NCBI RefSeq assembly: GCF_003363265.1
Contig: NZ_QRBF01000006.1
Span: 132,501 to 196,500, forward strand
Direction: 5' to 3'
Length of the DNA stretch: 64,000 nucleotides
Source: Dyella psychrodurans
GTDB lineage: Bacteria > Pseudomonadota > Gammaproteobacteria > Xanthomonadales > Rhodanobacteraceae
Shown here piece after piece: positions 1 to 64,000 of the stretch (position 1 is the stretch's first letter; every line of letters begins with the position of its first letter). Both the position numbers and the translations under genes were made by a program. Below the pieces are notes generated by a model. That model was not told the DNA's origin. It saw only the letters and a program-made list of their open reading frames with translations, and did not search any database.

Positions 1-31
1 TCAACGCTCAAATAAAAACCGACGCCACTGG

Positions 32-51
32 GTCCCGGCTTCCGCCGGGAC
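32..51. repeat. Short palindromic repeat (GTCCCGGC hairpin)
   Basis: GTCCCGGC at 32-39 is followed by a 4-nt loop and its exact complement at 44-51. The same GGGTCCCGGCTT...GCCGGGACGACG type of sequence recurs in many proteobacterial chromosomes as a REP-like element; that is general knowledge, and I see only this one copy here. It lies just downstream of the DoxX-like gene on the minus strand and could also act as a transcript-end hairpin. Confidence 0.55.
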
Positions 52-91
52 GACGAACATGAAGCGCGACGCAAGCAGCAATGACCGCCAA

Positions 92-871
92 TTAGCGCCT
101 ACCCACAGCAAACCAAGACATCCCCCGATACGAATCCGCCACCACCCATCCACTAACCGCCAACGTCCAAGAAACAACACTCTCACTCCACTGAAAGTCA
201 TTAGCACCCGCCACCACAACCGGCCCCCACACCAACAACGTAAACACCCCCATCTGCACCGCCGAAAGCGCAACCGCCAACCGCGCCCACACACCCACAA
301 GCACCGCCACACCCGCGACGATATACGCCGAGCCGGTGAAACCCGCCCACGCCGCATGCCACGGCAACCAGCCAGGCACCAGCGCAACCGTCTCTTTGAA
401 ATAGGTGAAATGCGCCACACCAAACGGAATCATCGCCAGGCCATAAAACACTCTAGCGATGCGCACCCCTCGATCGCCCACGGCGAAACCAAGGCGATGC
501 CGCCCATCCCAATCCGTGGCGAACCACGCATACAACACCCAGGCTCCCGCCACATACACCGCACTTTCGCCACACCCCGACCAGGCATCCTGCGTCGCAG
601 GTGCGATGAAAACCGCAGGCACTCTGTACAACGCCAACCAGACCAGAAGATAGGCAAGCAACACACGCGCAGCGAGAGCACGCAACCAGAACAAGCCGAT
701 GCCGCACACCAGAAAGAGGAAAGCACAGAGATAAACCAGCACCTCGCGCACGGGCAAAGCCTTGGATACCGGCTGCCAAAGCTCCGCGAAATCCCCTTCG
801 ATGAAACCCATGACCCCGAGAATGATCATGGTCGCCGCGAAAACGGCATGACCCCAGCTAGCGATTCGCAT
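92..871 (-). CDS. DoxX-like multi-pass membrane protein
   Basis: The 259-aa product is mostly hydrophobic with about seven or eight predicted membrane segments. The stretch [17 protein letters not shown] near residue 140 resembles DoxX/DoxX-like proteins, which are small quinone-linked or redox-associated inner-membrane proteins whose exact role is often unknown. The frame is open upstream to 1054, but the ATG at 871 is chosen because GGAGG sits 8 nt before it; the upstream extension is not hydrophobic and lacks a ribosome site. It lies downstream of the SDR gene on the same strand (180 bp apart) and may be co-transcribed with it. The family call rests on overall pattern only. Confidence 0.75.
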
Positions 872-1050
872 CGCCTTGTCCTCCGGTGGCATGCCGCGAG
901 TGTACTGTCCGCGCTGCCCGACTTCGGCGGCCAAAGGATGCTGATCGGATAAGGCCAAATATCGGCTTCGCGTACACATCGTCCGAAACGCGATGGCTAC
1001 AACCGAATTCCCCTTTAAGCGCCATGTCCATGCGACACGGCGCTCACGCT

Positions 1051-1797
1051 TCACAACTTCGAACCGCCGTCCACTTGCAAGGTATCGCCCGTGATCCAGC
1101 GTGCATCATCGGAGGCGAGAAACGCCACCGCACCCGCGATGTCATCCGGTTGCGCAACGCGCTTCAACGCCTGCATGCCGAGCGTGACGTTGCGGCCTTC
1201 CTCGGTCTTGGTGAAGTTGGACATATCCGTTTCCACCACACCCGGCGCCACGGCGTTCACGCGAATGCCACGCGAGCCAAGCGCGGAAGCGAAGTGTTTG
1301 ACCATGGTATCCACCGCGCCCTTGGTCGCCGCATAGGCCGACAGATTGCCCACGGCGGCGCGTGCGGCGAGCGAAGACGTGAAGATGACGCTGCTTCCCG
1401 TACTCAACGTCGGCATCAGCTGCTGCACGAGAAAATAAGGTGCGCGCACGTTGACGGCGAACAGGCGATCGAAGTCTTCCACCGTGGTCTCTTCGATCTG
1501 CGCGGCTTTGGAAACGCCGGCGTTCGCCACCAGAATATCCAGCCGATCGCCCACGATGCTGCGCACATGCTTGGCCAGTTCGTGCGGGCCGTTCGGCGCA
1601 CTCAGGTCGGCGCCCACTTTTTCCGCGCGTCCGCCGGCCTTGCGGATTTCGTCGACCACGGCATCGGCTTCGCTCTGCGCGCTGCCGTAGTGAACCAGAA
1701 CTTGCGCGCCCGCTTTGGCCAACGCCAGCGCGGCGGCGCGGCCGATGCCGCGCGATGCCCCGGTGACCAGGGCGGTTTTACCCGTGAGGTTGCTCAT
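1051..1797 (-). CDS. SDR family NAD(P)-dependent oxidoreductase
   Basis: A 248-aa classical short-chain dehydrogenase/reductase, the usual length. Cofactor motif TGASRGIG is at 12-19, NAG at 92-94, catalytic Ser141 and YAATK with Tyr155 and Lys159; the C-terminus ends in the common VDGG motif. It should be an active cytosolic NAD(P)-dependent oxidoreductase; the SDR fold does not reveal the substrate (3-oxoacyl-ACP reductase-like overall). Ribosome site GGAG lies 8 nt before ATG. It follows the DUF427 gene on the minus strand (39 bp gap) and both run divergently from the LysR gene at 2553, a typical regulator-target layout. Confidence 0.93.
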
Positions 1798-1836
1798 GAC
1801 AGTGCTCCAATTTCAAGGGAGGGTGGGATGACGAAA

Positions 1837-2229
1837 TCAGTGATCGAGCAGTTCGATGGCGTCGACGCGCCCGGGATAGAAAGCAAGGTGTTCCTCGATC
1901 TGCGCGACGGCGTCGTACGGGTGTTCGTACGTCCACACGGCATTGATGCCGCGTTCGCCTGCGCTCGTGATGCTGTAGTAGCTGCAGTCGCCCTTGTATG
2001 GGCAGTACGTGGCGTGATCGGTGCGCGCCAGCAGCGTCATGTCCACATCCTTGCGCGGGATGTACTGCACGGCCGGATAGCTCGCTTCTTTCAGCGTCAA
2101 CGCATCGCGCGTGTCGGCCACGGTGCGGCCGCCGACCTTCACCACGACGCGCTTGCCGGTGCGTTCGACGGTAATGGGATGATCCGGACCCGGTATTTTC
2201 ATGGGGCGCTGGGCGGAGGATGAGATCAT
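1837..2229 (-). CDS. DUF427 domain-containing protein
   Basis: A 130-aa product covering nearly the whole DUF427 domain (SSF-like beta fold, molecular function unknown). Family landmarks visible are the ITVERTGKRVVVKVGG start, the YCPYKGDCSYYS block (about 83-94) and WTYEHPYDAV near the end. The ATG at 2229 has AAGGAG 7 nt upstream; a second Met (residue 10) is possible. Its start codon overlaps the stop of a 46-codon upstream ORF by 4 nt (ATGA), which suggests translational coupling. It is upstream of the SDR gene and divergent from LysR. Confidence 0.9.
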   Translation of the reverse strand: MISSSAQRPMKIPGPDHPITVERTGKRVVVKVGGRTVADTRDALTLKEASYPAVQYIPRKDVDMTLLARTDHATYCPYKGDCSYYSITSAGERGINAVWTYEHPYDAVAQIEEHLAFYPGRVDAIELLDH

Positions 2230-2366
2230 GTCGTTGCTCCTTCAGGGATGGCGATGGAGATGGGGGCTTCGTGTCGCGGATGTTCCGCGTACGTCATTGC
2301 GCCGGGACGAATGCCGTTGGCTTTCACGAATGGGGTCGGCGCGGTCTGCTCGGTATGGGTATTCAT
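2226..2366 (-). CDS. Small ORF coupled to the DUF427 gene (46 aa)
   Basis: ATG at 2366 (minus) is preceded by GGAG at 8 nt spacing and opens a 46-codon frame ending TGA inside an ATGA overlap with the DUF427 start. The peptide is hydrophilic with no recognisable domain, cysteine pattern or signal. Coding is supported by the ribosome site, the overlap and the position as first gene of a likely three-gene operon opposite LysR. It could instead be a short leader ORF controlling translation of DUF427. Confidence 0.5.
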   Translation of the reverse strand: MNTHTEQTAPTPFVKANGIRPGAMTYAEHPRHEAPISIAIPEGATT

Positions 2367-2552
2367 GTCATCAACTCCGGGCATTGGGGCTAATTTCAAG
2401 GGCCGCGCCGCTGCGTTCAGATAGGCCTCTCAGGCATCACCGATGCGGTGCTCGCTTCGCCATGGAGCGCAATCTAGGCTTCTGTGGCGCGCTTGAAAAA
2501 GACTTTGTAAGCTGGAGCCCATGCCTGAAAAGCATGCCTTCGGGAGACACCG

Positions 2553-3452
2553 ATGGAACTGCGCCATCTGCGGTATTTCATAGCGGTCGCCGAAACGGGC
2601 AGCCTGACCGTGGCCGCCGAACGACGCCTGCATACCTCCCAGCCATCGCTCAGCCGGCAGATCAAGGATCTGGAAGATCAGGTCGGCGCGGAGTTGCTGG
2701 TGCGCAGTGCACGCGGTGTCGAGCTCACGGAAGCCGGCAAGGTGTTTTTCGATCACGCGCGCATGGCATTGAGCCAGGTCGATGCCGGCATTGAAGCCGC
2801 ACGCCGCGCCGCGCAACCGGCCAAGCAGCGCTTCGCACTCGGCTTTCTCACCGGCCAGGAAATGACATGGCTGTCCGAAGCGATGCACATTCTTCGCGCC
2901 GAACTGCCGAACATCGACGTGACGGTGTCCAGCGACTACTCGCCGGATCTCGCCGATGCCGTGGCGCGCGGCAAACTCGATCTGGCTTTTCTGCGCGCAG
3001 AACCCGACTACGACCTGATCTACCGCTCGGTGAAGCAGGAACCGCTGGTGGTGTTGATGCCCAGCGATCACCGGCTCGCCTCGCGCGACACCATCAAACC
3101 GAGCGACCTGGTCGGCGAGCCGTTTATCGGCATGGGCAAGAAAGCCAACGTACTCGGCAACGTGATCAACACCTATCTGGAAAGTGCGGGCGTAGCGTTC
3201 ACGCCAGAGCAACTCGTGGACAATCCCGCCATGGTGATGTCGCTGGTGTCGTCGACGCGCGGCGTGACGCTGATTCCGTCGTACGTGCAGAATTTGATGC
3301 CGTGGTCGGTGGTGAGCAGACCGCTCGCCGGCAAGGCACCCACGATCGATCTGGCCGTGGGTTACAGCAAATCGAACAACTCACCCATCCTGAAGATGTT
3401 CCTGTCGCACCTGGATGAGTTGATCGCGCGTGTTTCAACGCCGAAGCCATAG
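2553..3452 (+). CDS. LysR family transcriptional regulator
   Basis: A 299-aa LysR-type regulator of normal length. The N-terminal winged helix-turn-helix spans about 1-60 (MELRHLRYFIAVAETGSL, then TSQPSLSRQIKDLE), followed by a LysR substrate-binding domain to the C-terminus. The effector is unknown; the N-terminus resembles the HcaR/CatR-type 'MELRHLRYF' group. GGGAG lies before the ATG. It is divergent from the small ORF-DUF427-SDR unit, with about 185 bp between start codons, so it probably controls that unit and itself. Confidence 0.94.
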   Translation: MELRHLRYFIAVAETGSLTVAAERRLHTSQPSLSRQIKDLEDQVGAELLVRSARGVELTEAGKVFFDHARMALSQVDAGIEAARRAAQPAKQRFALGFLTGQEMTWLSEAMHILRAELPNIDVTVSSDYSPDLADAVARGKLDLAFLRAEPDYDLIYRSVKQEPLVVLMPSDHRLASRDTIKPSDLVGEPFIGMGKKANVLGNVINTYLESAGVAFTPEQLVDNPAMVMSLVSSTRGVTLIPSYVQNLMPWSVVSRPLAGKAPTIDLAVGYSKSNNSPILKMFLSHLDELIARVSTPKP

Positions 3453-3503
3453 AAGCCTCGAACTTTTCTTTGATGCCGTTCGGGCGAAGCCTGGCGCCTT
3501 CGA

Positions 3504-3773
3504 TCAATGTGCCTGCGTAAGGTCCACACACGTTGAAGCGTGTTTAACGATCTTCAACACATCGCCCATCTGAAAGCTCAGATCGGCGAAGAGCCGCCCG
3601 ATCATGCTGCGGTTGATGAAAAGGATGGTGTCATGATCGCCGTTCGTGGTGGCGGTACCGGCGAGTTGCGCCATCAGCAGAAGCTTGTCGCGGATGATGC
3701 ATAGCTCGTCGTAGTCGTCCTTGGACAGCACGTAGCTCCCCGCGTCGAGCAGGGTGTGATTGGGGTGATTCAT
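3504..3773 (-). CDS. XAC0095-like small protein
   Basis: An 89-aa cytosolic protein without signal or membrane segment. The block SYVLSKDDYDELCIIRDKLLLMAQL (about 13-37) resembles the N-terminal half of small proteins annotated XAC0095-like in Xanthomonadales; function unknown. It stands alone, convergent with the LysR gene (51 bp apart). A 10-bp stem-loop lies in its 5' leader at 3796-3822. Family call from memory of the motif; moderate confidence. Confidence 0.65.
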   Translation of the reverse strand: MNHPNHTLLDAGSYVLSKDDYDELCIIRDKLLLMAQLAGTATTNGDHDTILFINRSMIGRLFADLSFQMGDVLKIVKHASTCVDLTQAH

Positions 3774-3795
3774 GGGCCTCGTCCATTACCGTAGG

Positions 3796-3822
3796 TCGCG
3801 CCACGTATTGCGCGTGGCGCGA
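3796..3822. promoter_or_regulatory. Stem-loop in the leader of the XAC0095-like gene
   Basis: TCGCGCCACG at 3796-3805 pairs exactly with CGTGGCGCGA at 3813-3822 across a 7-nt loop, 23 bp upstream of the minus-strand ATG at 3773. A 10-bp GC-rich stem in a leader could be an operator or an mRNA structure; it is also compatible with a dispersed palindromic repeat. Confidence 0.5.
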
Positions 3823-4242
3823 AGGGCTACAGGAAAAATCCTGCACGTAGTGGTGGAACTTTCCGGTACCGTTTTCTACGTGTGCCCATTGTGGCCCGAC
3901 GCCGCGCAGTATGAGCGGCGGTGAAGTAGTACAAATAGCGGCTTGGCGGGGTCACGCGCGAGCGTGCGTGCCGTATGATCGAACATAACCATGGTCAACT
4001 GTTTCCTAGTTGGTTGTGGCCAGCGGATCGTTTGGGTGCCAGCCCAGGCGATCCGCGCTACTTCACTCATGTCGGGCGTGCCGTGGGCATCTAGGCGGAT
4101 GGGCACGCCCGACGACAGCACCATCGCATACTTGCGACGCGGTTTCTGTCAGTGCACGCAGATTCGGTGTTGGCGATAAACCCGATTTTTGATCGCCGTA
4201 AGATTGTCATTTTCGGGTCGGAAGTGGACATTCGCGGGCTGA
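3823..4242. other. Non-coding stretch with nested inverted repeats
   Basis: About 420 bp with no convincing gene; open frames here lack ribosome sites and family resemblance. It holds two inverted repeats: GCGGATCG (4023-4030) with CGATCCGC (4049-4056), and a perfect 12-bp pair GTCGGGCGTGCC (4071-4082) with its complement at 4102-4113. It also carries a GGTACCGTTTT motif at 3865 and, at 4211-4232, a half copy of the dispersed GTCCGC/GCGGAC repeat. Confidence 0.5.
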
Positions 4243-4590
4243 TTAGCGAACTAAACCTCTGACCTCGGAATCCGGCTCAGTCAAAGCACTCCAACCTCCA
4301 TAATAATAATAACGGTGCCATGTACCGTTTTTCTGGCGTACATGCACTTGAGCTTGGCATGCTCCACTTCGATGTCGCGCAACCGCTCCGCGTCCGAGAC
4401 TTCCATGCCGCCGTACTTGGACTTCCATACATAGCACGTCGCTTCGGAAATGCCCTGTTCTCGGCACACGTCCTTGACGTGCCGACCACCCTCGACTTGC
4501 TTTAGCGCCGCGACGTTCTGACTTTCCGTGAACCTACTCTTGCGCACCATTGGTCTCCTTGGGGCTAGTTTGCCCGGAGACCTCCAGTAA
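4243..4590 (-). pseudogene. IS3-family transposase orfA remnant
   Basis: The frame starting at 4550 (AAGGAG before ATG) reads MVRKSRFTESQ...VKDVCREQGISEATCYVWKSKYGGME, the N-terminal helix-turn-helix of IS3-family OrfA. Homology is lost after about 70 codons (KCMYARK), where OrfA and the overlapping OrfB should continue; the rest is missing. Upstream, GGTCTCC (4552-4558) and GGAGACC (4576-4582) around GTTTGCCCGG look like the end of such an element. No second terminal repeat or target duplication could be identified, so it is an old, truncated copy. Confidence 0.85.
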
Positions 4591-4748
4591 TGCGTGATGT
4601 CAGATTACGGGAAGTCGACTGTCAGCTTTCAACGCACGCCAAGAGATTTGTGATAGTTGGCGCAATTTAGCTAAGCGCTGCTTTCTAGATTCGACCCGTA
4701 CAGGGTGGGCATGAGTGCGGCTTGCACTCTTTCTTATGGAGAAGAAAC

Positions 4749-5228
4749 TTGAAAAGCAAAACGTTTGTCCTTGGAGCAGTGACGCTTGCTTTCGGCATGT
4801 TGAGTTTTTCCGCCGCTTCCCAAACACGGTATTTTTCGTTTGTAACACCTAATTCCCCGAATAGCTCGGGCCCAGGGCCACGTTCGACATTTGGTCCTCA
4901 CGAGTTTGTTTTCGCGACCAGTAATCAGGTGCTGATAGAACGAATACGCGCAATTATTAACAGCAATGATCAAGGTAGAGACGTGCACATAATGGGCAAG
5001 GTCGTACGTGGTCGAGTTGAGTACAACGAGGAGTACCCGTTTTATCTTGACGAAAAGTCCATCCAGTTGTTCAGCAATACGACTGAGCAGTGCTCTGCTA
5101 CTGCCTTCGAAGTTGAAGAGCACATCGAAAAGGTAGGGGTGCCAGATGCAGGCTTTCTGCAAGATGGCATATGGTGTCCTTGGGATTCGCGATTGGTTAG
5201 AGAGATCGATCGGCGATCTGTCAACTGA
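4749..5228 (+). CDS. Secreted BP74-like protein
   Basis: A 159-aa protein with a signal peptide (MKSKTFVLGAVTLAFGMLSFSAASQ). The mature part shows EFVFAT near 50, the HIMGKVVRGRVEYN block (about 80-93), FYLDEKS, and a C-terminal WCPWDSRLVREI. This pattern matches small secreted bacterial proteins labelled BP74-related or, misleadingly, 'calmodulin'; function unknown. The start chosen is a TTG with GGAG 7 nt upstream, which places the signal peptide at the N-terminus. Codon use is AT-richer than most of the window and it lies next to an IS3 remnant, suggesting acquisition. Confidence 0.75.
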   Translation: MKSKTFVLGAVTLAFGMLSFSAASQTRYFSFVTPNSPNSSGPGPRSTFGPHEFVFATSNQVLIERIRAIINSNDQGRDVHIMGKVVRGRVEYNEEYPFYLDEKSIQLFSNTTEQCSATAFEVEEHIEKVGVPDAGFLQDGIWCPWDSRLVREIDRRSVN

Positions 5229-5313
5229 AGCACCCACCATTAGCTGTGGAGGTACGGCTCTGACAAGGAGGGGAACAAGGTTCTCTATCTCCCATCTAGG
5301 CAGAGCACAAAAA

Positions 5314-5336
5314 AAGCCCCCCTTTGCGGGGGGCTT
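5314..5336 (-). terminator. Intrinsic terminator, minus strand
   Basis: AAGCCCCCC (5314-5322), 5-nt loop, GGGGGGCTT (5328-5336): a perfect 9-bp stem. The A run just to its left becomes a long U-tract on the minus-strand transcript, so it is directional. It follows a second terminator by about 110 bp, which leaves a short transcript-sized interval with no gene. Confidence 0.85.
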
Positions 5337-5445
5337 GACCAGCCCAAATACAAATAACGAATCGAATAACAGAACTGGTACCGTTTCATCATGGTTTCAT
5401 GGTACCGATTCACGATTCCGCTCCGGCCTCCGATGTGAGGGTAAT

Positions 5446-5470
5446 AAAAAGCGCCTTAACGGCGCTTTTT
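5446..5470. terminator. Bidirectional intrinsic terminator
   Basis: AAAAAGCGCC (5446-5455), loop TTAAC, GGCGCTTTTT (5461-5470): a symmetric 10-bp hairpin with a U-tract in both directions. It can end the plus-strand BP74-like transcript and the minus-strand transcript of the secreted protein at 5602. Confidence 0.88.
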
Positions 5471-5601
5471 CTGTGTGGGAGAAGGGCAAGCTTTGCTGCG
5501 TGCAGTGGAAGCTGACATGCCGGTGAAGGAACTGTGCCGGTAGCCTGGCTCCAGCGCTGCGCCGCAATCAGGCGGTCAAACCAAAAGACATTTACGCACA
5601 A

Positions 5602-6273
5602 CTAATAAGGCATGGTCACAAAGTTCTGTGGCAGGAATCCATAGCCTTCCAGCAGAGTTGAAATCTGTGACGTCTCGTCATTCGTAAGCGAGGGATTCAA
5701 CGAGATTACATCGAAGATTTGAACCCCTTGACCAGCGGAACCAGTAAAACAGTGCCATTCGACAAACGTGGAGTTATCAGCCCAAACGAATCTCGATGGA
5801 ATTAAAGTGCCTCCAAATCCAAACGGAGCAGAACCGGGGCTTGGGAAAACAATATTGACTTCCAATACCGTGTCATCAAGATTCTGTGGAATTGGTTGTA
5901 GATGATAATAATAATTGTCTGAATTAAAAACAAAAACCGTCCCCGCGGATAATGAAAGTGCTGCAAGCACATCGGGAAACGTAACCCTTGGTTGCGTTGA
6001 TAAAATTTGAGATTGGCTACTAGCAGGCGTTGCACCATTAACCTGCTGCCAAATAAATCGATAATAAGCCTGGTTGCCAAAAGGCAAATAAAGTTGGAAA
6101 CCTTGAGGCAATCCTTCCAAGGCATCAAGAATTTGCCATGGAAATGGAATAGGGGGTGGAGGATTGCATGGGCCATCACTGATCGCCGGATCATCAAATG
6201 GTAGAGATTGAGCTGATGCCATTGATGTAACGGCAGCACATGCAAAACAAGCTAACAAGGCAGCGGTTTTCAT
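5602..6273 (-). CDS. Secreted hypothetical protein
   Basis: A 223-aa product with a clear signal peptide (MKTAALLACFACAAVTSMASAQ). The mature part is rich in Pro, Phe, Tyr and Asn, has few charges and only two cysteines (DGPC and WHCF), which could form a disulfide. No domain is recognised. Start at 6273 because GGAGG lies 7 nt upstream; an in-frame TTG 6 nt earlier is less likely. The gene is clearly AT-richer than its surroundings, consistent with lateral acquisition together with the 4749 gene. Confidence 0.8.
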   Translation of the reverse strand: MKTAALLACFACAAVTSMASAQSLPFDDPAISDGPCNPPPPIPFPWQILDALEGLPQGFQLYLPFGNQAYYRFIWQQVNGATPASSQSQILSTQPRVTFPDVLAALSLSAGTVFVFNSDNYYYHLQPIPQNLDDTVLEVNIVFPSPGSAPFGFGGTLIPSRFVWADNSTFVEWHCFTGSAGQGVQIFDVISLNPSLTNDETSQISTLLEGYGFLPQNFVTMPY

Positions 6274-6543
6274 GGTCAAACCTCCGGAACTGCACTCAAG
6301 GGCGTTCGTTTGGTTTCGGAGTGGGAGCTATACGCCTCATCCTGTGAATGCCTGGTCAAAGTCGCCAGGCAGGGTTGCATGCCATGTAAGTATTCGAAAT
6401 ATGCGCCTATCGATGGTCTGCAAAACCGCGCGCAGCGATTCGACTAATAACGCGAATAACACTACCAGGCACCCTTTTTGCCGAAAGCGGGCATTACATC
6501 TGATCATGAGTTGCACCCCGATCAACGCTCATTGAAGAGTTCG

Positions 6544-6969
6544 TCAGGGGAGATCCTGATGCTGTGGGAGGTCGTCGTTGATCGCGTACCACGGCGCCTT
6601 TGAGCCGACAAAAATGTGTGCGGTCGGCCGTATCGATGGCGTATCGAACAGCGTGCCCAAGGTGACGTGCACGTATTGCCCATCGCGAACCACCGAATAA
6701 AGATAGGCTCCGCACCGTTTGCAGCGCGCATCGTGTCCGTTTTCATCGCCAAAAATCAAAAGCGCCTCGTCGCCCTCGATGACGCTTAATTTGCTTCGTT
6801 CGATACCTGCAAAAGGCTTGAAGGCGGAACCGGTCGCCTTTCGACATTGAGAGCAGTGGCAGTTCAGCGCATAGAGGAAGCTGTCTTCCACGCGGTAACG
6901 GACGTCGCCACACAAACACTCGCCCGAGAGCATCCGGCTCGAACTCGCTTCATGAGGGCTCATGTTCAT
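6544..6969 (-). CDS. GFA/CENP-V domain protein
   Basis: A 141-aa protein of the glutathione-dependent formaldehyde-activating (GFA, Mss4-like) family. Zinc-binding cysteines are present: C18 and C20 in GECLCGDV, C37/C39/C42 in NCHCSQC, and C83/C86 in CKRCG. Members bind zinc and are often assumed to handle S-hydroxymethylglutathione, though most are not biochemically tested. No signal peptide, so cytosolic. GGGGA lies 7 nt before the ATG. It is a single gene between unrelated neighbours. Confidence 0.92.
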   Translation of the reverse strand: MNMSPHEASSSRMLSGECLCGDVRYRVEDSFLYALNCHCSQCRKATGSAFKPFAGIERSKLSVIEGDEALLIFGDENGHDARCKRCGAYLYSVVRDGQYVHVTLGTLFDTPSIRPTAHIFVGSKAPWYAINDDLPQHQDLP

Positions 6970-7021
6970 ACGCCTTTCCCCTGATGCTCAAGAGTTCAAT
7001 TTATGTGTTGAAGCACCTGCT

Positions 7022-7040
7022 TTGGATCGAAAGCGGACAT
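7022..7040. repeat. Dispersed repeat A, half copy
   Basis: TTGGATCGAAAGCGGACAT matches the right half of the GTCCGC...GCGGAC repeat family, without a clear left arm. It lies between the GFA gene and the end of the aspartyl-protease-like gene. Confidence 0.6.
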
Positions 7041-7055
7041 GACAACAACGGCCGT

Positions 7056-8084
7056 TCAATCGGGGGATTTCTCTCCAGCTCGCGACACTACCTCAGAGCC
7101 GTTGGATGGACGGCAGCCCGTCGCACACGCGAAATAGGCCTTACCTTCCTTGTAATCCAACGTCATGATGAAGTGCTGGTAGATATTGGCACCTGCCGAG
7201 CCCTGAACCGGGCCACTCATATAGCTGGCGAGGCCTTCGATATTCCGATCTGCTCGTTCTGTAAACCAGACTGGGCCGATCGACCAGCCCGCAATTTGAA
7301 TCTCTGGCACGCGAATCAGCCGCGCATGGGGAATCAGGTCATCGCCGTTCTCGACTAATGGCCACTGCGGGTGACGCGCATGCCAACGATCGATGAGGCT
7401 ATTCGGGGCATAACTGGTCACCCCATAGCCAAGAACGGTAGGAATGTCCGTCGCCTTTTCGCCGGCCGCCGTGGGCTTGGCTGTAGCTCCAGTGTCCAGC
7501 AACATCGGAATATCTTCACCATCGATTATCAGGTGAATGCGCGGAAGGCCCGCAGGATGTCCCTCGCGGTCATGAGGCAATTCCATGGCCGTTTCATGAT
7601 ACTCATGCGTCGGCCTCCAGTTGTTCGCTTCACGCCACAATTGTTGATTTGGATAGTCGAAAGTCCACGTCTGGCCCGGCAAATAGCCGGCTCCAAGAAT
7701 GCCATCCAGGTTATCGATACCAAGATTAGCGTCGGGCAGCACCATCGCCGTTGCGTGACAGGGAGTTTCTCGTGATGGCGACGGGAGAGATTTCGCCAAG
7801 CGTGATGAAGTAACGACCGGTATTCCTTCGCCAAGGGCCGTGCACGAACGAGGGTTCCACCCAAGTCGCTTTACGACAGATGCCTTAAGAGCAAACAGAC
7901 CGCTTCCCCCTGCTCCTCCCGTATCGACCAGCAATCGCAAAGATTGGCCCGCAGGGACGGAAGACAGTACGTAGAAATGACCTGCTTCGTAAGCCGCCGG
8001 TAGTTGCTGACGAATAACTGGCTCCCCGGCTAGAACCTTGCCGGCCATGGCGACAAGTGCAAACCACATCACTGCATTTCTCAC
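7056..8084 (-). CDS. Secreted aspartyl-protease-like protein with two DTG motifs
   Basis: A 342-aa protein with a signal peptide (MRNAVMWFALVAMAGKVLA) and two aspartyl-protease-type active-site motifs: LLVDTGG at 52-57 and MLLDTGA at 194-200, each in a hydrophobic strand as in retropepsin/pepsin folds. Two lobes in one chain is the pepsin arrangement, but bacterial proteins of this kind are poorly characterised. Start is a GTG at 8084 with AAGGAG 8 nt upstream; it restores the signal peptide. Another double-motif protein lies at 14592. Proteolytic activity is inferred only. Confidence 0.72.
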   Translation of the reverse strand: MRNAVMWFALVAMAGKVLAGEPVIRQQLPAAYEAGHFYVLSSVPAGQSLRLLVDTGGAGGSGLFALKASVVKRLGWNPRSCTALGEGIPVVTSSRLAKSLPSPSRETPCHATAMVLPDANLGIDNLDGILGAGYLPGQTWTFDYPNQQLWREANNWRPTHEYHETAMELPHDREGHPAGLPRIHLIIDGEDIPMLLDTGATAKPTAAGEKATDIPTVLGYGVTSYAPNSLIDRWHARHPQWPLVENGDDLIPHARLIRVPEIQIAGWSIGPVWFTERADRNIEGLASYMSGPVQGSAGANIYQHFIMTLDYKEGKAYFACATGCRPSNGSEVVSRAGEKSPD

Positions 8085-8265
8085 AGCATGATCTCCTTGT
8101 GATTGGGTCCGGCGATATGCCACTTAGTGCCGGCGTGCGATCCATTTCTGCGGGCGATAGCAGCCGTGCTCTATCGGGTACCCGGCCAACCACATCACAG
8201 ACTTTTGTGTTCGCTTTAAGGGGACGCCAATGTGTGCTCGTCCATGTCGTCAAACTCTCACTTGA

Positions 8266-8291
8266 GTCCGCTTTGAGTCGAAAACGGACAT
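8266..8291. repeat. Dispersed repeat A copy
   Basis: GTCCGCTTTGAGTCG followed by AAAACGGACAT: left and right arms of the GTCCGC...GCGGAC palindrome, with slight decay of the right arm. It lies between two minus-strand genes. Confidence 0.75.
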
Positions 8292-8309
8292 TTGATTTGC
8301 CCTAAAAAG

Positions 8310-8588
8310 TCAGTGCTTCTGGTCTGGCGGGTGGAGGCCTGACCAAATTTGGCCAATGTCCTCGCTTCTTTCAGACGGATACCCCGTACGTGGTGCATTC
8401 CCACGCCGAGTCAGCATGAATAGGCCAAGAAGCAGAGCACCGGCTACCGGGACGACCCAAATGACCAAAATTTGCAGCATCTTTTGGCGACCGCTGTATG
8501 CAGAGCTGCTCGCAACAGCCACAGAGACGACCAGATTCAAAATCGCCACGGCGATCAAGGCATCTTTAATGGCGTCATGGGTACTCAT
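8310..8588 (-). CDS. Small membrane protein
   Basis: A 92-aa product with two predicted membrane helices (about 10-32 and 38-60) and a polar tail. Reminiscent of phospholipase-D-nuclease-like small membrane proteins but with no diagnostic motif, so unassigned. Start at 8588, with GAGG 6 nt upstream. It stands alone downstream of the TonB receptor gene on the same strand. Confidence 0.7.
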   Translation of the reverse strand: MSTHDAIKDALIAVAILNLVVSVAVASSSAYSGRQKMLQILVIWVVPVAGALLLGLFMLTRRGNAPRTGYPSERSEDIGQIWSGLHPPDQKH

Positions 8589-8727
8589 CAAGCACCTCTA
8601 GGTGATCTGAGACTTGCCGTCGCACGTGTTTGAACAGACGACGGTAACGACGCGAAACGCGAGGAGAACTTAGGGCTCGAGGTAGTCAGGTGCACTTAAC
8701 TACATCGAGCCCCTTATTGGTATCGGT

Positions 8728-11229
8728 CTACCAGTTGTAGGCAATCTTCCCGAACCAATAGCGACCATCAAACCCGAACGGCGAGAGCGACGAGTATTGC
8801 AGGCCAACGGCTGCATATTCGTCACCGGCGATATTGGGCAGGATGACCTTGGTGGGGTATTGGTTGAACAGGTTGTCGACGCCTGCGGAGAAGGTCCACT
8901 GGCGCCAGTTGTAGGAAGCCGTAAGGTCGGTGATCCAACGTGCGGCATAGATCTGTCCGACCGAAGGGGCACCAAAGTCGTTGATGGATTGCGGCGTATC
9001 GATGGTGATCTCGCTGACCTCGCCGTATCGCGTGACGTCGGCGTGCAGTTTGAAGTGGTGGTAATTCCAGTCGCCACTGAACACGTACTTGGTACGCGGC
9101 GTGCCATCGGTGAGCAGTGCCTGGCTGTACGGACCGAACAGCGTTGGATTGGTGACGCCGGTGACGCTGATCCGGTTGTAATTGGCGCTTACGCTACCGA
9201 CCAGACTGCCCCAATTGCCCAGATCCTGGATGCCGTTGAACACGACGTCGGCGCCGCGACTGGTGACGTCGGCCCCGTTGAGGAAGAACTGGATTTCACC
9301 GTATTGCGGATAGTTGGGGTTGGTGTTGTTCATCTGATCGCTGTAGACGATCTGATGGTTGACGCGGACCTGATACAAATCCACGGTGCTGCTGAAGTGG
9401 TTGCTGGGTTGCCAGACGCTGCCCACCGAGATGTTGGTGGATTGCTCCGGTGTCAGAGGCTTGGCGCCATAGGAGATGGCCAGCGGATTGTTCGGCCTCA
9501 ACGTACCTACCTGGACCAGCTGTTCGTTTTCCACCAGGGTCACGGTGGAGCTGTAGTTCATCTGCGCCAGCGACGGTGCACGGAAGCCATTGGATACCGT
9601 GCCACGCAGTGCGAACGTGTCGGTGAACTGGTAGCGCGCCGACAGCTTGCCGGCCGCCACGCTGCCAATGCCGTCGTCGTAGTCCTCGAAGCGACCTGCC
9701 GCGCCGACGGATAGTTTGTCGGTAAGGTCGTTTTCCAAATCGATGTAGACGGCGCCGTTGTTGCGTTTCCAGGTGCCGGCAAGACTGGGCTTGATACCGC
9801 CCCAGACCTGCGACCCGGCCGTATACACATCGCCGGTGTTGGGATCGATGGTGTTGGGGTTGAAGTACCAGGATGCGGCGTCGCCGGAGCCGACGGCGTA
9901 GGTATCCTGTTTGAACTCCACGCCCCATGCAACGGACAGCGGATTTTTCAGGAAGCCAAGATCGAACTCGCGGTTGGCGTCCAGATCCAGCGTGAAGAGC
10001 CGTGTGGTGTAACTGCCGGCATAGAAGGATGTCGGCGAGTAACCCGTGGAGTAATACAGGTTGCTGTTGATCGAGTTCTGTATGTCGAATTGCAGATTGT
10101 TCTCGCCGTAGTTGGCGGAAAGATCCCAATTCCAGCCCAGCGCCTTGCCGCGCACGCCGAACACACCTTGATAATCCTTGGTGGGGTTGTCGAACTGCGG
10201 CAGGAAACCGTTCGGATAGACGGCCGGTACCGTATTGTCGTAGTTGTTCCAGAAGCGCCAGAAACCGTTGGACTTGGCGGTACGTTTGCTCAGATCGAGA
10301 AAGCCGTACAGCTGGGCGTTGCTGTTCAAGTCGTATTGGAAATTGATCACCGCCTGGTAGATCTTCTGGGCCGGCTCGCCGTAACGCTCGTAAGGTGTCG
10401 GCGGCGGGAAGTTGGTGCCATAGAAGACGGCTGGCGGATAGTTGACCGTGGGGTCGGTAACGGCCGCCCGGTTGGTGCTCATCACGCTCTGGTAGTTGAA
10501 GGACAAGCGCAGCCAACCCGGCGCAGTGGCACCGTTGCCGGCATTGCCGAGCGGAACGGCCACTGTGCCTTCCACCCCGTTGTTGGCCCCATCACCCTTG
10601 TCCATGATGCCGCCGTAGGTGTCTATCTCGTTCTTGCCTGCTCCGGGGGCACCCTTCAGGATGACGTTGACCACACCGGCTATCGCATCGGAACCGTATT
10701 GCGCCGCCGCACCATCGCGCAGCACTTCGATGTGATCGATGGCCGACATGGGAATCGAGTTGAAATCCACCGGCGCGGAGCCGCGGCCGACCGCATAGTT
10801 GTAGTTGATCAGTGACGAGGTGTGATAGCGCTTGCCGTTGACCAGCACCAATACGTCATCAGGCGATAGTCCGCGCAACGTGGCGGGACGCAGGCCGTCG
10901 TTGCCATCGGTGATGGCGGTGTGCGGGAAGTCCAGGGAAGGCAGCAACACGTTCAGCGCACTGGCCAGATCGGTTTGACCCGTCGCCGCCAGATCCTGCG
11001 GCGAAATCACATCGACCGGCGACAACGATTCGGCCACCGTGCGATCGGTGGTACGCGTACCCGTAACGATGACCTGTTGCAGCTGCTTGACGTTGCTGTT
11101 CTGCTGCGAGGTGTCATTCTGCGAGGCATTGTCCTGAGCGTGTAGCGATGAAACAGCCAATCCAGCAAATACCATCGACAGCCATAGTGCGTGACGCTTG
11201 CATGGCATGCCCTTCCGATCAACGGTCAT
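8728..11229 (-). CDS. TonB-dependent outer-membrane receptor
   Basis: An 833-aa outer-membrane receptor. It has an N-terminal signal peptide (LSMVFAGLAVSSLHAQ), a TonB-box-like segment QQVIVTGTR near 52-60, a plug domain (SPVDVISPQDLAATGQTDLASALN..., then IEVLRDGAAAQYGSDAIAGVVNVI), and a long beta-barrel ending in aromatic W, as required for BAM recognition. Size and order match TonB-dependent receptors that import siderophores, cobalamin or oligosaccharides; the substrate is not evident. GAGGGG precedes the ATG. No dedicated transport genes adjoin it. Confidence 0.95.
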   Translation of the reverse strand: MTVDRKGMPCKRHALWLSMVFAGLAVSSLHAQDNASQNDTSQQNSNVKQLQQVIVTGTRTTDRTVAESLSPVDVISPQDLAATGQTDLASALNVLLPSLDFPHTAITDGNDGLRPATLRGLSPDDVLVLVNGKRYHTSSLINYNYAVGRGSAPVDFNSIPMSAIDHIEVLRDGAAAQYGSDAIAGVVNVILKGAPGAGKNEIDTYGGIMDKGDGANNGVEGTVAVPLGNAGNGATAPGWLRLSFNYQSVMSTNRAAVTDPTVNYPPAVFYGTNFPPPTPYERYGEPAQKIYQAVINFQYDLNSNAQLYGFLDLSKRTAKSNGFWRFWNNYDNTVPAVYPNGFLPQFDNPTKDYQGVFGVRGKALGWNWDLSANYGENNLQFDIQNSINSNLYYSTGYSPTSFYAGSYTTRLFTLDLDANREFDLGFLKNPLSVAWGVEFKQDTYAVGSGDAASWYFNPNTIDPNTGDVYTAGSQVWGGIKPSLAGTWKRNNGAVYIDLENDLTDKLSVGAAGRFEDYDDGIGSVAAGKLSARYQFTDTFALRGTVSNGFRAPSLAQMNYSSTVTLVENEQLVQVGTLRPNNPLAISYGAKPLTPEQSTNISVGSVWQPSNHFSSTVDLYQVRVNHQIVYSDQMNNTNPNYPQYGEIQFFLNGADVTSRGADVVFNGIQDLGNWGSLVGSVSANYNRISVTGVTNPTLFGPYSQALLTDGTPRTKYVFSGDWNYHHFKLHADVTRYGEVSEITIDTPQSINDFGAPSVGQIYAARWITDLTASYNWRQWTFSAGVDNLFNQYPTKVILPNIAGDEYAAVGLQYSSLSPFGFDGRYWFGKIAYNW

Positions 11230-11566
11230 AAAATCCCCTCTTTTAATTTATAGACACAAGAACAACCACGCTAATGGATTGATTTACCCATCAGCACATC
11301 GGCACCCCCGAGTGCCCATGTTCGAGCAATATGCCAAGAAGATTCGCGTAACGTGTTGCGCGACGCAGCAATGACGCCGGCACTTACGCTTAACTGACAA
11401 AAACTTATTTGACGACGCAACCATGGCCGATAGCATTTACGCGGCGAATTCGGCGTGATCAACATCACATCCATGATGGCGCTTGTCTGTTCGGCAGTGA
11501 CCGCGCCCGCACCGCTCGAGACAAGCTCATGGGTCGCGTAACTTGGCGCCGCACCCACTCACGCCA
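11230..11566. other. Intergenic region upstream of the TonB receptor
   Basis: About 340 bp without a supported gene; the one 95-codon frame has no ribosome site or family resemblance. The 11230-11275 part is AT-rich and probably contains the receptor promoter. No clear Fur box or other operator was recognised. Confidence 0.5.
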
Positions 11567-12574
11567 TCAACCATGAGGCGGATCGTAAAAGACTTCCACG
11601 TAGTAAAAGACGTCTCCCTGTACGGTTGAGCTGCTGAAGCTGGCAAAGACGAATTTATCCATGGGCTGCTTGAGCGGAGCCAGTTGAACCTTTCCTCCTG
11701 CCTGCACCGCGGCCCCTGAAGCAACGGCTATCACATCGGGCGAAGGCGTATCGTCAGACGGGTTAATCTGGATGCCGTGCAATTCCAAATTGCCATACTG
11801 TGTCTTTAGCACCGTATATGTCTGCCCCCACGCTTTGGCAGCGGCCTTGACGTCTTGACCCTCGTAAAGGCTGATCTCAATCCTCGCGAGCTTGCCGTCT
11901 TCGAAGTAGAACTGCACGTTCTCCTTGTGACCATTGAATAGCCCTGAATATGTTTCAAGGTCGCCGTTGCGAAACTTGTCATAAGGGCCATAGTCGCTGA
12001 ACGACGCGACCTCTTGCGGAGTCATTTGGAAATGCCAGGGTGGCAAACCGCCAGTGGACGCGTCGGCTGGAGACTTGCAGTTGGCAACGACCAAAGGCTC
12101 GACAACTTGCGGAAGATTCCCTTGCTCTTCGTCCTTGGATAACTCATCAAAGCGACTTATCCGAGCATTCGGTTCCAGCGCAATAATGGAGCGGTACGCC
12201 TTGAGCATGCTCTTCATGCCAGCTAATTGAGCCGGCATAAGCTTGCCTTTCTCGCTTGGGTTTGCGATTTGGTATGCGGCGCTGCCAAAGATAAATTGCG
12301 CCATCAGCTCGGCGCTATATTTGATGGATTTGTCCGGCACCGGCGAAAACATACCCGGACAGACGACATCGACCACATCTGTGCTTTTGTCTTCCCAATC
12401 CAGCAACGCGGCGCGTACAAGTGGCGCGTCCTTGTTAAGTGGTTGCTCCTCAAGAAATCGCGTTAATGGAACGACTTTCGTATTGTCCACCAACGGACGA
12501 CTTTCCGATGCAGCAACTGCCCCTACCAAAGTGCAAACCAAGATAGCCGATAAAAAGCAACGAAGGCTTTGCAT
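11567..12574 (-). CDS. Secreted hypothetical protein
   Basis: A 335-aa product with a signal peptide (MQSLRCFLSAILVCTLVGAVAAS). The mature region is acidic and soluble with no recognised domain; Cys residues are sparse (DVVCPG, VANCKS). AGGGGG lies just before the ATG. It heads a minus-strand group of orphan secreted/membrane genes (11.6-14.5 kb). Probably periplasmic; function unknown. Confidence 0.78.
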   Translation of the reverse strand: MQSLRCFLSAILVCTLVGAVAASESRPLVDNTKVVPLTRFLEEQPLNKDAPLVRAALLDWEDKSTDVVDVVCPGMFSPVPDKSIKYSAELMAQFIFGSAAYQIANPSEKGKLMPAQLAGMKSMLKAYRSIIALEPNARISRFDELSKDEEQGNLPQVVEPLVVANCKSPADASTGGLPPWHFQMTPQEVASFSDYGPYDKFRNGDLETYSGLFNGHKENVQFYFEDGKLARIEISLYEGQDVKAAAKAWGQTYTVLKTQYGNLELHGIQINPSDDTPSPDVIAVASGAAVQAGGKVQLAPLKQPMDKFVFASFSSSTVQGDVFYYVEVFYDPPHG

Positions 12575-12624
12575 GAATCCCCCTGTGAAGCCTACCTAGC
12601 TACGTTATTAAAAGACCTGCGTGC

Positions 12625-13020
12625 CTACGCGATCAGGCTTTTGAGCGAAAGCACATGTAGAAACGGCATGTAATCGTGCCAATCTAGAAAGAATGAAAAG
12701 GCAGCATGTATGACCGGAGCCGACAAGAAAGCCAGAATCAAATATCGCCACAGCTCGGGCCACGACATGCGAAGCGCCAAGGTAGGGAGCAATAAAGTGA
12801 TGCCAGCCGGCACGGTATAGTAGATCCACCAAGGCCAGCCGGCATTTTGCGTAAGTTTCGCAAAGACCATACCGCCGACAACAACCACTAGCGAAATTAG
12901 AGCGACGCTAACGTAAGACGGTGGCGTGGCACGCTTATGCAAAACGAGCAAGAGGATGGCGATAAAAACGACAAGCGACACACCAATCAGAATCGGAAAG
13001 CGCGCAGCTTGAGATACCAT
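12625..13020 (-). CDS. Hypothetical membrane protein
   Basis: A 131-aa protein with about four predicted membrane helices and a short polar C-terminus. The frame is open to 13116 with an upstream GTG, but that extension is hydrophilic and has no ribosome site; the ATG at 13020 puts the first helix near the N-terminus. No family recognised. Part of the run of uncharacterised envelope genes. Confidence 0.6.
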   Translation of the reverse strand: MVSQAARFPILIGVSLVVFIAILLLVLHKRATPPSYVSVALISLVVVVGGMVFAKLTQNAGWPWWIYYTVPAGITLLLPTLALRMSWPELWRYLILAFLSAPVIHAAFSFFLDWHDYMPFLHVLSLKSLIA

Positions 13021-13152
13021 GAATTTAGCGTCCCCTTGATCGTAATCGATCGACTTTGCAAGCAATAGAACCCGTTTTCCGCCCTTGTACTTTATGACGT
13101 CCCAGGCTTGACCCACCGCATGCCCCCATAGCGTCCGCCTAGGGTTGCGACG

Positions 13153-13575
13153 CTACTTCCCTTGGATGGAACTGTGCTGCATCGCTTCAACCAGCGATAC
13201 AACGCCATACGCAAATGCGCTACCGAACGCTACAAAAGCACCATATCGAAGGGACGCGCCAAACTTAAACATCCAAGGCAACGTCAGCCATGAGATCCCA
13301 GCAAGACTCGAAATGCTCAAACCAAATTCGATCCAAGACGATCTTCGGCTTGATATTCGTATCCTCTTGACCATTCGCCACAGCTGAAGCGCGAGCGGCC
13401 AGAAGAAAAGCAAAAGAACCGCGATCGAAAGCAAGCTTGGCCATTCGTAAGCGTTGCTGGCCGATTCCGTTAGAGGCTGTGATGTGTCTCCCAGCTTTTG
13501 CGAGCACTGCGTTAGCGGCAGGAAGAAACTCACCGCTAACAGCAACGCAAAAATACGCTTGAGCTGTTGCCTCAT
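13153..13575 (-). CDS. Hypothetical membrane protein, possible lipoprotein
   Basis: A 140-aa product. N-terminal hydrophobic stretch FALLLAVSFFLPLTQC ends in a cysteine that could be a lipobox, though T at -2 is unusual; two to three further hydrophobic segments follow. Start at 13575 (MRQQLKR...) is supported by GGGGTAAGG just upstream; the frame is open to 13659 without a better start. No domain recognised. Confidence 0.62.
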   Translation of the reverse strand: MRQQLKRIFALLLAVSFFLPLTQCSQKLGDTSQPLTESASNAYEWPSLLSIAVLLLFFWPLALQLWRMVKRIRISSRRSSWIEFGLSISSLAGISWLTLPWMFKFGASLRYGAFVAFGSAFAYGVVSLVEAMQHSSIQGK

Positions 13576-13634
13576 CGCCTTACCCCGTAAATAAACTCGC
13601 CTGGAAAACCCTGGGTCATCGCACTTCTCTAATT

Positions 13635-13669
13635 CCGTTTCTATAGAAAAGTGCCCCACCCCTTTTCGT
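13635..13669. repeat. Dispersed repeat B copy
   Basis: CCGTTTCTATAGAAAAGTGC followed by CCCACCCCTTTTCGT matches the right half of the MITE-like element seen in full at 35822-35887. It separates two minus-strand orphan genes. Confidence 0.7.
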
Positions 13670-13680
13670 GCTGATTGATC

Positions 13681-14055
13681 CTAGTTCTTGGTCGATGCCT
13701 TTTGCGTTTCGGCGACCAGCGACATGATCTGAGAATCGGAGAGAAGCTTAAGTTGGGCAAATGTCGCATCGGTCAGATGCTTGTCCCCCGTGCCTTCTCC
13801 ATGCAGCTCGTAGCCCTTGTCCGAGTGCGAGAAGAAAAAGTAGAAAGGCATGGCGGGATTGTTGGTTGCGGTGACTATGACAATGGACATTTTGTCGTCG
13901 CAGCTGTAAACCAACCAAGGTGTATTACCAAATTGTTTGGTTACCGGACCCATAATGCACTGAAGGCTTGGCGGCTGAGCAGCCCGAGCCGTTTGGGAGA
14001 GGACTGCGGCGCAGCTAAAGATCACTAACATCGATAGCTTTATGTGTCTTTTCAT
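13681..14055 (-). CDS. Secreted hypothetical protein
   Basis: A 124-aa product with a signal peptide ending ARA|AQPP (about residues 1-26). Mature part has two cysteines (LQC and YSC), probably disulfide bonded, and no recognised domain. Start at 14055, with GAGGGAG before ATG; the open frame extends to 14118 but would bury the signal peptide and overlap the next gene. Likely periplasmic; function unknown. Confidence 0.72.
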   Translation of the reverse strand: MKRHIKLSMLVIFSCAAVLSQTARAAQPPSLQCIMGPVTKQFGNTPWLVYSCDDKMSIVIVTATNNPAMPFYFFFSHSDKGYELHGEGTGDKHLTDATFAQLKLLSDSQIMSLVAETQKASTKN

Positions 14056-14081
14056 ATCCACTCCCTCTTCGCAATGAAGCG

Positions 14082-14519
14082 TCAGGGTAATCCGGCAAGA
14101 CGCGAAAGATCGGAGCACGCGCGCCGAACCTCGTCATAGGAGCCAGTCTCGAAATAAATCCTGGCCAATTTTAGCACCACATCGATGTCATCGATTATGT
14201 TTCTGCGCTTGCAGAAGTAGCCTTGGTCACTCTGCCAGAGGCGAACGTCTTCATCGCTTCCACGTGGGTCATCGAACTGCCATCCATTCATTTCGAACAG
14301 AGCAAAACCCGATGCACCGCCGCCGATGATATTGAACGACGACTCGTCGTCGAAGCAGCTGTCTACGTCGTCCCAGCTCAACTGGACAATGGGATGTCCG
14401 TTGTCGTCCATCTGCCGGATTGCAGCGGAAACGTCCTCCCAGCCAGGCGATTGGATCTCCACGCAACGCCAAGGTTCATGGGGCGGGTAGTGAACGATGG
14501 TCAGATGGTGTGCTGTCAT
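14082..14519 (-). CDS. Small acidic cytosolic protein, immunity-like
   Basis: A 145-aa, strongly acidic protein without signal or membrane segment. Patterns such as FNIIGGGASGFALFEMNG and the W-rich middle resemble small immunity-type domains (Imm1-like), but this is only a resemblance. No toxin gene lies beside it. It sits 26 bp upstream of the secreted protein gene at 13681 on the same strand. No strong ribosome site. Confidence 0.6.
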   Translation of the reverse strand: MTAHHLTIVHYPPHEPWRCVEIQSPGWEDVSAAIRQMDDNGHPIVQLSWDDVDSCFDDESSFNIIGGGASGFALFEMNGWQFDDPRGSDEDVRLWQSDQGYFCKRRNIIDDIDVVLKLARIYFETGSYDEVRRACSDLSRLAGLP

Positions 14520-14591
14520 GTTGTCGCGCCGCGATGTTGCACTGGAAAACCGGCTACGCAGGCGGGGTTTCCATACACAGGTCGCATCCGC

Positions 14592-16358
14592 CTATGGCCC
14601 CGCCACGGTCAAACCGTACTTGGTGGCACGTGCATCGATTTGCGGATCGAGCGTACGCGCGGCGACCAGATCGGCATCGCCGTCATCCTTCTGGCCGTTG
14701 CGGATTTTCGCCAGGCCCAGGCCATAGCGCGACCACGCGGAACGCGGCCTTTGCGCGACGGCCTGCTCATAGGCCTTGATCGCTTCGGGATAATGTCCAA
14801 GCCGCAACTGCACCATGCCGAGACTGTCGAGATAAGCCGGGTTTTCGCCATCGCGCCTGATCGCCTTGCGGCAATCGCTTAAGGCGTCGTCGAGCATCTG
14901 ATTGCTCAGGCTTCGTGCCCAGCAGCGCGCGTTGAGCACGTTGCCGAGCATGGCGTCCTCGCGATGCAGGCGAATCCAATCATCGAGGATCGGCAGCGCC
15001 GCAGCGGGTTGATCGAGTTGGATGTACATGGCGGCAATCAAACGCGCCTGCGTTGATCCTGCAGGTACTAAGGCGCCAGCCGCAGTCACGTCGGCCGTCG
15101 CACCTGCGGGGTCTTTGTGCGTATAGCGAAGTTGTGCGCGCAGTAGCAGCGCGTCGACGCTCTTCGGATCCAGGCTCAAGGACTTATCCAGATCCGTGAG
15201 TGCCAAATCGGGCTGTTTGTCCGCTTCGTGAGCCTTTGCACGGGAAACATAGTAAGCCGCTTGATCGGGCGCCATGCGGATGGCCTCGTCCAGATCGTCG
15301 AGCGCCGCTTTCGTTTCGCCGCGAGACAAATGCGCATCGCCAAGCAATGCGTAGTCGCTCGCGGTCTTGGGCGCTGTGGCGTTGCCTCCATCAGCAGCAC
15401 CCACATCGGATTTGTCGCCGTCGCTCATGGCCGCCGCGAAGGTAAACACGCGGCCACCGTTGTAGGTGAAATAGGCTTTGCCTCGGCTGTTGCCAATGAA
15501 CATGCGATGGGCGAGGAGAAAATCCACGCCGAGAAGCATGTCGGTTTGCCCGTCGCCAATGGATCCGTCGATGACCTCCATCTGGCTATGCTGGATGGTT
15601 TCCGTGCCAACGGAAAAGGCGTCGACGTGTGCGATCCATGTCTTCATCAACTTTTGCCCAATGCCGTAGGTGCTGCTGCCGGTCTTGACGTCGGGCGCAT
15701 TGAGGTCGATGCCTACTCGCTCGGCGGCATGACGGGTCAGCAAGGTGGCAGGCGAGCCCGAGTCGAGCTGCGCCAACACGCGCTTGCCGTTTATCGTTAC
15801 GTAAAAGAAAGTGCGCCGATCGGACCGGCCGCGAGGCGTCTCGATATCGACGACGTTGTAGCCCTCTTTGGTCCAATAGGCCAGAGGGGATTTATCACAT
15901 TCACTTGCATCGAACAGCGTCAGCTTTCCATGGGCCAGATCGATTTCCACATCCATCATGTCGATCAGGTTGGCGCCAAGCAATCCATAGCCCACATCGG
16001 TACCGCCGACGATGAATTCGACGTTGTTGAGCGTCGTACCGAGGATGCCAAAATCCTTGACGCGCGCGACCTCAGCGTTCGCGGCGCCGCCAATACCCAT
16101 GATGCGAAGACCGTCTGGACCAGATCGCAGCTTGAGCCCAAGCGACGACGCGTTGGCCTTCGACATGACGCTGAAGAAAGCCCCGGTATCGAGGATGAAG
16201 CGCGTATCGCTCCCATTGATTTTGACCGTGGTCATGGCTCTTCCGCCGGTCATTTCCACTGGCAAGGTGCCGTAATCCTTCAAATGGCAGACATCCGCCC
16301 AGACATTGCTGGTGAGCAACATGCCTACGCCAAGGCAGCAAAAACGCAACATCCTCAT
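14592..16358 (-). CDS. Secreted double aspartyl-protease-like protein with TPR repeats
   Basis: A 588-aa protein. Order: signal peptide (1-21, ending NVWA), a first retropepsin-like domain with FILDTGA at 55-60, a second with AQLDSGS at 197-202, a linker (about 310-340), then tetratricopeptide repeats to the C-terminus (motifs like A..D...AIRMAPD and A.AYEQAVAQRP). The family of bacterial aspartyl proteases fused to TPRs is known from genomes but little studied; the TPR part probably binds a partner in the periplasm. Start is the third codon Met, with GAGGG at 7 nt. Confidence 0.82.
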   Translation of the reverse strand: MRMLRFCCLGVGMLLTSNVWADVCHLKDYGTLPVEMTGGRAMTTVKINGSDTRFILDTGAFFSVMSKANASSLGLKLRSGPDGLRIMGIGGAANAEVARVKDFGILGTTLNNVEFIVGGTDVGYGLLGANLIDMMDVEIDLAHGKLTLFDASECDKSPLAYWTKEGYNVVDIETPRGRSDRRTFFYVTINGKRVLAQLDSGSPATLLTRHAAERVGIDLNAPDVKTGSSTYGIGQKLMKTWIAHVDAFSVGTETIQHSQMEVIDGSIGDGQTDMLLGVDFLLAHRMFIGNSRGKAYFTYNGGRVFTFAAAMSDGDKSDVGAADGGNATAPKTASDYALLGDAHLSRGETKAALDDLDEAIRMAPDQAAYYVSRAKAHEADKQPDLALTDLDKSLSLDPKSVDALLLRAQLRYTHKDPAGATADVTAAGALVPAGSTQARLIAAMYIQLDQPAAALPILDDWIRLHREDAMLGNVLNARCWARSLSNQMLDDALSDCRKAIRRDGENPAYLDSLGMVQLRLGHYPEAIKAYEQAVAQRPRSAWSRYGLGLAKIRNGQKDDGDADLVAARTLDPQIDARATKYGLTVAGP

Positions 16359-16539
16359 CGCCATTCCCTCCCCCTGTATGTCATGGCCGCAGAATGCAGG
16401 CCTCTTCCCTCAATCCCGTTGAACCATTCCGCAAGCGAGCAGACGATAAATCAGACAAATGTCTTTGCGACCATGCGTAGCGCAACGATCATCGTTTCTC
16501 CTACGAGAAACTTATCAAAAATCCAATCGCCTGTTGCCA

Positions 16540-17142
16540 TCAGGCCATGGTGTCGACAAACACCCCACGCAGGCCGGAAATCCCGCTTTCACCGAAATTT
16601 TGCGCCAGCGTTTGCAGAAACGATGGCAAGCTCGGGAGTGCGCCGCTCGAAGAGTCGGCGGATGTTCCGGATGACGCGCCCAGCGACGTCCAAAGGTTTT
16701 GGAAGACCGCGGTCAAATTGCTGGAACCGTTCGACGCTAACGAAGTGCTGCTGGAACTGGAGCTCAATGCCTGAGCCAGATTCGAGAACGTCGATGCGAC
16801 ATTCTTGTATTGCTGTACCTGCTGCGATGCTTTTAGTTGCTGCGGCAGGGGTGCGAGCGGTGTGCTGTTTCCTGCGACCGCATCACCCGATCCACTCGCC
16901 GCCGTTGCAGCCGTGGCGGCGGTGGACACCGTACTGGGTGTAGCGGTGAGTCCGAGTTGCGTCAGCGCTGCCGCAACAGCCGCGGCCAGCTGGTTCGCGT
17001 TTTTATTGGTCGAGGAGTCCGCCGGGGCGACAACAGCCGGCGCCGTCGACTCGCTGAACCCTCCTTTGTGATGAGGGTATGGGCGCGCAATGAGACCACT
17101 TATGGACTGCGATGGAGTACTGCCAAGGCTTGGGATACTCAC
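16540..17142 (-). CDS. Ser/Ala-rich low-complexity protein
   Basis: A 200-aa product dominated by Ser, Ala, Thr, Leu and Gln, including a Ser6 run and helical segments such as LAAAVAAALTQLGL. No signal peptide, membrane helix or cysteine. Start is GTG at 17142 with AAAGGG upstream. Composition is like type III or other secreted proteins of plant-associated bacteria, but no secretion genes are nearby, so this is only a compositional remark. Its 3' end is 182 bp before the protease/TPR gene on the same strand. Confidence 0.62.
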   Translation of the reverse strand: MSIPSLGSTPSQSISGLIARPYPHHKGGFSESTAPAVVAPADSSTNKNANQLAAAVAAALTQLGLTATPSTVSTAATAATAASGSGDAVAGNSTPLAPLPQQLKASQQVQQYKNVASTFSNLAQALSSSSSSTSLASNGSSNLTAVFQNLWTSLGASSGTSADSSSGALPSLPSFLQTLAQNFGESGISGLRGVFVDTMA

Positions 17143-17372
17143 GACAGGCAGCCCTTTGCGGACGGTGGACCTGCCCTATATTACCTCGCCCCTTCCCTGC
17201 CGCACGACATGGGCCCGCGTCGGATCGAGATCGGATATGGGCAGCCTGACAACGGGCGCCGACGGCTACCACCCCGCTACTGGCGACACCTGCGCAAAGG
17301 CCGCGTCGGTCGTAAAATCCTGCTACTGGGTGCCAGCGCTTTGGCCAACCATGCATCCTTGGAGAAGAAAGC

Positions 17373-17720
17373 GTGTCTGACGACCAGAATGTGCTGCTGT
17401 TCTCCTACGGAACGTTGCAGCTTGAACGCGTCCAACTCGAATCCTTCGGCCGTCTCCTGGACGGGGAAGAAGATGCCATGCCCGGCTACCGCCAGCTGAT
17501 GGTCGAAATCACCGATCCCGACGTCCTTCGCAAGAGTGGCCAGACGTTTCATCCGATCGTTGTTCAGAGCGACAACTCGACCGATGAAGTGAACGGCAAA
17601 GTGTTTTGGATCACCGAAGCGGAGTTGGCTTCAGCCGATAGCTATGAAGTCTCGGATTACAAGCGCGTTGCGGTGCGGCTCAAATCCGGCAACCAGGCGT
17701 GGGTTTATATCCAGGCCTGA
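17373..17720 (+). CDS. Gamma-glutamylcyclotransferase (AIG2-like) family protein
   Basis: A 115-aa protein of the AIG2/GGCT fold. The substrate-loop motif YGTL is at 11-14 and the catalytic-Glu region appears as FWITEAELASADSYE; length is typical for single-domain members. The family releases 5-oxoproline from gamma-glutamyl amines or dipeptides. Start is GTG at 17373, with GGAGAAG upstream. It is a single plus-strand gene between unrelated neighbours. Confidence 0.87.
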   Translation: MSDDQNVLLFSYGTLQLERVQLESFGRLLDGEEDAMPGYRQLMVEITDPDVLRKSGQTFHPIVVQSDNSTDEVNGKVFWITEAELASADSYEVSDYKRVAVRLKSGNQAWVYIQA

Positions 17721-18019
17721 CGACTGCATGCGTTAACGCCATTGGGCCTTCTTTTCCCATTGTACGATTCCAAACCGGCGGCTTGCCGAGTCTTAAGTGT
17801 TCGCTTCGCGTTGCGGATCCATCCGGTAGTCTCCACCGGCGTCAGTGAATCGTCGCTTTGCTGAACAGTGTACGACCGCGTGGCGACGCGGGCTGTAACA
17901 AAGCCCGATGCACGCCGGCAGTCAGCAGGGATAGCGCCTGGTTATGCTAAATGAACCATCAACCGGAGCGGGAATGGTCCGCAAGCAGCGGACTGGCTGG
18001 CCAACTTGAGGGTGTAAGC
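17721..18019. other. Intergenic region
   Basis: About 300 bp without a gene. It carries a degenerate half copy of dispersed repeat A near 17797-17815 (TGTTCGCTTCGCGTTGCGG) and presumably the promoter of the phospholipase D gene. Confidence 0.4.
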
Positions 18020-19585
18020 ATGCGAACAGATCGCTGGGTCGTCGCGTTTGCCTTCACAATCGTTTGTCTTTTCCTCCAGGCGTGCTCCACGCTTCCGCCC
18101 AGCACGGCGAAGGTGGAGACGCATCACCTGCCGCCAGCCGCCGATACGCCATCGGCGCGATACGCGCACACGGAGGTGGACAAGCATCCGCACCAGTCCG
18201 GCTTTCGGTTGCTGACACTGAGCACGAACGCACTGTTGAGTCGTGTGGCGCTGGCCGATCATGCCGCGCACTCGATCGACCTGCAGTACTACATCTTCGC
18301 CAACGACATGACCGGGCACCTGATGATGCAGCACCTCCTTGCCGCCGCCGACCGTGGCGTGCGTGTGCGGATGCTCATCGACGACGACAACTTCGATGAC
18401 AAGGATCATCTGTTCGAAGCGCTGAACTCGCACCCGAACATCGAAATTCGCCTGTTCAATCCATTCCGGACGCGGAACCCGACGCTGGTGTCGCGTGCCG
18501 TCCAGTTCATGCTGGAGTGGCGACGCCTCAATCGGCGCATGCACAACAAGGCGTTCATCGTCGACAACAACGTGGCCATCATCGGTGGACGCAACATTGG
18601 CGATCCTTACTTCGACGCAGGTAGCGACACGCACTTTCGCGACCTCGACGTGGTGGCCATCGGCCCCGTCGTACAGCAGGCTTCCGATGCGTTCGACGCC
18701 TACTGGAACTGCGATGCCGCCTATCCGCTCGAACAGCTCAAGAAGACGGACGATTCCGGCAAGCGTCTCGCTGCCGCACGGGTGATTCTCCAGAAAGAAG
18801 TGCGCAAATTCGCGCAATCGGACTATGCGCAGGCCGTGATGGACGAGTTGCCCGACGGGCCGACCGCCGACAAGCGCGGGGCATGGTTTTGGGGCGATGC
18901 CGAGTTCGTGGCCGATCAACCGGAGAAAATCGAGGCCGACGGCGACGTGCCGGCGTTGCGCATCGGCCCACGGCTCAAGACCATGCTGGACGGCGCGCAA
19001 CACGAGATACTTGCGACGACGCCCTACTTCATACCTGGCGATGCCGGCACCCAGCATCTGGTGGAGCGGGCCCAGAGTGGCGTGTCCATCAAGATACTGA
19101 CGAACTCACTCGCGTCGACCGACGAAACAGCAGCGCACGCTGGCTATGTGCACTATCGCAAGGCGCTGGTCGAAGGCGGCGTGCAGCTCTACGAACTCAA
19201 GCCCACGTCGGGCCAGAGCCAACCCACCACGGACATTGGCAAGTCGTCGGGTATCAGCCTTCACGCCAAGACCATCGTGGTGGACGACCGCGAGGTCTTC
19301 ATAGGTTCCCTCAACATGGATCAGCGTTCCAAGCTGCTCAACACCGAAATGGGCGTGATCGTGGATTCGCCCGGGTTGGCCCGTGCCATCAGCGATTTCT
19401 TCCACACCGCGACGCAACCTTCAAATGCGTACCAGGTGACGGTCGACCCGGCTACCCACCAACTTGCCTGGCATGCGGAGGAGAATGGCAAACCGGTCAC
19501 CTATCAGACCGAGCCCAATGCAAGCGCCAAGCGACGTACGGAAGTCACCCTGCTGCGCCAGCTTCCCATCGATGGCTTGCTGTAG
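18020..19585 (+). CDS. Phospholipase D-family lipoprotein (ClsC-like cardiolipin synthase)
   Basis: A 521-aa PLD-superfamily protein. Lipobox LQAC gives a mature Cys22, so it is membrane anchored. Two complete HKD motifs are present: MHNKAFIVDNN (H175, K177, D182) followed by GGRN, and LHAKTIVVDDR (H415, K417, D422) followed by GSLNMD. Order and length resemble ClsC/YmdC, which makes cardiolipin from phosphatidylglycerol and phosphatidylethanolamine; a secreted phospholipase is the alternative. Start at 18020 with GAGGGTG upstream, which creates the lipoprotein signal. Confidence 0.88.
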   Translation: MRTDRWVVAFAFTIVCLFLQACSTLPPSTAKVETHHLPPAADTPSARYAHTEVDKHPHQSGFRLLTLSTNALLSRVALADHAAHSIDLQYYIFANDMTGHLMMQHLLAAADRGVRVRMLIDDDNFDDKDHLFEALNSHPNIEIRLFNPFRTRNPTLVSRAVQFMLEWRRLNRRMHNKAFIVDNNVAIIGGRNIGDPYFDAGSDTHFRDLDVVAIGPVVQQASDAFDAYWNCDAAYPLEQLKKTDDSGKRLAAARVILQKEVRKFAQSDYAQAVMDELPDGPTADKRGAWFWGDAEFVADQPEKIEADGDVPALRIGPRLKTMLDGAQHEILATTPYFIPGDAGTQHLVERAQSGVSIKILTNSLASTDETAAHAGYVHYRKALVEGGVQLYELKPTSGQSQPTTDIGKSSGISLHAKTIVVDDREVFIGSLNMDQRSKLLNTEMGVIVDSPGLARAISDFFHTATQPSNAYQVTVDPATHQLAWHAEENGKPVTYQTEPNASAKRRTEVTLLRQLPIDGLL

Positions 19586-19689
19586 CTACGGCGTGGATGA
19601 TGCATGCATAGGTCAATGCGTGGCGTCATCCGGCTGAAGTCGCGGTCGAAAGGCCTGGTCGCACGATGAGTGAACCTCATGACGGTACC

Positions 19690-19715
19690 AGGTACGGTTT
19701 TTAGGTACCGTTTTT
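19690..19715. repeat. Tandem direct repeat GGTAC(C/G)GTTTTT
   Basis: GGTACGGTTTTT at 19691-19702 is repeated as GGTACCGTTTTT at 19704-19715. The same GGTACCGTTT core occurs at 3865 and 5377, with near copies at 4321 and 5401, so it may be a dispersed motif. Confidence 0.5.
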
Positions 19716-19767
19716 AGCGAACCTTTTGAGCATGAGGCCGTTGGCGCCAAGGCTAATCAGCGCATCC

Positions 19768-20304
19768 CTAATGCGAGTGCCCGCCGCTCACGTGCACGCC
19801 GCTCGGAGATGGCGAGTTGTTCGCGCTGAACATCGCGCCAGTCGAAAAGTCGCGGGTAAAGCGGGTAGGAACAGGGTACGTCGACAAAATGTTCGGACTG
19901 CCCAGCGCCAGCTGGCCAAAGTTGTTGCGTGACCAATACCATCTGCCGAGCGGTATCGGAAAGGCCGAGACGTAAGTGAAATGGACATCGTAATCGCCCG
20001 TACTACGCGGTTCGGACTGCAAGGCCACGTTGATGACGAACTGGGTGGGCACCGGCTTGCCATCTTTGGTGGTGGCAGGCGTATGGATCATTTCGTTCAA
20101 GTTGGCGCCCAGCAAGCGCGTGAGCTCGGGCGAAAGCGGATAAGCCGGGATGAAATCGGTCACCTTGCCTTGGGCATTCACCCGTACCAGTACCGGTTCG
20201 ATATAGCGGTTGTTCTGGTAGCCAAGCGTTGTCGGCTCGACGGCAACGACACTCGTGCTGCTCAGCAATGCGACGATCAGGGCAGGAAACAGTAGCGTTC
20301 GCAT
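19768..20304 (-). CDS. Secreted hypothetical protein
   Basis: A 178-aa product with a signal peptide (MRTLLFPALIVALLSSTSVVAV). The central region (PTQFVINVALQ...YDVHFTYVSAFP) has some flavour of a TonB C-terminal-like beta domain, but I cannot assign it. Ends in a His/Gly-rich tail (HVSGGHSH) that could bind metal. Start at 20304 with AAGGAG 7 nt upstream. Convergent with the phospholipase D gene. Confidence 0.72.
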   Translation of the reverse strand: MRTLLFPALIVALLSSTSVVAVEPTTLGYQNNRYIEPVLVRVNAQGKVTDFIPAYPLSPELTRLLGANLNEMIHTPATTKDGKPVPTQFVINVALQSEPRSTGDYDVHFTYVSAFPIPLGRWYWSRNNFGQLALGSPNILSTYPVPTRFTRDFSTGAMFSANNSPSPSGVHVSGGHSH

Positions 20305-20585
20305 GTCCGTCTCCTTGTGACAGTTAGACAATCCATCTCCTACGCCGCGCGAATTGCCGAGTCAAGGAGCGAATCCATGACGGCCCCGCCGCTCCACCCG
20401 CAAGCTAATAAAATCGTTACTAATCCGTTTATTGTCCAAAACAAAGCCTTCATGAATGGGACCGCGATGTCGGACGCGGCAACCATCGACCCATGCAGAA
20501 AAGTGAAACCAAGTGTCGTCAGCCCTCAATCGCAGATAAGGTTGGAAAATCAGCTCGCGAGTGAAGTGAGGCCGTGATATCCGAA

Positions 20586-20613
20586 ATGTTCGCTTCGCGC
20601 CGATAGCGGACAT
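20586..20613. repeat. Dispersed repeat A copy
   Basis: ATGTTCGCTTCGCGC then CGATAGCGGACAT: both arms of the ATGTCCGC...GCGGACAT palindrome with one mismatch in the left arm. Confidence 0.75.
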
Positions 20614-20657
20614 CGCCGCCGATTGCTGACGACGCTTCGGCCAAGTGAAAAAAAGGC

Positions 20658-20706
20658 GTCGGGGCACTTTTTCCATATCCGTCCCTATAGAAAAGTGCTC
20701 CGCCTA
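20658..20706. repeat. Dispersed repeat B copy
   Basis: GTCGGGGCACTTTTTCCAT...CTATAGAAAAGTGCTCCGCC: both arms of the element are present, shorter and more diverged than the copy at 35822. Confidence 0.75.
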
Positions 20707-20752
20707 CTTATCCGGACATTACTCGTGCTGCAACTCGGATTTCGTGGACACT

Positions 20753-21244
20753 CTATGTTGGGCTGGCACACGAGCCATGCCAGTGACGAATGTCCGCAAG
20801 AAAGGCTTCCCTGGATATCCCGTTTTGAAACGCCCGTTTAGGAATAAGCAATGCGTTGCCCGAAGTGCTAACGATGAAAATGATCTCGTCGTTGCTTCGA
20901 ATGGAGCCGACCATGCGCCATGTCCTAGATCCGCTCTTTTTGGCGATGCTTGTGGACCAGCCTTCGGGACCAACCTCAAGCAGGCGCTCTTGGCTTTTGA
21001 ATGCAACCTGCGGCCAGGCAGCCATCAAGCCAACGAGTGTTGGTGCAACCCACAAGAATCGAAGCAGGAATTTCGATAGTTGAAACTCGCCGTCCTGGAT
21101 CGCCAACGTCTCCCCTGTTACGGCTACAGCCAGGAGCAGGTGCCACCACCCATATCTGGAAAGCCACGCACGCCAGTACCAACGCCAAACTTCAGCGCGG
21201 CTCGATCTGTAGCGAAGGGAATAAATCTTCTCGTCCGTGTCCAC
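20753..21244 (-). CDS. YcxB-like membrane protein
   Basis: A 163-aa protein with two hydrophobic helices (about 33-50 and 57-78) and a C-terminal domain containing SIRSNDEIIFIVSTSGNALLIPKRAF split around the conserved IPKRAF; this matches YcxB-family proteins of unknown function. Start is GTG at 21244, with GGGGGAACGG directly upstream. Dispersed repeat A copies flank the gene region on both sides (20586 and 21289). Confidence 0.75.
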   Translation of the reverse strand: MDTDEKIYSLRYRSSRAEVWRWYWRAWLSRYGWWHLLLAVAVTGETLAIQDGEFQLSKFLLRFLWVAPTLVGLMAAWPQVAFKSQERLLEVGPEGWSTSIAKKSGSRTWRMVGSIRSNDEIIFIVSTSGNALLIPKRAFQNGISREAFLADIRHWHGSCASPT

Positions 21245-21288
21245 CCGTTCCCCCTGGGGCGCAAAACCGACTTGTCGATATGTCTAGC

Positions 21289-21314
21289 ATGTCCGCCTCA
21301 GGTCGAAAGCGGAC
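21289..21314. repeat. Dispersed repeat A copy
   Basis: ATGTCCGCCTCA followed by GGTCGAAAGCGGAC: near-complete palindrome upstream of the YcxB-like gene. Confidence 0.78.
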
Positions 21315-21423
21315 GCGTCAACCAATGCTTGGTCACGTCTAAAAAATCACCATTTATAACTCGCAGAACCTCCGAGATCTCGTATGTGCGATCAAAACAC
21401 ATACGCAGTATGACCAGTCAAAC

Positions 21424-21963
21424 TCAAGTAACTTCGCTGCCCAGCCGCATGTTGATACCCAGTGAAATCGCTAGCTCGCGTAAAAACTCATTGTCGCGCT
21501 TCAGTGTGATCCAGCCCCCGTAGCTGTCATCCTCGGCCTCCCAGGCCCACAAGGTATAGCCGTGCTCAAGCAGGCGGTCATAGGCGACGGCGAACAGCGA
21601 AGCCGCATCGATGTCCGAGTGGAAATCGTCATCGTCCGGGTCGCCACCCCAATCAATAGATATATTCCAGCGCGATGAAAGCTCGTCGATGGCCTGCACC
21701 AGTGCACGCGTGTCCTGTCCGTCGACATAGAAGCCGGATCGCCAGTCGATCACTCTGCGGATGATTTCAATCGGCTCTACGTCATTCTCGTCCGCCTGGG
21801 CGACTGCATCGCGGTAATCCGCAAATTGCTGCAGGGCCATCTCTTCATCACCCGGATTGATCAGCACTAGCAGCTGCCAGACACACGCCTCTACTGAGTC
21901 ATCAACACGCTCTTTCTCGTCGAAGTCGTGCTCGCTGTCAAAATCACTATCGGATGAGGTCAC
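21424..21963 (-). CDS. DUF6630-like protein
   Basis: A 179-aa, very acidic cytosolic protein. The C-terminal part (DAASLFAVAYDRLLEHGYTLWAWE...DSYGGWIT...) matches small bacterial proteins I associate with DUF6630; function unknown. GTG at 21963 is chosen because AAAGGG lies 7 nt upstream; an upstream ATG at 22002 has no ribosome site and abuts a repeat copy. Standalone gene. Confidence 0.7.
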   Translation of the reverse strand: MTSSDSDFDSEHDFDEKERVDDSVEACVWQLLVLINPGDEEMALQQFADYRDAVAQADENDVEPIEIIRRVIDWRSGFYVDGQDTRALVQAIDELSSRWNISIDWGGDPDDDDFHSDIDAASLFAVAYDRLLEHGYTLWAWEAEDDSYGGWITLKRDNEFLRELAISLGINMRLGSEVT

Positions 21964-22014
21964 AGGAATGCCCTTTCGGTCGCTGCAACCTATCTTAGCC
22001 ATTTCGTGGCGGAC

Positions 22015-22038
22015 GTCCGCTTCGGGTCGTAAGCGGAC
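22015..22038. repeat. Dispersed repeat A, best compact copy
   Basis: GTCCGCTTCGGGTCG at 22015-22029 followed by TAAGCGGAC to 22038. GTCCGCTT and AAGCGGAC are exact complements around an 8-nt centre. It lies between two minus-strand genes. Confidence 0.85.
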
Positions 22039-22078
22039 CTAAAGCCAGGTACTGAAGTCGGGATGTTTCGGATCATCG

Positions 22079-22984
22079 TTATGCCAAGTGGCTGTTCGCC
22101 CAATCGCGCACCGCTTGCGTAAACAATCTAAGTGCAGCCGGAGGATGCCGGTTGGAGGGGTAATAGAGGCACACCCCGGGAATGGAAGGACTCCACTCCG
22201 GAAGCAGGTGGATCAATCGACCCGATGCGAGATGCTCTGCGACCTGGTACTCCGGCACCCAGGCGATGCCGATACCGGCCAGGGCCGCATCGACCATCAG
22301 ATTTGTGTTGCCCAATGTCATGGGTCCCTCAACGTCCATATCCATATGACTGCCACGACGCTCAAGATTCCAGCGGAAGAGCGCGCCACTGAGGAACCGG
22401 AAACGGATGCAGCGGTGCTTCCCCAGATCCTGAGGCACGTTCGGCGCTTCATGACGCGAGAGATAAACAGGCGACGCCACGGCCACAAACCGCAAGTCCG
22501 GCCCGAACCGGACGGCAATCATGTCGCGTGGCACGTCCTCGAACAGTCGGACCCCTGCATCAAAACCGTCGGCCACGATGTCGACCATTCGTGTATCTAC
22601 GACTATTTCGACGTGGATGTCGGGATAGGCAGACAGGAACTGAGGAAGAACATGCCGGATGAGCGGCTTCGCTCCGGATTCTGCCGCACTGATCCGTATT
22701 GAGCCCGACGGACGATCGCGAGCTGCCCCCACTTCGCTGACTGCATCGTCGAGGTCGGCAATGGCAGGCTGCACGCGCCGTAGAAGTCGCTCGCCCACTT
22801 CTGTCAGGGCAACCGATCGAGTTGTCCGGTTGAACAATCGCGCATCCAGTCGCGCCTCGAGATTCCGCATGGCATGGCTCAGCGCGGAAGGTGAAACACC
22901 TAGCTGACGGGCGGCGGCGCGAAAGCTTCGCTGCTCGGCGATGGTGACGAATGCAGTGAGTTCAGAGAGGCCAGCACGCCGCAT
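22079..22984 (-). CDS. LysR family transcriptional regulator
   Basis: A 301-aa LysR-type regulator with N-terminal helix-turn-helix (ELTAFVTIAEQRSFRAAAR, SPSALSHAMRNLE) and a type-2 periplasmic-binding-like effector domain (e.g. FDAGVRLFEDVPRDMIAV). It belongs to the subgroup that regulates neighbouring oxidoreductases and resembles the LysR at 42177. It is divergent from the aldo/keto reductase-SDR pair (about 180 bp between starts); inverted half-sites CTCAA and TTGAG occur in that spacer. Confidence 0.94.
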   Translation of the reverse strand: MRRAGLSELTAFVTIAEQRSFRAAARQLGVSPSALSHAMRNLEARLDARLFNRTTRSVALTEVGERLLRRVQPAIADLDDAVSEVGAARDRPSGSIRISAAESGAKPLIRHVLPQFLSAYPDIHVEIVVDTRMVDIVADGFDAGVRLFEDVPRDMIAVRFGPDLRFVAVASPVYLSRHEAPNVPQDLGKHRCIRFRFLSGALFRWNLERRGSHMDMDVEGPMTLGNTNLMVDAALAGIGIAWVPEYQVAEHLASGRLIHLLPEWSPSIPGVCLYYPSNRHPPAALRLFTQAVRDWANSHLA

Positions 22985-23063
22985 AGATGAATTTACCTCA
23001 ATAGCCCGTGCAGTCTTAGCCAGATTGTTGAGCTATACACACCAGCCTACCATGCCTCCATGA

Positions 23064-24149
<1,086 letters not shown>

Positions 24150-24223
24150 TCGGCGCACAGGCGCCGGTCGCCCGTCATCGGCAGCCTGAAGTCTTTTAAT
24201 AAATTTGGAGAAGGAATAAGCCG

Positions 24224-24970
24224 ATGAATACCAACATCGAAGGAAAGGTCGTCGTGATCACCGGCGCGAGCAGCGGCCTCGGCGAAGCAACTGCCCGCTA
24301 TCTGAGTGCACGCGGCGCCATTCTTGCGCTGGGAGCGCGACGCCTTGATCGCATTCAATCATTGGCCGGCGATTTGGCCCACGCTGGCGGCAAGGCCATC
24401 GCCGTGGTTACCGATGTCACGCGTCACGAAGAGGTCAAAGCACTGGTCGATGCCGCAGTTCAAACCTTCGGGCGCGTTGACGTCATGATCAACAATGCCG
24501 GCCTTATGCCTCACTCGCCACTCGAGCGACTCAAGATCGACGACTGGAACCAAACGATCGATGTGAACATCAAGGGTGTGCTGTATGGCATCGCGGCTGC
24601 TTTGCCATACATGAAGCAGCAGAAAAGCGGTCACATCATCAATGTTTCGTCCGTCGCAGGCCGTACTGTCCGACCCGGTAGCGCTGTGTATGCGGCTACC
24701 AAAAGCGCCGTATTGATGTTGTCCGAGGGGCTTCGTCAGGAAGTGAAACCCTACGACATACGCACGACAGTGATCTCGCCCGGCGCGGTGGCCACGAATC
24801 TTCCAGACAGCGTGACCGAACCCGATGTCGCCAGTCACATCCAAAAGTTTTACGAGCAATACGCCATTCCAGCCGAGTCATTCGCACGGGCGGTTGCGTT
24901 CGCGATCAGCCAGCCACCGGAGGTCGATGTGAATGAGATCCTCTTCCGCCCCACGCGCCAAGAGGGCTGA
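24224..24970 (+). CDS. SDR family oxidoreductase
   Basis: A 248-aa classical [11 protein letters not shown] at 13-20, NNAG at 90-93, catalytic Ser142/143, Tyr156 and Lys160 (YAATK) are all present. Sequence style is that of YdfG-like NADP-dependent oxidoreductases. GGAGAAGGA precedes the ATG. It is 74 bp downstream of the aldo/keto reductase and likely in the same LysR-controlled operon, so the two enzymes may act on related carbonyl compounds. Confidence 0.94.
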
Positions 24971-25029
24971 CGGTCGCACACAATCAGGCCATGCTGGAGC
25001 CGAGCTTCAACATCAAAGCTCCAATCGGA

Positions 25030-25073
25030 ATGTCCGCTTCGGGTTGCGACTTCAACCGGCCGAAAGCGGACAT
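25030..25073. repeat. Dispersed repeat A, long copy
   Basis: ATGTCCGCTTCGGGTTG at the left and CCGGCCGAAAGCGGACAT at the right, exact 10-nt outer arms (ATGTCCGCTT/AAGCGGACAT) around an extended 24-nt centre. It follows the AKR-SDR operon. Confidence 0.82.
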
Positions 25074-25124
25074 CCCAAGATTGCAAAGAAACAATCGTCC
25101 TTTCACGCATGCCTACCTATGCGC

Positions 25125-25520
25125 CTAATGTCCCACTGCAGCTCGAAGAGCTGCCACATCCGCCTCCGACAGGTAGCGCTCGAGCGGTGGTGCTGGACTT
25201 GGCGCGTTTAAGTACGCCATCGCCGTGCCGTCTTTTGCCTCGAATAAATCCAATGAAGTCTGTCGGCCACCTGGTTCGCGCATGACGATGGCCATGGTAA
25301 TGGGTGTGGGAGCCGTTGCCATCAATCCTCTCCAGCCGGCGTCGTGCGCTTTGATCCAACTCGACAGTTGCGCTACCTCTTGCGGACTTAACGCTCCGCC
25401 GGAAACCTGGGGACCATAGACAGATGCAGTCGCAATGTCGGGCGTTTTGATCACGCTGTAACAACCCGCGAGATCAAGCGCCAATGTAACGATCAGGGCG
25501 ATTCGCGCTACGGCTCGCAT
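25125..25520 (-). CDS. Hypothetical lipoprotein
   Basis: A 131-aa product with a lipoprotein signal: MRAVARIALIVTLALDLAGC, lipobox LAGC with mature Cys20. The rest is soluble with no recognised domain. Start at 25520, with GGGAGAGG upstream; the open frame extends to 25661 but without a start that keeps the signal at the N-terminus. It ends close to the AKR-SDR operon (convergent). Confidence 0.75.
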   Translation of the reverse strand: MRAVARIALIVTLALDLAGCYSVIKTPDIATASVYGPQVSGGALSPQEVAQLSSWIKAHDAGWRGLMATAPTPITMAIVMREPGGRQTSLDLFEAKDGTAMAYLNAPSPAPPLERYLSEADVAALRAAVGH

Positions 25521-25784
25521 GACAACCTCTCCCTTGTCCTGGCAGCGCAAGCCTGCACCGTTTCCCGAAAAAACGGGCCTGGTGTACTTCCTGCGAGGTT
25601 GCCGATTTGGAAAGTGAACATGGCTGCGTTTTGTGTAGAGAAATCCTCCCTGCCTCTCCATTGAATCACACCTCTGGCATAACCATATTGAACGTCATAG
25701 GGTGGTCGGCACCAGCGACCGGAGCCGGCGTGGGCCATGCCAGCCTGGCTCTATCGGGTGATGACTTGCAGGAAGGATAGAAAC

Positions 25785-26291
25785 GTGACCATTAAAAACG
25801 AAACCGCGATCCTGGCCGGCGGCTGCTTCTGGGGCATGCAGGATTTGCTGCGGCGCTATCCGGGAATAGTGTCCACGCGCGTGGGCTATACCGGTGGCGA
25901 CGTGGCCAACGCCACGTACCGCAACCATGGCACGCATGCCGAAGGGATCGAGATCGTGTTCGATCCGAACCGCATCGGCTATCGCCAGATCCTGGAATTC
26001 TTTTTCCAGATCCACGATCCGACGACGAAGAATCGCCAGGGCAACGACGTGGGCATGAGCTACCGCTCGGCCATCTTCTACCTCAACGATGAGCAGAAAC
26101 ACGTCGCCGAAGACACGGTGGCCGACGCCGATGCATCAGGTATCTGGCCCGGCAAGATCGTCACCGAGATCGCCCCCGCCGGCCCGTTCTGGGAAGCCGA
26201 GCCGGAACATCAGGACTATCTGGAACATTATCCCGACGGATACACCTGCCACTTCATCCGGCCGGATTGGAAGTTGCCCAAGCGTGGTTGA
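25785..26291 (+). CDS. msrA: Peptide-methionine (S)-S-oxide reductase MsrA
   Basis: A 168-aa MsrA. The active-site motif GCFWG is at 13-17 (nucleophile Cys14), with further family blocks [16 protein letters not shown] and [12 protein letters not shown]. It reduces methionine-S-sulfoxide in proteins using thioredoxin; no second recycling Cys is evident near the C-terminus. Start is GTG at 25785 with AAGGA upstream; two upstream Met codons lack a ribosome site. Single gene, no msrB adjacent. Confidence 0.95.
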
Positions 26292-26669
26292 TGACGGGCG
26301 GAGCGGTCTCTGACATTTGAAAGTACGGGCCACTCAGAATGCTTCGGAAGCGAACATCGCTTTGATTGCAACATTCCCGTCTAACAACGCGTAAACGACG
26401 AAAGTCGCTGCGCCGACGGTTGCTGCGCTACGGCACTTGCGGCCTTTTGCATGTCCGCACACACTAGCCGCGACACGCCGACATCACCAAAGCGTGCGAT
26501 TGGGCTGCCCAGAACGAGATCAGGTTTACTTCTTGCCCGATGGATGCGCAAGAAGCGAAACCGGCCTCTCTCCAGTCAAGCACCAGATGCTTTGTCCAAA
26601 CGGAAACGCGTTTTAAGCGTGACGTTAGGGTAAGCGTACGGATACCGCATCCACTCGGGCGCCCTGTTT
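26292..26669. other. Intergenic region
   Basis: About 380 bp. I see no gene; the short open frames have unusual codon use and no ribosome site. A decayed half copy of repeat A (CTTCGGAAGCGAACAT near 26342-26357) is present. Confidence 0.45.
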
Positions 26670-27791
26670 ATGCCATACGAACAACCCACGGTTCAGTCGG
26701 CTGTCGTGATTGCGATGCATATGATCGATATTGCCGACGCGATCGATCTCCCTAGCGTGGAAGCGCTGTGGGAGAGGCAAAAGCGCTCGGCCAGCGTGCG
26801 CAGCAAGCTCACCAGCACGCCACCGAAAGCGCTGGCTTTCGGGGTTCCTCCGGTGCTGCTGACACTCGATCCGCTGGAGCTCTCGCTGCTTGGAAAATCC
26901 TACCGAGCGCAAGTCACGGTAAGGCTTTACGAGTTCGGCGCGGCTGCGTTTTCGGTGCAGGTGCCGGTCATATCCTGCGATTGGCTGTCGTTTTCGCAGT
27001 TGATCAATGCAGTGGACGCGCATTTGGGACCTGGCGCCGACAGTCCTGTATGGACGCAGCTGCTGGAACATGTACGCGCCGCACTGTTGCCGGCCTTGAC
27101 GAAACCCAGCCCGGCCTCGTTGCACGAGGATTATCTGTTGGGCATCGTGCATGCCTTCGACGAAACGATACCTGTCAGCACCATGCACGAACGCATCGAC
27201 CTGGTGCCGCTGCTTTCCGGCGAGCAGCGCCCGTTGTCGGAGCAGGCGCGCAAAGACCTGTTGCAGCAGCGTTTCTCCTACTACGCCGACGATCTCGTCG
27301 TGTTGACCTGGGACCGCGCCTTTATCTACGAACCGCGCGGCGATTCCGACGTGGTGGATATTCTGGAGGTCGCCAACGCGCAGCTGCTGGAAATGCGCTT
27401 CTACGACGAGCTGCTCGATGCCGAGTTGCCGCGCATGTACGACATGGTCGAAGCGGCCCACCATGCCGGCAACCCGATGGCCGCGCGTCACTTCGCCGAC
27501 CTGGCGCGCAAGCTTTACACGCTGGTGGCGGAAGTGACCGAAATCACCGAGAAGGTCGATAACGCCTTGCAGGTCACCGAGGATGTCTATCTTGCGCGCG
27601 TCTATACCTCGGCACTGGACCTGTTCCGCGTGCGCCATGTCAGCGAGGCGGTGGATCGCAAGCTGTCGATCATTCGAGACACGTATGCCGCCCTCTACGA
27701 GGAGGCCTCCGGCAAGCGTGCGGAGCTGCTGGAAATCGCGATCATTGCGTTGATCGTCGTGGAAATTGTGATTGCGATACTGCGCCACTAG
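26670..27791 (+). CDS. RMD1/DUF155-like membrane-anchored protein
   Basis: A 373-aa protein. The middle and C-terminal parts (LLQQRFSYYADDLVVLTWDRAFIYEP, then long helices) and a single C-terminal membrane segment (LLEIAIIALIVVEIVIAIL) match the RMD1/DUF155 family, which includes yeast Rmd1 and human RMND1; bacterial function unknown. The tail is helix-rich and likely coiled coil. The ATG at 26670 has only a weak ribosome site; Met codons at 26715 and 26718 are alternatives. Single gene. Confidence 0.8.
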   Translation: MPYEQPTVQSAVVIAMHMIDIADAIDLPSVEALWERQKRSASVRSKLTSTPPKALAFGVPPVLLTLDPLELSLLGKSYRAQVTVRLYEFGAAAFSVQVPVISCDWLSFSQLINAVDAHLGPGADSPVWTQLLEHVRAALLPALTKPSPASLHEDYLLGIVHAFDETIPVSTMHERIDLVPLLSGEQRPLSEQARKDLLQQRFSYYADDLVVLTWDRAFIYEPRGDSDVVDILEVANAQLLEMRFYDELLDAELPRMYDMVEAAHHAGNPMAARHFADLARKLYTLVAEVTEITEKVDNALQVTEDVYLARVYTSALDLFRVRHVSEAVDRKLSIIRDTYAALYEEASGKRAELLEIAIIALIVVEIVIAILRH

Positions 27792-27861
27792 CCATGGTCT
27801 GGCATGTCACGGCGATCTACGCTGGTGGCTCTAGTGGATAACCAGCGAGATCGTCACAGGG

Positions 27862-28227
27862 TCATGCAGGATTGGAATCCAGGAAGACATAGAGCGCGGC
27901 GATCTTCCCGTCGCGAACGATGATCACATCCCAACCCGTGTAATCGGGCGATTCGCCACGCGGGCCGGATCCCCACGCCAGGCGGCCGGCGTTGTGCAAC
28001 GCCTGGGGCTTGCTGTGCGGGGTGTACACGAAGTGCGGATGCGTTGCGCGCAGGTCGCCGGAGAACTTGTCGAGCGCGTCGTGCCCGACCAGTACACCCA
28101 GTGGCGTGTAAACCGCACAGTCTTCGGTATAGAGCTCCTTGATCGCCGCACGACGACGTGTCGCGTCGCCTTCGCCGAAAACCTCCTGCAGGTTGCGATG
28201 AAGCAGTTCATCGATACGATCACTCAT
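27862..28227 (-). CDS. SnoaL-like (NTF2 fold) protein
   Basis: A 121-aa nuclear-transport-factor-2-like protein: an alpha+beta cone fold indicated by the N-terminal helix, YTEDCAVYTPLG and the closing DVIIVRDGKIAALYVFLD. Such proteins are small enzymes or ligand binders, often polyketide cyclase-like. GGGAGAAG precedes the ATG. It is the last of four genes read leftward from the SDR at 29572 and divergent LysR at 30431. Confidence 0.88.
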   Translation of the reverse strand: MSDRIDELLHRNLQEVFGEGDATRRRAAIKELYTEDCAVYTPLGVLVGHDALDKFSGDLRATHPHFVYTPHSKPQALHNAGRLAWGSGPRGESPDYTGWDVIIVRDGKIAALYVFLDSNPA

Positions 28228-28344
28228 GACACTTCTCCCTATTCATTGTTTGTGGACCGGGTTTCGGTCGCATGGTGTGAAAATCGTTGCGCGTCCAGGT
28301 TGTGCACGCGCTGTTTCAGAAAAATGGTCGATATGGCGCTGGTG

Positions 28345-28977
28345 CTATTGAGCGAGCGCCAGCGTCTTGCCGATGGCGGTGACGACGGCGGGTCGTGCCG
28401 AGACGTCGTTGTACCAACGGGTGACAGACGGAAACTTGTCCAGAGACACGCCGATCGCCTGGTGACGCCACACCCATCCGAAATGGGCAATGTCCGCGAT
28501 GCTGTACGCATCGCCCGCCACGTAGCGGTGATGCTTGAGGCCGTGATCAAGCACGCCAAGCACCCGATCGACCTCCGCCAGGGCGCGTGCCTTGGCTTCG
28601 GGTTGCGGTGACGACTGCAGCGCAACGCCAAAGGCCTGCAGGAATGCCGGACTCAAGCCAGATGCGTGGAAGAAGAGTTGTTCGAAAACCTTGCCGCGAT
28701 GGACGCCTTCCTTCGGAAGCAGCTGCCCGGTCTTTTCCGCAAGGTGGACAAGAATCGCAGCGGATTCGCTCAGTACCAGATCGCCTTCTCCAGACTTGGA
28801 GGAACGGTCGATAAGCACGGGCACTTTCGCGTTGGGGTTCATGGCCCTGAAGGCATCGGTCTTCTGATCGCCCTGACGCAAATTCACCGGAATGAGTTTG
28901 TAGTCGAGCCCCATCTCTTCCAGCGCGATAGGGACTTTGACGCTGTTTGGCGTGGCGAACGCAAGTACTTCAAGCAT
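28345..28977 (-). CDS. Glutathione S-transferase family protein
   Basis: A 210-aa GST. The thioredoxin-like N-terminal domain carries TPNSVKVPIALEE, NPNAKVPVLID with the cis-Pro, and ESAAIL (glutathione binding), followed by an all-helical C-terminal domain with YSIADIAHFGWV. Start at the fifth codon (28977), with GGAG 7 nt upstream. Likely conjugates or reduces electrophiles with glutathione. In the LysR-linked SDR-DoxX-GST-SnoaL unit. Confidence 0.92.
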   Translation of the reverse strand: MLEVLAFATPNSVKVPIALEEMGLDYKLIPVNLRQGDQKTDAFRAMNPNAKVPVLIDRSSKSGEGDLVLSESAAILVHLAEKTGQLLPKEGVHRGKVFEQLFFHASGLSPAFLQAFGVALQSSPQPEAKARALAEVDRVLGVLDHGLKHHRYVAGDAYSIADIAHFGWVWRHQAIGVSLDKFPSVTRWYNDVSARPAVVTAIGKTLALAQ

Positions 28978-29037
28978 GGTCATCTCCATCTCTTTAAAGT
29001 TGCGGCTGGAGCGGCCTTCGCCGCTCCAGCCGTCATC

Positions 29038-29475
29038 TCAGGACCGGCGACCATCCAGGCTCACGCGGCCGCCACCGAAAGCGATCACGTGCAGCAGGCC
29101 GCCCGCGATGGCGACGTTCTTGAAGAAATGGATGAACTGGTTCTGGTCGCCGAAGTGGTTGTGGAAGAACGCGGCGGTTGCCAGCGTGAACACGAACATC
29201 ACGCTCGCGACGATGCGAGTGCGGTAACCGAGCAGCAGCGTGATGCCGCCGACGATCTCGGTAAACGCGGCAAGACCGAACGCGATCGACGGCAACGGCA
29301 ATCCGACGGACTGGATGTAGGCGATCGTCATCGCCGGCGCGGCGATTTTCGAAAGCCCGGCAAGGAGGAAGAGAGTGCTGATCAGCACGCGGCCGACGGC
29401 CGGAACGATCGTGGTGACAGCGCTGGGAATGGCCGAGGGAACGACCGTGGTTTCTGCGTAAGTCTGGTTGTTCAT
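29038..29475 (-). CDS. DoxX family membrane protein
   Basis: A 145-aa inner-membrane protein with four helices and DoxX-family signatures: GRVLISTLFLLAGLSKI, then TEIVGGITLLLGYRTR and HFFKNVAIAGGLLHV. DoxX proteins are linked to quinone/redox metabolism and oxidative stress. GGAGATTCCC precedes the ATG. It lies between the SDR and GST genes on the same strand. Confidence 0.93.
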   Translation of the reverse strand: MNNQTYAETTVVPSAIPSAVTTIVPAVGRVLISTLFLLAGLSKIAAPAMTIAYIQSVGLPLPSIAFGLAAFTEIVGGITLLLGYRTRIVASVMFVFTLATAAFFHNHFGDQNQFIHFFKNVAIAGGLLHVIAFGGGRVSLDGRRS

Positions 29476-29571
29476 GGGAATCTCCGAGGTGGTTGACTGT
29501 TTGTGGCGATGTTTGAGGTGTGTCGAACTGCATGGCCGGTTCGAATGTTCCAGGCCACTTAAATGGTTTCG

Positions 29572-30327
29572 TCAGATCTGAGCCTGTCCGCCGTCGACGA
29601 AGAGTTCAGTGCCGGCGACGAAGCTGGAGTCGGAGGAAGCGAGGAACACGGCGGCGCCGGCGACTTCTTCCGGATCGCCAACACGCCCGAGCGGAATCGT
29701 GGTGGCCATGTAGTCGAGCAGGCCCTGTTGTTGCGCGGCATCGGGACCGGCAAGGTCGACGAGGCCAGGCGTCTTGATCGGGCCCGGGCTGATGACATTG
29801 ACGCGGATGCCGCGCGACTTGAGGTCGAGCGTCCAGCTGCGTGCAAAGTTGCGCACGGCTGCTTTCGAAGCGCTGTAGACGCTGAACGCCGGCGTGCCTT
29901 TGATGCTGACGTTCGATGCGGTCAGGATCACCGAGGCGCCATCGACCAGCAGCGGCAACGCCTTCTGCACCGTGAAGATCACGCCTTTCACGTTGCGGCC
30001 GAACGTCTCGTCGTACTGATCTTCGGTGATGGACCCCAAGGGCAACATCGAACCGCCGCCGGCATTGACGAACAGCACATCGATGCGGCCTGCCTCGGTC
30101 TTCACGCGCTCGTAGAGGCGATTGAGATCGCCGAGATCGGCGGAATCCGCCTTGATGCCGGTGGCCCTCGAACCGATCGCCGCCACGGCGGCGTCGAGTT
30201 CGGCCTGGCGACGGCCGGTGACAAAGACCTGCGCGCCTTCGGTAGCAAAGCGCTTGGCGGTGGCGAGGCCGATTCCAGCGGTGCCGCCGGTCACGACGGC
30301 GATTTTTCCTTCGAGTTTGCGAGCCAT
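29572..30327 (-). CDS. SDR family oxidoreductase
   Basis: A 251-aa SDR with TGGTAGIG at 13-20, Ser138 in the TASN segment, Tyr151 and Lys155 (YSASK), and terminal VDGG. All catalytic residues are present. GGAGAC precedes the ATG. It is the first gene of the four-gene minus-strand unit and is divergent from LysR 30431 with about 100 bp between starts, a compact shared promoter. Confidence 0.94.
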   Translation of the reverse strand: MARKLEGKIAVVTGGTAGIGLATAKRFATEGAQVFVTGRRQAELDAAVAAIGSRATGIKADSADLGDLNRLYERVKTEAGRIDVLFVNAGGGSMLPLGSITEDQYDETFGRNVKGVIFTVQKALPLLVDGASVILTASNVSIKGTPAFSVYSASKAAVRNFARSWTLDLKSRGIRVNVISPGPIKTPGLVDLAGPDAAQQQGLLDYMATTIPLGRVGDPEEVAGAAVFLASSDSSFVAGTELFVDGGQAQI

Positions 30328-30430
30328 GATTTGTCTCCGGAATAGGTGGTGTGGTGCGACGGGACAAATCTAGGGCGGCGTGCTACTTTTCGAAATAGCA
30401 ATGAATGAAAACTATCGTTGCAGGATTGCT

Positions 30431-31384
30431 ATGTCCAAACTACCGGATTTCGAAGGGCTGGCGATGTTCGGCAAGGTCGCCGAAGAAGGTTCGTTCGCGG
30501 CGGCGGCAACCGCCATGGGCGTCTCGGTCGCCACGGTCTCCCGGGCCGTGACCCGCCTCGAAGAACGGCTCGGAGGGCGACTGTTCAACCGCACCTCCCG
30601 GCGGCTCGCGCTCACGGACTACGGCCGCTCGCTTGCCGAGCGCGCCGCGAAAATTTATGCCGATGCGGAGGAAGCCGAGGATGTCGCACGCGAGACCTCA
30701 AGCCGTCCGCGCGGTCTCGTAAAACTCGCGGCGCCACTCTCCTTTGGTGCGCGCTGGGTCGCGCCCTTGCTGCCCGAGTTTTTTCGCACCTATCCGGAAA
30801 TTTCCGTCGATCTTCATCTCACGGACGCACATGCCGATCTGATCGGCGATGGTTTTGATGCCGCGCTCCGCATCGCGATCATGGAAGACTCATCGCTGGT
30901 CGCGCGTCTCATCGCACCCGTGCGCCGGTTTGTCGTGGCATCGCCGACCTATCTGTCTCGCTATGGTCGCCCCCAACATCCGCACGATCTCGGCGCGCAC
31001 CAGTGCCTGACCTACGCGAACAGGAGCAGGCGCGATGTCTGGCGTTTTAGCCACCAAAGCGGCGAGGAGTGCCTGGTCACACCCACTGGAGCGTTGCGAG
31101 GAACGAGCGTGGAAGCGTTACTGCCCACCGTCCTCGCCGGACTCGCCATCACCGAACTTCCCGAGTTCGTGGCGACGCAGTATTTCCGCGACAAGCAGCT
31201 TGAGCCCATTTTGACCGACTGGCGCATTCCCGAAGGTGGTCTGTATTTCGTAACGCCAACGGCCCGCGCACGGCCTGCGAAAGTTAGCGCGCTGGCCGAT
31301 TTCTTCATCGCCAAACTCGCTGCGGCGGAATGGAGCGCAGAGGAACTTATGGGGTGGAAACCACCGGGGCACCGCAGAAAGTGA
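30431..31384 (+). CDS. LysR family transcriptional regulator
   Basis: A 317-aa LysR regulator. Helix-turn-helix at about 8-45 (LAMFGKVAEEGSFAAAATA, SVATVSRAVTRLEE) and a LysR substrate-binding domain of the DmlR/AaeR-like group. Start at 30431 with AGGA upstream; the open frame extends to 30380 without a better start. It is divergent from the SDR-DoxX-GST-SnoaL unit and probably controls it. Confidence 0.93.
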   Translation: MSKLPDFEGLAMFGKVAEEGSFAAAATAMGVSVATVSRAVTRLEERLGGRLFNRTSRRLALTDYGRSLAERAAKIYADAEEAEDVARETSSRPRGLVKLAAPLSFGARWVAPLLPEFFRTYPEISVDLHLTDAHADLIGDGFDAALRIAIMEDSSLVARLIAPVRRFVVASPTYLSRYGRPQHPHDLGAHQCLTYANRSRRDVWRFSHQSGEECLVTPTGALRGTSVEALLPTVLAGLAITELPEFVATQYFRDKQLEPILTDWRIPEGGLYFVTPTARARPAKVSALADFFIAKLAAAEWSAEELMGWKPPGHRRK

Positions 31385-31434
31385 TGCTCACCTTCTTCAA
31401 GGTCTGTTACGCACAGGGCCTTTCGGTGCCCACT

Positions 31435-31453
31435 CCGGGTCGGAAGCCGACAT
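31435..31453. repeat. Decayed repeat A half copy
   Basis: CCGGGTCGGAAGCCGACAT resembles the right half of repeat A (GGGTCGAAAGCGGACAT) with two changes. It lies between the converging LysR gene and the orphan gene at 31472. Confidence 0.45.
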
Positions 31454-31471
31454 TCCAGAACAACATGGGTA

Positions 31472-31918
31472 TTACGGCGAAGCAAGTGCGAGAAAGGCCT
31501 CGTCGGTAGCCCCGTGCTGTAGTCGCTTTAGTTCGTCAATGAAGTTATCTAGTAGAGATGGCTCGCTAATTAGATGAAGAGTGCAACGATTTGCCACCTT
31601 AGTTACGGTGAAATCGAGCCACTCTGACTCCGCCATCACGGTGATGAATAGCCGCCCGCGCCCCAACTTGTGAAAGTGCAACCGAGCATGGAAAGCGCCC
31701 CTCGCAAACTCGGGGCCAATAGCTCCTAGGCGAATATCATAAATGCCTCCGTGCAGGTGGCCTTTGAACGCGACTAAGCCATTGATGATCTCGTTCAGAT
31801 TTTCGTGACTTGTATACACGCGACTGCGAAAGGTCGATTCTCCATCAGACGTGGTTATCTCCAATTCGGTCAAGTCTTCATCGAACCATAACTTTTTGAA
31901 CCTGATTCCTCGACTCAT
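31472..31918 (-). CDS. Hypothetical cytosolic protein
   Basis: A 148-aa soluble protein rich in hydrophobic beta-strand-like segments, His-containing (GAFHARLHFHKLG) and without signal or membrane helix. No domain recognised. Start at 31918 (AGGATTGAAG before ATG); the frame is open to 32026 but that extension is low quality. AT-richer than the genes either side, so possibly acquired. Confidence 0.65.
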   Translation of the reverse strand: MSRGIRFKKLWFDEDLTELEITTSDGESTFRSRVYTSHENLNEIINGLVAFKGHLHGGIYDIRLGAIGPEFARGAFHARLHFHKLGRGRLFITVMAESEWLDFTVTKVANRCTLHLISEPSLLDNFIDELKRLQHGATDEAFLALASP

Positions 31919-32047
31919 CTTCAATCCTGGCGACAAAAGTCCGAGTTCGTTTGAGTTGATGCAATGCCACTGCGTGTCGGGAGGGGCACTCCCTAGCCAT
32001 CGCCGACGCAAGCCAACAACAACCACAATTTTCCACCTTTCTCACGA

Positions 32048-34297
32048 TTACTCCCCGGGATGATAGACACGCTCGACATGTCCCTTCAGCTCCTCCGGCC
32101 AGAAATAAACCTGTCGCAGGTTGCCGGTGGTGTAACGCTCGGCCTCGTCGTTGAAATGCGCGGAATCGAGATGGCCGCTTTCGCCGCCGGCGGTGATGGC
32201 GCGTGCATGAACTTTATCGCCGAACTCCACCACGGCGACGAAGCTGTTGCCGCTGGTGCCGTAATACTTGCGGGTACCCGGCCAGCGGTGCGCACCGAAT
32301 GAAGCGAGCGAACCCCAGCGCGATGACGTGAAAGGCACAGGGATGCTCGGCTTGCTGTCATCGAAGGGTTGCACGAGGGCGTCGTTGACGCGCTGGTAGC
32401 GATTCACCTCACCCCAGGGAATACCCCAACTGCCGAAATCTTTCACGAGCCGGTCGGAGGCTTCCGACAAGGCATCGAGCCGCGCCTTCGCGCCGGCCTT
32501 TTGCGCCATGAGGTCGTAGACCGACACGCCTTCGGCGTTATCCGCCTTGTCCATTTTGTCCCACAGGATGTCGCCCCAGAACACCGCCAGCGTGGTGGGC
32601 ATGGAGGCGATGCCCCAGCGATAGTCCCAGTGACGCAGCATGGCAATCTGGCCGGCCAGTTTCTGCTTGAGTGGATCGCCCGCAGGCAATGCGTCGTAAT
32701 CGGCAACCAAAATCGGAAGCTGGCGCGCGAATTCCGGCAGATACGAGTCGAAGGCGAGCGTGATCAGCGATGCAAGCGTGAAGTCGCGCTGGCCCGTCAG
32801 CAGCATCGTGGCGTGGATGCCGCGCGGATTCTCGCCGACCGTATCCATGTAGCTCGGGAAGTCCTCGCGCTTCGGACTGTAAGCACCTGCCGCCGAGTAC
32901 GGCCAATCGTTGGTGTTCATCACCCAGCCGTTCGGCGGGTTGAGCACCTGCGGCAATTCGTCGAGCGGAGTCAGGCCCTTCCAGTCGGTCGCGGGATCGC
33001 TGCCATCGACCGGCTTGGTGTAATCGAAACGATTGTCGCGGCGCGGGATGAATTGCGGATGCAGATAGGCGATCTCGCCCTTGTCGTCCGCGAAAAGGGT
33101 GTTGTTCGACGAGTTGGCCTGCAGTGCGGCCACCTTCATATAGCTGGCATAGTCGCTGGCCTTGGTGCGCAGCCAGCTTTGCTCCAATGCCTGCATGGGC
33201 TTGTTCATCAGCGCCATCGCGATCCACTTGCCATCCTGTTCGCGCACGATCGGACCATGATGGGTCGCATAGACGGTGAAGCGGCGTTCGGCCAGCGAGC
33301 CATCCGGCTTGCGATACGGCACGCTGATCTGACGCACGCTTACCGGCCGCAACGCGCCGCCGTAGCGATAGAACAGCTTGCCATCCTTGTGCACGATGGT
33401 TTCGGCGAATTCGTCCACCGCGTCGGCCGTCGTTGACGTATGCATCCAACCGATGTGCGGATTGAAACCCTGGTAGATGAAGAACTGCCCCCAGGTGACG
33501 GCGCCGTACGCATCGAGACCGGCATCGCTCGACATCTGCAGTTCCGAGCGGAAGTAGAAGGACGTATGCGGATTGATCAGCAACAAGGCATGACCGTTCA
33601 CGGTGAGCTTGGGCGCGATGGCGATACCGTTCGAGCCGGACGGCTCGGCCCAGCTCGATGGCGACGTCACGCTCGCTACCGTGTCGCCGTCATGTCCATA
33701 AAAAGATTCCAGCGGACCGAGCGCCACGCGCTCGATATCGCCGCCGATGCTGCCTTCGCTGAAACTCAAGGCCATCCACGGTTCGAAGTGCTTGATAGCG
33801 CGCGGATGCACGTCGGGATGCGTGGCGAGGTAGTCGTTCAAGCCGTCGGCCCAGGCATTCATCAGCGCCCGCAACCAGGCCGGACTGCTGGCGTACTGCC
33901 GCTGCAGCTCGGCGGGATCGATAAACAACTTCATGCGCAGATCGCGCCAGATCGCCGATTCGCCTTCGGCCTCGGCGAGACGTCCCATCGCGTTGAGGTA
34001 GTTGGTCTCGACGCGATTGAAATCGTCTTCCGCCTGCGCGTAGGCCATGCCGAACACGGCGTCCGCATCGGTCTTGCCGTGTACGTGGGCGATGCCCCAG
34101 TCATCGCGCGTGATGGTGACGGCCTGCGCCTCGCGATGCCAGCGGGCGGACTCGGAGGTATCGGCCCACGCGGTCGAGACCAAGCCGAACGCAAGCAGTA
34201 TCGCGGCTGGGAGCACGCGCTTTGAGGGACAGCGCCGTGGTACGTGGTGGAATCCCTTGTCGAGAAAAGAGCACGTACCCATCGAGGAATTTTGCAT
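32048..34297 (-). CDS. Penicillin acylase family protein (Ntn amidohydrolase)
   Basis: A protein of about 749 aa: signal peptide (RVLPAAILLAFGLVSTAWA, about 27-45), alpha chain with RDDWGIAHVHG, and the autocleavage site before Ser222 in GSNGIAIAP, the N-terminal nucleophile of the mature beta chain. NPHTSFYFRSEL and the conserved Asn/Arg regions follow. The family hydrolyses amide bonds of penicillin, cephalosporin or acyl-homoserine lactones in the periplasm; substrate unassigned. The start is uncertain: 34297 lacks a strong ribosome site and 34282 is also possible. Downstream of the Lrp gene, same strand. Confidence 0.9.
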   Translation of the reverse strand: MQNSSMGTCSFLDKGFHHVPRRCPSKRVLPAAILLAFGLVSTAWADTSESARWHREAQAVTITRDDWGIAHVHGKTDADAVFGMAYAQAEDDFNRVETNYLNAMGRLAEAEGESAIWRDLRMKLFIDPAELQRQYASSPAWLRALMNAWADGLNDYLATHPDVHPRAIKHFEPWMALSFSEGSIGGDIERVALGPLESFYGHDGDTVASVTSPSSWAEPSGSNGIAIAPKLTVNGHALLLINPHTSFYFRSELQMSSDAGLDAYGAVTWGQFFIYQGFNPHIGWMHTSTTADAVDEFAETIVHKDGKLFYRYGGALRPVSVRQISVPYRKPDGSLAERRFTVYATHHGPIVREQDGKWIAMALMNKPMQALEQSWLRTKASDYASYMKVAALQANSSNNTLFADDKGEIAYLHPQFIPRRDNRFDYTKPVDGSDPATDWKGLTPLDELPQVLNPPNGWVMNTNDWPYSAAGAYSPKREDFPSYMDTVGENPRGIHATMLLTGQRDFTLASLITLAFDSYLPEFARQLPILVADYDALPAGDPLKQKLAGQIAMLRHWDYRWGIASMPTTLAVFWGDILWDKMDKADNAEGVSVYDLMAQKAGAKARLDALSEASDRLVKDFGSWGIPWGEVNRYQRVNDALVQPFDDSKPSIPVPFTSSRWGSLASFGAHRWPGTRKYYGTSGNSFVAVVEFGDKVHARAITAGGESGHLDSAHFNDEAERYTTGNLRQVYFWPEELKGHVERVYHPGE

Positions 34298-34371
34298 TGC
34301 TTCGCAGCCCGTCCGATCGTGATCAGCGGATGCTAGCGAATGTTCCTGAGGGCAGTAAGCTGACATCCGGC

Positions 34372-34857
34372 CTATGGGATGGCCGGCGGCGGGTCCATCG
34401 GTACCTGCATACCGCGCTTGAGCGTGCCCAGCGCCACCCTGGTCTGGAAACGGCGGACGTTGGCGTTCTCCGTCACCAGACGTTGCATCAACGCATCGAA
34501 ATCGTCGACGTCGCTCGTCACGATGATGAGCACATAGTCGCCAGCACCGGTGACATACCACGCCTCTTGTATGCGCGGCTCGGCGGCGATCCATTGCTTG
34601 AGGCTCGCCAGCAACTCCGGCCGCTCACGTTCCACCTCGACATCGACGATCATCGTCAACGGTCGCCCCACGCGTTTCGGATCAACCAACGCCACCTCGG
34701 CAAGGATGACGCCCTCATCGCGCATGCGTGCGATGCGACGCTGGACGGCGGAGGCGGACAAGCCCACGTCCGCGCCGATCAGCTCGGCGGGACGGCGAGC
34801 ATCCTTCTGCACGATGCCCAGAATGCGTCGATCGATCTTGTCCAGTTCACTGGTCAT
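34372..34857 (-). CDS. Lrp/AsnC family transcriptional regulator
   Basis: A 161-aa Lrp/AsnC regulator: N-terminal helix-turn-helix (LDKIDRRILGIVQKDARRP, GLSASAVQRRIARM) and a C-terminal ligand-binding RAM domain (WYVTGAGDYVLIIVTSDVDDFDALM). Normal length. It usually responds to amino acids and oligomerises. Divergent from the GST at 34979, and upstream of the acylase gene on the same strand; either may be a target. Confidence 0.94.
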   Translation of the reverse strand: MTSELDKIDRRILGIVQKDARRPAELIGADVGLSASAVQRRIARMRDEGVILAEVALVDPKRVGRPLTMIVDVEVERERPELLASLKQWIAAEPRIQEAWYVTGAGDYVLIIVTSDVDDFDALMQRLVTENANVRRFQTRVALGTLKRGMQVPMDPPPAIP

Positions 34858-34978
34858 CTGCGCGCGGATTCAATGGGAAGCGGGGAAAAAATGCACCGCA
34901 CCGGCCCAACTCGCGGGCTGGCCGCGTCGGCGGACTTTAGCATGGCCCGACCCCAAGACGACCCCGGAATTTCGCCTC

Positions 34979-35644
34979 ATGAAGCTGCTTTACCAGTCGC
35001 ATTCGCCGTATGCCCGCAAAGTGCTCGTATTCGCCCATGAGATTGGCCTGGCCGATCGCATCCATGTCGTTCACCACGAAACGAGCCCGGTACAACGCAA
35101 CGAGCACGTATTCGCGCTCAATCCATTGGGCAAGGTGCCAGTGCTGGTCTGCGACGACCAGACGGTACTGTTCGACTCCAGCGTGATCTGCGAATACCTC
35201 GATAGCCTGCATGACGGCCGGAAACTCATTTCATCCATACCATCTCTTCGCTTTCGATCGCTGCGCAACCAGGCGCTTGCAGCAGGACTGGCGGACGCAG
35301 GCATCGCGATTCGATGGGAGTCGGAACGGCGGCCCGAGGCCACGCGATGGCCGCCGTTGCTCGATGGCCATTTGCAAAAAGTCATCGCCACTTGCGATTA
35401 CCTGGAAGCCAACGTCACCGACAGCGACGACGTGGACATCGGCGATATCGCGATCGCCACGGCGCTTAGCTGGATCGAATTCCGCAACATCCATGCCTTC
35501 CAGGCCGGACGCCCGCGGCTATCCGGCTGGTATCAGCGTTTCTGCTCACGTCCCTCGATGACGGCGACACTCCTCTCCGGCGACACCGTCGATCACCCCC
35601 AGCCAGCCACTTCTGGATCTGCGCATGCCGTCGCCATGGGTTGA
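34979..35644 (+). CDS. Glutathione S-transferase family protein
   Basis: A 221-aa GST. N-terminal domain has YQSHSPYARKVLVFAHE (Ser as the likely active residue), NPLGKVPVLVCDD with cis-Pro, and DSSVICEYLD; the C-terminal helical domain ends near 200 and is followed by a short Pro/Ser-rich tail. ATG at 34979 gives a standard N-terminus; upstream frame is open but low quality, and the ribosome site is weak. Divergent from the Lrp regulator. Confidence 0.9.
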   Translation: MKLLYQSHSPYARKVLVFAHEIGLADRIHVVHHETSPVQRNEHVFALNPLGKVPVLVCDDQTVLFDSSVICEYLDSLHDGRKLISSIPSLRFRSLRNQALAAGLADAGIAIRWESERRPEATRWPPLLDGHLQKVIATCDYLEANVTDSDDVDIGDIAIATALSWIEFRNIHAFQAGRPRLSGWYQRFCSRPSMTATLLSGDTVDHPQPATSGSAHAVAMG

Positions 35645-35821
35645 GCTGCTAATCCTGCATGGCTACATCACAGATCCAAGACTGCTGCGCAACATAATCG
35701 AGATTCCGCCACCCATGCCCCGTACAAAACCAGAGGAAAGCCGGGGCACGCTGGCGAGACAGGTCGTCACGTCGTTGCGGCTGTGCCTTGGCATCGGCGA
35801 CGGTGTTCTGCGCTCGCAATA

Positions 35822-35887
35822 ACGAAAGAAGGGGGCAGAGCACTTTTCTTTTCCGCTTCTATAGAAAAGTGCTCTGCCCCCTTTCGT
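35822..35887. repeat. Dispersed repeat B, full copy
   Basis: ACGAAAGAAGGGGGCAGAGC... at the left mirrors ...GCTCTGCCCCCTTTCGT at the right; the AGCACTTTTCT/AGAAAAGTGCT arms surround a short centre TTTCCGCTTCTAT. Arms of about 27 nt are nearly perfect, giving a very stable hairpin between the converging GST and YciI genes, where it can work as a terminator. Partial copies lie at 13635 and 20658. Confidence 0.85.
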
Positions 35888-35933
35888 TCCGGCTTGGATC
35901 GCAGTGGCTGCGCGCAATGACTCTTGCCGTGAG

Positions 35934-36338
35934 TCATTCTCCATGGCCGAAATTCTCAGGCATTTCATTGCTCAACTTAAATGCACTGGCCCGTTCCTCT
36001 TCAATGGGTCGAACCTCGTACGTCAGGCCGCAGGCCAGGCAGGGATTCTGCGCGGCAAGTGCCGCCGCTTCGGCCAGGCTACCGGCCAGGAAGAACCAGT
36101 AGCCGCCCACAACCTCCTTGCCTTCGGCAAAGGGGCCATCGGTCACGCCGCCGCTTGAGACAATTTTTGCCTCTCTCGCGAGCCGCTGTCCCGATTTCAT
36201 TACCCCTTCGCTGACGAGTCGATCGTGCCAGGTGTAGAAGTCGTCAATCGCCTTCTGTATTTCCTCGCGCGATCTGTCTTTATCCCACTGCCCGCGAGAG
36301 ATGACGAGGTACTCCGATAGCGCGCTCATGTCGTTCAT
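35934..36338 (-). CDS. YciI family protein
   Basis: A 134-aa YCII/DGPF-domain protein. The conserved VTDGPFAEGKEVVGGYWFF block lies near 65-83, with an N-terminal YLVISRG strand. The ferredoxin-like family includes enzymes and subunits linked to ECF sigma factors, often of unknown function; no sigma factor gene adjoins it here. GGGAG precedes the ATG at 36338. Followed upstream by the SRPBCC gene on the same strand. Confidence 0.9.
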   Translation of the reverse strand: MNDMSALSEYLVISRGQWDKDRSREEIQKAIDDFYTWHDRLVSEGVMKSGQRLAREAKIVSSGGVTDGPFAEGKEVVGGYWFFLAGSLAEAAALAAQNPCLACGLTYEVRPIEEERASAFKLSNEMPENFGHGE

Positions 36339-36455
36339 GGATTCTCCCGATGGTGCCACTCGTTCGTCTTCAAGGCTCTAAAATTCATCAGCTCCGCATT
36401 GGAACGACGAATGGGGTTTTCGGGAATCGACACTGTCCCGCGGATCAGGAGCCGG

Positions 36456-36992
36456 CTACTGCACAGGCTTGCCCGTTTCGACGTAGCCCTTGAGCCGTGT
36501 GATCTGTTCGAGCAGCACCGCGTCCACGCCCGAGGCCCAGTCGCCCCAACCGCCCTTGGTCCAGCCGCTGACGGTGTAGATCTCGGTCAACTCGGTGGCG
36601 CCGCCCTTCGCCTTGAGGCTCAGCGTCAGCACGCCGGTGGCGGCTTCGGTCTGCAGCGGTCCAAGCGCACCGTTGAGGCGCAGCTCGTGGCCCGGCGCGG
36701 CGTAGATCACCAGCATGTGCTGGACGCTGCCGCCGTCCGCGAGCTTCTCGCAGAAGCAACCGCCTGCGCGAGTCTGCAGGCTCAGGTTGGCGGACTTGCC
36801 GGAAAAGGTGTGCTGCGGGTTCCACCACTGGTCGATCCTGGACAGGGCGGCGTACACCTTGTCAGGCGTGCTGTTGATGGTCAGGGTGTTCTTGATCTGG
36901 AAGCCGGCGGCGTCGGCTGTAACGACGTCGGCGCGCGCTGCGGAGGCAGCGGCAAGGCCGGCTACTAACATGGTTAGGACGCTGAATCGCAC
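36456..36992 (-). CDS. Secreted SRPBCC domain protein
   Basis: A 178-aa protein with a signal peptide (MRFSVLTMLVAGLAAASAARA) and an SRPBCC (START/Bet v1-like) fold: INSTPDKVYAALSRIDQWWNPQHTFSG, and a terminal W-rich helix (GWGDWASGVDAVL). The AHSA1-like pocket binds hydrophobic ligands; export to the periplasm is less common for the family. Start is GTG at 36992 with AAGGAG 7 nt upstream. Two genes from YciI on the same strand. Confidence 0.82.
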   Translation of the reverse strand: MRFSVLTMLVAGLAAASAARADVVTADAAGFQIKNTLTINSTPDKVYAALSRIDQWWNPQHTFSGKSANLSLQTRAGGCFCEKLADGGSVQHMLVIYAAPGHELRLNGALGPLQTEAATGVLTLSLKAKGGATELTEIYTVSGWTKGGWGDWASGVDAVLLEQITRLKGYVETGKPVQ

Positions 36993-37168
36993 GGCACCGC
37001 TCCTTCTCGAAGTCAGTGATTACTTTCCCCCGCTGCGAATGATGACATGACTCGCCTGTTTGTCGCATAGCGCGCTGCGATCGACTGCTGGTGCGTAACG
37101 CGCGCATCACCAATGGCCTGCTCCACCCTCTTTTTCAGGACGGAGGCCGTGCTTTTTATGTTTCAAAT

Positions 37169-38524
37169 TCAGTAAGACAACGACAGCGAACTCATCCAGG
37201 TCAAAGCAGCCGGCTGTTTCGGTGTCGGAATGGGATTGACGGTATAGCTCAGCTGATTGGACAGATAAATGCCGCGCGACAAACGGTGGACATAGGACAG
37301 CGAATAGTTGCGGCTGTAATCCACCGCCGTAAAGCCACTTGCCTGTCGCATGTGTTCAAACGATCTGCTCAGTTGATCGAAGGTGTAACCGAGTGCGAAC
37401 ACATCGTAGGACTGACCAAAGGGACCTAGCATGTAGAACGTAATGCCGGCATCGCCGGTGAAGACGTTTCGATCGGGCGGCGCATAGTCGGTCTTTACGT
37501 TGACGTAGAACCCGTGAAACGGCTGTGCCGCATCGGTTTGAACCAGCTGATAGTCGCCGACCAGGTAGTAGGCGTAGTTGTGGTTGGCATAGCCGCCGTG
37601 GAAATCGGGAAATTGGCTTTCGTTGTACATCACGCCCTGGCGCACCCACATCATGCGTTGCTGAGGCGCGGCATCGGTCTGGTAGCCCAGCTCATTGATG
37701 AAGAGCGCCTTGGCACCGGGGATATGCCACTTCAGTCCCCAGAAATTATTGCTGTCCCAATCGGCCTGTGGGCCTTGGGGATCCACGCTGCGCGTCACAC
37801 CGAAACGGTCGTAAAAGTGTTTGTCAGGCGAAGCCAAACGTAAATTGATCTCGGGTGCGGTCTTGTTGAAGATGAATCCGACCTCGTAAGGAATGGAACT
37901 CCCGACACCCGCCGGCGATGTCGTCGAATTGGTGCCCAGGGAAAAACCGTAAAACTGGTTTCCCAGTTCCTCATAACCGTATTGCAGCTGCACCCGCCCC
38001 TCATTGAAACGCTGGGTGATGTAGAGGCTGTTGATCGCGAAGCCGGTCGGGTTTTCTCCCGCGTAGGAGAACCATTGCTCGTTCGCGTTGAACACCAGCT
38101 GCGATGCCCCGGCGAAACCGATCCGCGACAAATCGTAGGTGGCAGTCAGGAACACATTGGCCCGGTACGTCGAATCCTGGCCGATATAGAGCTGAGGGTG
38201 CTGATCATGATTCAACAGATCGAACGTGCCGCCCACATAAACGCCGCCTTGAAGCAACCAGCCGCTATCGGCCATTTTCTGGCGCGATCCGCCCCAATCG
38301 GGCGACACTGTTTCGCAGGTGCTGATCGCGGGATTGGTGGTGCCCTGCGGCTGCATCCTGTCGTAACGCTGGCAAGGCGTGACATCGGCATCGATGTTGC
38401 CACCGGCATCGGGCGAGTCGGTCAGGAATCGATACTCGGCATGCGCATCAGCGCATAGGACCGATAACGTCAGCAGCAGACCACCTGCCGACACGAGCGC
38501 AGCACGGCAACCACTCTTGGACAT
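37169..38524 (-). CDS. OprB-like carbohydrate porin
   Basis: A 451-aa outer-membrane protein with a signal peptide (ending ADAHAEYRF) and a beta-barrel rich in aromatic and Gly residues. Blocks such as DWGGSRQKMADSG, the middle SLYITQRFNEG and FGPFGQSYDVF, and the C-terminal aromatic SLSLSY match OprB-type carbohydrate-selective porins. Probably imports sugars across the outer membrane. No strong ribosome site before the ATG. Single gene. Confidence 0.88.
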   Translation of the reverse strand: MSKSGCRAALVSAGGLLLTLSVLCADAHAEYRFLTDSPDAGGNIDADVTPCQRYDRMQPQGTTNPAISTCETVSPDWGGSRQKMADSGWLLQGGVYVGGTFDLLNHDQHPQLYIGQDSTYRANVFLTATYDLSRIGFAGASQLVFNANEQWFSYAGENPTGFAINSLYITQRFNEGRVQLQYGYEELGNQFYGFSLGTNSTTSPAGVGSSIPYEVGFIFNKTAPEINLRLASPDKHFYDRFGVTRSVDPQGPQADWDSNNFWGLKWHIPGAKALFINELGYQTDAAPQQRMMWVRQGVMYNESQFPDFHGGYANHNYAYYLVGDYQLVQTDAAQPFHGFYVNVKTDYAPPDRNVFTGDAGITFYMLGPFGQSYDVFALGYTFDQLSRSFEHMRQASGFTAVDYSRNYSLSYVHRLSRGIYLSNQLSYTVNPIPTPKQPAALTWMSSLSLSY

Positions 38525-38644
38525 GGCAATAGGGCGGGGGTATTGAGTTGGGGAAACTCAGCCTCGTCCGCTAACGTAATGACACGCGTGCTTTCGATAC
38601 AGTGCCAGATGGCATGCCTGGTTCAGAAAACGGATTGGAAGTCG

Positions 38645-40105
38645 TCATGCGCGATTAACAACCTCTGCGCCGTCTTTCGCTTCCGCAACGTGCTTACCGA
38701 TTATTTCACTCATGGAACGAGGCAGTCGCCATGCCGCCATGACCGTGCCCGCATGCACGATGCAGAGCAATAGAAACGCCCACGCATAAGCGCTCAGCGA
38801 CGACTCGTGCAAAGGCTGCATGCCAAGACGCCATCCGAGCAACGTTGCGCAGAGCGTCGTAAACGTAGGTCCGCCGAGACGCTGGACGATATTGAGGGAT
38901 GTGGTGGCCATGGGCAGCTCGTGCCGGCTCACCGCCGCGTACGCGGCGGATATGGAAGGAATGCCAACCGCACTCTGGCCCACGCCGCGAATGAACAGCG
39001 CAATCGCCAGCACGGTGAGATCGAGTGCATGGCTGGCGAGGTAAAGGAAAGGCAAAGTACCGATCAAGGCCAACAGTGCGCCAGCCGCGGAAACATTTCG
39101 AATGCCGAAGCGGCTGGTCAGCGCGCCCATCCACGGATAGGTGCACAACATGCCGATCCCCAGCGGCGCCAGGAGCCAACCCATCTCGCCGGGCGAGCGT
39201 CCGCAATCGCGAATCAGGTAGATCGGAATGAGCATCTGCCCGGCGAATATCGCTCCGTTGGATAAAAACTGCGTCACCGCGGAAACAGGAAACACGCCGC
39301 TCTTGAAGAGCCGAAGATCCACCAATGCGTCATCGCCCTTGCGATTGGCCGTCCAGAAGAACAGGCCAAGCAGGATGCAGGAAACCAGCATCGCGACCTG
39401 GCCTGCCGGCGCACCGATGCGGTCCGATCCATAGAGAAAGATCGCCAGGCCGGGCGACAGCAATGCCAGCCCGACCCAATCCAGGTCGCGTGGCCTGACC
39501 TGATGCCGATCGTGAGGCAGGAAGATGGCGGCAAGTGCCAGCGCCAACACGCCGACTGGAAAGTTCACGAGAAACAACCAGCGCCACGATGCATGTTGCA
39601 GAATCAGCCCCGCGATGACCGGACCCAGGATCGGCGCAAGCAACACCGGCACGGCGGCGTAACCGATCACGCGCGCCATATGCCTGCCGGCGGCGCGCGC
39701 CATCATCATTTGCGCCATGGGTGCGAGCAATCCGCCACTGATCCCTTGAATGACGCGAAATCCGATCAACGATTGCGCCGACCACGCCAATCCGCACAAC
39801 GCGGAGGAAAGGGTGAACGCGGCGAAGCACCACACGTACACCGCCTTCGCACCGATGCGATCCACCAGCCAGCCGCTCATGGGCAACGCCAGCGTCAACG
39901 CCAACAGGTACCCGCTTGTGACCCACTGAATGGTCGACAGACCGGTGTGCAACTCGATGGCAAGACTGGAAAGGGATACGTTGGCGATGGTCGCGTCGAG
40001 CTGCGCGAGGAACGAACCCAGTATCACTACAGCCGTGATTTTCCAGATCGACGGATGCAGTCGATCGGCCGCATCAAGCGCTTCGGAGCTGGCCTGCGAA
40101 GTCAC
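38645..40105 (-). CDS. MFS drug efflux transporter (DHA2/EmrB type)
   Basis: A 486-aa MFS permease with about 14 membrane helices, the DHA2 count. Motifs: QLDATIANVSLSSLA in helix 1, GWLVDRIGAKAVYVW (motif A) after helix 2, and GISGGLLAPMAQ. Exports drugs by proton antiport. Start is GTG at 40105, 4-nt GTGA overlap with the upstream small membrane gene, so translationally coupled. Third gene of the MarR-controlled operon. Confidence 0.93.
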   Translation of the reverse strand: MTSQASSEALDAADRLHPSIWKITAVVILGSFLAQLDATIANVSLSSLAIELHTGLSTIQWVTSGYLLALTLALPMSGWLVDRIGAKAVYVWCFAAFTLSSALCGLAWSAQSLIGFRVIQGISGGLLAPMAQMMMARAAGRHMARVIGYAAVPVLLAPILGPVIAGLILQHASWRWLFLVNFPVGVLALALAAIFLPHDRHQVRPRDLDWVGLALLSPGLAIFLYGSDRIGAPAGQVAMLVSCILLGLFFWTANRKGDDALVDLRLFKSGVFPVSAVTQFLSNGAIFAGQMLIPIYLIRDCGRSPGEMGWLLAPLGIGMLCTYPWMGALTSRFGIRNVSAAGALLALIGTLPFLYLASHALDLTVLAIALFIRGVGQSAVGIPSISAAYAAVSRHELPMATTSLNIVQRLGGPTFTTLCATLLGWRLGMQPLHESSLSAYAWAFLLLCIVHAGTVMAAWRLPRSMSEIIGKHVAEAKDGAEVVNRA

Positions 40106-40440
40106 GAACGCCCGGCCGCCTGAAGGTTGCCGCCGTTGATGCGGCCAAAATGCCTGGCCAGAAACAGACTGATCAACAACGCACCCAACCCTGATGCAGC
40201 TATCGATTCCACGTCGCGCATGTCGAATTGACCAACGCGAAGAATCAACAGATAGGCCACGACGAAGTTGACGAAACTCCAGATCACGTTGACCGTGGAC
40301 GACGACAAGCCCTGACCAGGCGGATGCGCGAAAGGCGACTGGAACGGGCGCCCCATCGTGCCGCTCACGAAGTGCGGGATGGCGTTGGCCAGGAAGGCGC
40401 CACCGAAGAAATAAGAGAGGTCGTGAAGCCAATTCATCAT
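40102..40440 (-). CDS. Small membrane protein in efflux operon
   Basis: A 112-aa protein with three to four membrane helices (WSFVNFVVAYLLILRV, SGLGALLISLFLA) and no recognised family. ATG at 40440 has AAGGG 8 nt upstream; its stop overlaps the MFS start by 4 nt (GTGA). It lies between marR and the efflux gene, so it probably belongs to the efflux system, but its role is unknown. Confidence 0.8.
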   Translation of the reverse strand: MMNWLHDLSYFFGGAFLANAIPHFVSGTMGRPFQSPFAHPPGQGLSSSTVNVIWSFVNFVVAYLLILRVGQFDMRDVESIAASGLGALLISLFLARHFGRINGGNLQAAGRS

Positions 40441-40530
40441 GATGGAATCCCTTTTCAAGCAGAGCGTTACCGTGCGCGTCGTCTCGTCGCGCGTTTGCGA
40501 TGCTTACGCGAGCCGGAAGCAGTTCCGCCG

Positions 40531-40974
40531 CTATGGCTCGCCCAGGCGTTTGATCAGAGGGATTGCGTCGATAAGCGTCTGCAGCTCGGCAGGCTCCATC
40601 TCAGCCATCGCGGCGAGCAGCCATTCGCGCTTGGCGATGCCGCGCTGGCGTCTCATTTCGACGCCTGCTGCCGTCAAGGCAAAAAGAATCTGCCGCCCAT
40701 CGGTGGGATGTGGCTGCCGCCTGACCAGCCCTTCCTGTTCCAGGCTCGCAAGAATCGCCCCCATCGATTGCGGTTTCATCGATTCGGCGCGCGCCAGATC
40801 CGCGGTGGTCGCGGCACCGTTCCGATCCAGCCGCGCCAAGGCGCCGAGTTGCGAAAGATTGAGTTCGTTCGGATTCGCTTCCGAACGCAGGCGGCGCAAA
40901 AGCAGTCCCACCGCCGCCGTGAGGTCGGTGACGGCGGCTTCCATGGCGGCGCTGGTACGAGTCGACTTGACCAT
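40531..40974 (-). CDS. MarR family transcriptional regulator
   Basis: A 147-aa MarR repressor with winged helix (LSQLGALARLDRNGAATTADLARAESMKPQSMGAILASLEQEGLVRR) split over the recognition helix and wing (HPTDGRQILFALT). First gene of the operon marR-membrane protein-MFS efflux pump. Directly upstream lies a perfect 20-bp palindrome (40997-41016), the expected operator. The ATG at 40974 is preferred; one at 40989 has no ribosome site. Confidence 0.94.
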   Translation of the reverse strand: MVKSTRTSAAMEAAVTDLTAAVGLLLRRLRSEANPNELNLSQLGALARLDRNGAATTADLARAESMKPQSMGAILASLEQEGLVRRQPHPTDGRQILFALTAAGVEMRRQRGIAKREWLLAAMAEMEPAELQTLIDAIPLIKRLGEP

Positions 40975-40996
40975 GTCGCCACCATACAACTTAGAA

Positions 40997-41016
40997 GTTT
41001 AACTTGCAAGTTAAAC
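40997..41016. promoter_or_regulatory. Perfect 20-bp palindrome, probable MarR operator
   Basis: GTTTAACTTG is followed immediately by its exact complement CAAGTTAAAC. It lies 22 bp upstream of the marR start and upstream of the whole efflux operon. The AACTTGCAAGTT core resembles MarR-family operators, which are commonly 16-20-bp palindromes with TTGC..GCAA-like centres. Autorepression by the adjacent MarR is inferred. Confidence 0.85.
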
Positions 41017-41082
41017 TGACGATTTTGGTGCGAGGGCTGCACGGCCGGAGGCGTCGGCCACGAGCACTCCTGCCTGGCCGAG

Positions 41083-41310
41083 TTACATCTGATAACCGGG
41101 TTTCTTGTACAACTTGCCAGGCGGATCCTGGATATCCGTGCGATAGACCCTCTCGGCCCATTCGTTCGGGTCGATCTCCTCCATGGCCACCGACACGGCC
41201 GCCTCGCCGTAGCGGAAAACATCCATTACATCCCGGGTTATGCGGTCCGCCAGGCGCTGCTTCTGCGGCTCGCTTTTGCCTGGCCACAGTTTCACGATGA
41301 CATGAGGCAT
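41083..41310 (-). CDS. 4-oxalocrotonate tautomerase family protein
   Basis: A 75-aa protein starting [11 protein letters not shown], so mature Pro1 is the catalytic base as in the tautomerase superfamily, with helix [16 protein letters not shown] and a closing beta region. The 75-aa length is that of small single-domain members. It could tautomerise enol acids or small carbonyl compounds. Third gene of the cupin-CMD-tautomerase unit, opposite LysR. The open frame extends to 41445 but removes Pro1. Confidence 0.9.
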
Positions 41311-41326
41311 GGTTTGGCAACTCGCA

Positions 41327-41650
41327 TCATAGGGATTCGGCAAAAACTTTCCGCGCGATCTCAATGGCAGTGTTGGCACACGGCCATCCGGCATAGAACG
41401 CCAAATGCGTGATGAGCTCGATAAGCTCCTCTTTCGTGACGCCATTCTGCAACGCGAACTTCAGATGAAATGGCAGCTCATTGACGCGATAGAGCGCCAC
41501 CAGTGCGGCCACCGTGACAAGGCTTCGATCACGCTTGGGAAGCGCGGCGCGTTCCCACACCTGTCCGAACAGAACTTGCCGGGTGTAATCGTTGAGTGCG
41601 GGCGCGATATCCGCATAAGGACCGGCCGCGGGCTTGGTCTCACTACTCAT
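41327..41650 (-). CDS. Carboxymuconolactone decarboxylase family protein
   Basis: A 107-aa CMD-family protein (AhpD-like fold): [22 protein letters not shown], the [30 protein letters not shown] core. No catalytic CxxC as in AhpD, so likely a CMD-type lyase or of unknown activity. GGGAGGG precedes the ATG. Lies between the cupin and tautomerase genes, 4-16 bp gaps. Confidence 0.93.
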
Positions 41651-41654
41651 CGAA

Positions 41655-42059
41655 TCAACCCTCCCTTGCCAAATAGTGTTCGTCGGTCACGTGCTCCATC
41701 CATTCGACGGCTTTGCCATTCAAGTACTCCTGGACAGCGATATGCGTCATGGAAGTCGTTGCCGTCGCGCCATGCCAATGGCGATGTCCCGGCGGACACC
41801 AGATCACGTCGCCGGCGCGAATGACTTCGATGGGGCCGTCTTCGCATTGCGTCCAGCCGCAACCCGACGTGACGATGAGAATCTGACCCAGCGGATGGGT
41901 ATGCCACGCCGAGCGGGCGCCCGGTTCGAACGTGACGCTGGCGCAACCCACGCGTGCGGGTTCCGTGGCATTGAAGAGCGGGTCGATACGCACGTTTCCC
42001 GTGAAAAAGTCTGCCGGGCCTTTTACCGAGGCCTGCGAACCGCCGCGAACGATGTGCAT
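41655..42059 (-). CDS. Cupin domain protein
   Basis: A 134-aa cupin. Metal-site residues of cupin motif 1 are seen in [10 protein letters not shown] (His53, His55, Gln59) and of motif 2 in [10 protein letters not shown] (His92/94/96). Likely a small dioxygenase or isomerase. ATG at 42059 is chosen; a TTG 30 nt upstream gives an extra basic peptide. First gene of a unit with CMD and tautomerase, divergent from LysR 42177. Confidence 0.92.
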
Positions 42060-42176
42060 GTGCTTGTTCCAAACAGGATGGACAAGCAACAGTTTGACGC
42101 CGTCATCGGCTATTGATTAGACGGAATAATATGATTGAACATATAACGCGTATTTATAAATCGAGGTGCCACGGCC

Positions 42177-43067
42177 ATGCCTCGCCAGAACCTCAACGAC
42201 CTGCTCGCTTTTACCGCGGTCGCGCGCACGCGCAGCTTCACCAAGGCTGCAGCCGATCTTGGAATCAGCCAGCCTGCCTTGAGTCACACGATCCGGAGCC
42301 TGGAAGCCCGATTGGGTGTGCGACTCCTTACCCGCACGACGCGCAGCGTCGCGCTCACCGATGCGGGCGAGCGTCTGCTCGGTTCCATCGGCAGCCGCCT
42401 CGAGGAGATCGAGGAAGAACTCGATGCACTGAGCGTACTGCGCGACAAACCGGCCGGCACGATACGCATCACCACCGGCGAGCATGCACTCACCACGCTT
42501 TTATGGCCCAAGCTGCGCCCGTTGTTGCGCGACTATCCCGATATTCATGTGGAATTCGACGTCAGCTATGCACTCAAGGATATCGTCGCCGAGCGATTCG
42601 ATGCCGGCGTGCGCATGGGCGAGCAGATCGAAAAGGACATGATCGCCGTGCGAATCGGCCCGTCGATGCGCATGGCGGCAGTGGCGTCTCCAGCCTATTT
42701 CACCGGAAAGACCAAACCGAAGAAACCACAGGATCTCACCAAACATCGCTGCATCAATCTGCGCCTGCCTACGTATGGCGGACCTTATGCCTGGGAGTTC
42801 GAGCGCGGTGGGCGACAGATGCATGCTCGCGTGCAAGGACAACTTGCGTTTAGCACGGCGCCACACGTCCTCGCCGCCTGCCTCGATGGCTTTGGCTTGG
42901 CCTACGTGCCGGAGGACATGGTGCTCCATCACGTCAAAGCAGGACGGCTGGTCCGTGTCCTTGAAGATTGGTGTCCGCCGTTCCCCGGCTATCACCTTTA
43001 CTACCCGAGCAGGCGGCAGCATTCGCCTGCCTTTTCGCTACTGGTGGAGTCGTTGCGTTATCGGTAG
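42177..43067 (+). CDS. LysR family transcriptional regulator
   Basis: A 296-aa LysR regulator (LNDLLAFTAVARTRSFTKAAADLGI helix-turn-helix, SQPALSHTIRSLEARL) closely similar in style to the LysR at 22079, including the ERFDAGVRMGEQIEKDMIAVRIG stretch in the effector domain. GAGGTG precedes the ATG. Divergent from the cupin-CMD-tautomerase unit (about 115 bp between starts) and probably its regulator; it converges on the SDR at 43092. Confidence 0.94.
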   Translation: MPRQNLNDLLAFTAVARTRSFTKAAADLGISQPALSHTIRSLEARLGVRLLTRTTRSVALTDAGERLLGSIGSRLEEIEEELDALSVLRDKPAGTIRITTGEHALTTLLWPKLRPLLRDYPDIHVEFDVSYALKDIVAERFDAGVRMGEQIEKDMIAVRIGPSMRMAAVASPAYFTGKTKPKKPQDLTKHRCINLRLPTYGGPYAWEFERGGRQMHARVQGQLAFSTAPHVLAACLDGFGLAYVPEDMVLHHVKAGRLVRVLEDWCPPFPGYHLYYPSRRQHSPAFSLLVESLRYR

Positions 43068-43091
43068 CTGGCCATAAGCCGGCCGTATCAG

Positions 43092-43862
43092 TCAGACCGA
43101 TTTGACCTCGCCGCCATCCATGCGAAGCATGGCGCCGGTCATCCAGCGCGCGCCGGGCGAGACCAGGAATGCCATCAGTTCGGCGATTTCTTCGGGTTTG
43201 CCATATCGGGCAATGCCCGCTTCGCGCGGAAAGTACTCCGTCGCTTCGGCGACGCTCATGTTGTGCAACGGCGCCCAATGTTCGAGATACGAACGGCGGC
43301 GACCTGTCATCACCGGACCAGGCAACACGCTGTTGACCTGCACGCCATCGGCGATGCCGCGATCCGAAAACGCTTTAGCCAGCGCGGCGATCGCGGCGTT
43401 GATGGTGCCCACGGCGGCATAAGGTGCCTTGGGAAAGATCGCCGAATTGCCCGACGTGAACACCACCGACCCATGGGCTTGCTTGAGTGCGTTCCAAGCC
43501 TCAATCGTCAAACGTCGCGCACCATGCAGCTTGAGCGCCATGCCTGCGTCCCATTGCTCATCCGTCATCTCGAACAGATCGATCTGTGGGACGGCGCCGG
43601 CAATATTGATCAACGCATCGATGCGACCGAATGCCGACAGCGTCTTCTCAACGACAATCTTCGCCGAGGCTTTGTCTGCGAGATCGAGATCCAGCACTAG
43701 CGCTTTGGCGCCCTGGGCCTGAACCGTCTCCGCGGTTTCCTGCAGATGATCGCGACTCCTGGCCACCAGAACCAGCGAACCGAAATCCTTCGCCAGACGA
43801 ACCGCAGTGGCTCGGCCGATACCCTGGCTTGCGCCCGTGACGATTGCCGTTGAGTTAGACAT
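43092..43862 (-). CDS. SDR-fold protein lacking the catalytic lysine
   Basis: A 256-aa SDR by fold: TGASQGIG at 9-16, NIAG (usual NNAG) near 86-89, catalytic-type Ser137 or Ser140 and Tyr148. The YxxxK lysine is replaced: Tyr148-Ala-Ala-Val-Gly152. Lys positions the cofactor ribose and lowers the Tyr pKa, so classical activity is doubtful; a changed mechanism or non-catalytic role is possible. GGAG precedes the ATG at 43862. Directly downstream of a hydrolase gene (33 bp) on the same strand. Confidence 0.88.
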   Translation of the reverse strand: MSNSTAIVTGASQGIGRATAVRLAKDFGSLVLVARSRDHLQETAETVQAQGAKALVLDLDLADKASAKIVVEKTLSAFGRIDALINIAGAVPQIDLFEMTDEQWDAGMALKLHGARRLTIEAWNALKQAHGSVVFTSGNSAIFPKAPYAAVGTINAAIAALAKAFSDRGIADGVQVNSVLPGPVMTGRRRSYLEHWAPLHNMSVAEATEYFPREAGIARYGKPEEIAELMAFLVSPGARWMTGAMLRMDGGEVKSV

Positions 43863-43895
43863 GACTTTCTCCAAATCCGGCTGCGATGACCGATA

Positions 43896-44750
43896 TCACG
43901 CCGCGAAAAATTCGCGGATGGCTTGTGCGATCTCCTTCGCATGCGTTTCGAGCGCGAAGTGTCCCGTGTCGAAGAAACGCACCTGCGCATCCGGGATATC
44001 GCGCTTGAACGCTTCCGCACCCGGCGGCAGGAAGAACGGATCGTTCCTGCCCCATACCGCCAGGAAGCGCGGATGGTGCTTGCGGAAATACGCCTGGAAA
44101 GTGGGATACAACGCCACATTGCTCTGGTAATCGAGGAAGAGATCCAGCTGCACGTCATCGGCACCCTTGCGCGCGAGGTAGTAGTTGTCCAGCGCAATGC
44201 CGTCGGGAGAGACGAGGGATTCGTCCGTCACGCCATGCGTGTATTGCCAGCGCGTAGATTCCGGCGCCAGGAATCCGCGCAACGCTTGCCGGTTTTCTTC
44301 GGAGGGGTTCTCCCAATACGCGCGAATCGGATTCCAGCCATCGCTCAATCCTTCCACGTAGGCGTTGCCGTTTTGGGAAATGATGCCGGTGATGCGTTCC
44401 GGATGTTTCACGGCCAGGCGAAAACCGGTCGGTGCGCCGTAGTCGAAAACATAGACGGCGAAGCGATCGAAGCCCACCACTTCCGTAAAGCGATCGATGA
44501 CGCTGGCGATGTTGTCGAACGTATACGTGAACGTATCGCGCGACGGCATATCCGACAAACCGAACCCCGGCAGATCGGGTGCCACGATATGGAAGCGATC
44601 GCTGAGCAACGGAATCAGATCGCGGAACATGTGGCCGGAACTCGGGAAGCCGTGCAGCAGCAACAGTTTCGGCTTACCGGGCGAACCGGCTTCGCGGTAG
44701 AAGACTTTGAAGCCGTCGACATCGGCGTGACGATAATGGATAGCGCTCAT
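43896..44750 (-). CDS. Alpha/beta hydrolase (Asp-nucleophile type)
   Basis: A 284-aa alpha/beta hydrolase. HGFPSS (33-38) is the oxyanion loop; the nucleophile elbow reads VFDYGAPTG with Asp103, as in haloalkane dehalogenases and soluble epoxide hydrolases rather than esterases; a late His occurs in DTGHFALE. The sequence style is that of the epoxide-hydrolase/dehalogenase group. AAGGAG precedes the ATG. Followed by the Lys-less SDR on the same strand. Confidence 0.9.
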   Translation of the reverse strand: MSAIHYRHADVDGFKVFYREAGSPGKPKLLLLHGFPSSGHMFRDLIPLLSDRFHIVAPDLPGFGLSDMPSRDTFTYTFDNIASVIDRFTEVVGFDRFAVYVFDYGAPTGFRLAVKHPERITGIISQNGNAYVEGLSDGWNPIRAYWENPSEENRQALRGFLAPESTRWQYTHGVTDESLVSPDGIALDNYYLARKGADDVQLDLFLDYQSNVALYPTFQAYFRKHHPRFLAVWGRNDPFFLPPGAEAFKRDIPDAQVRFFDTGHFALETHAKEIAQAIREFFAA

Positions 44751-44843
44751 GGCGGATTCTCCTTGGGAAGAATTGATTTACAGGGTTGTGTGGTTGGAGC
44801 CGCATCACCAGGGTGTTGGCGAACGGCAAAGCTGTAAGCGCGC

Positions 44844-45536
44844 TCAAGCCTTGCTTTGCTGCACGGCGTCGACAATCACGCGCTCGACGAGTTCCGGCGC
44901 GGTGACGCTCGGTACGTGATCGACGGGATAGGCGCTGATCTGCGCGTTCATGCGTTCGGCCATGAAGCGCTGCGTTTTCTCCGGAATCATGTGATCGCGC
45001 TGCGCCACCAGGTACCAGGCAGGCACGCGCTTCCAAAGCGGCTGATCGACGGGAACGGTGATGCAGTTGGGCGAAATCGGAAGCTGCGCGGCGGCGAGCG
45101 CCTGTTGCTCCTCGGGGGTGGCGTGCTGCGCGAACGCAGCGCCAAACGCTTCCTTCGGCAACCAGATCCAGCCGTTCTCATCCGGCGCGAGCTTCGGCGC
45201 CTTGTCGTCGTGTTCGTTGCGATAGAACACGTCGGCCACCGTCTCGCCTTGGTCCGGCGCGAGCGCCGCGACGTACACCAATGCCTTCACCTTGGAGCTT
45301 TGGGTCGAGGCGATCACCGCGCCCGCATACGCATGACCGACCAGCACCACCGGCCCCTCGACCCGTTCCAGCGTCTTGTTCAGAGCCGCCGTGTCGTCAG
45401 CCAGGGACGAAAGCGGCAGGCGTGCCGTAACTGCCTTAATGCTTTTTTGATGGAGCAGCCGAACGACCTTATCCCAGCTCGTCTCATCCGCCCATGCACC
45501 ATGGACCAGCACCACGGTTGCTGCGTTGGTGTTCAT
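44844..45536 (-). CDS. Alpha/beta hydrolase-like protein with altered nucleophile elbow
   Basis: A 230-aa alpha/beta fold protein of the group annotated as salicylate esterase or pyrethroid-hydrolase-like (VVLVHGAWADETSWDKVV, DHMIPEKTQRFMAERM, late His in VDHVPSVTAPEL). The elbow that normally reads GHSYGG here reads G67-H-A-Y-A-G72, so the expected nucleophile Ser69 is Ala. Hydrolase activity by the classical triad is therefore doubtful. Start at 45536 with GGGAGAGG. Divergent from the CGNR regulator. Confidence 0.86.
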   Translation of the reverse strand: MNTNAATVVLVHGAWADETSWDKVVRLLHQKSIKAVTARLPLSSLADDTAALNKTLERVEGPVVLVGHAYAGAVIASTQSSKVKALVYVAALAPDQGETVADVFYRNEHDDKAPKLAPDENGWIWLPKEAFGAAFAQHATPEEQQALAAAQLPISPNCITVPVDQPLWKRVPAWYLVAQRDHMIPEKTQRFMAERMNAQISAYPVDHVPSVTAPELVERVIVDAVQQSKA

Positions 45537-45635
45537 TTTCGGCCTCTCCCATGCAGTTGGAACTCGGAACGGGGGCGGCCTGAAGATTGAAATCTTGATA
45601 ACCGCCTCAACAATGACAAGGAGGTTATTCCTGCA

Positions 45636-45672
45636 AAAGTAACTTGTCAAGAGCTTTTAAGGGGGTTACTTT
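45636..45672. promoter_or_regulatory. Inverted repeat between hydrolase and CGNR genes
   Basis: AAAGTAAC (45636-45643) and GTTACTTT (45665-45672) are exact complements separated by 21 bp, in the spacer between the divergent hydrolase and CGNR genes and just before the CGNR ribosome site. A second pair, TGACAAG and CTTGTCA, overlaps it. Likely operator for the CGNR protein, acting on both promoters. Confidence 0.55.
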
Positions 45673-45692
45673 GCGCACCAGGAGACAGACCC

Positions 45693-46325
45693 ATGACCCA
45701 GCCCATGCCCGCCCTTTTCCTGGCCGACTCGCTCGGACTGGATTTCCTCAATTCCATAGCCACACCGGTCGATACCCCCATCGATTGGCTCGAAGACGGC
45801 GAAGGCCTGTTGAGCTGGCTCCGGCAGGCGCACCTGGTGCCGGATGAGGTGATCGACTCGATGCGTGCGCGGGCGATTCCGGGAGAGATCGATCGCCTGG
45901 CGGATCAGGCGCGCACGCTCAGGGAGTGGTTCCGACACTTCGTCCGCGCGCACAAGGGACGTCCGCTCGAAGCTGCGGACCTGGCCGAGCTTGAACCGCT
46001 CAATCAGTTACTGAAACGCGACGAGGGGTATGACGAAATCATCGCCCCGGAAAGCGACGCAACCTCCACGCTGCGCCTGATCCGCTCGCGTCGCTGGAGT
46101 TCGCCCGAGGCGTTGCTGCTCCCGATCGCACAATCGCTCGCGCAATTGGTTTGCGACGAAGACTTCTCTTTTGTGAAAGCGTGCGAAGGCCCGGTCTGCA
46201 CGCTGCTGTTCGCCGATCACACACGCGGGCACGCACGCAAATGGTGCAGCATGTCGCTCTGCGGCAACCGCGCGAAGCAGGCGGCGCACCGGCAGCGCCT
46301 GAAGCCGTCGCTGGCTGGCGGTTGA
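45693..46325 (+). CDS. CGNR zinc-finger protein (ABATE domain)
   Basis: A 210-aa protein: N-terminal ABATE-type ligand domain (LGLDFLNSIATP...) and a C-terminal zinc finger with Cys164, Cys169, Cys185 and the family signature CGNR at 190-193, with a basic tail (AKQAAHRQR). These are probable DNA-binding regulators found next to stress or catabolic genes. GGAGACAG precedes the ATG. Divergent from the hydrolase at 44844, its probable target. Confidence 0.92.
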   Translation: MTQPMPALFLADSLGLDFLNSIATPVDTPIDWLEDGEGLLSWLRQAHLVPDEVIDSMRARAIPGEIDRLADQARTLREWFRHFVRAHKGRPLEAADLAELEPLNQLLKRDEGYDEIIAPESDATSTLRLIRSRRWSSPEALLLPIAQSLAQLVCDEDFSFVKACEGPVCTLLFADHTRGHARKWCSMSLCGNRAKQAAHRQRLKPSLAGG

Positions 46326-46326
46326 T

Positions 46327-48006
46327 TCAAGCGGCGACGTTGCGATCTTGTCCGATGGCAATGCGCTGATCGGCGATCGCCATCACGTCGGGCCGGTGCG
46401 ACACCACGATCAGTATCGTTTGCGGCAGACGCTGCCTGAGTTTCGAAAGCACCTTGATTTCCGAAGCGACGTCGAGCGCGCTGGTCGCTTCGTCCAGTAA
46501 AGCGAGACGCGGCTGGCGCAGGATCACTTGCGCCAGCAGCAACCGTTGCAGCTCGCCGCCGGAGAGTTTGCTCGATGCGTTGTCGATGGCGGAATCCAGG
46601 TTGCGGTGTGTTTCGGCAAGCCGCCTGGCCAGACCAACATCTTCCAGCACGCTCATCAGCATGTCGTCGGTGGCATCGGGCGCCGCCCACAGCAGGCATT
46701 CGCGGATCGAACGCTGCCATGGCCGAACGCTCTGGCTGACGTAGGCGCCTCGACGTACCAGTTCGCAATACGCATCGAAATCGATCGATCGCGCACCGAT
46801 ACGGGCGACGAACTCCTTAGGCTTGGCCATGCCGGCCAGCACATCGACCAGGCTGCTCTTGCCGATACCGGAGTCGCCCGACACCAAGGTCAGTTTGCCG
46901 GGCGCGAGTGCGAGTTCGCCGATATCCAGCGTATCGAGCGGCGGCATCAGCCGCACGCGCCCGATATGAAGTACGTCTTCGGCAACGACGCGATGCGAAG
47001 GCACACAGGATGACGATGACGGATGCCGATGCATGTACCGCTGCCACAATTCGAACGCGGGCACCGCGGCACGCAATTGCTGGAAGCTTTGCCGCGTGGA
47101 CACCAGATAAGGCAACAAACGCCCCAGCAGCAGGCACACGGCGATAAGCGAAGCCTGATCGACGCCATGCAGGCGATACGCCAGGACGAAGATGGCGGCG
47201 ATGCCGACCGCTGCCAGCAACTCCAGCATCAGTCGCCCGGAAGCGATCAGGTACAGCTGACGTTGATAGCCGTGGCGGAGTCGTTCGGAAATATCGCCAT
47301 AGCTTTCTTTTTCCGCCTGTTCCTTCTCGAACGAGCGCACGTGGCGCAAGCGGCGCGGAAAATCTTCGCTGAGCCAGAACAGGCGCGTCAGGTCCGACAC
47401 GTATTGCCGGCTGACCTGCGCCTGCTCGCGGCTGCTGATGCGCGACGCCACCAAACCCAAACCAGCCAGCAAGGGCGTCGCCAGAACCAGCGGCGGCGAT
47501 ACCCACAGTGCAAAGGCGACGCTCACGACGGCGGTCACGCCCGCGACCAGCAGCTGCAACAACGCGTTGAAACCCTGGGTGATGATTTCGATGTTGTAGG
47601 TAAGCACGTTGGCGATTTCCGCCGAGGTGGCATCGGCCAGCGACGCCAGCGGGGCATCGATCAACCGCGCATGGACCGAGCGCCGCAGATGCATGCCGTA
47701 GCGACCGGCAAGACGCGCACCTTGCCGCGCCGCCTGCCAGCGCAGCAATGCAAACGCGATGGTGGCTCCCGCGAAGACGGCTGCATGCAGATCGGTGCCG
47801 CCTTGCACATCGAACAATCCGTTGCCGATCGGCAAGGCGTGCCCGGGTTGAACCAGCGGCAACACCAGCACCGCCGCGAGGCTGCCGACCAATGCCGATC
47901 CCAGCGACAGCAGCACGTAAACGGCAATGCCAGCCACGCCGACGCTTTTCAGCGTGCTCGCAAACGCGCGCAGCGGTTCGTCCGGCAAGGGCGCATGACC
48001 GGACAT
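46327..48006 (-). CDS. ABC exporter with fused membrane and ATPase domains
   Basis: A 559-aa half-transporter: six membrane helices in about 20-320, ATPase with Walker A GDSGIGKSS (377-385), signature LSGGELQR (481-488) and Walker B LALLDEATSALD (501-512). No C39 peptidase domain, so it resembles lasso-peptide exporters (McjD-like) and lipid/drug exporters rather than bacteriocin processors. Start ATG at 48006 is preceded by GAGG and by a strong hairpin (48021-48045). It is read right after the HPr-kinase-like gene. Confidence 0.92.
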   Translation of the reverse strand: MSGHAPLPDEPLRAFASTLKSVGVAGIAVYVLLSLGSALVGSLAAVLVLPLVQPGHALPIGNGLFDVQGGTDLHAAVFAGATIAFALLRWQAARQGARLAGRYGMHLRRSVHARLIDAPLASLADATSAEIANVLTYNIEIITQGFNALLQLLVAGVTAVVSVAFALWVSPPLVLATPLLAGLGLVASRISSREQAQVSRQYVSDLTRLFWLSEDFPRRLRHVRSFEKEQAEKESYGDISERLRHGYQRQLYLIASGRLMLELLAAVGIAAIFVLAYRLHGVDQASLIAVCLLLGRLLPYLVSTRQSFQQLRAAVPAFELWQRYMHRHPSSSSCVPSHRVVAEDVLHIGRVRLMPPLDTLDIGELALAPGKLTLVSGDSGIGKSSLVDVLAGMAKPKEFVARIGARSIDFDAYCELVRRGAYVSQSVRPWQRSIRECLLWAAPDATDDMLMSVLEDVGLARRLAETHRNLDSAIDNASSKLSGGELQRLLLAQVILRQPRLALLDEATSALDVASEIKVLSKLRQRLPQTILIVVSHRPDVMAIADQRIAIGQDRNVAA

Positions 48007-48008
48007 CG

Positions 48009-48155
48009 CTACACGTCCTCGCGGCCGTCCGGCCGGGACGGCCGCGATTCCGTTGAAGCTTTGGCTGTACTCAGAACCCCTCTCCTTCCGCATGGCACGC
48101 CGCCATGCCCGTAAGTGCGGCGTTCGTGGGTGTCGGTTGCACGCGTTGAAGTCAT
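48009..48155 (-). CDS. Candidate small ORF between kinase and ABC exporter
   Basis: A 48-codon frame that begins in an ATGA overlap with the kinase stop (ATG 48155) and ends TAG 2 nt before the exporter start. The peptide is basic and hydrophilic (many Arg, Ser, Thr, one Cys) with no leader/core pattern I can defend as a RiPP precursor. Third-position GC is lower than in neighbours and it uses rare AGG/AGA, so it may be non-coding; position alone makes it worth listing. Confidence 0.28.
   Translation of the reverse strand: MTSTRATDTHERRTYGHGGVPCGRRGVLSTAKASTESRPSRPDGREDV
48021..48045. promoter_or_regulatory. Strong hairpin ahead of the ABC exporter
   Basis: GCGGCCGTCC (48021-48030) pairs exactly with GGACGGCCGC (48036-48045) over a 5-nt loop: a 10-bp GC-only-rich stem in the leader between kinase and exporter, 15 nt from the exporter ATG. 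It lacks a U-tract, so it is more likely a translational or mRNA-stability element than a terminator. Confidence 0.6.
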
Positions 48156-49174
48156 TTGCCGAGCAGCTGCAGCAATGCATCGACGGATGCTCGCGGATGG
48201 CTGCCGCGGCGCAGCCGGTATACACCCGCGTGCCGCAGCTGCTCTTCGAAACGCGACCAGCCCGGCTGCCCGGCGGCATACGGTTGATCGGCCACGAGCC
48301 GGCCGGCGATGTCGTGTTCCGGCAATGGATGCAACAACTCGCTCGCATCATCGGCGGCCTGGCTGGATACAAACACCGCACCGACCAGTTTCAGTGGAGC
48401 GGTGGCGGGCCGGCCATATCCCAACCTGAGATCCGCCTCGAATTTCGCCGCGCCGCTACGGCGGCGAATGACGGGCGATTCGCTGATCCATCGGCGCGCG
48501 CTTTCGTCTTCAACAAATCGCAAGGCATCGGCTTGCATATGCAGGTAATTGGCCACACCGGTTGCGAGCATGTTTTCCGGCTGCACGAACACCGCATCTT
48601 CGGCGAGAAAGTCCAGGCCGCGCAGCAGGCTGTGCAAGGCGAGCGTCGATTTGCCCGATCCACTCGCGCCGAGTAACAACACGCCGCGTCCGTCAAGTCC
48701 CACGCATGCGGCGTGCAACGGAACCAGACCCACGCCACGCGATGCCAGGGTGAAGACGGCGAATTCGATCAGCTCGTAGCGCAGATGATAAGGACGCTGC
48801 AGCATGTCCTCCGATGCCACCACCAATGCCTTGTGCTGCTCGGGCATCAGGACGACGTAATTGCATGCATCCATGATGCCGCACAGGATGCCGGCCCCGG
48901 ACTGCATCTGCACGGGCGGCGGTTCGGCCGTACTCGGTGCGTTGCGCGGGAGCAGACGCAATTCGATGCGAAATGACGTCGCGGATGTCGGCAGGTGATG
49001 CGATGGCAGGCCGCCGTAGGCCTGATCGACCACATGCAGCAGCGCAACGCTGTTGCTCTCGAACAGGAAGCTTCCGCCGAGGATCTGCTTGCGCGTGGAA
49101 AACGGCTGGCGCGACCGTTCGCGAAAGGGATCGACGTGGGTTTCGCTTATGCGGGGGCTACAGGTCAAAGCCAT
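48152..49174 (-). CDS. HPr-kinase-like (HprK-related) serine kinase
   Basis: A 340-aa protein. A C-terminal P-loop domain resembles HPr kinase/phosphorylase: LHAACVGLDGRG, Walker A GASGSGKST (169-177), and FLAEDAVFV (acidic pair 192-193). The N-terminal half (about 25-145) is typical of HprK-related kinases next to lasso-peptide/RiPP or exopolysaccharide loci, where some phosphorylate a serine of the peptide. No HPr or PTS gene is nearby. The true start is uncertain; an ATG at 49174 is used. Divergent from the radical SAM gene. Confidence 0.82.
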   Translation of the reverse strand: MALTCSPRISETHVDPFRERSRQPFSTRKQILGGSFLFESNSVALLHVVDQAYGGLPSHHLPTSATSFRIELRLLPRNAPSTAEPPPVQMQSGAGILCGIMDACNYVVLMPEQHKALVVASEDMLQRPYHLRYELIEFAVFTLASRGVGLVPLHAACVGLDGRGVLLLGASGSGKSTLALHSLLRGLDFLAEDAVFVQPENMLATGVANYLHMQADALRFVEDESARRWISESPVIRRRSGAAKFEADLRLGYGRPATAPLKLVGAVFVSSQAADDASELLHPLPEHDIAGRLVADQPYAAGQPGWSRFEEQLRHAGVYRLRRGSHPRASVDALLQLLGK

Positions 49175-49420
49175 AAGGTGTCAGCCGATTCGTGTCCGGC
49201 CCTGCGCAGCACGGCACCAGATCCATCCAGATCAATGTGCGGGTGAGTGCGGTTTTTCCCCGAATGGGTTGCGCATCCGACTATTTCGTCGCGCCAGGCA
49301 ACCGCCGGCGTGCCACGCAGCACTCACGACCAAACAGCGTTGAACGATGGAGCCGACACGCCGGCGCCAACGCCGGTGCTGATGCAGCTTATCCAACGCT
49401 ACGATCGAGGCTCCTCCCCG

Positions 49421-50932
49421 ATGCTTAAGATCCAGGTAGGCCACTCCTACTTCCTGACATACGATCGGAAACAGTGGGAGCGCGGCAAGCCCTACCCTCC
49501 CCTTGCCACCCTGCACCTTGCCGCGCTCCTGCGGGAGATGGGGCATGAGATCGCGTTGTTCGACGCGATGCTCGCCGATGGCGTCGAAGATTATGCAGGC
49601 TCGCTCCATCGCGCCCAGCCAGACGTGGTGGTCATCTATGAAGACAACTTCAATTTCCTGACCAAGATGTGTCTCGCCCGCATGCGCGAGGCGGCGTGCC
49701 AGATGATCAGCGAAGCGCGTGCCTACGGTGCCCGCGTTATCGTTGCGGGTTCCGACGCATCCGACCAGCCCGACGCTTTTCTTGCAGCGGGCGCGCATGC
49801 GGTACTTATCGGCGAAGGCGTCGCGGCGCTGGTCGAACTGATCAACCGTTTGGAACAGAACCCAGGCATCGATGCCGAAAACTGGACATCGGGCATCACC
49901 GGGGTCGCCACGCTGGTGAGCGAACAGACGCACGTCACACGCATCGGCGTGCAGCCGCCCGATCCGCGCCTGGTGATCCACCCGGCGTGGGATCTGGTCG
50001 ACATCGAGCGCTACCGCACGATGTGGCTCGCGCATCACGGCTACTTCAGCCTCAACATGGCGGCGTCGCGCGGCTGCCCCTTCCGCTGCAATTGGTGCGC
50101 CAAGCCGATCTGGGGCAACCACTACAAACAACGCAGCGCGCAGGACATGGCCGCGGAGATGACGTATCTCAAACGCATGTTCAAGCCCGACCACATCTGG
50201 ATGGCCGACGACATCTTCGGCTTCCACATCGATTGGGTGGTGGAATTCGCCGAACATCTGAGTGCCGCCGACGGTTCCGTGCCTTTCACCATCCAGACGC
50301 GCGCCGACCTGATCAGCGAACGCATGGCCGCCGCCTTGAAGCAGGCCGGATGCACCGAAGCGTGGATCGGCGCGGAAAGCGGCAGCCAGCGCGTGCTGGA
50401 TGCCATGACCAAAGGCACCAAGGTCGCCGAACTCATCGCAGCACGCGAACGACTCGGCAAACACGGCATACGCGTAGGCTTCTTCATCCAGCTCGGTTAT
50501 CTGGGCGAGCAACTCATCGATCTGCTGGCGACGCGCGAGTTGATCACGGCCGCGGCGCCGGACGACATCGGCGTCAGCGTCTCCTACCCGCTGCCGGGCA
50601 CCAAATTCTACGAACAGGTGAAAGCCCAGCTCGGCGAAAAGACGCATTGGCGGGATAGCGCCGACCTCGCGATGATGTTTCGCGGCGCCTACGACTCCGA
50701 TTTCTATCGCAGCGTGCGCGATCTCATGCACGAGCAGATCGCCATCCAGCAATCGAAGAGCAGCACGCCGCCGGAACGTTACGACGAAGCGCTTTCCACC
50801 CTCGATGTCCGTTGGAATGCGTTGCTCGCTGTCGAACAACAGCACCGCACCGAACATGCGACAACGTCGCTCGCCACCGCATCAAGCCACACCCGACCGC
50901 CACGCCATGTTGCCACCGCTCAAAACCGTTAA
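49421..50932 (+). CDS. B12-binding-like radical SAM protein
   Basis: A 503-aa protein: an N-terminal Rossmann-like B12-binding-type domain (about 1-145, e.g. PDVVVIYEDNF and RVIVAGSDAS) and a radical SAM domain with the cluster motif C219xxxC223xxC226 (RGCPFRCNWC). It probably binds a [4Fe-4S] cluster and SAM for radical chemistry such as methylation or rearrangement. The frame is open from 49247; the ATG at 49421 has GAGG at 10 nt, earlier Met at 49382 is possible. Overlaps the nucleotidyltransferase gene by 26 bp. Confidence 0.9.
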   Translation: MLKIQVGHSYFLTYDRKQWERGKPYPPLATLHLAALLREMGHEIALFDAMLADGVEDYAGSLHRAQPDVVVIYEDNFNFLTKMCLARMREAACQMISEARAYGARVIVAGSDASDQPDAFLAAGAHAVLIGEGVAALVELINRLEQNPGIDAENWTSGITGVATLVSEQTHVTRIGVQPPDPRLVIHPAWDLVDIERYRTMWLAHHGYFSLNMAASRGCPFRCNWCAKPIWGNHYKQRSAQDMAAEMTYLKRMFKPDHIWMADDIFGFHIDWVVEFAEHLSAADGSVPFTIQTRADLISERMAAALKQAGCTEAWIGAESGSQRVLDAMTKGTKVAELIAARERLGKHGIRVGFFIQLGYLGEQLIDLLATRELITAAAPDDIGVSVSYPLPGTKFYEQVKAQLGEKTHWRDSADLAMMFRGAYDSDFYRSVRDLMHEQIAIQQSKSSTPPERYDEALSTLDVRWNALLAVEQQHRTEHATTSLATASSHTRPPRHVATAQNR

Positions 50933-52130
50933 GGCCGGCTTGTATCGCACCACCGAAGCGCTCGCCGCCGAACTGGCGCTTGCGCGGCCGGGCACGCCGA
51001 CGCCCGCGTGGAGCGATCTCGAATGGCGATTGGCTTCGGCGGCGGCGGTGGCGCACGGCGTTTCGCCGCTGCTCTCCCGGCTTTCCTATTGGCAGAACCC
51101 GGGATGGAAACAGTTTCTCGCCGAGCAACGCGAGCATGTCGAACATCGCCAGCAACGCATCGTCTCGCTGCTGGCGCAGATCGATGCCGAAGCGCGCGCC
51201 GCCGGCCTGGCCATCGTGCCCCTGAAGGGTTCCGCGCTGCACGCCATCGGGATGTATGCGGCCGGTGATCGGCCCATGGCCGATATCGACCTGCTGGTGC
51301 GCGAAGCGGATACCGAACGCGCCTCCGCGCTGCTGGAAGAGCTCGGCTACGTCGAATCGTACGCGCAATGGAAACATCGGGTATTCAAGCCGTCGGACGG
51401 CGAAGCGTTCGCGGGCCTTGGCGAACATCGCGATACGCCGGTCAATATCGAACTGCATACGCATATCCAGGAACGGCTGCCGATCTCCACCATCGACATC
51501 ACCGACCGGATCTACCCGAAGAAGCCGCATCCCGGATTGAATGCCTATCCTTCGACAGGTGCGCTGATGAGTCACCTGTTGCTGCACGCAGCCGGCAATA
51601 TCTGCGGCCGCAGCCTACGCCTGATTCACCTCAACGACATCTCCCTGCTGGCCACGCGCATGACCACGCGCGACTGGGACGCGCTTTGGGATACGCATGC
51701 CACCGAAGCGCCGTGGTGGGCACTGCCACCGTTACGACTGGTGACACGCTATTACCGCCAAGCGATTCCCGATTCGGTGCTCAGGCGCGTCGAGCGCGAT
51801 TGCAATGTCCTGCTGCGCGCCGTGTCAAGGCGGCAGACGCTGACGCAGGTTTCGTGTTCCGCATTATGGCTGCGTGCGCTGCCAGGCATCGAATGGTCGC
51901 GCTCGGTCGGCGAAGCAGGGCATTGCATCCGAAATCGCATCAAGCCCACCCAAGAAGCCGTGAAGGAACGTGCCGACATGGTACGCACGCAGGTCTGGTT
52001 GCAGGGCCAAAGCTGGGTGACGTTGAATCACGGCCGCCGCGTGCTGACCTGGCTGACGAAACCGGTGCCTCGTATGGATACCTTGTATGTCGTGCGTGCG
52101 GCGCTGGAATCGACCAAGCTCGCGGTTTAG
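50907..52130 (+). CDS. Uncharacterised nucleotidyltransferase family protein
   Basis: A 407-aa protein of the nucleotidyltransferase-like family (PF14907 type): IVPLKGSAL at about 103-111 and RPMADIDLLV at 122-131 with Asp126 and Asp128 as metal ligands. Members are common in lasso-peptide and exopolysaccharide loci, where an NMP-transfer to peptide or sugar is suspected. Starts inside the end of the radical SAM gene, so coupled to it; converges on the GT gene at 52160. Confidence 0.85.
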   Translation: MLPPLKTVKAGLYRTTEALAAELALARPGTPTPAWSDLEWRLASAAAVAHGVSPLLSRLSYWQNPGWKQFLAEQREHVEHRQQRIVSLLAQIDAEARAAGLAIVPLKGSALHAIGMYAAGDRPMADIDLLVREADTERASALLEELGYVESYAQWKHRVFKPSDGEAFAGLGEHRDTPVNIELHTHIQERLPISTIDITDRIYPKKPHPGLNAYPSTGALMSHLLLHAAGNICGRSLRLIHLNDISLLATRMTTRDWDALWDTHATEAPWWALPPLRLVTRYYRQAIPDSVLRRVERDCNVLLRAVSRRQTLTQVSCSALWLRALPGIEWSRSVGEAGHCIRNRIKPTQEAVKERADMVRTQVWLQGQSWVTLNHGRRVLTWLTKPVPRMDTLYVVRAALESTKLAV

Positions 52131-52159
52131 AGCCGCTCGCTACGTTTTGTTGATGGCTC

Positions 52160-53290
52160 TTAGCGCGCGATGCGCAGACCGCTGCTGAAACGCGCCGCGA
52201 GCAGCTGGTGATAGAGCGCCTCGAACATGCCCGCGGTGTAATCGGCATCTTCGGCCATCGCACGGCGTTGCGCCTCGCTTGCCAGATGAAGTCGCAACTC
52301 CTCATGCGCCAGCACATGCTGGATCGCACGCGCCAGCGCTTCCCAATCGCCCACCGGCACGGCACACGCGGCCTGCGGCGACCATTCGGCGATATGCCCT
52401 ACCGCGGTCCCGACTGTCGGCACACCCAACACTGCAGCCTCCAGCAGTACCAGCGGACCGGCTTCGTGCAGCGACGACATCACCAGCAGGTCCGCCGCTG
52501 CCATGATCGGCCGCAACTCGCGCTGCGTCTTGAAGTCGAGAAAGCGGATGTACGGCTCCAGGCCAAGCTGATGCGCCAGCCGGTCGATCTCGCCTTGCAG
52601 CGTATCGACGCCGACCATGTCCATCCGGAAGTTGACGCCGGCTTTCGCCAGCGCGGCGAGCGCGCGCAGCAGCGTCGGCTGATCCTTGACGCGATTGAGA
52701 CTGGCGACGTGGACAAGCCGGGCCTGCGCGCCGGTGCGGCCGCGCGGGGAAATGGGTGGCCACTGCTTCAGGTCGACGCCGAGCGGTATGCGCTCCGCAT
52801 GCAGGCCGAGGCCGCGCAGCGAGTCGATGATGGGCGCGCTCGCCGCCGTGATCGCGTCGGCGGCGCGCAATACCAGCGCTTCGCGCAGCCGCCCTTTCCA
52901 CTTCTGCCGACCGCCATAACCGATCTCGTGCAACGCGACGAGCTCGCCGCCTGCGATGTGCACCACGCTAGGCAATCGCAACCACTTCGCCGCCGCCACG
53001 GCGACGAAGCTGCAGGAGCCCGAGAAGATCGCGTGCACGAGATCGAAAGGAGCCTTTTGGTGTTCGGCATGAATGGCCTTGATGGCACGAAGCCGCGTCC
53101 AACCGTCGCCGATGTTGTGAATGGTGGCGCCGGCAAGCTTCCAGCGATCCGGCGCGGCTTCCTGCCGCAAGGCAAACACATGCACGTCGTGGATACGCGC
53201 CAAGCGCTCGATCAAGGCAAGCAGCACGGGGATCACCCGGAATTCTCCGCTGCGATCCACGCCGCCCGGAACGACCAGGGCCAGTTTCAT
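52160..53290 (-). CDS. GT4-type glycosyltransferase
   Basis: A 376-aa GT-B glycosyltransferase of family 4 pattern: N-terminal KLALVVPGGVDRSGEFRVIP, RLVHVASLNRVKDQPTLLRA opening the second domain, and the donor-site motif HEAGPLVLLEAAVLGVP. Its ATG overlaps the stop of the upstream GT by 4 nt (ATGA at 53287-53290). Probably transfers a sugar onto a lipid-linked or cytosolic acceptor. Last gene of the long minus-strand run. Confidence 0.92.
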   Translation of the reverse strand: MKLALVVPGGVDRSGEFRVIPVLLALIERLARIHDVHVFALRQEAAPDRWKLAGATIHNIGDGWTRLRAIKAIHAEHQKAPFDLVHAIFSGSCSFVAVAAAKWLRLPSVVHIAGGELVALHEIGYGGRQKWKGRLREALVLRAADAITAASAPIIDSLRGLGLHAERIPLGVDLKQWPPISPRGRTGAQARLVHVASLNRVKDQPTLLRALAALAKAGVNFRMDMVGVDTLQGEIDRLAHQLGLEPYIRFLDFKTQRELRPIMAAADLLVMSSLHEAGPLVLLEAAVLGVPTVGTAVGHIAEWSPQAACAVPVGDWEALARAIQHVLAHEELRLHLASEAQRRAMAEDADYTAGMFEALYHQLLAARFSSGLRIAR

Positions 53291-54417
53291 CGCAACCCCC
53301 GTGGCTGGTCGCCGAGCACTTGCGCATAGGCCTCGGCCCACTGCCGTCCCACCGCCGGGAATGAAAGCGCGGCGTCGAAGTGTGCGCGCACCCGTTCCGG
53401 CAACTGGCGATGCGTTGCCGCATGAATCAATGCTTCCGCCAATCGCGTCGCATCGCCGCACGGCCACAGATGCCCGACATCGCCAGTCAGTGCGCGGAAC
53501 GATGGGATATCCGTGACGACTGGCGTGACGCCACACGCCATGGCTTCCAGCAACGCATAGCCGCAGCTTTCGCTACGACTTCCCGAGACATATATATCCG
53601 CCGCGCGCATCAGCCATTCCACACGCTGATGCGCCACCTTGCCCAGCAGATGCACGCGCCCGGAAAGGTGTGGATCGCGATCGATGCGTCGTTGCACGGC
53701 CGGCAGCAGCGGCGCATCGCCGAAGACGCACCACAATTTCAGTCCCGGCAGTTTCGTCGCGGCCTGCGCGACGCCGTCGAGCACGGTCATGGGATCCTTG
53801 CCGGCGCTCAAATGTCCCACCCACAGGATGCACGGATCGCCATAGAGCCCCGTTTCCGCGCGGGCGCGGGCGCGGCTGCCGCGCGTGAAGCGGCAACTGG
53901 ATTCCGGTATGGCGAATACCTGCGCGCGGGGATCGAGCAAATGCGCGTCGGTAAAAGGTTGCGCGAGTTCCGGTGCGGTGAATGCAACGCCCGAGGCAGC
54001 CTTGTACCAGCGCCGCCACTGCGGTCGTCGCCACCAGTGCGGCGGCCGGTTGGCGTGATCCTGGAAAAGGATCGGCAGATCCGGCAGGTATTGCGCGATG
54101 GCGAATGCATCTTCGGCGAAATCCAGGCCATGCACATGCAGGACATCCGCCTTGATGTCGTCGATCAGATTCGCGAAGCGACGGCCGCGACTTATGGCGG
54201 TTTCCGCATCGCGAATGTCGCTGAAGTGATACCCGATGCCGTTGTGGACCACGTGAACCGGTTGCGTGGTCGCCTGGATCACCGACACACGCGTGCCGGA
54301 ACTGGCGACCGCTTCGGCGACATCCACCAGCGACGGCCATTGCCTGAAAACCTCGGTCGCGCCGAGGCCCTCCGGCACCGGAACGAAGTTGATCTGCGCA
54401 ACATGCAACGCCGGCAT
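53287..54417 (-). CDS. GT4-type glycosyltransferase
   Basis: A 376-aa GT-B glycosyltransferase: acceptor domain with DVLHVHGLDF, then LWVGHLSAGKDPMTVLDG and the donor-site SRSESCGYALLEAMACGVTP. Similar in size to its downstream neighbour but not a duplicate by eye. It begins 4 bp after the upstream radical SAM stop and overlaps the next GT by 4 nt, so is in a tight operon. Confidence 0.92.
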   Translation of the reverse strand: MPALHVAQINFVPVPEGLGATEVFRQWPSLVDVAEAVASSGTRVSVIQATTQPVHVVHNGIGYHFSDIRDAETAISRGRRFANLIDDIKADVLHVHGLDFAEDAFAIAQYLPDLPILFQDHANRPPHWWRRPQWRRWYKAASGVAFTAPELAQPFTDAHLLDPRAQVFAIPESSCRFTRGSRARARAETGLYGDPCILWVGHLSAGKDPMTVLDGVAQAATKLPGLKLWCVFGDAPLLPAVQRRIDRDPHLSGRVHLLGKVAHQRVEWLMRAADIYVSGSRSESCGYALLEAMACGVTPVVTDIPSFRALTGDVGHLWPCGDATRLAEALIHAATHRQLPERVRAHFDAALSFPAVGRQWAEAYAQVLGDQPRGLR

Positions 54418-54421
54418 TCGC

Positions 54422-55933
54422 CTAGAGTCCCGAAACCTGCGGCATGCGCAGTTTTACCAGGCGATTGGCCAGCTCCAGCTCCCACGGCCGGTTGTATTTG
54501 CGGTAGCTGTAACGCCACGACGCGGCCACGCTGAGCGTGCGCTTGGCCCAGCGCGGCGAACGCAGGTCCTGCGCCGTGGGATAACGGCAACGCAGTACCG
54601 TCACGAAGTCGCGGATGCGGCGCCGCAGCTTGTCGGTCAGCCATGGCGCATCCGCGTGGCAGGCGTAGTCGACCCAGTGTTGCTGCGTCCATTCTTCCGG
54701 CGTCTTCGGAAAGACCACCGGTTCGCCGTTGACATCGAGCAGAGGCGCTGAAGGCCGCTTGCCGCGATCCTTTTCGTGACGACTGCTTTCGGGCAACGGC
54801 GTGTAGACGTAGACGATGATCTCGGACTGCGGATTGATGCGCTTCAGCTCGCGGATGAACTCGAACGTGTGCTCGGTTTCTTCTTCCGTGTTTTCCGGCG
54901 GCCCCACCATGAAGGACAGTTCGGGAATCACGCCGTTGCGCCGGCACAGTTCGGCCACTTCCAACGTCTGATCGGGACGCGTGCCCTTGCGGATGTCCTT
55001 GAGCATCTGTCCGCTGGGCGATTCCGCGCCGATGTAAGCCATGCGCAGACGGCTCTTGCGCACCAGCTTCCACGAACTCTCCGACAGTTTCAGCAAGGCG
55101 TCCGAGCGCGCGTAGCACCACCACGGCAGTTCGAGCTTGGCCATGACTTCAAGCAGCGGCACCATGTCTTCTTCGCGGTCGAAGAAGTTGTGGTCGAAAT
55201 ACTGGATCGAATCGGCGCCCAGCTCGTACTTCAGATAGCTGAGTTCGCGCTCCAGCCGCGTGGTGGCAGGCAGCGCCGTGGCGCCGCCGAACATCGCCGC
55301 CACGCCGCAGAACGTGCAGCGGAAGCGGCATCCCACCGAAGCCTGATGCGCGGCGGTACGTCTTCCAAGGAAGGTGCGCGCGAGATAACGACTGGGATCG
55401 CCGAGCTTGTCGTACGACAGCACGGTGTTGGGATCGGCGAGCGAGAACCGACGGCTCGGGTTGTGGACGATCTCGCCGTCGACCTTACGCGACAGGCTGC
55501 CGATCTTTGCCAGCGACGATGCATCACCCGTACTCAGCGCCGTCATCAGCGCCGGAAAACTTTCCTCGCCCTGCCCACGGATGGCGTAATCGACATACGG
55601 CGCGGCAAGCGCCGTATCCGTGTAAAGCGTGGGGAAATAGCCACCCCACACAATGGGCATGTCGGGAAAATGTTCGCGCACTGCCTTCGACACTTCGATC
55701 GACGGCGCCATCTGCGGACCGCCCATCACGCTGATGCCCACGGCATCGAAGCGGCGCGTTCGCAGTGCGTGCAAGGTGTCGTTGACGAAATCGCGGTCGA
55801 CATTGCCGTCGATGATGTCGCTGCTGCCGCTCTTGTCGAGCGCGGCGGCGAGGTGCAGCAGCGACAGCGGAAACCGCGCGCTGGAGCGCGACGTGACGGT
55901 CGGATTGATCAGCAGCGTATGCGGGCGCGTCAT
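54422..55933 (-). CDS. B12-binding radical SAM protein
   Basis: A 503-aa protein with an N-terminal cobalamin-binding-type domain (VGISVMGGPQMAPSIEVSK, PIVWGGYFPTL) and a radical SAM domain with C202xxxC206xxC209 (GCRFRCTFCG). Its length equals the plus-strand radical SAM gene, but the sequences differ clearly. BchE-like order; probably methylates or rearranges a sugar, lipid or peptide. Its ATG overlaps the stop of a 10-codon mini-ORF by 4 nt. Confidence 0.93.
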   Translation of the reverse strand: MTRPHTLLINPTVTSRSSARFPLSLLHLAAALDKSGSSDIIDGNVDRDFVNDTLHALRTRRFDAVGISVMGGPQMAPSIEVSKAVREHFPDMPIVWGGYFPTLYTDTALAAPYVDYAIRGQGEESFPALMTALSTGDASSLAKIGSLSRKVDGEIVHNPSRRFSLADPNTVLSYDKLGDPSRYLARTFLGRRTAAHQASVGCRFRCTFCGVAAMFGGATALPATTRLERELSYLKYELGADSIQYFDHNFFDREEDMVPLLEVMAKLELPWWCYARSDALLKLSESSWKLVRKSRLRMAYIGAESPSGQMLKDIRKGTRPDQTLEVAELCRRNGVIPELSFMVGPPENTEEETEHTFEFIRELKRINPQSEIIVYVYTPLPESSRHEKDRGKRPSAPLLDVNGEPVVFPKTPEEWTQQHWVDYACHADAPWLTDKLRRRIRDFVTVLRCRYPTAQDLRSPRWAKRTLSVAASWRYSYRKYNRPWELELANRLVKLRMPQVSGL

Positions 55934-55962
55934 TGGTGCGTATCGAGGGCGGTAAAGGTCAT
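55930..55962 (-). CDS. 10-codon mini-ORF with ATGA overlaps on both sides
   Basis: Between the methyltransferase and radical SAM genes, ATG (55962) overlaps the methyltransferase stop (ATGA) and its own TGA overlaps the radical SAM start (ATGA). It reads 10 codons (MTFTALDTHQ). This can carry ribosomes from one gene to the next; a functional peptide is less likely. Confidence 0.35.
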   Translation of the reverse strand: MTFTALDTHQ

Positions 55963-56657
55963 GGCGTTCTCCGCAGCTGGAATACCAGGGCCACGGGAAC
56001 TTCCAGTGCCATGCGGTCGAAGTGGGCGTCGCCGGGGACGTCTTCCGGATCGAGCATGGGTTCCAGCACTTGCTCGATGTCCAGCCCGACGTGGGCGCAG
56101 GCGGCGTGCCAGTGACTGTAGCGATGCGCTTTATGCCGCACGGCATAGCGCTGTCCATCGCATTTGAAGTCGCGCAGCCATCCGAGCGCGTGGCCGATCG
56201 GATGCACGTCGCTGCACAACACCGTGCCGCCAGGGCGCGTCACACGGCACAACTCGGCCAGCGATTGTTCGAGGTCGTCGAGATGGCCGATCACCAGGCC
56301 GCAGATGGTCAGGTCCGCCCAGGCGTCGGGCGTCGGCAGCGAGGTCAGGCTTCCCTGCACAAGGCGCACGTCCGCGTCGAAGCGATACTCACGCAATTCC
56401 TGCGCCGCGCGTTGCAACATTTCCAGCGACAGGTCCACGCCCTTCACGCGCATCGCGCCGCGCTGCAGCGCGTGCAGCATGTAACGGCCGCTGCCGCAGC
56501 CGGCGTCGAGCACGGTTTGTCCGTGCAGTCCTTCCGGCATCAGCGCGAGCATGGCGCGCTCCTCGGCCTGCATGACCGGATTGTGGGCGCGCGCCGGGTA
56601 ATTCGGTGCCCACAAGGCATAGGCTTTTGCCGGCGTAAGGACGGGCGTGTGCGGCAT
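55959..56657 (-). CDS. Class I SAM-dependent methyltransferase
   Basis: A 232-aa methyltransferase. SAM motif I is VLDAGCGSGRY at about 49-59, with motif II VKGVDLSLEML and GTVLCSDVHP. Type-11-like family with a small cap; methylates an O, N or C site of an unknown small molecule. Its ATG overlaps the amidohydrolase stop (TGATG), its own stop overlaps the mini-ORF. Confidence 0.92.
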   Translation of the reverse strand: MPHTPVLTPAKAYALWAPNYPARAHNPVMQAEERAMLALMPEGLHGQTVLDAGCGSGRYMLHALQRGAMRVKGVDLSLEMLQRAAQELREYRFDADVRLVQGSLTSLPTPDAWADLTICGLVIGHLDDLEQSLAELCRVTRPGGTVLCSDVHPIGHALGWLRDFKCDGQRYAVRHKAHRYSHWHAACAHVGLDIEQVLEPMLDPEDVPGDAHFDRMALEVPVALVFQLRRTP

Positions 56658-57889
56658 CAGTGATACCTAGCCTCCACGGCGACATCGCACGCGCGTTCGT
56701 CCCAGTCGGCGATGCGCTCCAGTCCTGGCTCGAGTGCGATCAGCGCGGGTTCGGCGAGATGTTTGGCGAGCAGTTTCGGTTTGCCATCCAGCTTCACCGG
56801 CACGGCTTCCGTGCCGGTCACCGCGAACCATTCGGCGAAATCGGTATCGGCGATTTGCGGAACGCCATCGCGCACCACCGCGCGGATCTGGCTGCGCTCG
56901 ATGCCCACGAGACTGCGAACCGCGTCGCCGCCGCGATCCTCGGCGATCACCAGATCCGCATGCGCGCCAGGCAGCAGCGCGCCGCGCGATGGAAGTCGCA
57001 GGATGCGTGCCGCCTGTGTGGTGGCAAGTCCAAGCAATTGCGCTGCACCGAGTTCGCAGGTATCAACGATGGCACGCCATTCGTCCAGCAGATCGCGCTC
57101 GCCGCTGAGTCGCGAATCGCTGCCCAGCGCAAGCCGGCCGGCTTCGCACAAACGACGCGGATCGAGCGAGCGTCCCAACAAGGTGCGATTGCTGCCTGGA
57201 CACCAGATCACTGCCGCGCCGCAGGCGATCACGCGCTCGATGTCCTGCTCGCGCAAACCGACGCCATGAATCAGAACGCTGTTGGCCGACAGACATCCCA
57301 GCATGTCCAACTGTGCCAGCTCTGTCTGCGCGACCGCATCGGTGCCTTCGGCCAGGTGAATCATCCAGGGCCATTCCGCCGGCGTCGCCAAAAAGCTCTG
57401 CTGCACCGGCGGGCCATATTCCTGCCAACCGAGCGTATAGCTCCAGCCGTAGTTGCGCAGCAACGCCACGGGAAAATCCGGCTCGTCGAGTACCGGATGC
57501 CAGGGATCGTGATGCGCCACGCAAGTGGTACCGGCAAGCAGGTTCTTCAGCGCGCCGTGCCGCAGGCGCAGCGCTTTGGGTATCCGCAGCGCGGCCGAAA
57601 CATCCGCATCCTGAAAATGTGCCTGGAACGCCGCGATCCAGGCATAGCTGTTCGGAAAAGGTATATCCGGTATCAGTGGAGGCACGGCATTGACATGCAG
57701 GTGGTCGTGCGCATTGATCAGGGCCGGAAAAATCAGGTGATCGCGAAGATCGAGCTGATACGCCCATGCCGCCCTGGACGAACCGACGCGTCCTGCGCGT
57801 ATCGGCAACGGTGCGCGCGTCACACCTTCCGGCGTCACCGTAGCCGCGAGGCAAAGACTGGCGTTCGTTCGTACGGGCGACGTATTCAC
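56657..57889 (-). CDS. Amidohydrolase family protein
   Basis: A 410-aa metal-dependent hydrolase of the TIM-barrel amidohydrolase family: metal-binding INAHDHLH (His61, His63-65 region), HHDPWHP, HLAEGTDA and GSDSRLSGERD. The N- and C-terminal beta regions and ADLVIAED give the usual layout of the cytosine deaminase/MtaD/chlorohydrolase group. Likely deaminates or dechlorinates a ring, or opens an amide. Start is GTG at 57889, 4 bp after the upstream methyltransferase stop. Confidence 0.9.
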   Translation of the reverse strand: MNTSPVRTNASLCLAATVTPEGVTRAPLPIRAGRVGSSRAAWAYQLDLRDHLIFPALINAHDHLHVNAVPPLIPDIPFPNSYAWIAAFQAHFQDADVSAALRIPKALRLRHGALKNLLAGTTCVAHHDPWHPVLDEPDFPVALLRNYGWSYTLGWQEYGPPVQQSFLATPAEWPWMIHLAEGTDAVAQTELAQLDMLGCLSANSVLIHGVGLREQDIERVIACGAAVIWCPGSNRTLLGRSLDPRRLCEAGRLALGSDSRLSGERDLLDEWRAIVDTCELGAAQLLGLATTQAARILRLPSRGALLPGAHADLVIAEDRGGDAVRSLVGIERSQIRAVVRDGVPQIADTDFAEWFAVTGTEAVPVKLDGKPKLLAKHLAEPALIALEPGLERIADWDERACDVAVEARYH

Positions 57890-57893
57890 GGAT

Positions 57894-58703
57894 TCAGCGC
57901 CGACGCATCACGATAAGGAAGTGATCGCCCATGTCGCGCAGCAGCGGCAGCGCACCGTAGCGATCGTCGAGCCGGCCCAGGCGCTCGAACCTCTCGCGAT
58001 GGCGCCGGTAGACATCCACCAGATAGGGTGGCGGCATGAACAGGCTCAGCGCCCGGTAGCTCTCGAGCGAAAAATGATCGGCGAAGGCGCGATAGAACTC
58101 GCGCGGCAGGTAGTAATACGTCCAGATGGTGTGGCGATTCATGCCCACCGCCGTCGCGCCGCGCGCAGCGCGCACGGTCGCACGCTTGATGCGGCCCTTC
58201 AGCGCGTAGTACCCGACTTCCCACGGGCAGATCCGCCCGATCACCGAAAACACCAGCATGCCGCCCGGCCGCAGCAACCGTTCGCATTCGGCCGCGACGA
58301 CGCGCAGATCGGGTGCGCAATTGAGCGGACCGAAGTTCGAGTAGACGGCGTCGAACCGGTCGTCGAGCCGGTCGAGCTGATGGATACCGACATGCATCGC
58401 CTGCACGCGCGACATAAGTCCTGCTTCGTCGGCGCGTGCGCGCGTGCGCGCGACCATTTCCGGCGACCAGTCGGTGGCGACGACGTGATGACCTTGCCGC
58501 GCGAACTCGGCCGCATCAATGCCGGTGCCGCAACCGAGGTCGAGCAGGCGGGAACCCGGAGGCACGGCATCGCGCACGGTATCCCACAAGGTCAGCCGCA
58601 TGCGCTGGATCAGCTCGTTGTTGCCACGAGGACCGTCGTAGTCGGCCGCGACGCTGTCGAAGGCGCGTTGCGTATCGAGCAGTTGCGTCTCGTCGAGCGC
58701 CAT
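57894..58703 (-). CDS. Class I SAM-dependent methyltransferase
   Basis: A 269-aa methyltransferase with SAM motif LLDLGCGTGID at about 53-63, VVATDWSPEMV and NFGPLNCAPDL; a large C-terminal region (YYLPREFYRAF...) may bind the acceptor. Start at 58703 has GGAAG 7 nt upstream; ATG at 58709 is an alternative. It is unlike the second methyltransferase at 55959. Confidence 0.91.
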   Translation of the reverse strand: MALDETQLLDTQRAFDSVAADYDGPRGNNELIQRMRLTLWDTVRDAVPPGSRLLDLGCGTGIDAAEFARQGHHVVATDWSPEMVARTRARADEAGLMSRVQAMHVGIHQLDRLDDRFDAVYSNFGPLNCAPDLRVVAAECERLLRPGGMLVFSVIGRICPWEVGYYALKGRIKRATVRAARGATAVGMNRHTIWTYYYLPREFYRAFADHFSLESYRALSLFMPPPYLVDVYRRHRERFERLGRLDDRYGALPLLRDMGDHFLIVMRRR

Positions 58704-58779
58704 CGTCATGCTTCCGGTTTCAAGTTTGTATGCTCTGCTCACTTCGATTTCCGTTCCACCAGATGGCAAGCGACGCCTT

Positions 58780-59679
58780 CTAATCCGTAAGTGCGTGAAC
58801 GGGCTTTTTTGGTTGAATGCTTTTTCCGAGCGCATGCCGCGTTGTTGCGGCACGCCGCAAGGCATTTCGCGCAATCGCGGCCAGGGCTCCCAGGAGCAAG
58901 CCGAGCACCAGGCCCACGGCCCACATCAACACGGGATTGGGAAACGCCTGCCTGTCCGGCACGTACACCGGCCACATCAGCGATGTGTCGTAGGTGTATG
59001 CAGCGCTGAGACGATCGGCGAGCTCGCCTTCCGCCTGCTGCAAGGCGTGCACTTCTTCGTTCTTGCTGGACAGCAACGCGCTCGCCAGCACGGAGCCCGG
59101 TGCATTCTTGCCTCCCGCGTCGCCTTGGTTGCCCGGTGCGGCCGCCTGCTGCAGCCGGTCGCGGTCGGCCAGGGCAGCCTGCAGCTCTTTCTGCACTTCA
59201 TCGAGATGCCTATGCGCACGCGCCAGCGGCATGGCCTCGATGCGCCGATGGATCGCCTGCAACTGGGTCATCGTGGCGGTAGCAAGCTGATCGGCCTGTT
59301 GCGGCGAATACGCGCGCAGGGTCAGCTTGATGAGCGGCCCCGCATACGGCAGCGGCTCCAACTTCAGGCTCTTGCGATAAAGATGGGCGTCGCGCGCGTC
59401 CGGCGAGAGGCCAACGCTTTTCACCACATCGTTCTGGAAAGACAGGAGTTGCAAGCGCTCCATCACGCGCTGCAAGGGTTCGGCCTTCGGATCCTGGCCG
59501 GGCGGCACGGCACCCACCTGTCCGATCTGGATCCAGGCCGTCGCTTCCCATTGCGGCCTGGCGACATGGATGAAGGCAAAAGTCGCCGCCAGCACCAGCA
59601 GCAACGGCGCCGCAAACCATTTCCATTCGCGGACCAGGATCCGCCACGTATCGATCAAGTAAATTTCATCGTGTTCCAT
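58780..59679 (-). CDS. Wzz-type chain-length determinant protein
   Basis: A 299-aa inner-membrane protein: first membrane helix about 21-40 (WFAAPLLLVLAATFAFIHV), a periplasmic coiled-coil-rich domain (about 100-230 with ALADRDRLQQAAA) and a second helix near the C-terminus (LMWAVGLVLGLLLGALAAI). This is the Wzz/polysaccharide co-polymerase topology; no tyrosine-kinase domain follows. It sets O-antigen or capsule chain length. ATG at 59679; upstream extension is low quality. 10 bp after the Wzy gene. Confidence 0.87.
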   Translation of the reverse strand: MEHDEIYLIDTWRILVREWKWFAAPLLLVLAATFAFIHVARPQWEATAWIQIGQVGAVPPGQDPKAEPLQRVMERLQLLSFQNDVVKSVGLSPDARDAHLYRKSLKLEPLPYAGPLIKLTLRAYSPQQADQLATATMTQLQAIHRRIEAMPLARAHRHLDEVQKELQAALADRDRLQQAAAPGNQGDAGGKNAPGSVLASALLSSKNEEVHALQQAEGELADRLSAAYTYDTSLMWPVYVPDRQAFPNPVLMWAVGLVLGLLLGALAAIARNALRRAATTRHALGKSIQPKKPVHALTD

Positions 59680-59689
59680 CGTCTTGGAC

Positions 59690-60859
59690 TCACTGCAACG
59701 TTGGTGAAGACATCGTTCGAGCGACTGTCGCGGCATGTTCCCTCTCCACCGACGGCGCCCTCCTGTTCGGCAACCACGCCGCGAGCATTTGCATGACCAT
59801 GCACAGCACGACAAAGCCGATGTTGGTCCACGTGAATGCCTGCGGCGCGAACGGCGACATCACGCAGACATACGACATGCGCAGAAAGACGAGCCACGCG
59901 AACAACGAAACCGGCGGATGCAGGCGCCGCACGCTCCACCACAGCATGGCGTACAGCGTGAGGATCGAAGCCACCGCGCCCATGGGACCCAGCGCCATGA
60001 GGAACGGAAAGAACTCCGTGCCGACGTTGATGTTGGGCGCATCCAGCGGAATGCTCGTTCCGGCCGTCGCGATGGACCCCGCCATGGGAACCACCTGATT
60101 GACGAGGAAGCTGGCGTTCGAATAATGCTTGGCCAGCATCGCTCCAAAGTTGTACGGGCCGGCGGTGACGTAAAGCAGCAGCCATTTGATGCCCTGGGGT
60201 GCGTCGCGATACATCGCACTGAAAGGCAGCGTGACGGTATCCAGCGTGCCCGACCGCAGGATGCCCAGCACCGAAAAAGCGGCGGCGCCTGCCACGGCCA
60301 GAAAACCGACGCTCTTCCACGGCAACGGCCTCGACTCGTCGCGCCGGAACATCACCACCAGCGCGAATGAGAACAGTGACGCGAAGATCCGGTTGCGGTC
60401 GATCACCAGCACTGGAAAAGCCAATCCCGCGACAACGAGCAGATTGCGCAACCACTTGCTCCGCGCACAGAGCAGCCCGATGGGCGGCAGCGCCCAGCAC
60501 ATGTCGGAAATGTGCCGAATGTGTTCGTGCCCGCCTTCCATGCTGGCGTAGGACGACGGATTGTCGATCAGCGGAATGGGAAACAGCGTCAGGTCGAGCA
60601 GGCAGAAGAACATCACTCCGCACGCGAACGCCATGGCAACGAACGACTCGCGCGTGCCGATGTAGCTGCCTGCGCGAAACTGGGCAAACCCGGGAAGCCG
60701 CGATCCGAACAGCGCGTCCACCAGCATGATCGCGAGCGCGGTGACGGCCAGCAGCAACACGCCCTCCAGATAGCTTTCCGACAGGTCGTAGGTGAGACAC
60801 GTGAGTCCGCACGACAGCAGGATGGGAAGCGAGAGATAGGTGGAAGGAAGGCGCAGCAT
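59690..60859 (-). CDS. O-antigen/oligosaccharide polymerase (Wzy-like)
   Basis: A 389-aa integral membrane protein with about 10-12 helices and large periplasmic loops, placed between a GT2 and Wzz genes. Overall hydropathy and the position fit Wzy-type polymerases, which link repeat units in the periplasm; the primary sequence of this family is too divergent for a motif test. GGAGG lies 9 nt before the ATG. Confidence 0.82.
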   Translation of the reverse strand: MLRLPSTYLSLPILLSCGLTCLTYDLSESYLEGVLLLAVTALAIMLVDALFGSRLPGFAQFRAGSYIGTRESFVAMAFACGVMFFCLLDLTLFPIPLIDNPSSYASMEGGHEHIRHISDMCWALPPIGLLCARSKWLRNLLVVAGLAFPVLVIDRNRIFASLFSFALVVMFRRDESRPLPWKSVGFLAVAGAAAFSVLGILRSGTLDTVTLPFSAMYRDAPQGIKWLLLYVTAGPYNFGAMLAKHYSNASFLVNQVVPMAGSIATAGTSIPLDAPNINVGTEFFPFLMALGPMGAVASILTLYAMLWWSVRRLHPPVSLFAWLVFLRMSYVCVMSPFAPQAFTWTNIGFVVLCMVMQMLAAWLPNRRAPSVEREHAATVARTMSSPTLQ

Positions 60860-60863
60860 GCCG

Positions 60864-61817
60864 TCAGGCCTCCTTGATCACCGAATGAGCCGTCGGCAAT
60901 CCCAGTTTCGAGACCAGGATCAGCGACAGATACATCGTCATATGAAACACGAGCAGCAGCAGGCGCCGCTGCAGGAAGGCGATCTTGGCGCCGATGAAAT
61001 GGGCCTGCGCCTTGAGCAGCGTCCGGTAAGGCTCCTCGAACAGGTGCGCGCGGCGCATGGCGACATGGCGCGATTCGATCAGGTTGACGACGCGCGTTTC
61101 CCGATGCCGCGTCTTGCTCAGATTGTTGCCGTGGATGCGATACGCGCAGACGGTGACATCGATGAAGCCCAGCCCGTCGCGCGCTGCCAGGCGCAGGAAG
61201 AAATCCCAGTCGTCGATGCGTAGCCCTTCGGTCCAGCGATCGACCGTATCGAGCGCATTCTTTCGAACCAGCGCGACCGGTCCCCCGATGGCCCACTGGC
61301 TGATGACGGCACGGCGTATGCCTTCGTTGGAGCGATAGAGCTTCTTGTTCGCGCCGTGGAGATCGTGCATGCCGCTGCCATGCAGGATCAGCCCGTTCTC
61401 ATCGACGACGATCGAATCGCCCACCACCGCCTTCTTGAACGGATGCGTCATCAGATAGCGAACCTGGGCTTCCAGGCCACCCGGCAGCAGGTAGTCGTCG
61501 CTGGCGCCAAGGCGGAGAAATTCGCCGTGAGCGCGGGCCGCCAGTTCGTTCAAGGTCGCGGCAATGCCCCGGTTGGCGCGGCGCACATATTCCACGCGCA
61601 GCTTGTCGCCATGCCGGGCCATCCATTCCACGATGCGTTCGTGCGTGCCGTCGGTGGAACCGTCATCGATGATGATGATTTCCTTGGACGGATACAGGTC
61701 TTCCAGCACGCTGTCCAGGCAGCGTTGCACGAAGCGTTCGTGGTTGTAGGCGGGAATGAGCACCGAGACCAGCGGCATGGTCTGCGGCTTCGTCGGCATG
61801 GCGTCGGCCACGGTCAT
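60864..61817 (-). CDS. GT2 family glycosyltransferase
   Basis: A 317-aa GT-A glycosyltransferase: PLVSVLIPAYNHERFVQRCLDSV split by NHER at the N-terminus, IIIIDDGSTDGTHER, LGASDDYLLPGG and DDWDFFLRLA, all classical family 2 blocks with the DxD-type acidic pair. A hydrophobic C-terminal segment (LLLLVFHMTMYLSLILVSKLG) may hold it at the membrane. Its ATG overlaps the flippase stop (ATGA at 61814-61817). Confidence 0.93.
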   Translation of the reverse strand: MTVADAMPTKPQTMPLVSVLIPAYNHERFVQRCLDSVLEDLYPSKEIIIIDDGSTDGTHERIVEWMARHGDKLRVEYVRRANRGIAATLNELAARAHGEFLRLGASDDYLLPGGLEAQVRYLMTHPFKKAVVGDSIVVDENGLILHGSGMHDLHGANKKLYRSNEGIRRAVISQWAIGGPVALVRKNALDTVDRWTEGLRIDDWDFFLRLAARDGLGFIDVTVCAYRIHGNNLSKTRHRETRVVNLIESRHVAMRRAHLFEEPYRTLLKAQAHFIGAKIAFLQRRLLLLVFHMTMYLSLILVSKLGLPTAHSVIKEA

Positions 61818-63064
61818 GTTTCCCCCAGATAACGTCGCGCCACCAGCACGTTGAACACGAGATAGAGCAGATAGTTGACCGCGAAGGCGTACATGGCGCC
61901 GACGAGTCCGAAGTAAGCCGTGAACAGGTAGACCAGCGCGAGGTAGCTGACGGCGAACACGCATTCGGAGATCACGAACAGCCGCGTCATCGCCTTGGCC
62001 AGCATCAGATACGAAAGCACGAACGAGGCGATCTTGACGACGTCGCCGATCAGCTGCGGACCGTACAACGCATTGGCGGCGGTGAAGTCGGCGCTGAACA
62101 GGAGATGGGTTACCCAGTTCCGCAGCACATACACCACGGCCGCCAGCACGATGACGGCGGGCAGCAGATGGCGATACGCGCTGCGTAGCTCCAACGCCAG
62201 CGAGGCGCGTTCGTGCGTCGACGCCAGCTTGGGCAGGTAGTAGATGTTGATGGCCGTGGTGAGGAACAGCAGATACGCATCCGACACCTTGCTGACCGCC
62301 TGCCAGTAGCCGACCTGCTCCCAGCCGAACTGCAGCGCCAGATGATTGCGCACGGCGATGTTGATCAACGGCGGCAACAGCGCGGAGGTGAGCGTCATCA
62401 CTGAAAATGCCGCCAGCCGCGTGGTCATCTCGCGATCGAACCGCATGCGCAGCATGCTGCGGCGGAAATACGGGCTGCGCCACCACGCGGGCAAACCGAC
62501 GACCAGCGTCAGCACCTGCCCCACCACCAGCGCCAGCAGCGCCCCATAAAGATGCAACCAGCGCGACAGCCCGACGACCATCACCACGCCGGTCGCCGAA
62601 CCCAGCACTTGCACAAATGCGAGCCGGCGCACGTCCATGAAGCCGTTGATCACCGCGAGGATGTAGTTGACGAGCGCAATGCCGAGTTGCGCGACGGCGA
62701 GTATGCGGATCAGGCTTTCGTAGTGGGAATCGCCCAACAGCCACAGTGCGATCTGCCGGCTGAAGAGCAGCGCCGCGCATCCCATCAGGCACGATGCACA
62801 TAAGGCATACCAGAGCGCCGCCGACAGCAGCCGCGACAGCCGCTGCGCGTCGTGGCGATATTCGGCGACGTACTTGACGATGCCCGCGCTGATGCCGCCG
62901 CCGGCCAGCACCGCGAGCAGCGACATCAGGCTCATGAACTGCCCGAGCTTGCCGACGCCTTCCGGCCCCGCGAACCATGCCACCAGCTTGATGACCACCA
63001 GGCCCGCGGCCAATCGCGCCGCGGTGGCGATGGTCGTATAGAAGCCGGTGCGCACGAAATTCAT
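61814..63064 (-). CDS. Wzx-type oligosaccharide flippase
   Basis: A 416-aa polytopic membrane protein with about 12 helices ([36 protein letters not shown] at the N-terminus split into two helices) of the MOP/WzxE-like family. It should flip undecaprenyl-linked repeat units to the periplasm. Start at 63064; the ATG overlaps the stop of the DegT gene and its own stop overlaps the GT2 start, so the operon is tight. Confidence 0.92.
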
Positions 63065-64000
63065 GGCGGGCACTCGAACACCTGGCATGCGGCGATGACC
63101 CGGTCCACTTCGTCGTCGCGCAGCGTCGGCCCCATCGGCAGGCTCAATACTTCGTCGTGCAATCGCTCGGTCAGCGGCAGGCGGACGTCGCGCAGCGACA
63201 CATACGCCGACTGGCGATGCGGCGGAACCGGGTAATGCACCTGGCTTTGTATGCCAAGCCCATGGAGGTGCTTTTGCAACGCATCGCGATAGGCGCAGCG
63301 CACCACGAACAGATGCCAGGCGTGCTGCTCTTCGCTCCGCGCCTGCGGCAAGCGGATATGCGGATGCCGGATACCGTCCCGATAACGTTGCGCCACATGA
63401 CGGCGGCGCGCGATGTCCTCGTCCAGGTATTTCAACTTCACGCGCAGCATGGCGGCCTGCATTTCGTCGAGCCGCGAATTGACGCCCTGAAACAGATGCC
63501 GGTACTTCACGTCGGAGCCGTAGTTGCGCAGCGCGGCGACTCGATGGGCCAGCATCGAGTCGTTGGTGACGACCGCGCCGCCGTCACCGAGCGCGCCGAG
63601 ATTCTTGGCGGGAAAGAAACTGAAGGCCGCGGCATCGCCGAACGCGCCGGCCTTGCATCCGTCGCTGCTCGCGCCATGCGCCTGCGCCGCATCTTCGATC
63701 AGCAACAACTTGTATCGACGCGCCAGCGCAAGCAGCGCGGGCATGTTCGCCAGCTGCCCATACAGGTGCACCACCATGATGGCGCGCGTGCGCGGGCCGA
63801 TGGCGGCTTCCACGCTATCCGGATCGAGGTTGAAGCTGGCCGCGTCGGGCTCCACGGGCACCGGCACCATGCGATTTTCGGTGATCGCCAGGAAGGTGGC
63901 GATAAAGGTGTTGCCGGGCACGATGATCTCGTCGCCCTCGGTCAGCGCGCCGAGTTCCTTGTAGCCGCGCAGGATCAGCGCCAGCGCATCCAGTCCATTA
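63061..64000 (-). CDS. DegT/DnrJ/EryC1/StrS sugar aminotransferase (5' end cut by window)
   Basis: The last 313 codons of a PLP-dependent sugar aminotransferase; reading stays open to the window edge, so the start lies beyond 64,000. The cofactor lysine motif [16 protein letters not shown] and the helper blocks [14 protein letters not shown] and [16 protein letters not shown]-like [15 protein letters not shown] (Asp and Gln of the PLP site) are present; C-terminal [14 protein letters not shown] is as in FdtB/WecE/VioA. Makes an amino-deoxyhexose for the surface polymer. Confidence 0.93.

Follow-up and report, generated by a model that had tools for sequence, protein, structure and literature searches.

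A candidate ECF sigma regulon for a probable decorated cell-surface glycan in Dyella psychrodurans and its relatives

The window analysed here is a 64,000-nucleotide stretch of Dyella psychrodurans DNA (contig NZ_QRBF01000006.1, positions 132,501 to 196,500), in which four neighbouring genes had been predicted and were all confirmed in position and strand, with their starts refined. The leftmost, an ABC exporter (46327..48006, minus strand), carries permease and ATPase in one chain (PF00664 and PF00005) with Walker A and LSGGE motifs; no C39 peptidase match was found in the protein, in agreement with its earlier description as peptidase-less. On the same strand lies a 340-residue HprK-like P-loop kinase (48152..49174). 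Its match to PF07475 (E value of 2.7e-7) scores 30.7 bits, below the curated cut-off of 33.3, and the protein is therefore regarded as a distant relative; an HprK-like profile compared with HprK chains in the PDB gave an E value of 2.9e-5. Walker A residues, a histidine and a Glu-Asp pair (H154, G169, G172, G174, K175, E192 and D193) are invariant in 36 HprK-like sequences. Against NCBIfam TIGR04352 the kinase reaches 37.1 bits (cut-off 200) and so is not an HprK-related kinase A by score, and its 39.3 bits against TIGR04355 are likewise far below a 200-bit cut-off. No plasmid record matching the kinase was found.

The exporter and kinase genes diverge, across a 246 bp intergenic region, from a second pair on the plus strand. 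The first gene of that pair, rSAM1 (49421..50932), encodes a B12-binding radical SAM protein (PF02310 and PF04055) with a CxxxCxxC motif starting at residue 219. Of the four proteins this one, suggested earlier as a possible core enzyme, shows the strongest conservation, with 69–91% identity across 40 relatives. None of its 19 NCBIfam matches attains the cut-off; AprD4 is among these weak matches (81.5 bits, cut-off 500). The second gene, NTP5 (50907..52130), overlaps rSAM1 by 26 bp and encodes a nucleotidyltransferase of the PF14907 type (E value of 1.2e-28; 100.8 bits, cut-off 31.2), the type to which the lasso-tailoring nucleotidyltransferase belongs. It is the sole PF14907 match in the genome. 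Residues K107, G108, R122–D126, D128 and E182 are invariant in 33 sequences, with only I127 varying inside the DxD site; we take D126, D128 and E182 to be catalytic.

Conserved genes outside the original prediction follow directly on the right and include a second B12-binding radical SAM gene, rSAM2 (54422..55933; PF02310, PF04055). It belongs to a minus-strand unit that reads from MT2 to GT4a and comprises a class I methyltransferase, MT2 (57894..58709, start refined; PF13649, PF08241), an amidohydrolase-family protein (56657..57889; PF01979), a further class I methyltransferase, MT1 (55959..56657; PF08241), rSAM2, and two GT4 glycosyltransferases, b (53287..54417; PF13692, PF00534) and a (52160..53290, start refined; PF00534, PF13692). 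Beyond MT2, also on the minus strand, are a Wzz-like chain-length determinant (58780..59679, start refined; PF02706, 28.9 bits against 25.5), a Wzy-like oligosaccharide repeat unit polymerase (59690..60859), a GT2 glycosyltransferase (60864..61817; PF00535), a WzxE-like Wzx flippase (61814..63088) and a DegT/DnrJ-type sugar aminotransferase (63061..64000, continuing past the window to 64185; PF01041). The Wzy-like assignment is based on a weak match to TIGR04370 (22.1 bits, cut-off 40; no Pfam match) and on conserved position. The flippase passes PF01943 (59.6 bits, cut-off 28.2) and falls below NF011679 (288.9 bits, cut-off 325). Past the aminotransferase are genes for a GNAT protein, a GH32-like protein, a NeuD-type acetyltransferase, FdtA and cytochromes b561 and c, followed by an ECF sigma factor; FdtA, the aminotransferase and the NeuD-type acetyltransferase make up the amino-sugar genes. 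Wzx, Wzz, the three glycosyltransferases, FdtA and the NeuD-type acetyltransferase each pass a curated cut-off, and the chain-length, glycosyltransferase and nucleotide-sugar families PF02706, PF00534, PF00535, PF05523 and TIGR03570 are all represented above theirs. Neither an initiating sugar-phosphate transferase nor a Wza/OPX gene turned up in the scanned ORFs.

Comparison of loci shows this order to be conserved in Rhodanobacteraceae and Xanthomonas. Among 80 loci chosen by rSAM1 similarity alone, NTP5 is present in 80, HprK in 79 and ABC in 78, so that the association of the four genes is not a chance one; ABC is missing from one locus (L093), and another (L082) starts 346 bp before rSAM1, too late to include HprK or ABC. 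In the 40 relatives retrieved by similarity to HprK, two (L041 and L061) have no ABC gene or a distant match at most, and several have a spacing of about 1 kb between HprK and ABC. The expectation that the four remain neighbours thus holds nearly always; as a unit in themselves they did not stand, since they belong with polysaccharide machinery to a cluster of about 27 kb, with one promoter-like element common to both. This cluster, of which the four genes appear from sequence to be the left end rather than a peptide (RiPP) module, spans from 46.3 kb of the window to about 9.7 kb past its end. Wzx and FdtA adjoin the four-gene cassette in all 20 extended loci, one of which contains a 10-kb insertion. 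Gene content is otherwise variable in places: rSAM2 and the accessory genes c10 and c11 differ from genome to genome, rSAM2 being found in 48 of the 80 loci and absent from most Xanthomonas loci.

The ECF sigma gene lies at the far end of the cluster (71142–71726 in window numbering, 7.1 kb past the right end). HprK, rSAM1 and the sigma orthologue occur in an identical set of 55 out of 147 family genomes, and in 49 of these 55 rSAM1 and the sigma gene are 18–32 kb apart on one contig. With orthology set at a minimum of 60% identity, orthologues of this sigma gene (L184; 76–94%) are present in 19/20 extended loci, the sole such case among the 22 sigma genes of the genome, and the other sigma factors were accordingly set aside as regulators. 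An rpoD-type sigma factor (L167) has an 88% match in one locus only (L099), probably a chance neighbourhood. Among the 25 of 69 NCBIfam matches listed for the ECF protein, only the general ECF superfamily model TIGR02937 scores above cut-off. A putative anti-sigma ORF (71615–72358) was noted from a cysteine motif spotted by eye; it has no Pfam match.

A bipartite element that is new here, GCAACC-N16-GCACTYAC, stands before most transcription units of the cluster, before the ECF sigma gene itself and before an unlinked operon of methyltransferase genes. Exact matches stand upstream of ABC (CAACC-N16-GCACTTAC; 48111..48139, minus strand, 104 bp before the start), HprK (49243..49271, minus, 68 bp), rSAM1–NTP5 (49299..49327, plus, 93 bp) and MT2 (CAACC-N16-GCACTYAC; 58787..58815, minus, 77 bp), the last of these within the Wzz gene, at its 3' end. 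The nested, stem-like inverted repeats in the gap between HprK and rSAM1 had been considered as an RNA element, for which two Rfam matches were obtained, both far under their gathering scores. Two divergent promoters fit these repeats better, since the half-sites also occur singly ahead of ABC, MT2 and c11.

Upstream regions were counted at up to two mismatches and compared with reversed and shuffled upstream regions. The element precedes rSAM1 in 80/80 loci (reversed, 7; shuffled, 3), with a spacer of 16 in 79, MT2 in 54/56 (5 and 1) and HprK in 66/79 (5 and 0), and ABC in only 29/77 (3 and 2). It was also found before FdtA in 17/21 and before the ECF gene in 18/20; of 16 genomes reached via other loci, 15 carry it ahead of the ECF gene as well (reversed, 1/16). 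CytB carries it in 10/17, with none for CytB of the D. psychrodurans genome at up to one mismatch. The element is rare before internal genes, for which GT4a and rSAM2 are weak controls, their starts having been set 82 and 75 codons too early; the GT4a control was repeated with a start 22 codons early. In 791 kb of cluster DNA there are 105 sites against one in the reversed sequence. Over the whole genome there is no selectivity when one mismatch is allowed, the element giving 11 sites and the backwards pattern 7. The spacer is 16 bp in 227 of 229 upstream sites, and the element is orientated towards the gene, at median distances of 25–108 bp before start codons (range 2–174). A linked ECF gene and a promoter-like element shared by the cluster units and by that gene itself make a well supported candidate for an ECF sigma regulon.

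The most probable role of the cluster is to make and decorate a sugar polymer of the cell surface, with a dedicated sigma factor turning on all of it together. Our preferred explanation, to which we assign a probability of roughly two in three, is an autoregulated ECF sigma regulon making a decorated envelope glycan of the Wzx/Wzy type; sequence evidence for the regulon and for the gene content is strong, and the chemistry is our interpretation. We infer that GCAACC-N16-GCACTYAC supplies the -35 and -10 elements recognized by this sigma factor. The factor would thereby activate its own gene, the FdtA-to-Wzz unit for amino-sugar synthesis, flippase, polymerase and chain length, the MT2-to-GT4a unit with its glycosyltransferases, methyltransferases, amidohydrolase and rSAM2, and also rSAM1–NTP5, HprK, ABC and the unlinked methyltransferase operon. 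HprK, NTP5, rSAM1 and ABC would form a conserved tailoring cassette in which the kinase may phosphorylate, NTP5 may place a nucleotidyl or sugar unit on the phosphate as in pseudomycoidin, rSAM1 may methylate or otherwise change a carbon and the ABC protein may export or flip the product. If there were one product only, having both an ABC exporter and a Wzx flippase side by side would be redundant, which counts against this explanation. More tentatively, and rather doubtfully, the kinase and nucleotidyltransferase might be a general phospho-decoration module that, together with the radical SAM protein and the ABC flippase, builds a new phosphate-linked, carbon-modified glycan substituent under one ECF switch and a hrp-box-like promoter.

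The original prediction had placed the four genes in a RiPP-like module. According to PMC8498205, the lasso peptides paeninodin and pseudomycoidin are indeed tailored by a homologue of HPr kinase and by a nucleotidyltransferase, and the distant HprK-type kinase beside a nucleotidyltransferase and a peptidase-less ABC exporter resembles those systems as described there. A precursor encoded elsewhere or too divergent to recognize might then be phosphorylated on its C-terminal serine and glycosylated there by the nucleotidyltransferase. Against this, unlike the lasso systems, the cluster is without a precursor, B, PqqD or C gene and has radical SAM, glycosyltransferase and Wzx/Wzy genes. The absence of the B protein and PqqD held genome-wide, with no match to PF13471 or PF05402 at E 0.001; that of the asparagine-synthase-like cyclase held for the cluster. 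Five stretches of the genome match PF00733, and the nearest of them (C13:296881) lies at a distance of about 112 kb. The conserved small ORF that had been sought did not emerge: among 666 unmasked ORFs of 20–150 residues from 21 loci, none is common to more than five, and the largest groups, which span five loci, resemble shadow or low-complexity ORFs. A 48-residue ORF between HprK and ABC (48009–48155, overlapping the HprK stop) was rejected as a precursor because it has a match in only one of 29 relatives (L006) and because in L052 the aligned ends of HprK and ABC lie only 3 bp apart. As the element is moreover common to the glycan genes, a RiPP product is highly improbable; the suggestion that lasso-cluster enzyme families are reused here in a different, glycan-type system is supported.

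A less remote but still unlikely alternative is that a diffusible glycosylated small molecule, similar to an aminocyclitol or oligosaccharide, is produced separately by the cassette together with the MT2-to-GT4a unit and exported by the ABC protein, with the kinase and nucleotidyltransferase serving tailoring or self-protection and Wzx/Wzy being a co-regulated neighbour. The exporter, two GT4 enzymes, B12 radical SAM proteins with their weak AprD4 match, methyltransferases and amidohydrolase do form a natural-product-like set, and the variability of rSAM2, c10 and c11 is in keeping with such a product. However, the scanned ORFs revealed no enzyme that would build a scaffold, the same element stands before FdtA of the FdtA-to-Wzz unit, and Wzx and FdtA accompany the cassette in every extended locus. 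The element itself, being long and bipartite, could instead be bound by a regulator other than a sigma factor, with the ECF gene merely one more target; its near-constant spacer, gene-facing orientation and distance to start codons, its hrp-box-like geometry and an ECF gene with identical genome distribution make this improbable.

The proposed autoregulated regulon for an envelope glycan can be compared with several known systems. HprK-related kinases A and B (TIGR04352, TIGR04355) occur near polysaccharide loci; their similarity to the present kinase is distant, and the D. psychrodurans genome differs in having no PqqD-type partner. The WzxE-like flippase, Wzz, polymerase-like protein and glycosyltransferases, together with FdtA, aminotransferase and NeuD-type amino-sugar genes, are reminiscent of Wzx/Wzy loci for O-antigen, enterobacterial common antigen and exopolysaccharide, from which the cluster departs in its HprK/NTP5/ABC/B12 radical SAM cassette and linked ECF gene, and in that no Wza or initiating transferase was seen. 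HrpL is an ECF sigma factor. The hrp box of its promoters, given as GGAACC-N20-TCAT in PMC4544800, has the same spacing as GCAACC-N20-TYAC of the cluster and a nearly identical -35 part; unlike the HrpL regulon, the regulon proposed here is an envelope-glycan locus.

Four orphan-looking genes thus become part of a defined candidate regulon, with a single sigma factor, promoter-like element and conserved pathway common to Dyella, Rhodanobacter, Luteibacter, Frateuria and Xanthomonas. No description of the locus or regulon was found among the matches listed in an open-access literature search, and the sigma factor, through deletion or induction, would offer a direct handle on this probable surface glycan pathway. 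The co-occurrence of kinase, nucleotidyltransferase and exporter should not by itself count as a RiPP signature, and the cluster may provide a setting in which to learn the role of HprK-like kinases and PF14907 nucleotidyltransferases outside peptides.

The four genes at the left end of the conserved ∼27 kb cluster comprise, on the minus strand, an ABC exporter lacking a peptidase domain (ABC; 46327-48006) and an HprK-like protein (48152-49174) and, on the plus strand, the B12-binding radical SAM protein rSAM1 (49421-50932) and the PF14907 nucleotidyltransferase NTP5 (50907-52130), the start of which overlaps rSAM1 by 26 bp; families, places and strands all match the original prediction. Judged from its sequence, the HprK-like protein appears to be a distant relative of HprK: it scores 30.7 bits against PF07475 (cut-off 33.3), and a 36-sequence profile matched HprK chains of the PDB over residues 153-202 (E 2.9e-5). 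In all 36 sequences, H154, E192-D193 and four P-loop residues (G169, G172, G174 and K175) are invariant. In NTP5, residues D126, D128 and E182, which we take to be the catalytic carboxylates of a Pol-beta-type nucleotidyltransferase, are kept across 33 sequences; a search of PDB chains with the NTP5 profile gave no matches up to E 1. None of 19 listed NCBIfam families matched rSAM1 above its own cut-off.

To the right of this cassette, the minus strand carries in order GT4a, GT4b, rSAM2 (a second B12 radical SAM protein; 54422-55933), the methyltransferase MT1, an amidohydrolase, a second methyltransferase (MT2), Wzz, a Wzy-like protein (weak score), GT2, a WzxE-like flippase and, crossing the end of the window, a DegT-type sugar aminotransferase. 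Beyond it lie, in window numbering, a GNAT (64173-65132), a GH32-like protein (65092-66045; 24.4 bits versus 22.1), an acetyltransferase of the NeuD type (within 66052-66861; above the TIGR03570 cut-off) and FdtA (66702-67139; PF05523). The combination of FdtA, aminotransferase and acetyltransferase suggests, from knowledge of these families, a 3-acetamido-3,6-dideoxyhexose. Genes on the plus strand follow: cytochrome b561 (CytB; within 67311-68087), a 460-residue protein without a Pfam match, a cytochrome c, a protein near TorF (40.2 bits versus 47.15), an ECF sigma factor (71142-71726), an ORF with an HCxxC motif and no Pfam match (71615-72358) and an S8 subtilase (72355-73659). The first four of these (67311-71066), a possible redox module, separate the ECF gene from the glycan genes. 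The cysteine motif hints that the ORF at 71615-72358 may be an anti-sigma factor.

HprK, rSAM1 and the ECF protein (thresholds E < 1e-70, E < 1e-60 and at least 72% identity, respectively) occur in an identical set of 55 of the 147 family genomes, which are related and hence do not represent 55 independent events; the next-best matches drop to E 2.1e-6 for HprK and ∼52% identity for the ECF protein. The genes for rSAM1 and the ECF lie 18.4 to 32.0 kb apart on one contig in 49 of the 55 genomes and on different contigs in the other six. Of 369 genomes sampled from the class, none but the window's own has rSAM1 at E 1e-80. A scan of the genome collection gave 385 stretches encoding rSAM1 relatives, the best 80 of which belong to Dyella, Rhodanobacter, Luteibacter, Frateuria, Xanthomonas and several MAGs. 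These 80 loci contain NTP5 (80), HprK (79), ABC (78), GT4a (76), GT4b (75), MT1 (70), the amidohydrolase (68), MT2 (60) and rSAM2 (48), with absences partly due to locus or contig ends. Immediately 3' of GT4b, 25 of the 29 Xanthomonas loci have MT1 and three have rSAM2 (one is cut off), which suggests that the rSAM2 modification was lost or replaced in the 25. In 20 of the 55 relatives, compared over ∼40 kb each, the order from ABC to subtilase is kept, in some with insertions and in L061 without ABC; GNAT, the GH32-like protein and the acetyltransferase are absent from five, and the 460-residue protein and cytochrome c from three. The ECF is present in 19 of the 20, the stretch from G115 stopping short of its ECF at C1:170956, and in all 16 genomes reached via named loci (12 Xanthomonas, two Luteibacter, two MAGs; 55-80% identity), at least one of which (G527) is also among the 55.

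The original prediction had proposed a RiPP-like module without its cyclase, possibly a different peptide- or glycan-modification system that reuses such enzymes, with radical SAM as the core enzyme. The absences it noted were upheld: neither a lasso B protein nor PqqD has a match in the genome, and the cluster contains no asparagine-synthase-like gene. A lasso identity was rejected on these grounds. The conserved small ORF that it suggested seeking did not emerge, as no group among 666 ORFs of 20-150 residues from 21 loci, with the GT2 and cytochrome b regions masked, exceeded five loci; a RiPP precursor could conceivably be encoded elsewhere in the genome. The nearest precedent for the cassette is the kinase and nucleotidyltransferase pair of the lasso peptide pseudomycoidin, where the kinase phosphorylates a serine and the nucleotidyltransferase adds hexoses to the phosphate (PMC8498205). 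We infer that the HprK-like protein and NTP5 would equip a sugar or a small precursor with a phosphate-linked group; rSAM1, plus rSAM2 where present, would alter a carbon, and ABC would move the product across the membrane. Outside the window, locus L004 (16773-17054, 18407-19613) holds small cysteine-containing, secreted-looking ORFs, one followed by an MNIO/DUF692-looking ORF, all judged by eye; these are possibly a bufferin-like RiPP unrelated to the cluster. Elsewhere in the window, one protein combines aspartyl protease domains with subsequent TPR repeats (14592-16364) and another belongs to the penicillin amidase family (32048-34594; PF01804).

A conserved inverted pair occupies the HprK-rSAM1 gap in most of 41 loci, each half being a promoter-like element, CAACC-N16-GCACTYAC, directed outwards. 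Further copies precede ABC by 104 bp and MT2 by 77 bp, with one-mismatch copies before FdtA (67182-67210) and the ECF (71075-71103). The window contains four exact copies, compared with none in 100 first-order simulated sequences. With spacers of 14-18, the genome holds seven copies versus none of the backwards pattern; five belong to the system formed by the cluster and the accessory genes c11 and c10, and the other two, inside ORFs of unrelated genes, are probably due to chance. An exact copy precedes the c11-c10 operon ∼36 kb past the far end of the cluster (L166, C13 ∼240.2-241.7 kb); c11 is a methyltransferase, c10 has no assigned family and in other genomes their homologues lie near the cassette. 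Allowing one mismatch at fixed spacing gave 11 sites genome-wide (six in the system) against seven for the backwards control, making the relaxed element unsuitable for finding further targets. The gaps of L062, L071, L075 and L076 (four of 41) hold TGTGATAGCACA, and AATATTTT or CAAATATTT is present in ten of 41. In L062 and L076 no copy of the element stands upstream of HprK, which would fit a change of regulator for this gene.

Across the 80 loci (250 bp upstream, up to two mismatches, fewer loci where a start could not be placed), the element precedes rSAM1 in 80/80, HprK in 66/79, MT2 in 54/56 and ABC in 29/77, compared with 7, 5, 5 and 3 in reversed and 3, 0, 1 and 2 in shuffled controls, respectively. 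Inner genes gave 3/80 (NTP5), 1/73 (GT4b), 0/68 (MT1) and 0/60 (amidohydrolase), as well as 0/57 (GT4a) and 0/11 (rSAM2), the last two with starts set too far upstream. The spacer is 16 at 79/80, 66/66, 53/54 and 29/29 of the rSAM1, HprK, MT2 and ABC sites. With this spacer only, and with window, relatives and named loci pooled (some genomes twice), the counts were 120/121 for rSAM1, 100/120 for HprK, 72/78 for MT2, 46/116 for ABC, 17/21 for FdtA, 18/20 for the ECF and 7/30 for c11, and zero for Wzz (74), Wzx (21), DegT (21), S8 (19) and GT4a (109). Among nine loci with c11, it comes after NTP5 in three and after ABC in four, on the same strand, and could be within their transcription units, which may explain its low count. 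A redox module may also be part of the ECF regulon, as the element precedes CytB in 10/17 loci. In 791 kb of cluster DNA, 105 sites were found with at most one mismatch versus one in the reversed sequence, and with at most two mismatches the element precedes the ECF in 15 of the 16 named-locus genomes versus one of 16 reversed.

By its sequence, the geometry of the element is of the ECF promoter type. From the -35 block onwards it is GCAACC-N20-TYAC, alongside GGAACC-N20-TCAT for the hrp box, the promoter of HrpL (PMC4544800). We found no description of the locus in the open-access literature. Since it shares the element, location and genome distribution of the cluster, the ECF sigma factor is most likely the natural reader of the element. 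A single-sigma switch would follow from the same correspondence, with an autoregulated ECF sigma factor turning on amino-sugar synthesis and the assembly, flipping, polymerization and decoration of a repeat unit.
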